A DNA stretch of 48,329 bases from Candidatus Omnitrophota bacterium (GTDB lineage: Bacteria > Omnitrophota > Gorgyraeia > Aquiviventales > Aquiviventaceae): positions 1 to 48,329 of the forward strand of contig JACQRB010000056.1 of assembly GCA_016206685.1 (NCBI GenBank). Reading direction: 5' to 3'. The notes under the pieces are model-generated. The model was not told the DNA's origin, ran no database searches, and worked only from the letters and a program-made list of their open reading frames with translations. How positions within the stretch are numbered: the first letter of the stretch is position 1; each line of letters begins with the position of its first letter. Shown in pieces: positions 1 to 48,329 of this stretch. The position numbers and the translations under genes are program-made.

Positions 1-1347
1 CATCTGGGGGCTGACCAGGTGCGTGCGTCCGCCCTTGCCCTGGCGGCCCTCGAAGTTGCGGTTCGAAGTGGAGGCGCAGCGCTGGCCCGGCTTCAACTGA
101 TCCGGGTTCATCCCCAGGCACATGCTGCAGCCGGATTGCCGCCACTCGCAGCCGGCGGCTTGGAAGATCTCGTGCAGCCCCTCCGCTTCGGCCTGCGCGC
201 GCACCTGCTGCGAGCCGGGCACCACGAGGACCTGGACGCCTGAGGCGGCCTTGCGACCTTTGAAAATCTTCGCGGCCGAGCGCAGGTCCTCGATGCGCGC
301 GTTGGTGCAGCTGCCGATGAACACCACCTCAATCGGAATCTCCGTCATCAGGGTCCCGGCTCTGAGGCCCATGTACGCCAGCGACTGCTCGACGTCTTTG
401 CGGCTGTAGCCCGGCACCTGGTCAGGCTGCGGCACGCGCCCCGTGACATCAATGACCATGCCGGGGTTGGTGCCCCAGGTGACCTGCGGGGCGATCTGCG
501 AGGCATCAATCGAGATTGCCCGGTCATAGGTCGCATCGGGATCAGAGGGCAGCGTGCGCCAGTATTTCAGCGCGCGCTCGAAGGCCTCGCCCGTGGGCGC
601 AAAGGGGCGCTTGCCAGAGGCGAGGTACTCGAATGTCGTCTCATCCGGCGCCATCATTCCCGCCCGCGCGCCTGCCTCGATGCTCATGTTGCAGATCGTC
701 ATCCGCCCCTCCATCGAAAGGGCGCGCACCGCCTCGCCGCAGTATTCCAGCACGTAGCCTGTCCCGCCCGCCGTCCCGATGGTGCCGATCAGCTTCAGGA
801 TCAGGTCCTTGGCGGTCACCGGGGCCTTGAGGCGCCCGCTGAATTCAACCTTGAACGTCTTGGGCCGCTTCTGGGGCAGGCACTGGGTCGCCAGGACATG
901 CTCGACTTCCGAGGTGCCGATGCCGAACGCCAGCGTCCCGAAGGCGCCGTGGGTGGACGTATGCGAATCGCCGCAGACGACCGTCGTGCCGGGGAGGGTC
1001 AGGCCCAACTCAGGCCCGATGATGTGGACGATGCCCTGGCGCTCGCTCGTCAGGTCGTAGAGCGTGATGCCGAACTGGGCGCAGTTGTGGACCAGCGCGT
1101 CCACTTGGGCGCGGGAGATGGGATCCCGGATCGTGAGGCGGTCATCCGTCGGCACGTTGTGGTCCATCGTCGCGACGGTCAGCTCCGGCCGGCGCACGCG
1201 GCGGCCGGCCAGGCGCAGCCCCTCGAACGCCTGGGGGCTGGTCACCTCGTGCACCAGATGGCGGTCAATGTAGAGCAGCACGGTGCCGTCCGACACGGTC
1301 GTGACGACGTGCCGCTCCCAGATTTTCTCGAACAGCGTTTGGCCCAT
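1..1347 (-). CDS. leuC: 3-isopropylmalate dehydratase large subunit (LeuC, aconitase family), 3' end outside the window
   Basis: Minus-strand translation from the CAT at 1345-1347 reads [49 protein letters not shown]...[32 protein letters not shown], typical of LeuC; frame stays open to base 1. Confidence 0.95.
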
Positions 1348-1476
1348 GGTTCATCCAGTATATCGGCATCCCCCGTCGGCGCGCAAGCCCCGGTCACAAG
1401 CGCTTCCCTCCGGTCGGGTCTTCTGCTATGATACGCGCAGAGTCGTGCGGTCGAAGCGAACAACAAGGAGGGGGCG

Positions 1477-1731
1477 ATGGTCTCTGGAATAGGGCTGCTC
1501 TTACTCTCAGCGGTGGCGGGCTACTGGGTGCTGGAGCGCTCGGCGACCCATCCGAAAAAGAACCTCAAGCGCGTCGGACAGGCGGTGGGGTGGTTTGTGA
1601 TTCTGGTCAGCATCCTCGGCGTGGCGTGTAAGGTGTACGGGTTGGCGAGCGGCAAGGGCGCCTACTGCCCGTCGGGTTCGCGGTGTCCGTTCAGCTCGAA
1701 GATGCCCGCCGCTTCACCGGTGTCGAAGTAA
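1477..1731 (+). CDS. Small membrane protein, unknown function (84 aa, two predicted TM segments)
   Basis: ORF with hydrophobic segments (GLLLLSAVAGYWVLE; VGWFVILVSILGVACKVYGLA), preceded by AAGGAGGGGG. Confidence 0.6.
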   Translation: MVSGIGLLLLSAVAGYWVLERSATHPKKNLKRVGQAVGWFVILVSILGVACKVYGLASGKGAYCPSGSRCPFSSKMPAASPVSK

Positions 1732-1778
1732 GCGCCCACACGTTCTGGCGAGAGCCGGCGCAGTTGCCAGAAAGAGGC

Positions 1779-1813
1779 CTTGCGCATATACTGAGCATAC
1801 CCTCATGCGCAAG
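1779..1813. promoter_or_regulatory. 9-bp perfect inverted repeat CTTGCGCAT-N17-ATGCGCAAG overlapping the start codon of the DUF502 gene
   Basis: Arms 1779-1787 and 1805-1813 are exact reverse complements; ATG at 1805 lies in the right arm. Confidence 0.5.
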
Positions 1814-2497
1814 CGGGGAGCGCGTATGCCTGCCACCGACCTGCCGCAAGCTCATCAGCGTGTCCGCCTGACGACGCGGCTGCGCCGCTATTTCCTCACC
1901 GGCCTGGCGACCCTGTTTCCCGCCGTCGTCACGCTCTATCTCCTCCTGGTCGTTTTTCGATTCGCCGACGGTTTGCTCGGCCGTTTTATCAACCGGTACT
2001 GGCTGGCGACGTACGGCTATGAAATCCCCGGCCTCGGGCTGGTCATGACCGTGTTGTTGATCCTCGCCACCGGGATTCTCTCCAGCCATCTCTTCGGGCA
2101 ATTCCTTTTTCGAGGGATGGAGGCGTGGTTCGGGAACCTCCCGTTCGTCCGGCGCATCTACCAGCCCGTGAAGCAGCTGGCGAAGTTCCTCTTCGAGAAA
2201 AGCGAACGCGAGGCGGCGTTTCGGCGCGTCGTCCTCGTCCAATATCCCAGAGCAGGGGCGTATTCTATCGCCTTCGTCACCAACGAGGCGATGACGACCG
2301 CTACCGGCTCCCCCAAGACGCTCTTGACCATCCTGATTCCCAACCCGCCCTCGCCGTTCACCGGACCGATCATCTTCGTGCCGAAAGAGGAGGTGATCCC
2401 GCTGGAGATGTCCGTGGAGGAAGCGGTGCGCCTGATTGTGTCCGGCGGGGTGGTCGCCTCACCCCTCAGGGTCGCTGAACGATCCACACCGGCATGA
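1805..2497 (+). CDS. DUF502 family membrane protein (alternative start at 1826)
   Basis: TRLRRYFLTGLATLFPAVVTLYLLLVVFRFADGLLGRFI... and FGNLPFVRRIYQPVKQLAKFLF motifs typical of DUF502. Confidence 0.85.
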   Translation: MRKRGARMPATDLPQAHQRVRLTTRLRRYFLTGLATLFPAVVTLYLLLVVFRFADGLLGRFINRYWLATYGYEIPGLGLVMTVLLILATGILSSHLFGQFLFRGMEAWFGNLPFVRRIYQPVKQLAKFLFEKSEREAAFRRVVLVQYPRAGAYSIAFVTNEAMTTATGSPKTLLTILIPNPPSPFTGPIIFVPKEEVIPLEMSVEEAVRLIVSGGVVASPLRVAERSTPA

Positions 2498-3618
2498 GCG
2501 TGCGGTTCCTGTGGGCGCTGCTGCTTGTGCTCGCCGGCTGCGGCCGACAGGACCCCGTGGTCAAACTCGGATTTGTGGCGCCCCTCACCGGCGACCAGGC
2601 GCCGCAGGGCCAGAGCATGCGCAACGGGGCAGTCCTCGCCCTGGAACAGGCGAAGGCCCGCGGCGACATCCTGCCGGGCTATCGGGTGGAGCTCGTGGAG
2701 CTGGATGATCAGCACAGCCCCACCCAGGCCGTGGCCGCGGCCAAGAAACTCGCCGCCGATCCGGACGTGGTGGCGGTCGTCGGGAATCTGAACTCCTCCT
2801 GCACGATGCCCGCCTCGGCGATCTATTATCAGGCCCGGATGCTGCAGATCACGCCGGTGTCCTCCAATCCGCAGATTTCCCGCCAGGGGTTCGACACGTT
2901 TTACCGCACCTGCGCGACCGACGATCTCCAGGGCCCGGCCGCGGCGCTGTTCGTCGCGCGGGAGCTGGGAGCCAGGCGCGTGTTTCTCCTGGATGACATG
3001 ACGACGTATGGGCGGGGGCTCGCCAACGAGTTTAAAAAGAAACTGCGCGCGCTGGGCGCTCAGGTGCTGGGCCATGAGGGCATCACGCAAGGCGACAAGG
3101 ACTTCACGCCGCTGCTCACCAAGATCAAAGCGCTGGCGCCTGACCTGGTCTATTTTGCCGGGATGTTTCCGGAAGGCGCGCTGCTCATCAAGCAGCGGGC
3201 TGAGGTGGGGCTCGGCGGCCGTTTCATGGGAGGCGATGGGCTGTTTGATCCGGTGTTGATCGAGCTGGCCACCCCCCAGGCCGCCGACGGGATCTACCTG
3301 ACGACGATCGGCTCCGACGTGCATCGGATCCCGACGGCCCAGGAGTTCGTCAAGGCCTATGAGGCGCGCTACGGCTCGATTGGCGCCTACTCGGCCTACG
3401 CCTACGAGGCGACCAGCATCGCCTTATGGGCCATGCAGCGAGCCGGAACCAAAGACCGCCGGGCGGTCTTGGCGGCCATGAAAACCTTGCACGATTACCC
3501 GGGACTGTTCGGGTTGCAGAATTTCGATGAGAGGGGCGACTCGCTCATCCGCGACATCGGGTTGTTTACCGTCAAAAACGGGAAGTTCGTGTTTCTCAAA
3601 ACCGCCTCATGGGATTGA
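2494..3618 (+). CDS. Branched-chain amino acid ABC transporter, periplasmic substrate-binding lipoprotein
   Basis: Lipobox LLVLAGCG; VKLGFVAPLTGDQAPQGQSMRNGAVLALEQAK; operon with LivHMGF. Confidence 0.9.
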   Translation: MSVRFLWALLLVLAGCGRQDPVVKLGFVAPLTGDQAPQGQSMRNGAVLALEQAKARGDILPGYRVELVELDDQHSPTQAVAAAKKLAADPDVVAVVGNLNSSCTMPASAIYYQARMLQITPVSSNPQISRQGFDTFYRTCATDDLQGPAAALFVARELGARRVFLLDDMTTYGRGLANEFKKKLRALGAQVLGHEGITQGDKDFTPLLTKIKALAPDLVYFAGMFPEGALLIKQRAEVGLGGRFMGGDGLFDPVLIELATPQAADGIYLTTIGSDVHRIPTAQEFVKAYEARYGSIGAYSAYAYEATSIALWAMQRAGTKDRRAVLAAMKTLHDYPGLFGLQNFDERGDSLIRDIGLFTVKNGKFVFLKTASWD

Positions 3619-4553
3619 CGTCGTCAATCCTGATGTCCCCCTTCCACCTTCTGCTCCAACAACTCGCCAACGGCTTCACGATCGGGGCCATCTACGCGCT
3701 GATTGCCCTCGGCTACACGATGGTCTACGGGGTCATCCAGCTCATCAACTTCGCGCACGGCGAAGTCTTCATGGTCGGCGCCTACCTGGCGCTGACGGCA
3801 TTGCTCATCCTCGGCGTCGCCCAGCCTCTCACCGGGGTCGCGCTGGCGGGCGTGCTGACGGCGTGCGTCGCCCTGGCCGTGGGGGGTTGCGGGATGCTTG
3901 GGTGGGGCATCGAACGCCTGGCCTACCGGCCCCTGCGTCGGGCCCCGCGCTTAACCGCCCTGATCACGGCGATCGGGGTGTCGTTCTTCTTGCAGAACGC
4001 GGTGATGCTGCTCTACGGGGCGACGGACCGGCGATTTCCCGCCTTCATTCCGGCCCGGCGATGGGAGTGGGGAGGCACGAGCCTGACCTTGCTCCAGGTG
4101 GTCATCTGGCTCACCAGCGGCGTGCTGATGGTGGCGCTGCAGATGCTGGTGACGTCCACCAAGCTCGGCAAAGCGATGCGGGCCACCGCCCAGGATCCGA
4201 ACGCCTGCCGGCTGCTGGGGATTCCGGTGGACCGGATCATCGCGCTCACCTTTGCGCTCGGATCCGGCTTCGCGGCCGTGGGGGGGATGCTCTTCGGCCT
4301 GTACTATAACACCGTCAATTTCCACGACGGCTACTTGACCGGTTTGAAGGCGTTCACCGCGGCGGTCCTGGGCGGGATCGGCAACATCCCCGGCGCGATG
4401 GTGGGGGGGCTGGTGCTGGGCATCCTCGAGGGGCTGGGAGCCGGGTATCTGTCTTCCCAGTGGAAAAACGTCTTCGCGTTCGTCGTACTGGTCGGGTTGC
4501 TGGTGTTCAAGCCGACCGGGCTCCTGGGCGAGCGAGTCGCAGACCGTGCCTAA
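3609..4553 (+). CDS. livH: Branched-chain amino acid ABC transporter permease LivH
   Basis: LANGFTIGAIYALIALGYTMVYGVIQLINFAHGEVFMVGAY...AVLGGIGNIPGAMVGGLVLGILE. Confidence 0.93.
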   Translation: MGLTSSILMSPFHLLLQQLANGFTIGAIYALIALGYTMVYGVIQLINFAHGEVFMVGAYLALTALLILGVAQPLTGVALAGVLTACVALAVGGCGMLGWGIERLAYRPLRRAPRLTALITAIGVSFFLQNAVMLLYGATDRRFPAFIPARRWEWGGTSLTLLQVVIWLTSGVLMVALQMLVTSTKLGKAMRATAQDPNACRLLGIPVDRIIALTFALGSGFAAVGGMLFGLYYNTVNFHDGYLTGLKAFTAAVLGGIGNIPGAMVGGLVLGILEGLGAGYLSSQWKNVFAFVVLVGLLVFKPTGLLGERVADRA

Positions 4554-4560
4554 GATCAGT

Positions 4561-4588
4561 GCGGAGTGTAGAGTGCGGCATGCGGAGT
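4561..4588. repeat. Four-unit heptamer array GCGGAGT GTAGAGT GCGGCAT GCGGAGT (inverted relative to 4621-4651)
   Basis: Direct reading; degenerate 7-nt period, reverse-complement related to ATTCCGC units downstream. Confidence 0.7.
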
Positions 4589-5602
4589 GAACACACAACG
4601 ACAAGCAGGACACAATCTCAATTCCGCATTCCGCATTCCGCATTCCGCATTTCTGGGTGGGCAGGAGGTTGTGCCCTGGCGCTTGTGTTTCCCCTCATCC
4701 ATCCTCATCCGTATCATCTGGACGTCCTGACGACCGCGGGGGTGTACGTCATCCTGGCCCTGGGCCTGAATGTCGTGGTGGGATTCACCGGCTTGCTCCA
4801 CCTTGGGTACGCGGCGTTCTTTGCGATCGGGGCGTATACCTATGGGCTGCTGAACCTGCGCCTCGGATGGCCGTTCTGGGTGGGCCTGGGGCCCGCCGCG
4901 ATGGCGGCCGGGTTGTCCGGGGTGCTGCTGGGGATTCCGGCCTTGCGGGTCCGGGGCGACTACTTGGCGATCGTCACGTTGGGCTTCGGAGAGATCGTCC
5001 GGATCGCCGTCACGAATCTGGAGCCCTGGACCGGCGGGCCCAACGGCCTCCTGGGCATCGCGCATCCGGCGGTGTGGATTCCGGGCTCAGGGGTGTATGC
5101 GTTCGGCGTGGAGTCCATGCCGTATTACTATCTGGTGCTGGCCGTGGCGGTGTCGGTGACGATGGTCTGCGTGCGCATGGGCCGCTCGCGGGTGGGGCGG
5201 GCCTGGGCGGCGATCCGCGATGACGAGCTGGCGGCGTCGTGTTGCGGGATCGACACGTTCCAACTGAAGGTGCTGGCGCAGGGCGTCGGCGCGGCCATCG
5301 CGGGTCTGGCCGGGGCCATCTTCGCCGCCAAGCAAGGCACGATCACCCCGGACAGCTTCGATTTTATCCTGTCAGTCATGATCTTGGCGATGGTGGTGCT
5401 GGGGGGGCTGGGGAGCGTCCGTGGAGTGGTCGTCGGGGCGCTGGTGCTCGGGACGTTGCCGGAGCTGTTGCGCGGGTTTGAGCAATATCGGATGCTGGCC
5501 TTCGGGGCGATCATGATCCTCATGATGCGCTGGCGCCCCCAGGGCATCTTCGGCCATCCCCCGTCGTCTTCGGGCGTGAGCCATGGCCGCGCCGCTGCTT
5601 GA
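4580..5602 (+). CDS. livM: Branched-chain amino acid ABC transporter permease LivM (start uncertain; GTG 4685 also possible)
   Basis: YHLDVLTTAGVYVILALGLNVVVGFTGLLHLGYAAFFAIGAYTYGLL...AIRDDELAASCCGID. The 4460 start in the ORF track overlaps livH; ATG 4580 is in frame. Confidence 0.9.
   Translation: MRSEHTTTSRTQSQFRIPHSAFRISGWAGGCALALVFPLIHPHPYHLDVLTTAGVYVILALGLNVVVGFTGLLHLGYAAFFAIGAYTYGLLNLRLGWPFWVGLGPAAMAAGLSGVLLGIPALRVRGDYLAIVTLGFGEIVRIAVTNLEPWTGGPNGLLGIAHPAVWIPGSGVYAFGVESMPYYYLVLAVAVSVTMVCVRMGRSRVGRAWAAIRDDELAASCCGIDTFQLKVLAQGVGAAIAGLAGAIFAAKQGTITPDSFDFILSVMILAMVVLGGLGSVRGVVVGALVLGTLPELLRGFEQYRMLAFGAIMILMMRWRPQGIFGHPPSSSGVSHGRAAA
4621..4651. repeat. Four perfect tandem heptamers ATTCCGC (x4 plus partial)
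   Basis: attccgc attccgc attccgc attccgc att read directly. Confidence 0.9.
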
Positions 5603-6356
5603 GATTCGGCATCTGGCCAAACGTTTCGGCGGGGTGACGGCCCTGCACGACGTGAGCCTGGCCGTCTTCCCGCATGAGATTGTCGGCCTCATCGGGCCCA
5701 ACGGGGCCGGCAAAACCACGCTCTTTAACTGCGCCACCGGCGTCTTGCCGCCGGAGGCCGGCGAGATCTGGTTTGGCCGCGGGACCAAGGAATCGCTCAT
5801 CGGGCGCGCCCCCCACCAGGTCATCCAGTACGGCCTGGCCAGGACCTTCCAGAACATCCGGTTGTTCGCGACGATGACGGTCGTGGAGCACGTGCTGGTG
5901 GGCGGCTACGTGCGTACGCACACCGGACTCGTGGGCGCGATCCTCAACAGCCCTGAGGCGCGCCGCGAGGAGCGCTGGGCCTTCGATCGCGCGATGGGGC
6001 TGCTGGAGCTGGTGGGACTGGCTCCGCAGGCCGACCAGGCGGCTGCGGAGTTGCCGTTCGGCTTGCAGCGGCGCCTGGAGCTGGCCCGCGCGCTGGTGTC
6101 GGAGCCGGAGCTGCTCCTCCTCGATGAGCCGGCGGCGGGCTTGAACCCGACGGAAAAGCAGGAGCTGTTGGCGCTGCTGCAGCGGCTGCGCGCGCAGGGC
6201 CTGACGCTGCTGCTCATTGACCATGACATGCAGTTCGTCATGCCGGTGTCCGATCGGGTGATCGTGCTCGACGACGGCCGGAAGATCACCGAGGGGCGTC
6301 CCGCCGACGTGCAAAACGATCCGCGGGTCATTGAAGCCTACCTCGGAACATCGTGA
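5583..6356 (+). CDS. livG: Branched-chain amino acid ABC transporter ATP-binding protein LivG
   Basis: Walker A GPNGAGKTT, Walker B LLLLDEPAAGLNP, EIRHLAKRFGGVTALHDVS. Confidence 0.95.
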   Translation: MAAPLLEIRHLAKRFGGVTALHDVSLAVFPHEIVGLIGPNGAGKTTLFNCATGVLPPEAGEIWFGRGTKESLIGRAPHQVIQYGLARTFQNIRLFATMTVVEHVLVGGYVRTHTGLVGAILNSPEARREERWAFDRAMGLLELVGLAPQADQAAAELPFGLQRRLELARALVSEPELLLLDEPAAGLNPTEKQELLALLQRLRAQGLTLLLIDHDMQFVMPVSDRVIVLDDGRKITEGRPADVQNDPRVIEAYLGTS

Positions 6357-7060
6357 TGTTGCGGCTGGACAATGTGACGGCGGGCTACGGGACGACGGCA
6401 TGCCTGAAAGGCGTCACCCTGTTCGTGCAGGCCGGGGAAATCGTCACGCTCCTGGGCGCCAACGGGGCCGGGAAGAGCACGACGCTGCTGGCCATTTCCG
6501 GCCTGGTGCGGCTCAGCCGGGGCGCGATCGCGCTCAACGGCGCGCGCATTGACGGGCTACCGCCCGAGGCGATCGCGGGCCGCGGCGTCGGGCATGTGCC
6601 TGAAGGCCGGCGCGTCTTTCCTCGCCTGACGGTGCTGGAGAATCTCCAGTTGGGCGCGTACCTGCGCGGGGATCAGGCCGGGGTGGCGCACGATCTGGCG
6701 TGGGTCTTTGAGCTGTTTCCCCTGCTGCGCGACCGCCGGCGCCAGCTCGCGGGCACGCTCTCCGGAGGCGAGCAGCAGATGCTGGCGATGGGCCGGGGCC
6801 TGATGGGGCGGCCCGCGTTGCTGTTGCTGGATGAGCCGTCGCTGGGCCTGGCGCCGAAACTGGTGCAGGTGGTCTTTGACGTCATTCGGCGGATTCACCA
6901 GGCCGGCACGACGGTGCTGTTGGTGGAGCAAAACGCCCGCCTGGCCTTGGCCATTGCGCACCGGGGCTATATCCTCGAGGCCGGCGCCATCGCCCTGGCG
7001 GATACCGCCCCGGCCCTGGCCGACAACCCCAGAGTCAAAGCCGCCTACCTGGGCGGTTGA
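6353..7060 (+). CDS. livF: Branched-chain amino acid ABC transporter ATP-binding protein LivF
   Basis: GANGAGKSTTL, LSGGEQQMLAMGRGLM, LLLLDEPSLGLAPK; 4-nt overlap with livG. Confidence 0.95.
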   Translation: MMLRLDNVTAGYGTTACLKGVTLFVQAGEIVTLLGANGAGKSTTLLAISGLVRLSRGAIALNGARIDGLPPEAIAGRGVGHVPEGRRVFPRLTVLENLQLGAYLRGDQAGVAHDLAWVFELFPLLRDRRRQLAGTLSGGEQQMLAMGRGLMGRPALLLLDEPSLGLAPKLVQVVFDVIRRIHQAGTTVLLVEQNARLALAIAHRGYILEAGAIALADTAPALADNPRVKAAYLGG

Positions 7061-7068
7061 GGAGTGGG

Positions 7069-7707
7069 ATGGAACGCCTCTTCGATGTGTTTGGGACGCT
7101 GTATCGCTTTGATGAGCTGATCCGCTGGGGCGGATACGCGGTGCTGGTGGTGATTGTCTTTTCCGAGACGGGCTTGCTGGCGGGGTTTTTCCTGCCCGGT
7201 GATTCGTTGTTGGTGACCGCCGGTCTGCTGGCCACGACGCCGGCGCTGAATATCTGGCTGCTGATCGTGATGCTCTCCGCTGCGGCGATCGCCGGCGACA
7301 GCGCCGGCTATGCCATCGGGTATCACCTGGGTCCCCGGCTGTTCAGGCGGGAGAATTCCTGGCTCTTCCATAAGGATCACGTGGCACGCACCCAGCGCTT
7401 CTACGACAAGTATGGGCCCAAGACGATTGTCCTGGCCCGCTTTGTCCCCATCGTGCGCACGTTTGCGCCGACGCTGGCGGGGGTCGGCAAGATGCGCTAC
7501 CGGACGTTCCTCCTCTTTAACATCGCCGGCGGGGTGGGGTGGGTGGCGGGCATGACGCTGGCCGGGTATGGCCTGGGGCGGTTGATCCCCGATATCGAGC
7601 GGAAGCTGCATTGGGTCATCGCGATCGTGATCGGGCTGTCCCTGCTTCCGATCGTGCACGAGTGGTGGCAGGCCCGCCGGGCCGGCGTGTCGCGGGCTCG
7701 CGTGTGA
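7069..7707 (+). CDS. DedA / SNARE-associated family inner-membrane protein
   Basis: VVIVFSETGLLAGFFLPGDSLLVTAGLLA...FYDKYGPKTIVLARFVPIVRTFAPTLAGVGKMRYRTF motif pattern of DedA. Confidence 0.92.
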   Translation: MERLFDVFGTLYRFDELIRWGGYAVLVVIVFSETGLLAGFFLPGDSLLVTAGLLATTPALNIWLLIVMLSAAAIAGDSAGYAIGYHLGPRLFRRENSWLFHKDHVARTQRFYDKYGPKTIVLARFVPIVRTFAPTLAGVGKMRYRTFLLFNIAGGVGWVAGMTLAGYGLGRLIPDIERKLHWVIAIVIGLSLLPIVHEWWQARRAGVSRARV

Positions 7708-7721
7708 TCCCACCGTAGTCA

Positions 7722-7853
7722 TGTCCGAATTTGGCAGGGCCTGCCGCTGCGCGACCCCGCCGTCCTCGCTCCGCCAAAGTTCTTTGGCGGATCGTCGGCT
7801 ACGCCCCGACACAAAGTCGGGGCCCGCTCCGCGTCACCCACCAAATTCGGACA
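7722..7853. repeat. Nested inverted-repeat element: 13-bp terminal arms enclosing two 8-bp hairpins
   Basis: TGTCCGAATTTGG (7722-7734) / CCAAATTCGGACA (7841-7853); inner hairpins CCGCCAAA-GTTC-TTTGGCGG (7771-7790) and GCCCCGAC-ACAAA-GTCGGGGC (7803-7823). Confidence 0.75.
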
Positions 7854-7910
7854 GCGCCCACGTCGTTGGACGCTTGACTTCGCGAAGCGCTTTCTCTAAG
7901 CTATCGCATC

Positions 7911-8522
7911 ATGACGGCCGTCGTGATGCACGCGCATCCCGCCTTCGGTACAGGCCACGCGCCGGTTTCAGCGACGGGCGTGCCCAGCCACAAGCTGGGC
8001 ATGTGGGTGTTCCTGGCCTCGGAGGTGATGTTCTTCACCGGCCTGATCGCGGCCTATGTGGTGCTGCGCCTGAGCCACCCCGCCTGGCCGGGCCCTGAGG
8101 GACACCTGAGCGTGGCCTTGGGCACGACCAATACCCTCGTCCTCATCTGCAGCAGCATGACGATGGTGATGGCCTTTGCGCAGGTCCAGCAGGACCGGCA
8201 GCGCTCGCTTCGCGCATTTTTAACGTGGACGATCCTCCTGGGGTGCGTGTTCCTGGGGATCAAGGCCTGCGAATACCGCGTGAAGCTGACCCACCACATT
8301 CTGCCCAGCACGAACGTGTTCTGGTCCTGCTACTACACGCTGACCGGCTTTCACGCCGTGCACGTGTTGGGCGGGATCATCACCAATCTGTGGGTCTTGA
8401 GCCTGGCCTTGCGCCATCGCCTCACCCCCGCGAAAGGCTACGTGGTGGAGCTGGCGGGCTTGTACTGGCACTTCGTGGATATCGTGTGGATCTTTTTGTT
8501 TCCGTTGCTGTACCTGATCTGA
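7911..8522 (+). CDS. Cytochrome c oxidase subunit III (heme-copper oxidase, COX3 family)
   Basis: KLGMWVFLASEVMFFTGLIAAYVVLR...YYTLTGFHAVHVLGGIITNLWVL...ELAGLYWHFVDIVWIFLFPLLYLI. Confidence 0.93.
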   Translation: MTAVVMHAHPAFGTGHAPVSATGVPSHKLGMWVFLASEVMFFTGLIAAYVVLRLSHPAWPGPEGHLSVALGTTNTLVLICSSMTMVMAFAQVQQDRQRSLRAFLTWTILLGCVFLGIKACEYRVKLTHHILPSTNVFWSCYYTLTGFHAVHVLGGIITNLWVLSLALRHRLTPAKGYVVELAGLYWHFVDIVWIFLFPLLYLI

Positions 8523-8803
8523 TGAGCGACTCGCACGCGCCTGCCTCGACCTACCTGTGGATCTGGTGTTGGCTGGCCGGGCTGATGCTGCTTGGCGTGG
8601 CGTTCTCCGCGCTGCCGTTGTCGAAGTCCACCATCGCCCTGGCGATCTTGACGCTCTCGACGGTGAAGGCCGCGCTGGTCGTCCTGTACTACATGCACCT
8701 GAAATCCGATCGGCGCGTGCTGGCCCTGGTGGCCGTCTTTCCCCTGGTCGTGATCGCCCTCGCGACCCTGCTGGTGCTGTCCAGCCGCCTGGTGACGCTA
8801 TGA
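8522..8803 (+). CDS. Cytochrome c oxidase subunit IV (prokaryotic COX4 type)
   Basis: LWIWCWLAGLMLLGVAFSALPLSKSTIALAILTLSTVKAALVVLYYMHLKSDRRVLALVAVFPLVVIAL; ALVVLYYMHL is characteristic. ATG in frame at 8522. Confidence 0.85.
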   Translation: MSDSHAPASTYLWIWCWLAGLMLLGVAFSALPLSKSTIALAILTLSTVKAALVVLYYMHLKSDRRVLALVAVFPLVVIALATLLVLSSRLVTL

Positions 8804-9063
8804 GTCTGTTGGCATCCCTCCTTGAGGCGCGCGGTCCCGCCATGGCACTCACCGGCCTCTGGACCTGGGTGGTGGGATCCCCCGTGAGCCTTGCGCTGTG
8901 GGTCGGCAATCGCCTGGCGACGTGGACCGGGTTGCTGGTCGTCTGGCGCAAGCTCAAGGGCGCGCCGGATCGCACCAAGCGCTTTCTATTGTGGGGGCTG
9001 GCGCTGAACGCGGCGTCCCTCCTCCTCTTGCTCGGCGTCCTGCGCCTCCTCGCGGCCCGGTAA
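8800..9063 (+). CDS. Small membrane protein (87 aa) translationally coupled to COX4
   Basis: ATGA overlap with the previous stop; MSLLASLLEARGPAMALTGLWTWVVGSPVSLALWVGNRLATWTGLLVVWRKL...; not in the ORF track as a separate start. Confidence 0.6.
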   Translation: MSLLASLLEARGPAMALTGLWTWVVGSPVSLALWVGNRLATWTGLLVVWRKLKGAPDRTKRFLLWGLALNAASLLLLLGVLRLLAAR

Positions 9064-9086
9064 CGCGCGGATTGAGCGTCACATCC

Positions 9087-9782
9087 ATGGCCCTGCGTAA
9101 AACCCGCTTCATGTTCGTCTATCCCCTGGCGCTCGGGTTATTCCTGAGTATGCATCAGGATGCCCGTGCCATCCACCTCGGCATCTGGTTTGTCCTGGCT
9201 GGAGAGGCGTTGCGGCTCTGGGCCGCCGGCTACGTCGGGCATCGAAAAGTGAATCGCACCGGAGACCAGCCGGGCGCTCCGAAGATCGGCACCCTGATCA
9301 CCGCGGGCCCCTACGCCTATGTGCGCCATCCCCTGTACGTGGGGACGTTCCTGATCGGCCTGGGGTTTTGTCTCATCGCCAGGAATCCGTGGTTCGTCCT
9401 GGGAGCGTTGGTATTTTTCCTGGCCATCTATCCCAAGAAGGCTGCCGAGGAAGAGAGCGTGATCAGGGGGGAATGGGGGGAGCAGTTCGACGCGTACCGG
9501 CAGCGCGTGCGCGCCTGGTTCCCGCGGCTTCGTCCCCATCCCGATCGGGTCGGGCGATGGAGCTGGCAGGGGATCTACGCCAGCCAGGAGGCGAAGACGG
9601 TGGTGTGGCTCATCGTCGTGCTCACGGCCCTCTACCTGCGTGGAGAATGGTTTTTCGAGCACGAACCCTTAAATTGGAAGCACGCCCTGTTCCTGAGCGG
9701 GGCGGTGGGGCTGATCGGGTTTGATCTGGGCACGGAATGGATGCGCCTCGGCAGGCGCGCGGCCACGGGAGGGTCGGTCTAG
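9087..9782 (+). CDS. Isoprenylcysteine carboxyl methyltransferase-like (PEMT/ICMT fold) membrane methyltransferase
   Basis: GPYAYVRHPLYVGTFLIGLGFCL...YPKKAAEEESVIRGEWGEQFDAYRQRVRAWFP is the ICMT signature. Confidence 0.88.
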   Translation: MALRKTRFMFVYPLALGLFLSMHQDARAIHLGIWFVLAGEALRLWAAGYVGHRKVNRTGDQPGAPKIGTLITAGPYAYVRHPLYVGTFLIGLGFCLIARNPWFVLGALVFFLAIYPKKAAEEESVIRGEWGEQFDAYRQRVRAWFPRLRPHPDRVGRWSWQGIYASQEAKTVVWLIVVLTALYLRGEWFFEHEPLNWKHALFLSGAVGLIGFDLGTEWMRLGRRAATGGSV

Positions 9783-9798
9783 CAGGGGGTGAGGTTGC

Positions 9799-10773
9799 CT
9801 ATCCGTACACCGCACTCCTCACCGGGTTGGGAATCGGCAGGCGCAGCCTCGACGGCCAGGGGCTGACGGCCGGCAATTGCGCCGGATTGCCTCTGGGCAG
9901 CCGAATCTCCGTCGCCAAACCCAACATGGCGAGCAGCCGGATCAGAAAGTAGGTCAGGTCCAGTTCCCACCAGCGCAGCCCATGCGCCGCGGAGCTGGGG
10001 TAGGCGTGGTGGTTGTTGTGCCAGCCCTCGCCATAGCTGATCAGCGCGACCCACCAGTTGTTGCGCGAGCCCTCGTTGGTTTGATACGACTGGTAGCCCC
10101 AGATGTGGGCGGCGGAGTTCACCAGCCACGTGCCGTGGTAGACGAAGGCCGTCCGCACGAAAATCCCCCAGACCACGAACGGCCACCCGCCCCAGGCGTA
10201 CAGGAGGAATCCCAGGAGAAACGTCTGGAGGGCGTGGGTCTTGGTGAGGAACTGGTGGACGGGGTCTTTGGCCAACTCGGGGACGAAGCGCAAATGCTTG
10301 GTCGGATGATCCAGGACCTCATCGTAGGCGAACAGCCAAAACACATGCGCCCACCAGAATCCGCGCTTGGGGCTGTGCGGGTCTTGGGGCCGGTCGGAGA
10401 ACGCATGGTGGACCCGGTGGGTCGCGACCCACTTGATGGGTCCCCCCTGCAGGGCGAGTGAGCCGCACAGGGTGACGACATACTCCAGCCACTTGGGCAC
10501 CTTGAAGCTGCGGTGCGTGAGGAGACGGTGGAAGCCCAGGGTGATCCCTAAGGCGGTGATGGCCTGAAGCGCGAGACAGACCCGGAACGCGGGCCAGGTG
10601 AACGTGGACGGGGCGAACACGAGCCCGGCGTGGATCGCCGCGATCCCCAGGAAGATGTCCCACTTCTTGAACTTCGGGAACCTCGGGGTGATCGTGTTGA
10701 GATCGGGCATCGACACGTCACCCGTGGTGAAACCGGCTTCTTGCACCCCGGCTTCTTGCACCGCGGTCGTCAT
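9799..10773 (-). CDS. Acyl-CoA / stearoyl-CoA-type delta-9 fatty acid desaturase
   Basis: Histidine boxes HRLLTH, HRVHH, HNNHH; GGHMTTAVQEAG start with AGGAGG upstream at 10773. Confidence 0.93.
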   Translation of the reverse strand: MTTAVQEAGVQEAGFTTGDVSMPDLNTITPRFPKFKKWDIFLGIAAIHAGLVFAPSTFTWPAFRVCLALQAITALGITLGFHRLLTHRSFKVPKWLEYVVTLCGSLALQGGPIKWVATHRVHHAFSDRPQDPHSPKRGFWWAHVFWLFAYDEVLDHPTKHLRFVPELAKDPVHQFLTKTHALQTFLLGFLLYAWGGWPFVVWGIFVRTAFVYHGTWLVNSAAHIWGYQSYQTNEGSRNNWWVALISYGEGWHNNHHAYPSSAAHGLRWWELDLTYFLIRLLAMLGLATEIRLPRGNPAQLPAVSPWPSRLRLPIPNPVRSAVYG

Positions 10774-10884
10774 GTGACCTCCTTGTGCCTGCTGTGCATC
10801 CTCATGCCTCACGGCGGGCCGCTTAAAAACCCCTTAGCTTACGTCGTTTCCTGGAGCTTGTCAAAGGAAAAACACCGTCGACCA

Positions 10885-11730
10885 TTAATAACGCTCGATC
10901 TGCCGCAGCAGGCAGTAGACGAGGCGGTGCTCAAGAAGCAAGGTCACCAAGCCTCGCCGGAGGGCGGCGCCGGTCTGCTCGACAGGCAGACTCGCCGCTT
11001 GGGCGGCGGCCTCCAGCTTCAGGAAATGCAGGAAGTAGGCGTCAAGGATCCGCCGCTCCTGTGGGGGGAGCGCGTGGAGAGTCCGGTGGACCAGCTCATG
11101 GTGATAGGCGTTGAGGAACTGATAAGGCGTGCAGCGCAGATAGCTGTAGGCGGTCAGCGTGCGTTGGCAGGGGTCCGGGGGATTCTCAAGCTCGCGATAG
11201 GCGCTCAGGACGGCGTTCCAGAAGTGCACGCGCACGTACCCGGTGAGGGACTGCTCGATGGACGTCCGGGCGCACGCCAGGACGCACTGCCGGAACACCC
11301 GGTGGAGGAGCCGCGAGTAATCCACGTCCGTCACCACGCGGTAATCGCCGCGATAACAGACCTTGTCGCCGGGGTGGCGCGGCAGAAAACGGCAGCCTTC
11401 TGTTGAGAGCAGGAAATCCCAACAGGCCATCCCCCAAGTAAAGAGCGGTTGGAACTCGTTGATGAGCGCCTGGTAGTCGGGCCCCAGCGCCGCGCGCTCG
11501 GCAGCGCGCGGCACTTCCTCGCCAGCGAGGACGGTGCCGGCTCGGTCGCCGGCGCGCTGATACAGGCGCGCGACCAGCCACTCGACGTGCGGGAGCTTGC
11601 CGCGCTGGAGGGTGGTGAGCGTCGGTTGGATAAAGACTTGGGGAAGGGCGATCTCCAGCGCAGGCTCGTCTTGCACCTGCACGAGCTCGTCAGCGTCGAG
11701 GTCGGAGTCTAAGACGACCAGGCCACTCAT
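10885..11730 (-). CDS. Divergent RNA polymerase sigma-factor-like protein (tentative)
   Basis: C-terminal LHALPPQERRILDAYFLHFLKLEAAAQAASLPVEQTGAALRRGLVTLL resembles sigma-70 region 4; central FQPLFTWGMACWDF...VDYSRLLHRVFRQCVLACART only weakly region-2-like. Confidence 0.4.
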   Translation of the reverse strand: MSGLVVLDSDLDADELVQVQDEPALEIALPQVFIQPTLTTLQRGKLPHVEWLVARLYQRAGDRAGTVLAGEEVPRAAERAALGPDYQALINEFQPLFTWGMACWDFLLSTEGCRFLPRHPGDKVCYRGDYRVVTDVDYSRLLHRVFRQCVLACARTSIEQSLTGYVRVHFWNAVLSAYRELENPPDPCQRTLTAYSYLRCTPYQFLNAYHHELVHRTLHALPPQERRILDAYFLHFLKLEAAAQAASLPVEQTGAALRRGLVTLLLEHRLVYCLLRQIERY

Positions 11731-11813
11731 AACCGAAATAGTCTAGCATACGGGATGAGCGGGCGGCAAGGAGAAACGCGGATGAGCCAATAAAAAGGGA
11801 ATTGTATACATGA

Positions 11814-11857
11814 GTCAGCAAAGGGGGTAAAATGTGCTGCTTGACCCCTATGCTGAC
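11814..11857. promoter_or_regulatory. Imperfect 13-bp inverted repeat over the RBS and start of the Panacea gene
   Basis: GTCAGCAAAGGGG (11814-11826) vs CCCCTATGCTGAC (11845-11857): 12 of 13 complementary, 18-nt loop containing ATG 11832. Confidence 0.6.
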
Positions 11858-12497
11858 GCCTGACTACGAGAAAATCGTCCAGGGCGGCAAGTACCTCGCC
11901 TCAAATCCTCCTTCCAGTAGGATTCCGCACCTTTTAGCCGTAAAGCTCATGTTCCTTGCTGATCGTTACCATTTGCGGAAATATGGGCGGCTCATAACGC
12001 GGGACAGTTATTGGGCTCTTAGATGGGGGCCTGTTGGTTCAGACACTATGAATTTGTTCAAACAGGATAAAGATTGGATTAGTGATGAAAAGCAACTTGC
12101 TTATTCGGTTAAGCATTTACACTTTGAATCGCAACGTCTTGAGCCTAAAGGGAAAGTTGACCTCAATGTTTTTTCCGATACGGATTTAGAAGCCCTCGAT
12201 TTCGCCTATAAAAATTTTGGTCATTCTCCATTTCCCATAGGAGCAAACAAGTGGCAATTTGAACTAGCAGAAAAAGTCACCCATCTATTTCCTGAATGGT
12301 ACACGCATAGAAAAATTGCAGAAAAATCACGCGACCACATAGAAATTCGGGAATTTTTTGGGGACCCTGACCCAAGCGATTCGGGTGTAGATCAACAAGA
12401 TTGGGCTAAATACCACCAATACGTTGAAATTTTTCGAGAACATACGAATCCCCATGCGGAAGCCATTTTTGATGAGGAAAATGCACGGAAGGAGTAA
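11832..12497 (+). CDS. Panacea-domain (DUF4065/SocA-like) protein, candidate antitoxin (alternative start 11850)
   Basis: HLLAVKLMFLADRYHLRKYGRLITRDSYWALRWGPVGSDTMNLFK is the Panacea core motif. Confidence 0.85.
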   Translation: MCCLTPMLTPDYEKIVQGGKYLASNPPSSRIPHLLAVKLMFLADRYHLRKYGRLITRDSYWALRWGPVGSDTMNLFKQDKDWISDEKQLAYSVKHLHFESQRLEPKGKVDLNVFSDTDLEALDFAYKNFGHSPFPIGANKWQFELAEKVTHLFPEWYTHRKIAEKSRDHIEIREFFGDPDPSDSGVDQQDWAKYHQYVEIFREHTNPHAEAIFDEENARKE

Positions 12498-12965
12498 ATG
12501 TCGGACCGTCCCCTTGTTGAAAGGGTTCGAGCTTGCCTTCAGCCAGGTGCCATCCTTCGGTTTCCTTTCCGTGGATCAGGTCAACCGCACTACCATGTTT
12601 TGCTCCTCCTGCCTACAGACGAAGAACGTCTAATTTTTGTAGTTGCCTCCAGCAAAGTCGAAGAGAGAAAGAAAGCGCGTGATCTTCCGAACATTCCTAC
12701 CCATACCCTCGTTGAAATCAATATCAGGGATTTTGAATGGGTAACGAAGCCCACTATTTTCGACTGCAACAGTCCAGAACTAATCCATGAAGTTCAACTC
12801 CTCGAATGTATCCGTCCTTTTGATGAGCAAGGAAAAAAATGGGAATACGGAACCGTTGGAAATGGACTTCTCGAAAAGCTACTTAATGGAGTCCAAGACA
12901 GTCCAGTGGCAGATAAGAGGATAAGAGCTATGGTTAGGATGAGGCCGTTACTTAAAAGGGATTAA
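12498..12965 (+). CDS. Uncharacterised 155-aa protein, candidate toxin paired with the Panacea gene
   Basis: Immediately adjacent (TAAATG); PGAILRFPFRGSGQPHYHVLLLLPTDEERLIFVVASSK loosely resembles PemK/MazF-like beta-barrel N-termini. Confidence 0.6.
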   Translation: MSDRPLVERVRACLQPGAILRFPFRGSGQPHYHVLLLLPTDEERLIFVVASSKVEERKKARDLPNIPTHTLVEINIRDFEWVTKPTIFDCNSPELIHEVQLLECIRPFDEQGKKWEYGTVGNGLLEKLLNGVQDSPVADKRIRAMVRMRPLLKRD

Positions 12966-13074
12966 CTTAGCATATGTGCGAGACGTGCTACTGAGGAGCG
13001 TTGGAGGAAATAATGCCATTAAAGGAATTGGAGGTGGTGGGTCAATTTGAATAACTGCTATTGCCGATTCTTGA

Positions 13075-13080
13075 TATAAT
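13075..13080 (+). promoter_or_regulatory. Extended -10 element TGATATAAT, 7 nt upstream of ATG 13088 (leaderless candidate)
   Basis: ttgaTATAATagccctcATG. Confidence 0.55.
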
Positions 13081-13087
13081 AGCCCTC

Positions 13088-13345
13088 ATGCGACTTAAAC
13101 TATTACTCGTTACTGGAATAGCCTTCATGGTAGTTGGATGCGCCACGCCATTTCTGGGGATGAGCCGTCAGGACTTTCTGACCACGACGGGGATTGTGGT
13201 GTGGGTAGATCGAATCACGCCCCAAGACATCGTGTACTATGACCAAAGCGGATTGTTTTACTACTTTGTGAATGATCGGTTAGTGAAAATAGACCGAGGC
13301 GTGCCACAGCAATTCCGCATCCAACAAGAGATTTTAAACCGATAG
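13088..13345 (+). CDS. Small putative lipoprotein
   Basis: MRLKLLLVTGIAFMVVGCATPFLG: lipobox VVGC; internal start in ORF 13061..13345. Confidence 0.65.
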   Translation: MRLKLLLVTGIAFMVVGCATPFLGMSRQDFLTTTGIVVWVDRITPQDIVYYDQSGLFYYFVNDRLVKIDRGVPQQFRIQQEILNR

Positions 13346-13353
13346 TTATTTGC

Positions 13354-13392
13354 TTGATTTTTCAGTGAATTGTGGCATACTAACCGTATGCC
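13354..13392 (+). promoter_or_regulatory. Promoter TTGATT-N16-CATACT with palindrome GGCATAC-TAACC-GTATGCC
   Basis: -35 13354-13359, -10 13376-13381, palindrome arms 13374-13380/13386-13392 overlapping ATG 13388. Confidence 0.6.
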
Positions 13393-13627
13393 AAAGCGCT
13401 CAAGCAAGAAGCCTCCCGCCGATCCCAACCAAGCCGCCACGTGGATTGTAGTGGCTGCGACGGGGCAGAACCCGCCTAAGCCAAAAGGTAAGAATCCCGC
13501 TGCCGTAGTACTGGGACGGCTTGGAGGGTTGAAGGGTGGAAAGGCGAGGGCAAAGCGACTCAGCCCCTCCAAGCGCCGCGCTATAGCTAGAAAGGCAGCG
13601 CGAATCAGATGGGAAAAGAAGTCTTGA
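13388..13627 (+). CDS. Small highly basic protein (GRLGGLKGGKARAKRLSPSKRRAIARKAARIRW motif)
   Basis: Lys/Arg-rich C-terminus of a recurrent small-protein type; MPKRSSKK start. Confidence 0.6.
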   Translation: MPKRSSKKPPADPNQAATWIVVAATGQNPPKPKGKNPAAVVLGRLGGLKGGKARAKRLSPSKRRAIARKAARIRWEKKS

Positions 13628-13661
13628 CAGACTGAGCCACTTATGGCACACTTGGTGTGCC
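13624..13661 (+). promoter_or_regulatory. TTGACA box and operator-like palindrome GGCACAC-TTG-GTGTGCC upstream of the RHH antitoxin
   Basis: TTGACA 13624-13629; palindrome 13645-13661, perfect 7-bp arms. Confidence 0.6.
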
Positions 13662-13696
13662 TCTAGTGGGGCAGATACCTGGGAGGCGAGACTTAG

Positions 13697-13951
13697 ATGG
13701 CTACGACACTTCCACGGTTGAATGTTACGTTTGAGCGCCCTACCTACGAGGCGTTGCAGCACATTGCCGATGCCCAGAAACTCAGTCTCTCTGGATTGGT
13801 AGCTCGGCTCGTTGAGAGCGCTCTTGATCTTGCTGAGGACTTGTCGCTTAGTCAGATCGCTGAGGAGAGGCTTGAAGGCTTCCGTCGTGACGATGCTCTT
13901 TCTTCCAAGGAACTGCTTAGATGGAAAGCAGCGCGTGGCAAGAAAAAGTAA
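13697..13951 (+). CDS. RHH-like antitoxin (CopG/RelB type)
   Basis: LPRLNVTFERPTYEALQHIADAQKLSLSGLVARLVESALDLAED; overlaps downstream RelE-like gene. Confidence 0.8.
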   Translation: MATTLPRLNVTFERPTYEALQHIADAQKLSLSGLVARLVESALDLAEDLSLSQIAEERLEGFRRDDALSSKELLRWKAARGKKK

Positions 13952-14280
13952 CAGAAGTATACACAGTTCTCTGGCATCATGAGATCAGACAGGATTTCGA
14001 AGAACTTTCAGAAAGTCTTTCAGAAAAGATTGTCAACGCCGTTCAACATCGCCTCTCATTAGCTCCCACCCTTGGAGAACCGTTAAAGGGAACACGCAGA
14101 CTAGTGTGGCGGCTTCGGTTTTCCGATTATCGAATTTTGTACACAGTGAACAGGAGATCGCGTGAAGTGTGGATTTTGTCGGTCAAACATCGAAGTGTGG
14201 TGTACCAGAATAACCATGTGCAAGAGTTAGTAAAGTGGGCGGTAGCACTTCAAGCGACTCATGAACAATCTGGAGAGTAG
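13921..14280 (+). CDS. RelE/ParE-family toxin
   Basis: VLWHHEIRQDFEELSESLSEKIVNAVQHRLSLAPTLGEPLKGTRRLVWRLRFSDYRILYTVNRRSREVWILSVKHRSVVY. Confidence 0.9.
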   Translation: MESSAWQEKVTEVYTVLWHHEIRQDFEELSESLSEKIVNAVQHRLSLAPTLGEPLKGTRRLVWRLRFSDYRILYTVNRRSREVWILSVKHRSVVYQNNHVQELVKWAVALQATHEQSGE

Positions 14281-14292
14281 CCTATTTTTTTG

Positions 14293-14322
14293 TTGACTTA
14301 TGCTTGAGCGCTTAAGTATAAT
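14293..14322 (+). promoter_or_regulatory. Promoter TTGACT-N18-TATAAT for the transposase gene
   Basis: -35 14293-14298, -10 14317-14322; ATG only 6 nt downstream; spacer holds near-palindrome CTTGAGCGCTTAAG. Confidence 0.65.
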
Positions 14323-14328
14323 AGTCTC

Positions 14329-15219
14329 ATGAATCTAATGAGTGAAGATCAGACACGAGCTTACCTTGAAGAACTCCGCTGGCCGAACGGCGCACAATGC
14401 CCGTTTTGCACGCTTCACCAGGTTACAAAGCTCAACGGCAAACGGCCTGGCTTTTATCAATGCAATCGCTGCCGCAAGCAGTTTACTGTGCGAACAGGCT
14501 CGATCTTTGAGCGGTCGCACGTCCCGCTCTCCAAGTGGCTCCAGGCCGTCCACCTGCTATGCGCCAGTAAGAAGGGCATGAGCGCCTTGCAGGTGTCGCG
14601 GATGCTTGAGGTCAGCTACAAGACAGCCTGGTTTCTGTGCCACCGGATTCGAGAGGCGATGCGCTCACCTGGGGGCTTGCTGACGGGTACAGTCGAGGTT
14701 GATGAAACCTACGTTGGTGGGAAGGAAAAGAACGCGCAGCGAGGACGCAGCACCCGCAAGAAAACGCCGCTCGTCGCCGTCATTCAGCGCAACGGCAAGG
14801 TACGGACTCAGGTCGTGCGTTCGGTGTCTGCCGCCAACCTGATGCGTGTCCTCAAAGAGAATGTTGACGTGGAATCAACCCTGATGACAGATGATTTCAT
14901 GTCGTACCGCCACGTCGATGAAGTGTTCTATCAACATGAAGCGGTGGTTCACAGCAAGAAGGAATACGCGCGGGGCAATGTCCATGTGAACAACTGCGAG
15001 TCCTTCTTTGCCTTGCTCAAGCGTGGCCTCATGGGGAGCTTCCACCATGTCTCGCGTAAGCACCTGGGGCGTTACTCCAATGAGTTTGCGTTTCGGTGGG
15101 ATACACGCAAGATCACAGACGCCGAACGGGTAGAGGCGGCTTTACGGCTTGCAGAGGGGAAGAGACTGATGTATTGTGATCTCACCAATGGGGAAACGGC
15201 CAAAGCGCAAGCCAACTAA
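14329..15219 (+). mobile_element. IS1595-family (ISXO2-like) transposase CDS
   Basis: Zinc ribbon CPFC...CNRCRKQFTVRTGSIFERSHVPLSKW, DETYVGGKEK, HVNNCESFFALLKRGLMGSFHHVSRKHLGRYSNEFAFRWD. Confidence 0.93.
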
Positions 15220-15319
15220 GAAGGCTGAACGGTTCTCGCTGTACCCGCTCTCGCCTGAACAAGTCCTCAAGAAGTTGCTCTCCTTGCCTCCTGCCAAGCG
15301 TAAGAAATCCTCCAAGTAG
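15188..15319 (+). CDS. 43-aa basic small ORF overlapping the transposase 3' end
   Basis: MGKRPKRKPTKKAERFSLYPLSPEQVLKKLLSLPPAKRKKSSK*, read directly in another frame. Confidence 0.55.
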   Translation: MGKRPKRKPTKKAERFSLYPLSPEQVLKKLLSLPPAKRKKSSK

Positions 15320-15375
15320 TCAGTCCGCGAAGTTATTGCTGACTTATAGTGATAATTCCGAATAAAAAATATCAT

Positions 15376-15404
15376 TTGACAATAACTGCTACATTTGCCA
15401 TACT
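15376..15404 (+). promoter_or_regulatory. Promoter TTGACA-N17-CATACT for the MerR-like/ExeA genes
   Basis: -35 15376-15381, -10 15399-15404, upstream of ATG 15434. Confidence 0.65.
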
Positions 15405-15433
15405 AACAGGTTTTTTTCGAAGGTCCATCAAAA

Positions 15434-15694
15434 ATGAAGACGACGACCATCTTGCTCACCGCCGGCGACATCATCGAGCGCTACCGCCTGTCCTACCAGA
15501 CCCTCAACTACTACACCAACCTGGGGCTCTTGCGGGTGGCCAAACGCGACGGGCATCAGCGGCTCTACGACGGGCGCGATGTCCAACGCAACCTCCAGGC
15601 GGTTGCCCGGCTCAAGGACGAAGGCTATCCCTTGCGGCTGATCTCGCGGATGCTGACCCAAGGGCTCTCCGCGTTGAAGGTGAGCGTGGGATGA
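15434..15694 (+). CDS. MerR-like HTH regulator, HTH only
   Basis: LTAGDIIERYRLSYQTLNYYTNLGLLRVAKRDGHQRLYDGRDVQRNLQAVARLKDEGYPLRLISRML. Confidence 0.85.
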   Translation: MKTTTILLTAGDIIERYRLSYQTLNYYTNLGLLRVAKRDGHQRLYDGRDVQRNLQAVARLKDEGYPLRLISRMLTQGLSALKVSVG

Positions 15695-16563
15695 GCTACT
15701 ACCGGTTGCTCGGACTGGACCGCGAGCCCTTTTCGACCAATCCGGACCCGGCGTTTTTCTACCAGTCGCCGCAATACCGCGACACGCTGGCCAACCTCAT
15801 CATCGAGTTCCGGCTCAAGCGGGGCTTGAGCGTGGTCCTGGGCGACATCGGCGTCGGCAAGACCACGCTCGGGCGCAAGCTCATCCAGATGCTGCGGGAG
15901 CGCTCCAACTTTCTCTTCCACATGATCCTGGATCCCACCTATCCGTCTGAGGAGCTCTTCTTCCATGACCTCACCCGCACGCTGGGGATCGAGCTGCCCT
16001 GGCAGACCCCGACGCTGGTTGACTACCGGGATGCGCTGGAGCGGTTCCTGTTCCGCAAGGCCCTGCAGGAGGAGCAGACGATCGTGCTCATCATTGACGA
16101 AGCCCACAAGCTCAACGAGCTTTCCCTGGAAGTGTTGCGCCTCCTCCTGAACTATGAGACCAACGACGCCAAGCTCCTGCAGCTGGTGCTCTTGGGGCAA
16201 ATGGAGCTGCTGCCCCTCCTCATGGGCCTGCCCAACGTCGTCGATCGCATCAGCTTGAAGGGCACCTTGACACCGCTCACCTTGCTTGAAACCCACGAGT
16301 TGATCGCCTTCCGCCTGGAGGAGGCGGGCTACCGCTCGCACATCCCTCTGTTCAGCCCGGAGGCGGTTGAGACCATCTGCGCGTATACGGAAGGCTATCC
16401 CCGCCGGATCGCGATGGTGTGCCACCAGGCGTTGCGCCAGCTGGTCATGCGCCGGGAGCGATCGGTTAATGAGGGCTTGGTGGAGGAGCTGATTCAACAC
16501 GAGATGGAGTCGGGATGGGATCCGCCAAGAAGGGCAAGGAAACTCCAGCCGAGCAGTTGCTGA
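15691..16563 (+). CDS. ExeA/GspA-like AAA ATPase (general secretion / XrtA-associated ATPase type)
   Basis: YYRLLGLDREPFSTNPDPAFFYQSPQYRDTLANLIIEFRLKRGLSVVLGDIGVGKTTLGRKL; IVLIIDEAHKLNELSLEVLRLLLNYET. Confidence 0.92.
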   Translation: MSYYRLLGLDREPFSTNPDPAFFYQSPQYRDTLANLIIEFRLKRGLSVVLGDIGVGKTTLGRKLIQMLRERSNFLFHMILDPTYPSEELFFHDLTRTLGIELPWQTPTLVDYRDALERFLFRKALQEEQTIVLIIDEAHKLNELSLEVLRLLLNYETNDAKLLQLVLLGQMELLPLLMGLPNVVDRISLKGTLTPLTLLETHELIAFRLEEAGYRSHIPLFSPEAVETICAYTEGYPRRIAMVCHQALRQLVMRRERSVNEGLVEELIQHEMESGWDPPRRARKLQPSSC

Positions 16564-17192
16564 GGATGATCGAAGGTCCGGCCGGCGCCGCCAACGTACC
16601 ACACGCGTCGGCCTCGCCATCGCTCAGGCAGCTGTGGGCCGGCTTGCAGGAGCTGCCGGGACGCCTCTTGTCTCGGCTGCGACCCGCCCGACGGGAGACC
16701 GACGCGTTCCTGTGGAACCTGACGATGGCGCAGCGGCTCCTCTGGGGCGTGCTGCTGGCGTTGGGGGCGTATGTCGCGTTCGATTTGGTCGTCGTGCAGC
16801 CCAGGCCGAAGCTTGGGCGCAGGGTCGCGACCGCCACTGTGGAGCCGGCGACGGAGTCCCCGGGAGCCTCCGGCAGTCCCGCGAGTGCGCTCAAGCCGCT
16901 TGCCGAGTATCTGGCCGTCGTGCAACAGGCCAGTCCGTTCGGCGGGGCCGCCTCGATCATCGCCGCCCCCGCCGCGCAAAGCACGAAACAGCGGCTTGCG
17001 GAGCTGGCACAGGGGCTGGTGGTGGTCGGGATCGACCGCAGCGCCAATCCAGAGGCGATCATCGAAGATACGACGCAAAAGCGCACGTATTTCATTAAGG
17101 TGGGTGATGAGCTCAACGGGATGGCCGTTAAGGACATCAGTGTCAAGGGGGTCATCGTCAGCTATGAAGGGGAAGAGCTCCTCGTCAAGTAA
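16515..17192 (+). CDS. GspC/PilP-like inner-membrane periplasmic protein
   Basis: Single TM; C-terminal GLVVVGIDRSANPEAIIEDTTQKRTYFIKVGDELNGMAVKDISVKGVIVSYEGEELLVK, HR-domain-like; upstream of secretin. Confidence 0.75.
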   Translation: MGSAKKGKETPAEQLLRMIEGPAGAANVPHASASPSLRQLWAGLQELPGRLLSRLRPARRETDAFLWNLTMAQRLLWGVLLALGAYVAFDLVVVQPRPKLGRRVATATVEPATESPGASGSPASALKPLAEYLAVVQQASPFGGAASIIAAPAAQSTKQRLAELAQGLVVVGIDRSANPEAIIEDTTQKRTYFIKVGDELNGMAVKDISVKGVIVSYEGEELLVK

Positions 17193-17229
17193 GTGGGGCC
17201 TGTCGTGTCGCGCACCCGCTGGGCAGCGG

Positions 17230-19023
17230 GTGACGCGGAGCGGGGGCCCCCGCCGACCGCAGCCGACGACGCGCGCCGGCTGCGTCGGGGCGCGGACGGC
17301 GGGGTCGCGCAGCGGCAGGACCCGCTGCCTCCTGATGGCCGTCTGGCTCGTCGGCGGCGGTGTCTGGTTGAGCCTGCCGGCGGCGGCCCGCTCGGAGGAT
17401 GCGCTCGAGGATGCCCTCCTGGAGACGGCCTCGGCCGAGCCCCCTACCACGTACCTGCGGGGCATGGAGGAGCGGGTGTCGCTGGATCTGCGCTCGACCG
17501 AGGCGACCGATGCGCTGAAATACCTGGCGACCAAAGGCGGCTTGAACATCGCGATCAGCAAGAACGTCGCGGGCCGCGTGAACCTGTTCCTGACGGATGT
17601 GCCGATCCGCGACGTCTTCGACTTGGTCCTGCGCAGCAACGAGCTCGCCTACGACAAGCAGGGCAACATCTACAACATCATGACCGAGGCCGAGTATCGC
17701 GCGCTCTACGGCAAGCGCTTCGCGGACCTGCGGCGCGTGGAGACCTTCCGCCTGAAGTACGCCATCCCAGAGCAGGCGTTCAACCTCTTGGATGCGCTCA
17801 AGAGCGAGATCGGCCGCTTGCTGGTTGACGAGGACTCCGGGACCGTCTCCGTCATGGATACGCCGGAGCGGTTGCGCCAGATGGAAGAGGCCCTCGGGAC
17901 CCTGGAGCAGGGCAACACCGTGCGCGTGTTCGATCTGCGCTACGCCAAGGCCAAGGACGTGGAGGAGCAATTGAAGGACCAGCTCGAATCCAAGAAGCTG
18001 GGCTTCATCAAGGCCGACGAGCGCAGCAACCAGGTGATCGTGCAGACCCTGCCCAACCGGATGAAGGACATCGAGCAGCTGGTCAAGGCCCTGGACCGCA
18101 AGACCCGCGAGGTGCTCATTGATGGCCGGATCGTGAAGGTCAGCCTGGTCAACGGCGCCGATACCGGCATCGACTGGGACAAGATATTCACGAACCTGAA
18201 ATTCCACGGGATTGACACGACGAACAGCTTCCGCACCACGACGACGGGCACGGCGCCGTCCGAGGTCCCCGGCGTCACCAAGATCCGGATTCCGGACATC
18301 AACCTGCCGGGAGTGAAAACCAAGTCCGGCACGGACCACGAACTGAAGTTGGGCCAGTTGGCGTTCGGGACCGTCGCGCGCGACGGCTATGAGCTGTTTC
18401 GCTACCTCCAGACTCTCGGCAAAACGAAGATCATGTCCAATCCGCGCATCCTGGTCACGGAGAACCAGGAAGCCCGCATCCATGTGGGCACGCGCGAGGC
18501 CTACGTGACGACGACCACGACGACCGGCCAGACCACGACGACCACCGCCGAAGAGGTCCAGTTCATCGACGTGGGAATCCAGCTCGTGGTGACCCCGAAG
18601 ATCAACGAGGATGGGTTCGTCACCATGAAGATCAAGCCGGAGATCTCCAGCGTGATCCGCACGCTCACCACGCCCAGCGGCAACGCGATTCCCATCGTGG
18701 ATACCTCCACCGCGGAGACGAACGTCATGGTGCAAGACGGGGCGACGGTGATCATCGGGGGCTTGCGCAAGGATGAGAAGAAAGTCACCGATAAGCAACT
18801 CCCGTATCTGGGTCGTATTCCGCTGATCGGGCCGGCCTTGTTCCGGGACCGCGACCAGGATGACGAGACCTCGGAGCTGGTGGTCTTCATCACCCCCCAT
18901 ATCGTCGCCGGCGATACCCTGGTGACGGGGGATGAGGAGGCGTTGGGTGGAGGCATCAAGCCGTACCGGGAGTATCAACCCCTGCTGGAAAAGCGCGCGC
19001 GCGTGGAGCCGCTGAAACCGTAG
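17230..19023 (+). CDS. Type II/IV secretin (GspD/PilQ superfamily); start at GTG 17230 or ATG 17335
   Basis: Signal peptide LLMAVWLVGGGVWLSLPAAARS; N-domains VSLDLRSTEATDALKYLATKGGLNIAISKNVAGRVNLFLTDVPIRDVFDLVL; VQFIDVGIQLVVTPKINEDGFVTMKIKPEIS; TVIIGGLRKDE...PYLGRIPLIGPALFRDRDQDDETSELVVFITPHIV. Confidence 0.93.
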   Translation: MTRSGGPRRPQPTTRAGCVGARTAGSRSGRTRCLLMAVWLVGGGVWLSLPAAARSEDALEDALLETASAEPPTTYLRGMEERVSLDLRSTEATDALKYLATKGGLNIAISKNVAGRVNLFLTDVPIRDVFDLVLRSNELAYDKQGNIYNIMTEAEYRALYGKRFADLRRVETFRLKYAIPEQAFNLLDALKSEIGRLLVDEDSGTVSVMDTPERLRQMEEALGTLEQGNTVRVFDLRYAKAKDVEEQLKDQLESKKLGFIKADERSNQVIVQTLPNRMKDIEQLVKALDRKTREVLIDGRIVKVSLVNGADTGIDWDKIFTNLKFHGIDTTNSFRTTTTGTAPSEVPGVTKIRIPDINLPGVKTKSGTDHELKLGQLAFGTVARDGYELFRYLQTLGKTKIMSNPRILVTENQEARIHVGTREAYVTTTTTTGQTTTTTAEEVQFIDVGIQLVVTPKINEDGFVTMKIKPEISSVIRTLTTPSGNAIPIVDTSTAETNVMVQDGATVIIGGLRKDEKKVTDKQLPYLGRIPLIGPALFRDRDQDDETSELVVFITPHIVAGDTLVTGDEEALGGGIKPYREYQPLLEKRARVEPLKP

Positions 19024-19025
19024 CC

Positions 19026-20108
19026 ATGCCTGAGCCAGCCCTCGTGCCAGGATCCCAGAAACCCGGCGGGCCGCTGGGAAGTGGGACCATGTGGCTCGTG
19101 GCCCTGCTGGTCATCGCCAGCGGGGGGGCGACCTACTTTGGCTGGCGCGCCCAACAACTGACCACCACCTTGCACCAGTTGACCCATCAGCGGGAGGGGG
19201 TTGAAGAGGCCCAGACGACGCTGCAAACTCGCTGGCAGACGATCCAGACGCAGTACGACGAGCTCACCAAGACCCACCAGGCGCTGAGCCAGGATCGTGA
19301 CAACCTCATCGCCCAAGTGGCGGGCACGAAGGAAACCTTGGAGCGCCAACGCGAGGAAACCGCTCGGCACGAGTCGGCGGCCCGGCAGACCGCGGCTGAG
19401 CGGGATCTGTTGGCGTCCCTGCTCAAGAAGGCCGCCCAGGAGCACCAGGCGTTGAGCGGCCAGGTGGGGCCGCTCCAGGAACAGCTCCAAGAGCTCGAGC
19501 GCGTCTACGACCAAGCTCTTCAGGAGCGGGATGCCCTCAAAGGCGACCTGGCCAAGGCGCTCCAGAAAACCCATGAGAAGCAGCTCAAACAAGACCTGGC
19601 CTCGCAGCGCAAGGAGCGCCAGGAGCTGGAGCGGCAGTTGCGCTCGGCCCAGCGAGAGATGGGAGAAATCCAGGGGCGCGAAACGCGCGTGAAGAAACAA
19701 TTGAAGTCGCTCCAAGAGGATTACGCGAAGGTGGCCGCCGACCGCAATCGGCTCAGGCGGCAGAACACCATGATTCCCAGCGACGTCAACCAACTGGCGC
19801 GGGAGCACCAGCGTCTGTTGAAGGAGACGGCCGACATGCACTACAACCTGGGGGTGCTCTTCAGCGAGCAAAAGCAGTATGCCCAGGCGGCGGCGGAGTT
19901 TGGCAAAGTCATCGAGCTGCGTCCCGATGACGCGGATACCTACTACAACCTCGGGGTGATCTATGCCGAGCATCTCCCGGACCGGGAGCGGGCGATCGCG
20001 CATTTCCGCCGGTATCTCAAGATCAATCCGCGGGCCCGAGATGCCAGTTGGGTCAAGCAGTACATCGCGTCCTGGCAAGCCTATGAGGCGAAAGAACGCC
20101 TGGAGTAG
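19026..20108 (+). CDS. Membrane-anchored coiled-coil protein with C-terminal TPRs
   Basis: N-terminal TM MWLVALLVIASGGATYFGW, long heptad region, MHYNLGVLFSEQKQYAQAAAEFGKVIELRPDDADTYYNLGVIYAEHLPDRERAIAHFRRYLKINP. Confidence 0.8.
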   Translation: MPEPALVPGSQKPGGPLGSGTMWLVALLVIASGGATYFGWRAQQLTTTLHQLTHQREGVEEAQTTLQTRWQTIQTQYDELTKTHQALSQDRDNLIAQVAGTKETLERQREETARHESAARQTAAERDLLASLLKKAAQEHQALSGQVGPLQEQLQELERVYDQALQERDALKGDLAKALQKTHEKQLKQDLASQRKERQELERQLRSAQREMGEIQGRETRVKKQLKSLQEDYAKVAADRNRLRRQNTMIPSDVNQLAREHQRLLKETADMHYNLGVLFSEQKQYAQAAAEFGKVIELRPDDADTYYNLGVIYAEHLPDRERAIAHFRRYLKINPRARDASWVKQYIASWQAYEAKERLE

Positions 20109-20112
20109 CGAC

Positions 20113-23100
20113 ATGAACAGCGGCACCTCCTCAGCATCTTGCGGGTTCAGAAACGGCGTGTGGGTCCGGGGATGGGTGGGCCTGATGCTGGTGCTTGGCC
20201 TGTCCGGGAGGCTCTTCGCCGATTCCCAGGACGCCCAAGGCACGTTCGAGAGCGCCTACAAACAAGGCCAGGCGCTCTACGAGCAGGGCAAGTACCAGGA
20301 AGCCACCGCCGCGTTCCAACGGGCGCTGCAGCTTATGGATCGCGATTCCTCTCATGGCGCTGCGGGGGGAGCGGCTCCTCCCCCCACGGCTGAGGAGTCC
20401 TCGGACTATCAGCAAGCCCTCAAGGAAGCTGTCGCCGTGCCAGTCCCGTCGGATGCCGTTGGGCATTCCCAGCTGACCTTCCTGGCGACCCAGATTGAAC
20501 AGTTCAAGACGGCCCTCGAGGTGAAAGAGGACGAGCTGCGACGATTCGCCCAGACGCTCGCCGAACGCGACCAGCAGGTGCAGCAAGCCGGCCGCGAGCG
20601 GGACCGGCAGGCCGCGAGGGTTTCTGAGCTGACAGGCAAGGTCCAAGCGATTCAAAGCGATAACCAGAATCTGCTGAAAGAGCGGGAGAGCCTCAAGCAG
20701 ACCAGCCATGAGCTTGAAGAGCGCGTGTCGGGCCTGCAAGAGGACCTGGCCGGGCTCAAGGGCCAATGGAGCACGGAGCTGGAGCAGACCAAACGCACGC
20801 TCGCGCAACGCGAAGCTGAGCTGGCGCTGGCCAGACAGGCGGACGTCAAACTCCAAGCGCAAACCGACCAACTCCGGACCCGCGACCTCCAACTGGCGCA
20901 ACTGCAGGAGCAGCTGCGCACCCTTCAGGACACGTACGCCGCGACCACGCGCGAGGCCGACGCGCTTCGGACGAACCTCTCGCCCATCACGGGCGAGTTC
21001 GAGCGGATGAAGCAAGCCTACGCGTCCGACCGGGAGGCGTTGAAACAGCTCACCAACGACCACGATCAACTGCAGGCCGAGCGCAACCAGTTGAAGGACA
21101 GTCTGCGCGTCGCGCAGCAGGCGAATGCGCAGCTCACCGATGACCTGGTGGGGGCGCGCTCCACGGCGAGCCAGCTTGAGGGGCAACTCGCGAAGCTGAA
21201 AAACGAGCTGGCGGGCCGTCAGCAAGACATGATGCGCACCCAGGACACGATGACGAAATCGGAAGGGCGCTTCACGCAGGCGACCCAAGAGCTTAAAACG
21301 CTCCGGGAGTCCAATGCGTCATTGCAGGCGCAACTCCGCCAGACCACGGATGAAGTCCTCGAGAGCCGGACGAAGCTGAAGGTCCAAGAAGAGCAGACCC
21401 AGCAGGCCCGCCAGGCCTTGACCCAAGCGCAGGAACGTCTCTCGAAGGTGAGTGTCGAGCGCGAGCAATCGCAGCAACAACTCAGCGCCCTGCAACAGGA
21501 GCAGGCCCAGACGCGGAATCAACTGGCTGGCCTGGCCCAGGAGACGGCGGCGGCGAAGGAGCGGGAGCGCAAGGCCACCGACCAACTGCAGTACGTGCGG
21601 GATCTGAACGCGCAACTGGCGAAGACCGGCGAACAGCAGGCGGCCAAATCCATGGAATCGGCCGCTCGTCTGCAGGCGGCGGATAGAGACCACCAGGCGC
21701 TGGCGAAGGAACTGGACCAGGCCAAACGCGCCAACCAACAGCTCGAAAAGCATCTGAAAACCGCCCAGGACGAGGCCACGCAGACCCGGGAGGGCTTTCG
21801 CAAGGAGCTGGACCAGGCCAGACAACTGCTCGGCAGCCGCGAAGAAGAGCTCGCCTCGGCGAAAGAGCAGGCCGCCCAGGCGCAGACGGCCGTGACTACC
21901 CTTGACCGGCAGCGGGCGGTCCTCGAGGGGCGCCTGACGTCGAAAGAGGAGGAGGCGCGGCGACTGACCCAGACCCTGGCCCAACACGATCAACAGCTCC
22001 AGCAGGTCTCACAGGAGCGGGATCAGCGGGACGTCAAGCTCGCTGAACTGGGTGCGCAGCTCCAAGCCGGCCGCAAGGATCAACAGACGACACTCGCCCA
22101 AGCGGAGGGCGCCAAGCGCGCCAACCGGGAGCTGGAGGAGCGTCTGCGGCTTGCGCAAAACGAGTTCACGCAGGCTCAAAGCCGGTGGAGTCGGGAGCTT
22201 GAGCAGGTGAATCGCACGCTCGCCAAGCGCGAGGCGGACCTGGCGACGGCCACGAAACAGCTCGAACAGGCGCAGGCCGACACCAGCACCCTGAAACAAC
22301 AGCAAGCCGTCCTCGAGCACCGCCTGCAGGAGCGCTCGACGGAGACACAGGAGCTGGAGCGCAAGATGGCCGCGCTGACCCAGCAGCTGCAACAAACCCA
22401 AAGCGACCTCACCGCCAATCAGCAGCAGGTGGCGGCGTTGCAGGAACGAGTCAATGAGCGCACGCAGCAACTCACAGGCCAGGGGGAAGAGCTCGCCCAG
22501 TCGCAGGCGCAGCTGCGCGACCTGGAACGCGCCTACGCGACCTCCAAGACCGAAGGGGAGCAGATGCGCACCACGCTGGCTTCGAAAGAAGAAGAGCTGC
22601 GGCGGCTCAGTCTCACCATGACGCAGGACCAGCAAGCGCTTCGGCAGGCGACCCAAGAAGCTACCGAGGCGCAGTTCCAGCGCAAGCATCTGGAAGAGCA
22701 GGTTCGGATCGCCAAAGAAACCCAGGGGGGATCGGAAGAGGAGTTGAAGTCCACGCGCCAGCAAGCCGCACGCCTGCAGGATCAACTGGTGGCCGCGCAG
22801 TCCGACCGGGACCGGTTCCGCAGCGGGATCGATCAGCGGGAGACGCAGCTGGGGCAACTGCAGGCCGAGTTGAGCGGCGTCCGACGGGAACTGGCCGGCG
22901 CGCAAGCCGAATCCAAGCAGGTCGAGCTCGGTGCCCAGGAGCGGGAGCAGCAGCTCGTCGTGGATCGCGAAGGCTACAAGTGGCAGGTTGATCGCCTGCA
23001 GCGCGAGCTGGAGCGCTCGCAGGCCGCTTACCGGCAACTGACCCAGGAGCGGGAGCAGCAGCTCAATGCCATCGCCCAGCGCACGGTCGGCAAGGAAGAT

Positions 23101-23652
23101 TACGACCGGGCTCAAGAAGCCTTAGCCGACGGCCGGACTCAGCTGGCCCGGCTCAACGCGGAGTTGACGGAGCGGGACCGCGTCATTGCGCAGCTTCGCA
23201 GCGATCTGGCCCAGCGGGAACGCGATGCCAAAGCCAGCCAACAAGCCCTGGGCAAGGCCCAGGAGCTGCTTCAGCTCTCGCCGTCGCTGCCGACGTCCGC
23301 CTCCGCATGGCCGAGGATGGGAGCGGGGCCTGGAGCCGGGACGGCGACGCCCGGCGCGGGATCCGCACAAGCGGTGGATGCGGCTGCTGAGGGAACCCAG
23401 GTGAGAGTCTATCGAGCGAACGAGGAGCACGGGTTCGTGGTCATCTCGGTCGAGGGGATGGCCAATCCTCAACCCGGCGATACCGTGCTGTTGTACGTCG
23501 GCAACCGGCCGGCCGCGGAAGTGCAGTTGGGGGACATTGACGACGACCGCATGGCGGTGGCGTATATCAAACGTAAGCTGGATCCCCACGCGACGATTCG
23601 CAAGGGCGACTTGGTCCTGGCGCGGCATTTTACCAAGCCCCAGGAAGAGTAA
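20113..23652 (+). CDS. Secreted ~1179-aa coiled-coil protein with N-terminal TPR and small C-terminal domain
   Basis: Signal peptide WVGLMLVLGLSGRLFA; TPR QGQALYEQGKYQEATAAFQRALQL; about 1000 aa Q/E/K/R heptads; C-terminal GTQVRVYRANEEHGFVVISVEGMANPQPGDTVLLYVGNRPAAEVQLGDIDDDRMAVAYI. Start 20113 in frame with ORF 19963..23652. Confidence 0.8.
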   Translation: MNSGTSSASCGFRNGVWVRGWVGLMLVLGLSGRLFADSQDAQGTFESAYKQGQALYEQGKYQEATAAFQRALQLMDRDSSHGAAGGAAPPPTAEESSDYQQALKEAVAVPVPSDAVGHSQLTFLATQIEQFKTALEVKEDELRRFAQTLAERDQQVQQAGRERDRQAARVSELTGKVQAIQSDNQNLLKERESLKQTSHELEERVSGLQEDLAGLKGQWSTELEQTKRTLAQREAELALARQADVKLQAQTDQLRTRDLQLAQLQEQLRTLQDTYAATTREADALRTNLSPITGEFERMKQAYASDREALKQLTNDHDQLQAERNQLKDSLRVAQQANAQLTDDLVGARSTASQLEGQLAKLKNELAGRQQDMMRTQDTMTKSEGRFTQATQELKTLRESNASLQAQLRQTTDEVLESRTKLKVQEEQTQQARQALTQAQERLSKVSVEREQSQQQLSALQQEQAQTRNQLAGLAQETAAAKERERKATDQLQYVRDLNAQLAKTGEQQAAKSMESAARLQAADRDHQALAKELDQAKRANQQLEKHLKTAQDEATQTREGFRKELDQARQLLGSREEELASAKEQAAQAQTAVTTLDRQRAVLEGRLTSKEEEARRLTQTLAQHDQQLQQVSQERDQRDVKLAELGAQLQAGRKDQQTTLAQAEGAKRANRELEERLRLAQNEFTQAQSRWSRELEQVNRTLAKREADLATATKQLEQAQADTSTLKQQQAVLEHRLQERSTETQELERKMAALTQQLQQTQSDLTANQQQVAALQERVNERTQQLTGQGEELAQSQAQLRDLERAYATSKTEGEQMRTTLASKEEELRRLSLTMTQDQQALRQATQEATEAQFQRKHLEEQVRIAKETQGGSEEELKSTRQQAARLQDQLVAAQSDRDRFRSGIDQRETQLGQLQAELSGVRRELAGAQAESKQVELGAQEREQQLVVDREGYKWQVDRLQRELERSQAAYRQLTQEREQQLNAIAQRTVGKEDYDRAQEALADGRTQLARLNAELTERDRVIAQLRSDLAQRERDAKASQQALGKAQELLQLSPSLPTSASAWPRMGAGPGAGTATPGAGSAQAVDAAAEGTQVRVYRANEEHGFVVISVEGMANPQPGDTVLLYVGNRPAAEVQLGDIDDDRMAVAYIKRKLDPHATIRKGDLVLARHFTKPQEE

Positions 23653-23660
23653 CTGAAAAA

Positions 23661-25976
23661 CTAGCGGGTCTTCAACAACGCGGTGAAGTCAACGTCGCGT
23701 TGGTCGTGGTCAATGAGCTCCACCTGCCGGCTCAAGGGACTGAAATGGAGGATCTGGCTGGTCGGCAGGTTGCCGGAGCGGATGCTGGGCCGGAGGATGT
23801 ACGTGCCTGGCGGGAGGTCACTGGCCCGATAGAGGCCTTTGGCGTCCGTCGTCACGTAGCGCGATCGTTCACCCGCTCGTGCGAGCTCGATCGTCGCCCC
23901 TGCAAGCCGCCCCCCGGTGTCCGTGAGGATCTGGCCCGCGATGGTCAGGCTCGTTTCGCGCACGCGCACCCGAATCGTCTCGGCATCCTCCAGCGACCCG
24001 TCAGTGGCGACCACGGTGACGGCGTACGAGCCGGCCTGATCTGCTCGCGGGGTCCAGCTCAACACCCCGGTTCCGGCGCCGCGGGCTGTGAACGTCGCGC
24101 CATCCGGCAGGGGTGAGGCGGCGATCCCCACCGTTTCGTGATCGGGATCGCGGGCGCGCACCTCGAACGTCAGGAGCTTGCGCTCGTCCACCGAGCGGTC
24201 CCCGATCCGATCGAGGAGGGGCCTGCGGTTGGTATTGACGACCTTGATCGTCGTGCGCTGCCCGGCGCACTGTTGCTCCGGGTCACAGACTTCGAAGCGC
24301 ACATCCTGATGGAGCGTGGCGGGGGAATCCTGGGAGGTCAGGTCAAAGTCCGGGGTGCCGCCGGCTGAACAGGCGGCGGCATCGAAGCGCATCCAGGGCG
24401 GGAGCAGGAAGGCTTGACACGTCAGCGGATCCCCATCCGGATCCGTGACGATGGGGGTGATCGTCAGGGTCTTGCCCTCAGGGACGACGTGGGTGCCGAG
24501 TGGATTCATGACCGGAGGCCGGTTGACATTGATGACGCTGATCGCGATTTCCTCCCGGTCGCACAGGGGCTGGGTGTCGCAGACGTCGAAGCGGACGCCT
24601 TCATAGACCGTGGTAGACCGTTTCTGAGAGGCTTCGGTAAAATCCGGCGTGCCGTAGACTTGTCTCGTGGTCGGATCAAAGTGAGCCCAGGGGGGCAGGT
24701 TCGTCGCCTGGAAGGCGAGGGGATCTTTGGGGCCGTCCCGGTCTACCGCGCTGACCGTGAAGGCGAGGGTCACGCCCTCCGGGACGGTTTTGGACCCGAT
24801 CGGAATCAGCTCCGGGGCATGGTTGGCATTGAGGACTTTGACCTCGACCCGCTCGGCCGTGGTGGTGTTGTGGGCGCGATCGATCGCCAGGGCTTCAATG
24901 GCATGAGTCCCATTCGACACCGTCGTGGTGTCCCAACTGACCACATAGGGGTCGCTGACGGCCACGCCAACCGCCAGCCCATCCACCAGGAACTTCACCG
25001 TTTCGATCCCGATGGCATCGCCGGCCTCGGCCTGGAGTGTGACGGTGCCGGCCACGGGCGTTCCGGGCAGGGGAGCGATGAGATGCGCTCGCGGCGGGGT
25101 GTTATCCACGGTGACGGTCACGGGCGGCGTCGTGCCAAGATTGAGATCCGGATCGGAGGCGCTGGCGATGAGCGCGTGCGGGCCATCGGCGTCCCGGCGC
25201 GTGTCCCAACTGACTTCATACGGAGCCGTCTCATCAGTGCCGATGAGGGTCCCGTCTTTGGTGACCCTCACCTGGGTCACGCCTTCATGATCCGTTGCGC
25301 TGACGCGGATGGTGACCGTGCCCCTGAGCGTTTCTCCCTGCCTGGGCGCGTCGAGGACGACGCGGGGGGGTTGGGTATCGAAGCCGGAGCGGGACGCGCC
25401 TGTCAGGTTCTCACCCCGGAAGACCACCATCTCGCCAAGCTGGATCCCGGTAATCTTGACGGTGGAACCGGGCGCAAAACCCGGCGTCTGTCCCGCCGGC
25501 GCGAGGCGCCAGATGCGCCCCCGGCGATCGCGCAGCTGATAGGGAAAACGCTTGGGGGCGTCCGGCGCACTCGCGCGCAGAGGCTCAATGACGCCCTCCA
25601 GGCTGACCGAACGCTCCAGGACTGGTTGGACGTCGGGGGGCATCGTGTCGTAGGCGCCTTCCGGGAGGGCGGCTCGCAGCACGATGGCCGGGTCCATCGC
25701 GATGGTCGCCTTGAGGATGGCCTGGCGTCGGCTCACGAGCTGTCGCAGGCTCTTGGCGAGCGTCGCTCGCTCGGCGCCGCTGGCGTTGGCATACCGGTCG
25801 CGGGCGATCAGGACTTCCTTGGTGAGCTGGTCGAGCGAGATTGACTGGCCGGATCCGATGACGACTTTGACGTCTTTCGCCAGGCTCGCCGTTGAGGGAA
25901 GGCTGCACGCGGTTGCCAGGCACGCGGCCACAGCCCATCGCCGCGGGATGGCCGGACTTCCTCTGTGTGTTCGCAT
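23661..25976 (-). CDS. Large secreted protein with Ig-like and cadherin-like repeats and C-terminal carboxypeptidase-regulatory-like domain
   Basis: Two PPRVVLDAPRQGETLRGTVTIRVSATD / PPRAHLIAPLPGTPVAGTVTLQAEAGD modules; three NRPPVMNPLGTHVVPEGKTLTITPIVTDPDGDPL-like modules; LTIAGQILTDTGGRLAGATIELARAGERSRYVTTDAKGLYRASDLPPGTYILRPS. Confidence 0.85.
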   Translation of the reverse strand: MRTHRGSPAIPRRWAVAACLATACSLPSTASLAKDVKVVIGSGQSISLDQLTKEVLIARDRYANASGAERATLAKSLRQLVSRRQAILKATIAMDPAIVLRAALPEGAYDTMPPDVQPVLERSVSLEGVIEPLRASAPDAPKRFPYQLRDRRGRIWRLAPAGQTPGFAPGSTVKITGIQLGEMVVFRGENLTGASRSGFDTQPPRVVLDAPRQGETLRGTVTIRVSATDHEGVTQVRVTKDGTLIGTDETAPYEVSWDTRRDADGPHALIASASDPDLNLGTTPPVTVTVDNTPPRAHLIAPLPGTPVAGTVTLQAEAGDAIGIETVKFLVDGLAVGVAVSDPYVVSWDTTTVSNGTHAIEALAIDRAHNTTTAERVEVKVLNANHAPELIPIGSKTVPEGVTLAFTVSAVDRDGPKDPLAFQATNLPPWAHFDPTTRQVYGTPDFTEASQKRSTTVYEGVRFDVCDTQPLCDREEIAISVINVNRPPVMNPLGTHVVPEGKTLTITPIVTDPDGDPLTCQAFLLPPWMRFDAAACSAGGTPDFDLTSQDSPATLHQDVRFEVCDPEQQCAGQRTTIKVVNTNRRPLLDRIGDRSVDERKLLTFEVRARDPDHETVGIAASPLPDGATFTARGAGTGVLSWTPRADQAGSYAVTVVATDGSLEDAETIRVRVRETSLTIAGQILTDTGGRLAGATIELARAGERSRYVTTDAKGLYRASDLPPGTYILRPSIRSGNLPTSQILHFSPLSRQVELIDHDQRDVDFTALLKTR

Positions 25977-26034
25977 CGGGAGAAACTTGTATGCGGTGTG
26001 GCCAAGAGTATATCATAGCCGATGAGCGGGAGGC

Positions 26035-26412
26035 ATGCAGCGACCAAGAACGTTGTGGATGAGCGTGGGGTACGCGGTTCGGGGTCTGTCGTATGCGGTG
26101 ACGACCCAGCGCAACGTCCGTCTTCATCTGGGCGCCGGGCTGTCGGCCCTGGCCCTGGCGAGCTGGCTGGAGGTGAGCGTGGCCGAGTGGCTGGTCGTGT
26201 GTCTGACGGCGACGCTCGTCCTGGTGGCCGAGCTCCTCAACACCGCGGTGGAGGCCTTCGTGGACATGGTCTCTCCAGAGCATCGCGAGGAGGCGAGGAT
26301 CATCAAGGACGTGGCGGCCGGCGCGGTGCTCGCCTGTTGCGCGAGTGCGGTGGTGGTGGCGGGCGCGCTCCTGCTCCCGCGACTTCTGCATCGGCTCTTG
26401 CTGTCTTCGTGA
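26035..26412 (+). CDS. dgkA: Diacylglycerol kinase (prokaryotic DgkA family)
   Basis: GLSYAVTTQRNVRLHL, AELLNTAVEAFVDMVSPEHREEARIIKDVAAGAVL. Confidence 0.92.
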   Translation: MQRPRTLWMSVGYAVRGLSYAVTTQRNVRLHLGAGLSALALASWLEVSVAEWLVVCLTATLVLVAELLNTAVEAFVDMVSPEHREEARIIKDVAAGAVLACCASAVVVAGALLLPRLLHRLLLSS

Positions 26413-27644
26413 TGCCAAAAACATTACGGCGTGCGGCGTTCGCCCACGGCTTCCTCGCCATCTGCGTCGTCGGGATGTCTGCGGGGCGCGCCGCTGAGCC
26501 TCCGCCAGCCTCCGCCGTAGACCCTCAGCGATACCGCCAGCTCGGCGAACAGCTGGCTGGGGAAGGTCGCTATCAAGAAGCCGCCGAAGTCTTCAGGCAG
26601 GCGGCGATCCTCTCTCAACAAGAGAGGGTTGAGAGCGAAGACGCCACACGCCTGAGCCAATGGCACGCCAAACAGGCCCAGGCGGCCCTGGCCGCCCGTC
26701 AGCCGCTCCAAGCCCTGGCCCACGCCGAACGCGCCACCGAGTTCGATCCCCGCAACCGCCTCGCCACGTCGCTCCTCGCCAAGGCCAGGCGCCTGGCTGA
26801 AGAGAACCGGCAACGCCTCGCCAAGAAAACCCAGCTCATGGCGCAGGCCGCGGCGAGCGAGCGCGACGGGGATCTCCGGCGCGCCTTGACGCGCTTGAAG
26901 AGCGCCCAGACGGCGGATCCTGACGACGCCCAGGTCCGGCAGGCGATCGCGAAGCTCCACACGCGCCTGACGAGTCGCAAGCCCCGCATTCAGCGCGCGG
27001 CGGAGTTCACGCTCCTTCCGCGCAGGCCCTTGGTGGAGGAGTATAGCGTGAGCCCCGGCGATGTCTTGGAAGTGTTTGTCTGGCAGCAACCCGATCTCAC
27101 CCGCGATGTCATCGTCAGGCCCGATGGGCGGCTGTCGTTCCCGCTCGTCGGCGATGTGGATGCCGCGGGGCTGAATCTGACCCAGCTCGATCAGATCATC
27201 ACCCAACGCCTGAAAGCCTACGTGCGGTTTCCGGATGTCTCCCTGGCGATCAAGCGCTTCGGGGGAACCAAGACGATCGTCCTCGGGGAAGTGGCGAGCC
27301 CCGGGGTCTATGTGCCGGCCGGTGAGGGACGGGTGCTCGAGGTGGTCGCGATGGCGGGGGGGTTTACGAAGGACGCCAAAAAAGAGAACGTCATGCTGAT
27401 CCGCGGAGGCCTGGCGGAACCGCAGGTGGCGAAGCTGAATCTGGCGAAGGCGCTGGATCGCGGCGCGCTCGAAGAGAACGTGGCCTTGCAGCCCGATGAC
27501 ATCCTCTTCGTCCCCAAAGGGGGGATCGTCAGCACGCTGGACTTCATGGAAGAGTTCTACCCGACGCTGTCGGAGCTCTTGGTGGGCCAGAGCATCGCGA
27601 CGAACTTCGGGACGCGAGAAACCAGCGGCGGGATTACGCGCTAA
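26412..27644 (+). CDS. Polysaccharide export outer-membrane protein (Wza-like, Poly_export + SLBB) with N-terminal TPR-like region
   Basis: YSVSPGDVLEVFVWQQPDLTRDVIVRPDGRLSFPLVGDVDAAGLNLTQLDQIITQRL...KTIVLGEVASPGVYVP. Confidence 0.92.
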   Translation: MPKTLRRAAFAHGFLAICVVGMSAGRAAEPPPASAVDPQRYRQLGEQLAGEGRYQEAAEVFRQAAILSQQERVESEDATRLSQWHAKQAQAALAARQPLQALAHAERATEFDPRNRLATSLLAKARRLAEENRQRLAKKTQLMAQAAASERDGDLRRALTRLKSAQTADPDDAQVRQAIAKLHTRLTSRKPRIQRAAEFTLLPRRPLVEEYSVSPGDVLEVFVWQQPDLTRDVIVRPDGRLSFPLVGDVDAAGLNLTQLDQIITQRLKAYVRFPDVSLAIKRFGGTKTIVLGEVASPGVYVPAGEGRVLEVVAMAGGFTKDAKKENVMLIRGGLAEPQVAKLNLAKALDRGALEENVALQPDDILFVPKGGIVSTLDFMEEFYPTLSELLVGQSIATNFGTRETSGGITR

Positions 27645-28030
27645 CGATGCGGAGCCCGGTTCCCATACGAGACCCCTTCCCGTTCGTACGGCTTGCCCAG
27701 GGGAATCGTGGGGACGGCGGTGGAGCGGGGGTCATCGAGCTGCTGCAGCGCGGCCTCGTCCTCTTCGTCCTGGTAGAGCGGGCTTCGCAAGGATTTGTAG
27801 GCCTCTCCGAATCCATAGGAGAATCCGGGGGTCTCGTCGGGGTTGAGCGCCTCCTCGGGCGCGGCGGATGCCGGGTCGGGTGAGTAAATGCCTCCATACG
27901 TCACACCACTCCCAGACTCCAGGCGACTGCGCGGATCGACATCAATGATCGCGTCAATCAGATCGTCTGCCATGCCCATGGGCATGAAGAGCACGCACAT
28001 CAGGATTCCTGCCAGCAGCATTCTCATCAT
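27641..28030 (-). CDS. Small secreted acidic protein of unknown function, antisense in the EPS operon
   Basis: Signal peptide MMRMLLAGILMCVLFMPMGMADDLIDAIIDVDPRSRLESGSGVTYGG...; stop overlaps the stop of the Wza-like gene. Confidence 0.6.
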   Translation of the reverse strand: MMRMLLAGILMCVLFMPMGMADDLIDAIIDVDPRSRLESGSGVTYGGIYSPDPASAAPEEALNPDETPGFSYGFGEAYKSLRSPLYQDEEDEAALQQLDDPRSTAVPTIPLGKPYEREGVSYGNRAPHR

Positions 28031-28102
28031 CGGCCTCTCTAAAGAAGCATACCATGCGGGGTCGCGAGCGTCAACGCGCCTCGCGTCGCATGAGGCAGTG
28101 AG

Positions 28103-30064
28103 ATGGCCCAATACGAACTGAGTCTCACTGACTATTGGCGCATCTTGCGCAAGCGCTACCAGATTGTCGCGGGATCGGTCTTCCTCCTCCTCCTCATGAC
28201 GGTCATCTACCTCCAGCGGCAGGAGCCGGTCTATCAGACGTCGGCCAAGATCAAGCTGGAAAAATCCCAGATGGTCAGCGGAAATTTCTTTCAGGGCTTT
28301 CAGTCCTACTATGAAAATCCGATGGCGACGGAATCCCGCGTGGTGGAAAGTCGCTTGGTGACCGAGGGCATGGTGCGCCGGCTCTACCCGGACGTGGCGT
28401 CACAGGACCCCCTCAAATTTCAGCACCTGGTGGATCAGCTGCACGGCGGCGCGAAGGCGCAACCGATCGAAGAAACGAACATCATCGAGATCGTGGTGAC
28501 AGGGTCTGATCCCAAACGTGCGGCCGACATCGCGAACTTCACGGCGGAAGCCTACATTGAGACCAACCTGCAAGAGCGCAACAAGCAAGCCCGGAAAGTG
28601 CGCGAGTTTGTCGAAGTCCAACTCACCCAAACCGAGATCAAGCTCAGAACGGCCGAAGAAGCCGTCAGGCGGATGCGCGAGCAGGGCACGGCCACCGGGG
28701 TGGGAGCCGTGCTCCAGAGTCGCCTCACCGACCTCCAGGCCCAACTGACGAATCTGACCCCCCGGCTGACCGAGGCCCATCCGGACATCATCCGTCTGAA
28801 GGCGCAGATCGCGCAGATCGGGTCGCAGCTCCGCGCCCTTCCCGGGGCGGAGCTGGAGTTTGCGCGGTTGACCCGCGAACTCGAAATTAATCAAAAGATG
28901 TACGGCACGCTTCGGGAGCGGCTGGAAGAAGCGCGGATCGCCGAAGCGGAGAAGGTTCCCGATGCCTCGATCATCGAGCGGGCCATGCCGCCTCAAGCCC
29001 CCATCAGCCCACGCAAGCCACTCAGCCTGGCGATCGGGCTGTTGCTGGGTCTGCTCCTGGGATGCGTGCTGGCGTTTGTGACGGAGACGATGGACACCTC
29101 CATTGGGACCATCGAGGACGTGGAAACGCTCCTGAATCTGCCCGTGCTGGCGGTCATTCCGCACGTCCCCAAAGAGGAGAAGCGCGAGAGGCGGACCATC
29201 ATCCAGCTCAAACGCCAGTTGCGGTTGTTGCGCGCCAAGCCCAGGCTCCTCTTCAAGCCGCGCAAGGGGGTCGGACGCGATGATCGTCTGGCGCTCCATG
29301 TCCACTACGCGCCGAATTCCATCACCTCCGAGGCCTATCGGATTTTGCGGACCAACCTGAAGCTCTCGGCTGAGCGCAAGGTGATCCTGGTGACCAGTTC
29401 AGGACCGGGGGAAGGCAAAACCACCGTCCTGAGCAACCTGGGGATCGTGATCGCCCAGGGAGGCGCCAAGACCATGCTGCTCGCCAGCGACCTCCGACGG
29501 CCGGAACTCGATCGGGCGTTCGGGCTCTCGCGGGAAGAGCACGGGCTGTCCGATCTGCTCCAGGGCGCGGTTCCGCTGGAGCGGACGATCCGGGGCCTGT
29601 CGGATTTCATTCTTGGGAAATTCGGCTATGAGGAAGCCGTCAAGAACCCGTATCTGTCGAACTTGTTTATTCTCAGCACGGGCCGACTCCCCGAGAATCC
29701 CGTCGAGCTGATCGGGTCCAAGGGGATGCAGGACTTGTTGCACACCCTCCGGTCGCAATTCGACGTCATCCTGGTGGATGCCCCGCCGCTCCTGCCCGTC
29801 GCCGACAGCCTCTTGCTCGCCCCCTATGTGGATGGCGTCGTGCTCGTCTATGAGGTGGGCCGCATCTCCCGCGCGATGCTGCTGCGGGCCAAGACCCAAC
29901 TGGAAAGCGTCGGGGCGAAGGTGTTCGGGGTCGTGTTGAATCACGTGCGTCCGGAGGTCCAAACCCAGCCGCGCGACTATTACTACTATCGGCAGCGCTA
30001 TGCCTACGGCGAGAAACCGAAGGACGCTCACCCTGTTTCCTCGCCCACCCCTCCAACCAGTTGA
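28103..30064 (+). CDS. Wzz / BY-kinase fusion (chain-length determinant + capsular tyrosine kinase)
   Basis: Wzz N-terminus DYWRILRKRYQIVAGSVFLLLLM; ILVTSSGPGEGKTTVLSNLGIVIAQGGAKTMLLASDLRRPEL; DVILVDAPPLLPVAD; Tyr-rich tail DYYYYRQRYAYG. Confidence 0.93.
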   Translation: MAQYELSLTDYWRILRKRYQIVAGSVFLLLLMTVIYLQRQEPVYQTSAKIKLEKSQMVSGNFFQGFQSYYENPMATESRVVESRLVTEGMVRRLYPDVASQDPLKFQHLVDQLHGGAKAQPIEETNIIEIVVTGSDPKRAADIANFTAEAYIETNLQERNKQARKVREFVEVQLTQTEIKLRTAEEAVRRMREQGTATGVGAVLQSRLTDLQAQLTNLTPRLTEAHPDIIRLKAQIAQIGSQLRALPGAELEFARLTRELEINQKMYGTLRERLEEARIAEAEKVPDASIIERAMPPQAPISPRKPLSLAIGLLLGLLLGCVLAFVTETMDTSIGTIEDVETLLNLPVLAVIPHVPKEEKRERRTIIQLKRQLRLLRAKPRLLFKPRKGVGRDDRLALHVHYAPNSITSEAYRILRTNLKLSAERKVILVTSSGPGEGKTTVLSNLGIVIAQGGAKTMLLASDLRRPELDRAFGLSREEHGLSDLLQGAVPLERTIRGLSDFILGKFGYEEAVKNPYLSNLFILSTGRLPENPVELIGSKGMQDLLHTLRSQFDVILVDAPPLLPVADSLLLAPYVDGVVLVYEVGRISRAMLLRAKTQLESVGAKVFGVVLNHVRPEVQTQPRDYYYYRQRYAYGEKPKDAHPVSSPTPPTS

Positions 30065-30088
30065 CGCCCCGCTGGCGGTGTCGGCCCG

Positions 30089-33687
<3,599 letters not shown>

Positions 33688-33691
<4 letters not shown>

Positions 33692-34950
33692 CCGAGTTGA
33701 CCGCAAACATCCGGCGCAGCTTCGTCAGCCAAGGGATCGGGATGCTCCTGCGACTGGCCGTGAGCGTCCTGATCGCCAGGGCGCTTGGACCACACGCTCG
33801 GGGTGAATTGGCTCTGGCCTTATGGGTTCCGGCCATGTTTAACGCGGTGTTCTACTTTAGCCTCGGGGAGGCGGCCCTGGCCTTGATGAATCGTGCAGGG
33901 TATGCCAAAGCGCTCGTGGTGGCGAACCTGAATAGCTTCGCTCTGGTGGTGATTGGCCTTGGGTTGGTGTTGTATAGTGGGCTTTCCTCAGGGATCCTCC
34001 GGGCGCTGAAAGGACAGCTCCCAGGTGAGCTGTATGCGCTGGCGTTCTGGTTGTTTCCAATGACGCTCCTCTGGGCGTGCTGGGCCGCGGCGCATTTGGG
34101 ATTTGGCCATGTGATGCGAGTGAACTGGGGCAGGGCGCTCAACCAGGCGGCGTTACTGCTCATGTTACTGGCTTGTTGGCCGTTGCTTCGCCAGAGTGGA
34201 TATCTTGCCCTGATCGCCTATCTGGTCGGGGCAGGGGTCGAGCTCGCCTGGCTGGGCTATTGGCTGAGTCGACACGTGCCATTGCGACTGCGTTGGACCT
34301 CCTCCGTCCAACGGCAGCACTTCCGACTTGGCGCTCAGAATACCCTTGTTGTCTGGGTTGGCGCCCTGGCACAACGATTCGACCTGCTCTTGGTGAATGC
34401 GGTGGGTGGGGCGACTGGAGTGGGCATCTACGCGGTCGCGGCTGGCTTGCGAGATTTCGCCCTGGCGATTCCCGAAGTCTTTATCCGTCCCGTCATGTCG
34501 GAAGCCTCCGTGACCCCGCACCCGTCACGGATTCCACCACTGGGACGGACGCTGCGACAAGCGGCCGTGCTGCTTGTCAGCGCTGCGCTCGTCCTGAGTC
34601 TCCTCTCGCCGTGGCTGGTCCGTCAGTTGTACTCAGAGACATTCGCCGCTTCCGTGGGAGTGGCGCGATGGCTCTTCGTGGGATTCGTGGCGTTCGGTTT
34701 GTCGAACATCGTGTCCGCGATCCTGGTGGGGTTGGGACGGCCCGTCTTCTTGATCCTTTCGCAACTTGGTAGTCTAACGGCATTGCTTGGCGCGGCATGG
34801 TGGTTGGGACCGCGTTGGCACGTCACAGGCGTCGCGATCGCAGTCAGTCTGTCGCAGTGGGTGGGATTCCTGCTCTTGCTGGCGCTCATCTGGTGCAACG
34901 ACCCGGGGCTCCTGCGGTCCCTCTGGCAGTCTGCGAGGCGTCGTGAATGA
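33688..34950 (+). CDS. Polysaccharide flippase (Wzx / MOP superfamily)
   Basis: Multi-TM; RRSFVSQGIGMLLRLAVSVLIARALGPHARGELALALWVPAMFNAVFYFSLGEA. Confidence 0.85.
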
Positions 34951-35921
34951 GTCGGCGCGGCCGTTGGCTTCGATCCGTCCTCAGTGTGGCGCCGACCATT
35001 GGGCTGGCTCCAAGTCCTCTGGCACGCCCGGTGGGGATCAGCGCGATGGTGCGGGTCAAAAACGAAGAAGCGTGGGTCGAGCCATGCCTGCGGTCAGTCC
35101 ATGAGGCGGTGGACGAGCTGGTCGTCGTGGACAACGGCTCGACAGACCGCACCCCCCAGCTGCTCACGCGCCTGGCGCAGGAATTGGCCCCGAAGATGCG
35201 GCTATTTTGGAAGCCGGAGCTCGACCACGTGGCGCTGTCGAATTTTGCCCTTGCGCAAACGAGCTTTCGATGGGTCCTGAAGTGGGATGGAGATTTTGTG
35301 GCACACACCACCGGGCCCCTCGCGATTGCCACGCTGCGCACGCGGCTCCTCGCGCTTCCCCAGACGCGCCACGTGCATATCCATCTGACCTGCGTCGAGC
35401 TGATGGGGGACCTGTGGCATCAGTGTCCTGGGTGGGAAACCCGGACCGATCCCTTTGTGACGACGTATTCGCCAGCCCTGCGATTCGTCCGGGTCGTGAA
35501 GACCCTGCCCAGACACGAATTGGTGACATGGCCCTCGGTCTTGCGCGACATTCAGCAACCCGTGACATTTTGTTTTGAAGCCCTCCGGCTGCCGCTCTAC
35601 TATCAGATCTGCGCCTGGCGCGAGCCCTACTTCTTTCATCTCCAAGTGAAGAGCCCTCTGCGGATGTATGTACGAGACTGCTGGTCGGATTGGGCAGAGA
35701 ATACCCAGTTGCAGCGCCGATTTGGACGGATTGAAGCGTACGCCCTGCATCGGGCCCGAGAGGCGTGGGGAGTCCACACGCTTGAGGAAGCGGCCAACGC
35801 CTATATGGATCGAGTCCGCAAGATGCTGATTCCTTACGCCGTGGAGCGATTCGGGGAGCATCCGGTCTTGCTCAAACCCTATCTCTCCAAGCCTGAGCAC
35901 TCGCAGTCAATCGGAGGTTGA
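34947..35921 (+). CDS. Glycosyltransferase family 2-like
   Basis: GISAMVRVKNEEAWVEPCLRSVHEAVDELVVVDNGSTDRTPQLL...WVLKWDGDFVA. Confidence 0.85.
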   Translation: MSRRGRWLRSVLSVAPTIGLAPSPLARPVGISAMVRVKNEEAWVEPCLRSVHEAVDELVVVDNGSTDRTPQLLTRLAQELAPKMRLFWKPELDHVALSNFALAQTSFRWVLKWDGDFVAHTTGPLAIATLRTRLLALPQTRHVHIHLTCVELMGDLWHQCPGWETRTDPFVTTYSPALRFVRVVKTLPRHELVTWPSVLRDIQQPVTFCFEALRLPLYYQICAWREPYFFHLQVKSPLRMYVRDCWSDWAENTQLQRRFGRIEAYALHRAREAWGVHTLEEAANAYMDRVRKMLIPYAVERFGEHPVLLKPYLSKPEHSQSIGG

Positions 35922-36622
35922 AGACGGCTAGCCAGTACTACGAGCGCAGCTACTGGGAAGGCAAGTACGAGCGGCCCTATGAGCGCCGGCGGGCGCAGAT
36001 CATCCAAGCCATCTATGCCCGGATTCCCTTTCAATCAGGGTGGCTGGCGCTCGACCTTGGCGCAGGAAGTGGATTCTATGCCCACCTGTTGCAACAGCAG
36101 GGAGCACAGGTCGTGGCAGCCGATCTGGATCACGGGATCCTAGCGACGCTCAAGGGTCAACCGTGTTGGCCGGTCGTCTGTACCTGTGACCACGGCGCTC
36201 TTCCGTTGGATAATCGCTCACTTGAGATGGTGAATGCCTTGGACATCCTGGAACACCTCCATCAGCCATTGCGGCTGCTCGATGAGATCCAACGGGTTCT
36301 GAAACCAGGCGGCTATGCCCTCATTTCGACCCAGAATCGCAACTCCCTCGAAGGATTGAAAGGCAGGCTGTTTGCCAAACTGGCTGGCACCACATGGAAG
36401 GCGTGGGATGAGACCCATACCAAGATCTTTTCCTACAGGGAACTGATGCAGGAGGTGGCCAAGCGGCTCAAGGTGGTTGAATGTGGCGGGTATTACTTCG
36501 GGATTCACAGCGTCCGCGCGCACCCCCTTCCTCCACTCATCTGGCGTTCCTATACGACGGTTCCGGGGATTCGCGGACTTGGCTTTACGCTCTTCATCCT
36601 GGCACGCAAGGCACCCTCATGA
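35918..36622 (+). CDS. Class I SAM-dependent methyltransferase
   Basis: ALDLGAGSGFYAHLLQQQGAQVVAADLDHGIL; NALDILEHLHQPLRLLDEIQRVLKPGGYALISTQNRNS. Confidence 0.85.
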   Translation: MKTASQYYERSYWEGKYERPYERRRAQIIQAIYARIPFQSGWLALDLGAGSGFYAHLLQQQGAQVVAADLDHGILATLKGQPCWPVVCTCDHGALPLDNRSLEMVNALDILEHLHQPLRLLDEIQRVLKPGGYALISTQNRNSLEGLKGRLFAKLAGTTWKAWDETHTKIFSYRELMQEVAKRLKVVECGGYYFGIHSVRAHPLPPLIWRSYTTVPGIRGLGFTLFILARKAPS

Positions 36623-37641
36623 ACCCGCTTGACATCGCGCTGATCGGCTGCGGTGGGATCGCCCAGAAAGGGTATCTGCCGGCGCTCGCGTTGACCTCGG
36701 CGGTGCGCTGCCTGTGGCTCGTTGACGTGCAGAAGCGCGTGGCGGAGGAGCTGGCGCGTCGGTGGCGCATCCCGGCGGTGTCGGATGACTACCGTGCCGT
36801 CCTGGATCGTGTTGAGGCGGTGATCCTGGCGGTGCCGAATCACCTGCACAGCCCGATGACGCTTGACGCCCTGGCGCGTGGCAAGGCCGTCTTGTGTGAG
36901 AAACCGTTGGGCCGGTCGGCGAGTGAAGTCCACACCATGGCCACGGCCGCCAAGCAGGCCAGGGTGCCCTTGGTGGCAGGGATGACCTTCCGGCAGTACC
37001 CGGGACTTCAAGCCATTCACCGGGCATTCCCGTGGGAGGCGTTGGGAGCGATCCAGGAGGTCCGAGCCGGCTATGGCAATCCCTTGGACTGGCCCCTCTG
37101 CAGCCCGTACCTGTTCGACCGAGAGAAAGCCGGCGGGGGCGCGCTCCTCGATCAGGGGGTCCATGCGATTGATGCGTTGCTGTGGGTGTTGTCTGTGGAA
37201 GCCGCGACGGTGATGACCTACCGTGATGATGGCGACAGCGGGGTGGAAGCGGAGGCCAGCGCGCATCTGACGCTGCGGCTTCCTGACGGGCGTGGCGAAG
37301 TGCCCTGCCGGCTTGAGGTCAGCCGGTTGAGACGGCTGGCGAATCGCATGGAGGTCGTCGGGGAGCGGGCATCGTTGTGCATGCCCCTCTCCAGCCTTGG
37401 GATGCCCGAGCTGCGTCGCGAGGGCCGTATGACGCCTGCCGTGGAGCCGCCGGTGGTTCCCCGAACCGGACCCCAGTGTGTTGCCGAGCAATTGAACGCC
37501 TTTGCCCAAGCCGTGCGAGGCCATGAGGCCGCCTGCGCGAGTGGAGAAAGCCAACGGCCTGTCTTGGAGTTGATTGAAACCTGTTATCGTGCACGTCAGC
37601 CGCTCACCTTCCCGTGGCAGGCCTACGTCCCGTGGGCATAG
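36619..37641 (+). CDS. Gfo/Idh/MocA family oxidoreductase
   Basis: DIALIGCGGIAQKGYLPALAL...VEAVILAVPNHLHSPMTLDALARGKAVLCEKPLGRS. Confidence 0.92.
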   Translation: MNPLDIALIGCGGIAQKGYLPALALTSAVRCLWLVDVQKRVAEELARRWRIPAVSDDYRAVLDRVEAVILAVPNHLHSPMTLDALARGKAVLCEKPLGRSASEVHTMATAAKQARVPLVAGMTFRQYPGLQAIHRAFPWEALGAIQEVRAGYGNPLDWPLCSPYLFDREKAGGGALLDQGVHAIDALLWVLSVEAATVMTYRDDGDSGVEAEASAHLTLRLPDGRGEVPCRLEVSRLRRLANRMEVVGERASLCMPLSSLGMPELRREGRMTPAVEPPVVPRTGPQCVAEQLNAFAQAVRGHEAACASGESQRPVLELIETCYRARQPLTFPWQAYVPWA

Positions 37642-37646
37642 GCGTC

Positions 37647-38492
37647 ATGGGCCGTATCCTTCGACGGATTGGCAGGGTGCTGAACACCATCTGGCACCTG
37701 TGCACGTTTGCGATGCGGATCGGGGTGGGCTGGCGAACCAAATGGGTGCTGGCGTCTTCCTTGGTAGGGTGGCGTTATGAGGAGCGGATTCCGTTCTTCA
37801 CCTGCCGTCTTGCTGAGGAGACCCCCCTGACCCTTCGAGCCTGTGGGCGGTCGTGTCAGGTCTTCTTGTCAACGGCGCCGGGGAACAGTGACCTGTCGGT
37901 CTTGTACGAGATTTTCGGCCGGGGTGTTTACGATCTCACGCTGCTTCATGACCCGATGGTCATTGTTGATTTAGGCTCGTACATTGGGCTCTCCGCCTTG
38001 TACTTCCGGCTCCGCTACCCTCAGGCCCGTCTCTATTGCGTTGAACCGGATCCTGACAACTATGCCCGGTTGTGCCGTAATACCGCGCACCTTCCGAACC
38101 TCGAACGGTTTCCTTACGCGATCGCCGGCGGCTCAGGGCGGCGGGAGTTGTACCTGTCCTCGAAACAGACCTGCGGGCATTCGCTCTACCAGGCCGAGTA
38201 TCACAAGCGCAGCGTCGAGGTCGAGTGTGTGACGTTGGAGGGCTTCCTCCAGCGGCTTGGAGGGAAGGCGATCGACATTCTCAAATTTGATATCGAGGGA
38301 GCGGAGACGGAGGTGTTCAGCAACTTCCGTGCCCCTCTTCCGATCGGGTGCTTCATCGGGGAGCTGCATCTGGCTCCTCGGGACGAGCAGGCATTCTGCC
38401 AGCCGTTTCTCAATCAGGGGTATGAGGTCGCTCTTTCGAAGGAGACGTTCTTCGGGGTGACGCTCTTTAGGGCGTTGAAGCCCTCCATCTGA
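37647..38492 (+). CDS. FkbM family methyltransferase
   Basis: VIVDLGSYIGLSALYFRLRYPQARLYCVEPDPDNYARLCRN...IDILKFDIEGAETEVF. Confidence 0.88.
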   Translation: MGRILRRIGRVLNTIWHLCTFAMRIGVGWRTKWVLASSLVGWRYEERIPFFTCRLAEETPLTLRACGRSCQVFLSTAPGNSDLSVLYEIFGRGVYDLTLLHDPMVIVDLGSYIGLSALYFRLRYPQARLYCVEPDPDNYARLCRNTAHLPNLERFPYAIAGGSGRRELYLSSKQTCGHSLYQAEYHKRSVEVECVTLEGFLQRLGGKAIDILKFDIEGAETEVFSNFRAPLPIGCFIGELHLAPRDEQAFCQPFLNQGYEVALSKETFFGVTLFRALKPSI

Positions 38493-39673
38493 TGCGGGTG
38501 TTTCTGACAGGGGCTTCAGGCTTTATCGGGGCGAGGATCGCCGAGTGCCTGGCGGTCACCGGCGGCGCCCAGGTTCACGCCCTCATCCATCGGTTCGGGA
38601 CGGCCGGCGCGGCCCGGGTGGCGCGGCTGGCCGGCGTGCGGATGTTCTACGGCGATCTTCGCGATCCCCACGCGATTCAGCAGGCCGCGGAGGGCTGCGC
38701 CTATTTCATCCACTGCGCGACCGGGACCTCAGGGAGCCGGCACGTCCAGGAGGCGATTACCGTCGAGGGTACCCGGCACGTCCTGGAGGCGGCGCGACGC
38801 GCCAAGGCTGAGCGGGTCGTGTATTTTTCGAGCGCTTCGGTCCATGGCCCTGCGCGCTCGTCACTCATTCAAGACGACCATCCGTTCACCGGCGATTTTC
38901 CCTACGCCAAGATGAAGATCCAGGCTGAGGCGGTGGTGGCCGAGTACGCCGCCCGGCACCGCGTGCCGGTCGTGGTCCTGCGGCCGACCTGTGTCTGGGG
39001 GCCGTTTTCCCCGAATTGGACGGTGGCGGCGGTCGAGCTTATCAGGCGAGAGAGGGCGTTTCTTCCTCTGGAAGGCAGGGGGGTGGCGAATGCCGTCTAC
39101 ATTGACAATCTGGTGGACGCCGTGTGGCTCGCCTTGACCGCGCCCGAGGCCGTCGGCGAAGCGTTGTTGATCAACGATGATGAGCCCGGCACCTGGGGCG
39201 AATTGTATGGGGGGTATGCCCGCCAGCTTGGGGTCCCGCTGCGTTTTGTGTCAGCGCCGCCGGGGATGGCTCAGATGTGGCGCGTGTCGTGCCACAACGC
39301 CGGCGTCATCCTCCGACACGCGATGCAGGGACGGACTCGCGCGGGGATTCAACTGGTGCGGGAGCTGTATACCCAGATCCCGCTTGCCAAGGGCCTGCTT
39401 GCGGTGGTCCCTGACGGGATCAAGGGGCGGCTCAAGCAGTATGTGACCGATCGCGAGTTGGTGGCCGGCGCCGCGTCGGCCTCATCGCAAAGCTCCTCGG
39501 ATTTTCTGCCGTGTGACGTCCTCCCACGCCCCACGTGGGAGCTGTACGCCTCGCAGGGACGGTATGCCAACGCCAAAGCCAAGCGCCTCTTGGGATGGCG
39601 GCCGCGGGTGCCGTTTCACGAGGCCATGGCCCGCACGTGTCAGTGGCTGCGCTATGCCGGCTATGCGCCTTGA
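38492..39673 (+). CDS. NAD-dependent epimerase/dehydratase (extended SDR)
   Basis: MRVFLTGASGFIGARIAECLAVTGGAQVHAL; VYFSSASVHGPARSS; FPYAKMKIQAEAVVAEY. Confidence 0.9.
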   Translation: MRVFLTGASGFIGARIAECLAVTGGAQVHALIHRFGTAGAARVARLAGVRMFYGDLRDPHAIQQAAEGCAYFIHCATGTSGSRHVQEAITVEGTRHVLEAARRAKAERVVYFSSASVHGPARSSLIQDDHPFTGDFPYAKMKIQAEAVVAEYAARHRVPVVVLRPTCVWGPFSPNWTVAAVELIRRERAFLPLEGRGVANAVYIDNLVDAVWLALTAPEAVGEALLINDDEPGTWGELYGGYARQLGVPLRFVSAPPGMAQMWRVSCHNAGVILRHAMQGRTRAGIQLVRELYTQIPLAKGLLAVVPDGIKGRLKQYVTDRELVAGAASASSQSSSDFLPCDVLPRPTWELYASQGRYANAKAKRLLGWRPRVPFHEAMARTCQWLRYAGYAP

Positions 39674-40802
39674 GTTGTTGTTCGTGATCGCGAACACGGA
39701 ATACGGCGGGGGCCAGCGGACGTTTGAGGTGTTGGCAGAGCATCTGCCTCGTGCCGAGTTCTCGCTCCATGTGGCCTGCGATGCGGCGGATCCATTTTGG
39801 AAGCGCATGGGAGCGCTGGGAGTGTGTCGGCATGCGGTCAGCTTCCGGCGGACGTGGAGCCCGCAGCGAGCAGGTCAGTTGGCCAGGATCATTCGCCAGG
39901 AGCGCATTCGCCTCGTCCACAGCCAGAGCCGGCGAGCAGATTTCGACGCCCTCCCGGCGGCTCGACGCTGCCACGTGCCGATCGTGTCGAGCGTCGCCGT
40001 GCGGACGTCCTCCTTCGATGTCAGTTGGCTGCGCAAGGCCCTCTATCGCGTCGTGGAAGGCTGGATCGAGCGTCATCTGGACCTCCAAATCACCATGTCG
40101 CATACGGTGGAACAGGCGTTCCTTCAGGCCGGCCTTCCGCGCGAGCGCGTGGTCTGGATTCCGGAAGCCGTTGACACAAGCCGGCACTCGCGGCCTGTGC
40201 CCTCGAAAGAGGAGGCGTGTCAACGGTTGGGTCTGGATCCGCAGACATTCTGGGTCGGCAGCCTCGGGCGGCTGATCGCCCTCAAAGGGCACCGGACCCT
40301 TATCGAGGCCGCGGCGACCCTTCGGGACCTGCCTCAGGTTGGGTTCCTCTTGGCCGGGGCCGGCCCCCTCGAGCGCGAGCTGAAGGGCCTGATCAAGGAG
40401 CTTCAGGTCGAGACTCGTGTCCGCCTCCTCTCCTTCCAGGACGATCCGACGGCGTTCTATCGCGCGCTGGATCTGGTCGTGTTTCCCTCGTTATGGGGAG
40501 AGGCGTTTCCTCGGGTGCTGCTGGAGGCCATGATGTTCGGCAAGCCGATCGTCGCCTCGGACCTGCCAGCCTGTCGCGAGGTGCTTGATAACGGCTCGTG
40601 CGCCGTCTTGTTCCCACCCGGCGATGTCCAGGCGCTGGCGACCGCGCTGCGAGAGCTGTGCCAACAGCCGGACCGGCTCGCGCGCCTTGGAGCCCTCGCC
40701 CGCGAGCGTGTCGTGGCGCACTACGACGTCACCCGCCTCATTCCGCGCGTGGTCGAGGCCTACCGCACGGCCTTGCGCAGCCGGGCGATCGGACATCGCT
40801 GA
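39663..40802 (+). CDS. Glycosyltransferase family 4
   Basis: LELLFVIANTEYGGGQRTFEVLAEHLP...GSLGRLIALKGHRTLIEAAATL...FPSLWGEAFPRVLLEAMMFGKPIVASDLPACREVL. Confidence 0.92.
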   Translation: MRLELLFVIANTEYGGGQRTFEVLAEHLPRAEFSLHVACDAADPFWKRMGALGVCRHAVSFRRTWSPQRAGQLARIIRQERIRLVHSQSRRADFDALPAARRCHVPIVSSVAVRTSSFDVSWLRKALYRVVEGWIERHLDLQITMSHTVEQAFLQAGLPRERVVWIPEAVDTSRHSRPVPSKEEACQRLGLDPQTFWVGSLGRLIALKGHRTLIEAAATLRDLPQVGFLLAGAGPLERELKGLIKELQVETRVRLLSFQDDPTAFYRALDLVVFPSLWGEAFPRVLLEAMMFGKPIVASDLPACREVLDNGSCAVLFPPGDVQALATALRELCQQPDRLARLGALARERVVAHYDVTRLIPRVVEAYRTALRSRAIGHR

Positions 40803-40827
40803 TGTTCGGGTGAGGCTCTCTCGAGGC

Positions 40828-41646
40828 ATGCGAAGATTGCCGATGGGTCGGTCATGGGGATGGGCACGTTGGCATCTGCTGGAGCGGATTCTCACGGGGG
40901 CCATCGTCTTGCCCAAGTATCTCACGGTGTGTCTGGTGGTTTCGCCACGGAAGGCCCACCGGTTTTTCTGGTCGCTCGGGCATCACGTGTTGGCCTATGA
41001 GCACACCCACACCCAGGCGAGGATTCCAGCGCAACCGATTGAGGGCATGTTTCCGGGGATTGAGCGTGTCGAGGTCACGTTAGCTGATGCGTCATGGGAA
41101 GATGGCAACGTCTCCATGGTCGAGCTGTATCTCTTGTGCGCCATTGCTCGGCACCAGCGGATCCGCTCGGCCTTGGAGATCGGGACCTTTCGAGGACTAG
41201 TGATGGCGTCGTTGGCTCGCAATACCGAGCCGGACACGCGGTTGCTCACGGTCGATCTGCGTCAGGAAGATCTGGGGCGCCTGCGGCGGCCACTGGCTCT
41301 CGGTGAGGCCCTGTACGTCCAGAAAGCGAAGATCGGTGAGAAGATTGCGAACTTGCCTGAGGAGCTGCGCAGCCGCGTGACACAGCTCTATGGCGATTCG
41401 ACCCAGCTTGACTTCAGTCCCTACTACGGCCGCATTGATCTCGTCTTCATTGACGGCTCGCATCAATATGACTACGTCGCTCACGATTCTCAAGAAGCTT
41501 TTCGCATGCGTTCGCCTCAGGGCATGATTATTTGGCAGGACTATCTGGTCTGGCCGGATGTCACGCGGTATCTGAACAGGCTGAGCCGTGAGCACCCCTT
41601 GGTTCGTGTCGCCGGCACTTCCTTAGTGCTCTATCGGCCCTCGTGA
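40828..41646 (+). CDS. SAM-dependent methyltransferase (Methyltransf_24-like)
   Basis: IRSALEIGTFRGLVMASLARNTEPDTRLLTVDLRQED...IDLVFIDGSHQYDYVAHDSQEAFRM; start inferred in ORF 40585..41646. Confidence 0.75.
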   Translation: MRRLPMGRSWGWARWHLLERILTGAIVLPKYLTVCLVVSPRKAHRFFWSLGHHVLAYEHTHTQARIPAQPIEGMFPGIERVEVTLADASWEDGNVSMVELYLLCAIARHQRIRSALEIGTFRGLVMASLARNTEPDTRLLTVDLRQEDLGRLRRPLALGEALYVQKAKIGEKIANLPEELRSRVTQLYGDSTQLDFSPYYGRIDLVFIDGSHQYDYVAHDSQEAFRMRSPQGMIIWQDYLVWPDVTRYLNRLSREHPLVRVAGTSLVLYRPS

Positions 41647-41647
41647 G

Positions 41648-43516
41648 ATGTGCGGTATCGCTGGGGTGGTTGGCGGGCTCGATCAGGGCGCGCTCCGCCT
41701 CATGTGCGAAGCCATGCGCCATCGCGGGCCGGATGACCGGGGCGAGTACGTTGATCAGACCGCGGCGTTAGGGATGGTGCGCTTGAGCATCATCGATCTG
41801 GCCTCCGGGCGTCAGCCAATCGCGGATGAGCGGAAGCGGTATCAGCTCATCTTTAACGGGGAAATCTACAACTATCTCGACTTGCGCAAGCAACTGGAGG
41901 CCAGGGGGCATCGCTTCGCCACTCGCAGCGACACGGAAGTGATCGTCCATCTCTATGAGGATCATCAAGAGCGCTGCGTCGAGTTCCTGAATGGGGACTT
42001 CGCGTTCGCCGTGTGGGATACCCTGGAGCAGCGGTTGTTCCTCGCCCGCGATCGCCTGGGCGTGAAACCGTTGTACTACTGGCACCAGGACGGGCAGTTG
42101 GCCTTCGCCTCCGAGCTGAAAGCCCTGCTCTGCCTGCCGCAGGTCTCCAGGCGGCTCGATCATGACGCGCTCGATCGTTACCTGACCTTCCTCTATATCC
42201 CCGCTCCACGCACCATCTTCCGGGATGTCCGCAAACTCCCTGCGGCCTGCTGGTTGAGTTTCTCCAAGGGTCTGCTCCGTGTGGAGCGGTACTGGCGCTT
42301 GCCCGGGCCTCGTCAGGACGGCTCGAGGCGTCCGAATCTGGTTGAGGCGGCGCGGGAGCGTCTGGAGCGCGCCGTCCGCATGCGCCTCATGAGCGACGTG
42401 CCGCTTGGCGCGTTCCTGAGCGGCGGGATCGATTCCAGTTGTGTCGTGGCGCTGATGAGCCGATGCCTCGACAAACCGGTGCAGACGTTCTCGATCGGAT
42501 TTGAGAAGCCGTATGAGTCGTATAACGAGCTGCCCGCCGCCCGCATGGCGGCGAACGCGTTCCACACGGATCATCACGAATTCGTGGTGAAGCCCGAGAT
42601 CGCCGGCCTGCTGCCCCAGGTCGTGTGGCATATGGATGAGCCGTTCGCCGACTCCTCGACCCTCCTGACGTATCTGATCGCGCGCGAGGCCAAGCGCGCC
42701 GTGACCGTGGCGCTGACCGGCATCGGCGGGGATGAGGTCTTCGGCGGCTACCCGCGCTATCTGGGGGCGTGGGCCTCCCTCTACTACGAGCGCCTGCCGC
42801 GGCTGATGCGCAGGGCCTTCGCGAACGCGGCCAACGCGCTGCCCGCCTCCGCGAACAGCCGCGATGTGGCCGGATGGGTCAAGCGCTTCCTCCGCGAAGG
42901 GGCCGAGCCCGGAGCCTTGCGCTATCTGCATTGGCGCTCCTACGCGACCGCGGCGCTGAAGCAGGAGTTGTATACGCCGGACCTGTGGGCCTCGATGGAT
43001 GGCGCCGATCCTTATGGGGCCTGCCAAGCCGCGCTCGATGGAGCGAGCGGGGACTATCTTGACCGGGTGAACGCCCTCGACCTGCAGACGTATCTTCCGG
43101 ATGATCTGCTCGTCATGGGCGATAAGATGAGCATGGCGCATGGGTTGGAAGTGCGGGTGCCGTTCTGCGATCATGAGCTGGTGGAGTGGGCCGCCTCGAT
43201 CCCCATGCGGCAGCGGCTTGCGGGGTTTCGCCTCAAGGGGTTGCTGAAACAGGCGGTCGGCGGACTGCTGCCGGCCGGGCTCCTGCGCAAGCCCAAGCAG
43301 GGGTTCATGCTGCCGTTGGCGCGATGGCTGCAGGAAGAGCTGCAGCCGCTGTGCCGGGAGCTGTTGGCGCCGGAGCAGATCCGTCGGCGGGGCTTCTTTC
43401 GTCCGGAACCGATCACCCGGCTGTTGGACGCGCAGGCGCGCGGCTCGACGTCATGGACGCATCAGGTCTACGCCCTAGTGGTCCTCGAGCTGTGGTGCCG
43501 ACGGTATCTGGATTAA
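41648..43516 (+). CDS. asnB: Asparagine synthase (glutamine-hydrolysing) / exosortase-system amidotransferase type
   Basis: MCGIAGVVGGLDQG...MRHRGPDDRGEY; LIFNGEIYNYLDLRKQLEARGH; MSDVPLGAFLSGGIDSSCVVALMSRC. Confidence 0.92.
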   Translation: MCGIAGVVGGLDQGALRLMCEAMRHRGPDDRGEYVDQTAALGMVRLSIIDLASGRQPIADERKRYQLIFNGEIYNYLDLRKQLEARGHRFATRSDTEVIVHLYEDHQERCVEFLNGDFAFAVWDTLEQRLFLARDRLGVKPLYYWHQDGQLAFASELKALLCLPQVSRRLDHDALDRYLTFLYIPAPRTIFRDVRKLPAACWLSFSKGLLRVERYWRLPGPRQDGSRRPNLVEAARERLERAVRMRLMSDVPLGAFLSGGIDSSCVVALMSRCLDKPVQTFSIGFEKPYESYNELPAARMAANAFHTDHHEFVVKPEIAGLLPQVVWHMDEPFADSSTLLTYLIAREAKRAVTVALTGIGGDEVFGGYPRYLGAWASLYYERLPRLMRRAFANAANALPASANSRDVAGWVKRFLREGAEPGALRYLHWRSYATAALKQELYTPDLWASMDGADPYGACQAALDGASGDYLDRVNALDLQTYLPDDLLVMGDKMSMAHGLEVRVPFCDHELVEWAASIPMRQRLAGFRLKGLLKQAVGGLLPAGLLRKPKQGFMLPLARWLQEELQPLCRELLAPEQIRRRGFFRPEPITRLLDAQARGSTSWTHQVYALVVLELWCRRYLD

Positions 43517-43520
43517 GGAA

Positions 43521-43549
43521 GTGACCAGTGATCAGTGACGAGTGACGAG
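43521..43549. repeat. Four-unit heptamer array GTGACCA GTGATCA GTGACGA GTGACGA
   Basis: Direct reading between asnB stop and next ATG at 43553. Confidence 0.8.
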
Positions 43550-43552
43550 GAA

Positions 43553-45796
43553 ATGCCACAGAAGATCCTGGTGATTCATCTGGCCGGTATCGGGGATCTG
43601 CTGATGGGCGTGCCGGCTCTGGCCTCGCTGCGGGCGGGGTTTCCCGACGGCACGATCCTCCTGCTGACGTGGAGGAAAAGCCGGGACGTGGCCCGCCTTC
43701 TCACCACGGTGGATGAGTGCTATGGACTCGAAGAAGGCCTCTCCTGGCGCGCGCTCAGGCACAACCTGTCAACTCTCTGGCGGCTTCGGCAGCGCCGCGT
43801 CGCTCTGGCCATCAATCTCTATCAGCTCTACCGGTGGGTGGGTGTGGCGAAGCTCGCGGGTCTCTTGCGCTTCGTTCGCCCGGCCCGAACGGCCGGACGG
43901 GATACGAACCGTAAGGGCGCTATCTTCGACGTGAAGGTGCCGGAGCGCTCCTCGGAAATCCTGCATGAAGTCGCGCGTCAAGGGCGGGTCGTCGAGCAAC
44001 TGGGGTGCCCGCCGGCGGGCTCGGCGATTCCCTTGCGTCTGGATGACACGGATCAGCAGATGGTCGGGGCATGGCTGGCCGCCCATGGGGTCGCCCCGGA
44101 CGACGCCCTGATCGGTCTGCATCCCGGCGCCCTGCGGCGGTGCCATCGCTGGCCGGCGGAATCATTTGCCTCTGTCGCGAACGCGCTCACGGAGGCCGAG
44201 GCGGTTCGCGTCGTCCTGATCGGCAGCCGCGACGAACGGCGGCTCGCAGAGCGGATCGCCCGGCAACTGGATCGGCCGCTGGTGGCGGCGGGGGAGCTGT
44301 CCCTGGGTCAGCTTGCCTGTCTGATGCGCCGGCTGCGCCTGCTCATTGCCAACGATTCAGGGCCCATGCACCTGGCGGCCACGCTTGATGTTCCGCTTGT
44401 GGCGCTCATGGGACCCACGGATCCCCACCGCTACGGTCCCTATCCCCTCGATCGGGTCAATCAACAACTTCTGTATGCCGAGGGATGCGCGCCATGCTAT
44501 CGCACCTCCTGCCAGGGCCATGACTCCTTCGAACAGCTCCCTCCTCGCGTCGTGCTCGAAGCCGCAGAGGCCATCCTTCGAGGGCGGCGTCCGAGCGGGT
44601 TGGTCCGGATTCGGTCCCGCGTCCGGGTGCTGCACGTCCATACGTTGCCGCTCGTGAGCGGCTCGGGATTGAATACGTTCTTGTCCATGCAGGGGCAGCG
44701 CGACGCCGGCTTCACGGTGGCATTGGCATGTGCCCCGGCCGAGGAGGATGCCGCCGGCGATCTGGCGGCACTGGTGGAGCGGGCCGGGATGCGGGTGCGC
44801 GCCATCCATCATCTGCGACGCGCGATCAGCCCGTGGCACGACTTCCTGGCGATCCTGGAGTTATGGCGCGTGTGCCGGCGGGAGGGCTACACGATCGTGC
44901 ACACCCACAACTCCAAGGCGGGGATCGTGGGCCGCCTGGCGGCATGGCTGGCGGGCGTGCCGGTGATCGTGCATACGTATCACAGTTGCGTCTTTCGATA
45001 CCGCCATCTGCGGCCGTGGCAACAACGACTCTTTCTATGGGTCGAGCGGTTGGCGGCTCCCTTGACCACCTCTTTCATCGTGATTTCTGACGCCTTGCGC
45101 CAGGAATTCCTTGCGGCGGGGCTGGCCAGGCCTGATCGGATCGAGACCATCTACAGCGGGATCGATCTGGAGGAATTTCAGCCGGGGCGAGCAGGGCAGG
45201 ATGGGGCGCGGCAGCAGTTGGGGCTCTTGGCGCAGGATGTGGTGATCGGGTCCGTCGCGCGCCTGGATGTCGGCAAGGGCCACGAGGAGCTCCTCGAAGC
45301 CTTCGCGCAGTTGACATCCCGCTTCCCGCACGCGAAACTGCTGTGCGTGGGCGACGGCCCGCTGCGGCGGCATCTGGAAACGCGGATCCAGCGGCTTGGC
45401 TTGACGGATCGCGTGCGGCTCCTGGGTCAGCGCGACGATGTCCCACGGGTGACGCAGGTGTTTGACATCGCGGTCCTGGCCTCTCACTATGAGGGAATGG
45501 GGCGGGTGTTGCTCGAAGCCCAAGCAGCCGGAAAACCGGTCGTGGCCACGCGCGCCGGCGGCATGCCGGAAATCGTCAAAGACGGCCACACGGGATATCT
45601 CGTCCCCGTCGGGGATGCGCGGGCTTTGGCCCAGGCGCTTGAGCGGTTGATGGCCGATGACGCCTTGCGCGCTCGCATGGGACAGGCCGCCGTCGAGTGG
45701 GTCGGCTCGCGCTTCTCGCAGCAGCGGATGTGCGAGCGCATCCAGGCGCTGTACGAGCGGCTGGTGCGCGAGGGCACGCGATGCTCAACGCCTTGA
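43553..45796 (+). CDS. Fusion glycosyltransferase: N-terminal GT9 (heptosyltransferase-like) + C-terminal GT4
   Basis: N: KILVIHLAGIGDLLMGVPALASLRAGFPD...LLIANDSGPMHLAATLDVPLVALMGPTDPHRYGPY; C: VLHVHTLPLVSGSGLNTFL...SVARLDVGKGHEELLEAFAQL...ASHYEGMGRVLLEAQAAGKPVVATRAGGMPEIV. Confidence 0.92.
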   Translation: MPQKILVIHLAGIGDLLMGVPALASLRAGFPDGTILLLTWRKSRDVARLLTTVDECYGLEEGLSWRALRHNLSTLWRLRQRRVALAINLYQLYRWVGVAKLAGLLRFVRPARTAGRDTNRKGAIFDVKVPERSSEILHEVARQGRVVEQLGCPPAGSAIPLRLDDTDQQMVGAWLAAHGVAPDDALIGLHPGALRRCHRWPAESFASVANALTEAEAVRVVLIGSRDERRLAERIARQLDRPLVAAGELSLGQLACLMRRLRLLIANDSGPMHLAATLDVPLVALMGPTDPHRYGPYPLDRVNQQLLYAEGCAPCYRTSCQGHDSFEQLPPRVVLEAAEAILRGRRPSGLVRIRSRVRVLHVHTLPLVSGSGLNTFLSMQGQRDAGFTVALACAPAEEDAAGDLAALVERAGMRVRAIHHLRRAISPWHDFLAILELWRVCRREGYTIVHTHNSKAGIVGRLAAWLAGVPVIVHTYHSCVFRYRHLRPWQQRLFLWVERLAAPLTTSFIVISDALRQEFLAAGLARPDRIETIYSGIDLEEFQPGRAGQDGARQQLGLLAQDVVIGSVARLDVGKGHEELLEAFAQLTSRFPHAKLLCVGDGPLRRHLETRIQRLGLTDRVRLLGQRDDVPRVTQVFDIAVLASHYEGMGRVLLEAQAAGKPVVATRAGGMPEIVKDGHTGYLVPVGDARALAQALERLMADDALRARMGQAAVEWVGSRFSQQRMCERIQALYERLVREGTRCSTP

Positions 45797-46602
45797 CGGT
45801 TGACGTCGAAGAGCACTACAATTTCTGCGGGCTGAAGCAGGCCCTGCCCATGCGCGAGTTGGAGCGCTCGGCGAGCCTAGTGGTGCCGCAAACCGAACGG
45901 CTCCTCGATCTCCTGAGACGCCGGCGGATCAGCGCGACGTTTTTTATCTTGGGCGCAGTGGCTCTGCGGCATCCCGACCTGGTCAGGCGGATCGCGCAGG
46001 AGGGGCATGAGATCGCGACGCACGGCGATCAGCATGAGCTGGTGTATCGGCAGACCCCCCAGGAGTTTGAAGCCGACGTGCAGCGGGCGCAGCAGCGGTT
46101 GCAATCCTTGATCCACCGGCCGATCCTGGGATACCGGGCCCCCAGCTTTTCGATCACCGCGCAGTCGTTGTGGGCGCTTGAGATCCTGGCGCGCCTGGGA
46201 TTCCGCTACGACTGCAGCGTGTTTCCGATTCGCCATCCCCGCTACGGGATTCCCGATGCGCCTCGGGTGCCTCAGACCTGGCATGGCCTGACGGAATTCC
46301 CCTTGTCGGTCGTGCGCATCGGAGGCGTGAACCTCCCGGTCGCCGGCGGGGCCTATTTCAGGCTCCTGCCGTTTTCCTTGATCCGGCAGGCCTACCGACG
46401 GCTCAACCGCGCCGGCATCCCCATCCAGCTGTACCTGCATCCATGGGAGTTGGACGCGACCATCCCGCGGCTGCCGGTCGCGTGGCATCGCGCATTCACC
46501 CACTACGCCAACCTCCATCTGACGGCGCGGCGGCTGGACGCGCTGCTGGATGAGTTTGCGTTCGGTCCGGTCCGTGAGGTCCTGGGCATCCATGGCGACT
46601 GA
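45781..46602 (+). CDS. Polysaccharide deacetylase (XrtA/PEP-CTERM-associated type)
   Basis: LNALTVDVEEHYNFCGL...ISATFFILGAVALRHPDLVRRIAQEGHEIATHGDQHELVYRQTPQEFEADV...GYRAPSFSIT...YLHPWELD. Confidence 0.9.
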   Translation: MLNALTVDVEEHYNFCGLKQALPMRELERSASLVVPQTERLLDLLRRRRISATFFILGAVALRHPDLVRRIAQEGHEIATHGDQHELVYRQTPQEFEADVQRAQQRLQSLIHRPILGYRAPSFSITAQSLWALEILARLGFRYDCSVFPIRHPRYGIPDAPRVPQTWHGLTEFPLSVVRIGGVNLPVAGGAYFRLLPFSLIRQAYRRLNRAGIPIQLYLHPWELDATIPRLPVAWHRAFTHYANLHLTARRLDALLDEFAFGPVREVLGIHGD

Positions 46603-47236
46603 CGCCTCCCGCGTGAAGCGGTATTTTGAGCGCGTGACCGTTGGGTTCGACCGCATCTACGACTCCGATCGCTCATCGCTCAAGGGGATGATCAATCGCT
46701 GGCGTCGCCGGAGCATGTTTGAGCGGTTCCGCGTCACGGTGGAGGTCTGCGGGGACGTCCGCGGCAAGCGGGTCCTGGACATCGGCTGCGGGTCCGGCCG
46801 GTACAGCGTGGAGCTCGCCCGGCGAGGAGCCGAGGTGGTCGGCGTGGATTTTTCCCAACCCATGCTCGATCTGGCGGCGCGCGCGGCCGAGGCGGCCGGC
46901 GTGGCCGGGCGCTGCCGATTTCTCCACGGCGAGATCCTCCAACTGGCGTTTGCGCAGCGCTTCGACATCAGCCTGGCAATCGGCGTGTTCGACTACACCG
47001 ACGATCCTCACCCCCTGCTCCAGAAGATGCGCGAGCTGACCTGCGGGACGCTGATTGCCAGCTTTCCCGTGCGGGCGCATCCGCTCGCCTTGGTTCGGAA
47101 GCTGCGGTTGTTCCTGGCGGGCTGCCCGGTCCGCTTCTATACCCGCGCGCAGGTTGAGCGTCTCCTCCGGTGGCCCGGCTCGCGGGCGGGCCTGCAGACC
47201 TTGGGCCGGGATTACCTGGCCGTCGTGCATGGGTGA
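46592..47236 (+). CDS. Class I SAM-dependent methyltransferase
   Basis: GKRVLDIGCGSGRYSVELARRGAEVVGVDFSQPMLDLAARAAEAAGV. Confidence 0.9.
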   Translation: MATDASRVKRYFERVTVGFDRIYDSDRSSLKGMINRWRRRSMFERFRVTVEVCGDVRGKRVLDIGCGSGRYSVELARRGAEVVGVDFSQPMLDLAARAAEAAGVAGRCRFLHGEILQLAFAQRFDISLAIGVFDYTDDPHPLLQKMRELTCGTLIASFPVRAHPLALVRKLRLFLAGCPVRFYTRAQVERLLRWPGSRAGLQTLGRDYLAVVHG

Positions 47237-47248
47237 CGGAGCCGGCTC

Positions 47249-48329
47249 ATGAAGATCATCCTCGCGGTGGGGCTCGCGATGGCGGTGGCCCTGATCGGCT
47301 CGCTCGTCTTGACGCCGTGGCTGCGCCGAGTGGCCCTGGCCGTGCGGTTGCTGGACCGCCCGAATCGGCGCAAGATCCACAAAGATCCGGTTCCCAAGCT
47401 GGGAGGGGTCGCGGTCTTCCTGGCATGGCTGATCGCGGTGGGATTTGCCGGCGCGTGGACCCTCATGCGCGACACGGCCTTCATGGCCAGGATCGCTCCC
47501 GTCATCGCGGCGGGGGCGTGCGGCGTCCTGCTCGGGCTGTGGGACGATGCGCGAGACCTGTCGGGGAGATGGAAGCTCTTCGGCCAGCTTCTGATCGGCT
47601 TGCTCCTGGTCTTGGGCGGCGTGCAGATCGATCGGATCTCCAATCCGTTCGGGGGAGAGATCGTGTTTCCCGAGTGGCTCAGCATGAGCGTGACGTTGCT
47701 GTGGGTCGCGGGGATGATGAACGCGGTCAATCTCATTGATGGGCTTGATGGGTTGGCGGCGGGGGTGGTCGCGATCGCGTCCGTGGGGTTGGTGGCGGCC
47801 GGTTTCCATGCGCAGAATTTCTTCTCGATCGTCGTGTTTGCCGCGTTGGCGGGAGCCTGCGCCGGGTTTTTGGTCTATAATTTTTTCCCGGCCAGGATCT
47901 TTCTCGGGGACGCCGGCAGCCAATTTCTCGGGGTGGTCCTGGCCGCCGCGCCGCTGGTGGATTTTCCGTATAAGTCGGCGACGGCGGTCGCGCTGCTCAT
48001 TCCGCTGACCTCGTTGGCCCTTCCCATCTACGACACGTGGTTGGCCCTCCTCAGGCGTTTGCTGGGACGGCGGTCCGTTTTTCGAGCCGACAAGTACCAC
48101 CTCCATCATCGCCTGCTCAAAATGGGGCTGTCGCATCGCCAGGTGGTGTTGTTCCTCTATCTGGTCTCGGGATATTTAAGCTGCGTGGCCTTCATGTTTG
48201 TGCTCATTGATGAGCGCTACGCAATCGTGCTGTTGGTGTTGCTCGCCCTGGGCTTGTTGATGGGGATGCGGACCCTGCGGTTCGTTGAGTTTCGCTTGCG
48301 CATGCGCTATCGCAGGGGATTCGCCAAGA
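47249..48329 (+). CDS. MraY/WecA-family undecaprenyl-phosphate sugar-1-phosphate transferase, truncated by window end
   Basis: DRPNRRKIHKDPVPKLGGVAVFLAW...LGLWDDARDLSGRWKL...NAVNLIDGLDGLAAG...FLGDAGSQFLG...ADKYHLHHRLL; frame open to the end. Confidence 0.92.
   Translation, partial: MKIILAVGLAMAVALIGSLVLTPWLRRVALAVRLLDRPNRRKIHKDPVPKLGGVAVFLAWLIAVGFAGAWTLMRDTAFMARIAPVIAAGACGVLLGLWDDARDLSGRWKLFGQLLIGLLLVLGGVQIDRISNPFGGEIVFPEWLSMSVTLLWVAGMMNAVNLIDGLDGLAAGVVAIASVGLVAAGFHAQNFFSIVVFAALAGACAGFLVYNFFPARIFLGDAGSQFLGVVLAAAPLVDFPYKSATAVALLIPLTSLALPIYDTWLALLRRLLGRRSVFRADKYHLHHRLLKMGLSHRQVVLFLYLVSGYLSCVAFMFVLIDERYAIVLLVLLALGLLMGMRTLRFVEFRLRMRYRRGFAK

Follow-up and report, generated by a model that had tools for sequence, protein, structure and literature searches.

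A secretin module in Omnitrophota as the probable outer-membrane half of a machine of the type II secretion or type IV pilus kind

The window analysed here, a stretch of 48,329 nucleotides of Omnitrophota DNA, carries a secretin-centred gene module that probably encodes one half of a machine of the type II secretion (T2SS) or type IV pilus (T4P) kind, namely its outer-membrane and assembly components, the inner-membrane half being encoded on contigs C18 and C26 of the same genome (G000, an Omnitrophota MAG, 63% complete) and its likely function being the export or presentation of large adhesin-like proteins. Comparison with related genomes revealed that the module and a T2SS core occur together and that in relatives both are arranged in one cluster; in G000 itself the two halves lie on different contigs and are presumed to belong together.

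Gene content and conservation of the secretin module

The module and its neighbours comprise the following features:

15434..15694, + strand: MerR-like HTH protein of 86 aa (PF13411, E 7e-11), which opens the module
15691..16563, + strand: ExeA/GspA-like AAA ATPase of 290 aa, AAA domain only (PF13401, E 1e-18; Walker A motif GDIGVGKT)
16515..17192, + strand: GspC-like inner-membrane protein with an N-terminal TxEEQLLxLIE motif, one TM helix and a C-terminal HR domain
~17335..19023, + strand: secretin (PF00263, E 2e-47) with STN and two Secretin_N stretches
19026..20108, + strand: coiled-coil protein with an N-terminal anchor and C-terminal TPRs (PF13181, E 6e-11)
20113..23652, + strand: large secreted coiled-coil protein of 1179 aa, with coiled-coil matches and weak TPR only
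23661..25976, - strand: convergent secreted multi-Ig protein (Big_7, E 4e-33; He_PIG, E 1e-15)
26412..27644, + strand: Wza-like EPS export protein (PF02563, E 2e-22), a neighbour outside the conserved core
28103..30064: Wzc-like EPS gene

All genes of the original prediction, from the MerR-like protein to the Ig protein and the EPS neighbours, were recovered at these positions, and the six co-directional genes were, as claimed, found to overlap or to lie no more than about 140 bases apart. Regarding gene starts, 15691 is the best-placed start of the ExeA-like ATPase, and the secretin begins either at the ATG at 17335 or at an in-frame GTG further upstream. Profile searches detected no T2SSE or T2SSF match on the module's contig, which agrees with the prediction that the window encodes neither an assembly ATPase nor a platform protein.

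The order ExeA-GspC-secretin-coiled-coil/TPR was found in at least 15 Omnitrophota genomes and, being kept in many relatives, is not due to chance, which upholds the proposal of a coherent secretin-centred module with large coiled-coil proteins. Orthologues of the MerR-like protein stand before ExeA in G018, G026, G027 and L063 and also in a paralogous module on contig C41 of G000; in G019 and G021, modules of this C41 type share a contig with a core, an ATPase and large proteins of their own. The same HK-RR pair is located before the module (G007, L060/L061), inside the T2SS core (G045) and beside PilB (G000). In the trees of GspF and F1-beta, each of the types W, M and X forms a monophyletic group, as W and M also do in the secretin tree; the correlation of GspD and GspF distances is weak (rho 0.39) and was left out of account.

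Regarding the individual proteins, the ExeA-like ATPase shares 62-79% identity with its orthologues within the family and scored 155 bits against TIGR03015 (cut-off 324.5), and is thus not assigned to the XrtA-associated ATPases of the XrtA/PEP-CTERM EPS system. The GspC-like protein had no match in a single-sequence Pfam search; a seven-member profile matched the GspC structure 3oss in the PDB (E 2.9e-5), and an AlphaFold model, with pLDDT above 90 in the C-terminal domain, retrieved 3oss as the best Foldseek match (E 4e-3, TMt 0.71), followed by LspC, PilP and PulC, so that a GspC with an HR domain is present in the module. The secretin consists of N0 and two KH-like N domains followed by the secretin domain, one KH domain fewer than in classical GspD; only this N-domain count was taken from its model, which is of low confidence (pLDDT 62) and gave whole-chain Foldseek alignments with large rmsd. 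It scored 227 bits against TIGR02517, below the cut-off of 351, and its profile matches both PilQ and GspD structures, with PilQ scoring slightly higher. The gene for the anchored coiled-coil/TPR protein adjoins the secretin in the relatives read, and the protein has a PilW/Tgl-like TPR signal (TIGR02521, PilW, E 5e-7, far under the cut-off). The 1179-aa protein, predicted to be coiled-coil/TPR, is a coiled-coil protein with a marginal TPR component of one weak N-terminal repeat; it ends in a conserved C-terminal domain of about 80 aa shared by orthologues of 901-1837 aa. The multi-Ig protein, homologues of which follow the coiled-coil gene in G007, G011, G012, G018 and G026, is a candidate surface protein or cargo.

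The genes downstream of the module bear on the suggestion that it serves exopolysaccharide export together with the adjoining Wza/Wzc genes. In the window and in G011 and G018 the gene for the Ig protein is followed by EPS genes, an arrangement that G018 has without the T2SS core, and a Wza homologue is located downstream, at a distance, in L066. These three are, however, the only family members in which EPS genes adjoin the module, while in G007, G012, G020, G026 and G027 the position is occupied by other genes, mostly encoding giant surface proteins. Wza is itself an outer-membrane channel, and homologs of GspG, GspK and GspF are parts of protein export. A general role in EPS export, as originally envisaged, is rejected in view of the small number of relatives that have EPS genes next to the module, and the reading is regarded as very unlikely.

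A T2SS core and its co-occurrence with the module

The original prediction held that the system has no GspE or GspF and proposed a search of the whole genome as a test that could refute this. That search contradicted the claim, revealing on contig C26 of G000 a T2SS core, GspE(cut)-F-G-I-J-K-L-M, and a second, T4P-like cluster, PilB-PilC-pilins-PilM/N-O-P; neither GspC nor a secretin was found on this contig for the core, nor a secretin for the T4P-like cluster. On contig C18 the final part of a giant surface protein is encoded together with an F-type operon, eps-c-b/delta-alpha-gamma-beta, the contig stopping where GspE begins. The GspG of C26 is a major pseudopilin (TIGR01710, 147 bits against an equivalog cut-off of 89; PF08334, E 4e-31), and GspE and GspF exceed the cut-offs of PF00437 and PF00482, providing an ATPase and a platform protein, while the NCBIfam score of GspF (345 bits) is below the equivalog cut-off of 424. 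GspK (PF21687, E 4e-21), a GspL-like fusion of PilM_2 and PilN, and GspM (NF040576, E 3e-11, below cut-off) complete the set of GspK, GspL and GspM on C26. The ordinary pilMNOPQ genes (C7) and an MshA-like system (C56) were rejected as partners of the module, each having its own secretin; on C65 a secretin lies near a pair of GspE-type genes and was provisionally taken as Tad.

The family and order were represented by 28 genomes, of which 11 have both the module and the T2SS core and 15 have neither, with one genome having the module only and one the core only (Fisher p 6e-6, independence being overstated since the genomes are related). These exceptions are G018 (86% complete), in which neither a matching core nor a second ATPase was found, and G022 (73% complete), in which the module was not found. 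Within the family and order, the giant protein occurs in module-positive genomes only (7 with both, 5 with the module only, 0 with the giant protein only, 16 with neither; p 7e-4, inflated by kinship). In G020 a single contig contains PilB-C..N-O-P, ExeA-C-D, the coiled coils, a giant protein of ~5,990 aa, the ATPase and E-F-G..L-M, and in G027 one contig contains the module, the giant protein and the ATPase. A point against the pairing is the complete genome G050, which has a core with F1 ATPase but no more than four secretins, three of them beside their own pilus or secretion genes and the fourth unassigned.

Such co-occurrence and the G020 cluster lead us to reject the reading of the module as an independent, motorless structure of the envelope. 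Although it would accord with the lack of E and F in the window and with the module of G018, that reading is highly improbable, and related modules in G019, G021 and G010 have their own core.

Alternatively, the module might complete the T4P-like system of C26, its secretin replacing PilQ and the product being a pilus. This would fit the lack of a secretin for that cluster on its contig, the slightly better profile scores of PilQ than GspD structures, the PilW/Tgl resemblance of the TPR protein and the PilN-O-P homologs of G020, which end immediately upstream of ExeA; a PilQ-like secretin adjoining PilMNOP and a PilB/PilC pair is seen in G020 only, the clusters of G000 being on separate contigs. 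The GspC-like protein, however, has the GspC layout of TM helix and HR domain, and strict P24 orthologues co-occur with the module less well than the T2SS core does (6 with both, 6 with the module only, 3 with P24 only, 13 with neither; p 0.11), the wider definition giving 10/2/3/13 (p 0.002), again among related genomes; P24-type PilM is present without the module in G006 and G025. Completion of the T4P-like system is therefore considered rather unlikely, though one secretin may be common to both platforms.

The linked F-type ATPase

The F1 beta subunit encoded with the core belongs to a clade separate from housekeeping beta, and the linked ATPase is not the housekeeping ATP synthase because a further beta gene with a higher score is present in six genomes (G009, G010, G012, G020, G021 and G050). 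Subunit a (PF00119) was not detected in the linked ATPase, there being at most one match per genome, which in the complete G050 is located beside the housekeeping operon. The linked operon thus represents extra F1 alpha, beta and gamma genes without subunit a, as in the mycoplasma F1-like ATPases (types 2/3), which likewise exist in addition to a housekeeping operon; it differs from these in still encoding b/delta and a c-like protein and in having secretion genes as neighbours. The link to the mycoplasma enzymes is one made in the literature (PMC3369863, as well as PMC10066038), not in a tree of our own.

Since subunit a is missing, the linked F1 could be uncoupled from protons, and one may speculate on a two-motor machine derived from a T2SS, in which GspE would act with a dedicated rotary ATPase and giant surface adhesins would be moved across the periplasm, or released, by F1 hydrolysis via the secretin and long coiled coils. 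Such an attachment or surface-movement apparatus would functionally parallel mycoplasma gliding in a Gram-negative cell; we regard this extension as improbable.

Known systems and the proposed machine

As in the Exe T2SS of Aeromonas, which includes GspA/ExeA, an AAA ATPase is encoded beside GspC and GspD, and GspE, F, G, I, J, K, L and M are present in the G000 genome. Full-length ExeA carries a TM helix and a peptidoglycan-binding domain, whereas the Omnitrophota protein is the AAA domain alone; furthermore, GspC has an extra N-terminal motif, the secretin has N0 and two KH domains, the genes are split, and the system has large coiled-coil proteins and an F1-type ATPase in addition. The type IVa pilus (PilMNOPQ) is resembled in the PilM-PilN fusion, the linked B-C-A-M-N-O-P cluster and the PilW/Tgl-like protein, but the Omnitrophota core has GspG as major subunit together with GspK, its C-like protein is GspC-like, and ordinary pilMNOPQ genes are encoded separately on C7.

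Omnitrophota loci of 'symbiotic' type-2/3 F-type ATPases and type-4a pili with giant ORFs were reported by Seymour et al. 2023 (PMC10066038). These likewise combine a second, non-respiratory F-type ATPase beside GspE/F-type genes with giant surface proteins in the same phylum, and are in all likelihood identical with the core described here. That study names them T4aP, and its main text does not mention PilQ, T2SS or coiled-coil proteins; relative to that text, what appears to be new is the ExeA-GspC-secretin-coiled-coil module, the recognition of GspG and GspK in the core, the absence of subunit a from the linked ATPase and the co-occurrence of module and core.

In the machine proposed here, the secretin would be the channel, its N0 domain being connected with the inner-membrane platform by the GspC-like protein. 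The conserved motif at the N terminus of GspC is the probable docking site of the ExeA-like ATPase, which may help secretin assembly. The anchored TPR/coiled-coil protein is a putative scaffold or pilotin, while the large coiled-coil protein would span or prop the periplasm. GspE and GspF would power a GspG-type pseudopilus exporting or presenting large adhesin-like proteins, namely the giant beta-repeat protein and probably the adjacent Ig protein too, while the additional ATPase of F1 type that accompanies the core genes would hydrolyse ATP for the machine. Both the originally suggested scaffold role of the coiled-coil proteins and adhesin export remain plausible.

Omnitrophota are widespread and uncultured, and some live as predators or attached to hosts. 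No outer-membrane exit had been named in the reports of their F-ATPase/pilus loci and giant proteins; the module is a candidate for this exit, the core is identified as GspG-type, and together they provide a defined set of interaction partners to test.

Secretin module in the window and its conservation

The source genome (G000) is an Omnitrophota MAG of 0.97 Mb and 63% completeness, and the features described in the original prediction, a secretin-centred gene module without GspE- or GspF-like partners, are present in the window (contig C47). Six co-directional genes, overlapping or closely spaced, occupy positions 15434-23652 and encode a MerR-like HTH protein, an ExeA-like AAA ATPase, a GspC-like protein, the secretin, an anchored coiled-coil/TPR protein and a large coiled-coil protein; beyond this run lie a convergent Ig protein and then EPS genes. 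No homologues of T2SSE or T2SSF were detected on C47 by profile search. An IS1595-like transposase, recognised by eye, is encoded immediately 5' of the module (14329-15219). Overall, the observation is confirmed, and its interpretation, a secretin dedicated to envelope or EPS/adhesin export with coiled-coil proteins as periplasmic scaffolds, is partly supported.

Homologues of the window secretin with 65-75% identity were found in ten further members of the family and order, and homologues of approximately 50% identity in other parts of the class and phylum. The order ExeA-GspC-secretin-coiled-coil/TPR is retained at nearly all loci read, as far as the contigs reach. Across family and order the large coiled-coil protein ranges in length from 901 to 1837 aa, its C-terminal domain of approximately 80 aa being constant despite this variation; genome G041 and locus L062 have a long coiled-coil protein in the equivalent position but with another C-terminal end. 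By eye, the C-termini of the coiled-coil proteins of about 2,450-2,570 aa at L062 (5133-12491) and L076 (9246-16952) resemble a TonB C-terminal domain. Regarding the genes downstream of the module, an Ig protein is encoded in G007, G011, G012, G018 and G026, EPS genes are present in the window, G011 and G018, and giant beta-repeat proteins are encoded in G012, G020, G026 and G027. Genes of the relatives were called with a codon-usage script trained on the window, which small genes may escape, above all in AT-richer genomes.

T2SS core and second F-type ATPase

Six secretins are encoded in the source genome, four of them (contigs C7, C56, C65 and C21) with GspE-type genes alongside; those of C47 and C41 have no adjoining E or F gene. 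Contig C26 carries a T2SS core, E-F-G-I-J-K-L-M, whose GspG scores above the equivalog cut-off, plus a T4P-like cluster (PilB-C-pilins-M/N-O-P), and genes for a secretin and GspC are absent from both clusters. The window secretin could be used by the T4P-like platform (P24), which it would then complete instead of the GspG core, by the core, or by both. In genome G020, the core GspE (L112, 14928-16631) has an MshE-type c-di-GMP-binding N-terminal domain scoring above cut-off.

Contig C18 stops just before the C26 core, and carries the end of a giant-protein gene, a gene for a small secreted membrane protein, the ATPase genes eps-c-b/delta-alpha-gamma-beta and, last, the first part of an E-like gene. 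The same ATPase-core arrangement is present in family members with a matching core, as far as their contigs reach.

Core-linked second F-type ATPase operon lacking subunit a (L163, contig C18 of G000, 349-5873)

The epsilon, b/delta, alpha, gamma and beta subunits of the linked operon were confirmed by Pfam, and the Walker motifs of the source genome's enzyme are intact. Parallel operons were detected in G007, G009, G012, G020, G021, G023, G027, G045 and G050. Scored against atpD, the linked beta subunits reach 505-572 bits and the housekeeping ones 776-822 bits. A search with PF00119 found no more than one subunit a in any genome, and in the complete genome G050 this sole copy adjoins the housekeeping operon, which is separated from the linked operon by about 546 kb. 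The linked enzyme is therefore unlikely to carry out proton-coupled synthesis, unless it borrows subunit a. Between the giant gene and the ATPase, several genomes encode a small secreted protein bearing a TM helix at its C-terminus (L116, 6151-6948, and orthologues including L163, 5901-6815), for which no Pfam match was found. Non-respiratory F-type ATPases adjoining T4aP genes and giant ORFs have already been reported from Omnitrophota (Seymour et al. 2023, PMC10066038), which limits novelty.

Pairing of module and core

Of 28 genomes from the family and order, 11 contain both module and core and 15 contain neither; G018 has the module only and G022 the core only (co-occurrence p 6e-6, the 28 genomes being mutually related). 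Giant beta proteins were found only in the module-bearing genomes of this set. A single contig of G020 unites PilB-PilC-...-N-O-P, ExeA-GspC-secretin-coiled coils, a protein of ~5,990 aa, the ATPase and E-F-G...L-M, and one of G027 unites the module, a giant protein and the ATPase. A common HK-RR pair is encoded 5' of the module, within the core (G045) or adjoining PilB (source genome). The exceptions G018 and G022 could be explained by MAG incompleteness; this explanation does not extend to G050, whose complete genome has a linked core and no obvious dedicated secretin.

The C41 module of the source genome (L023, 799-14000) has the composition MerR-ExeA-GspC-secretin-coiled-coil and is transcribed divergently from the gene for a DUF2341 surface protein. 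It belongs to a paralogous set that is found entire on one contig, core and ATPase included, in G019 and G021. A third type, in G010, has E, F, pseudopilins, ExeA, C and D together on one contig. The GspF and F1-beta trees each place the types in clades of their own, and the secretin tree does so for types W and M.

Proposed envelope machine

Gene identities, gene order and co-occurrence are what is directly observed of the machine. The window module would form its outer-membrane half, with GspC as a probable bridge to the C26 platform and ExeA as a putative helper in assembly, while the TPR/coiled-coil proteins may stabilise the secretin or act as its pilots. The cargo of the machine would be the giant and Ig proteins, and F1 may supply additional force.
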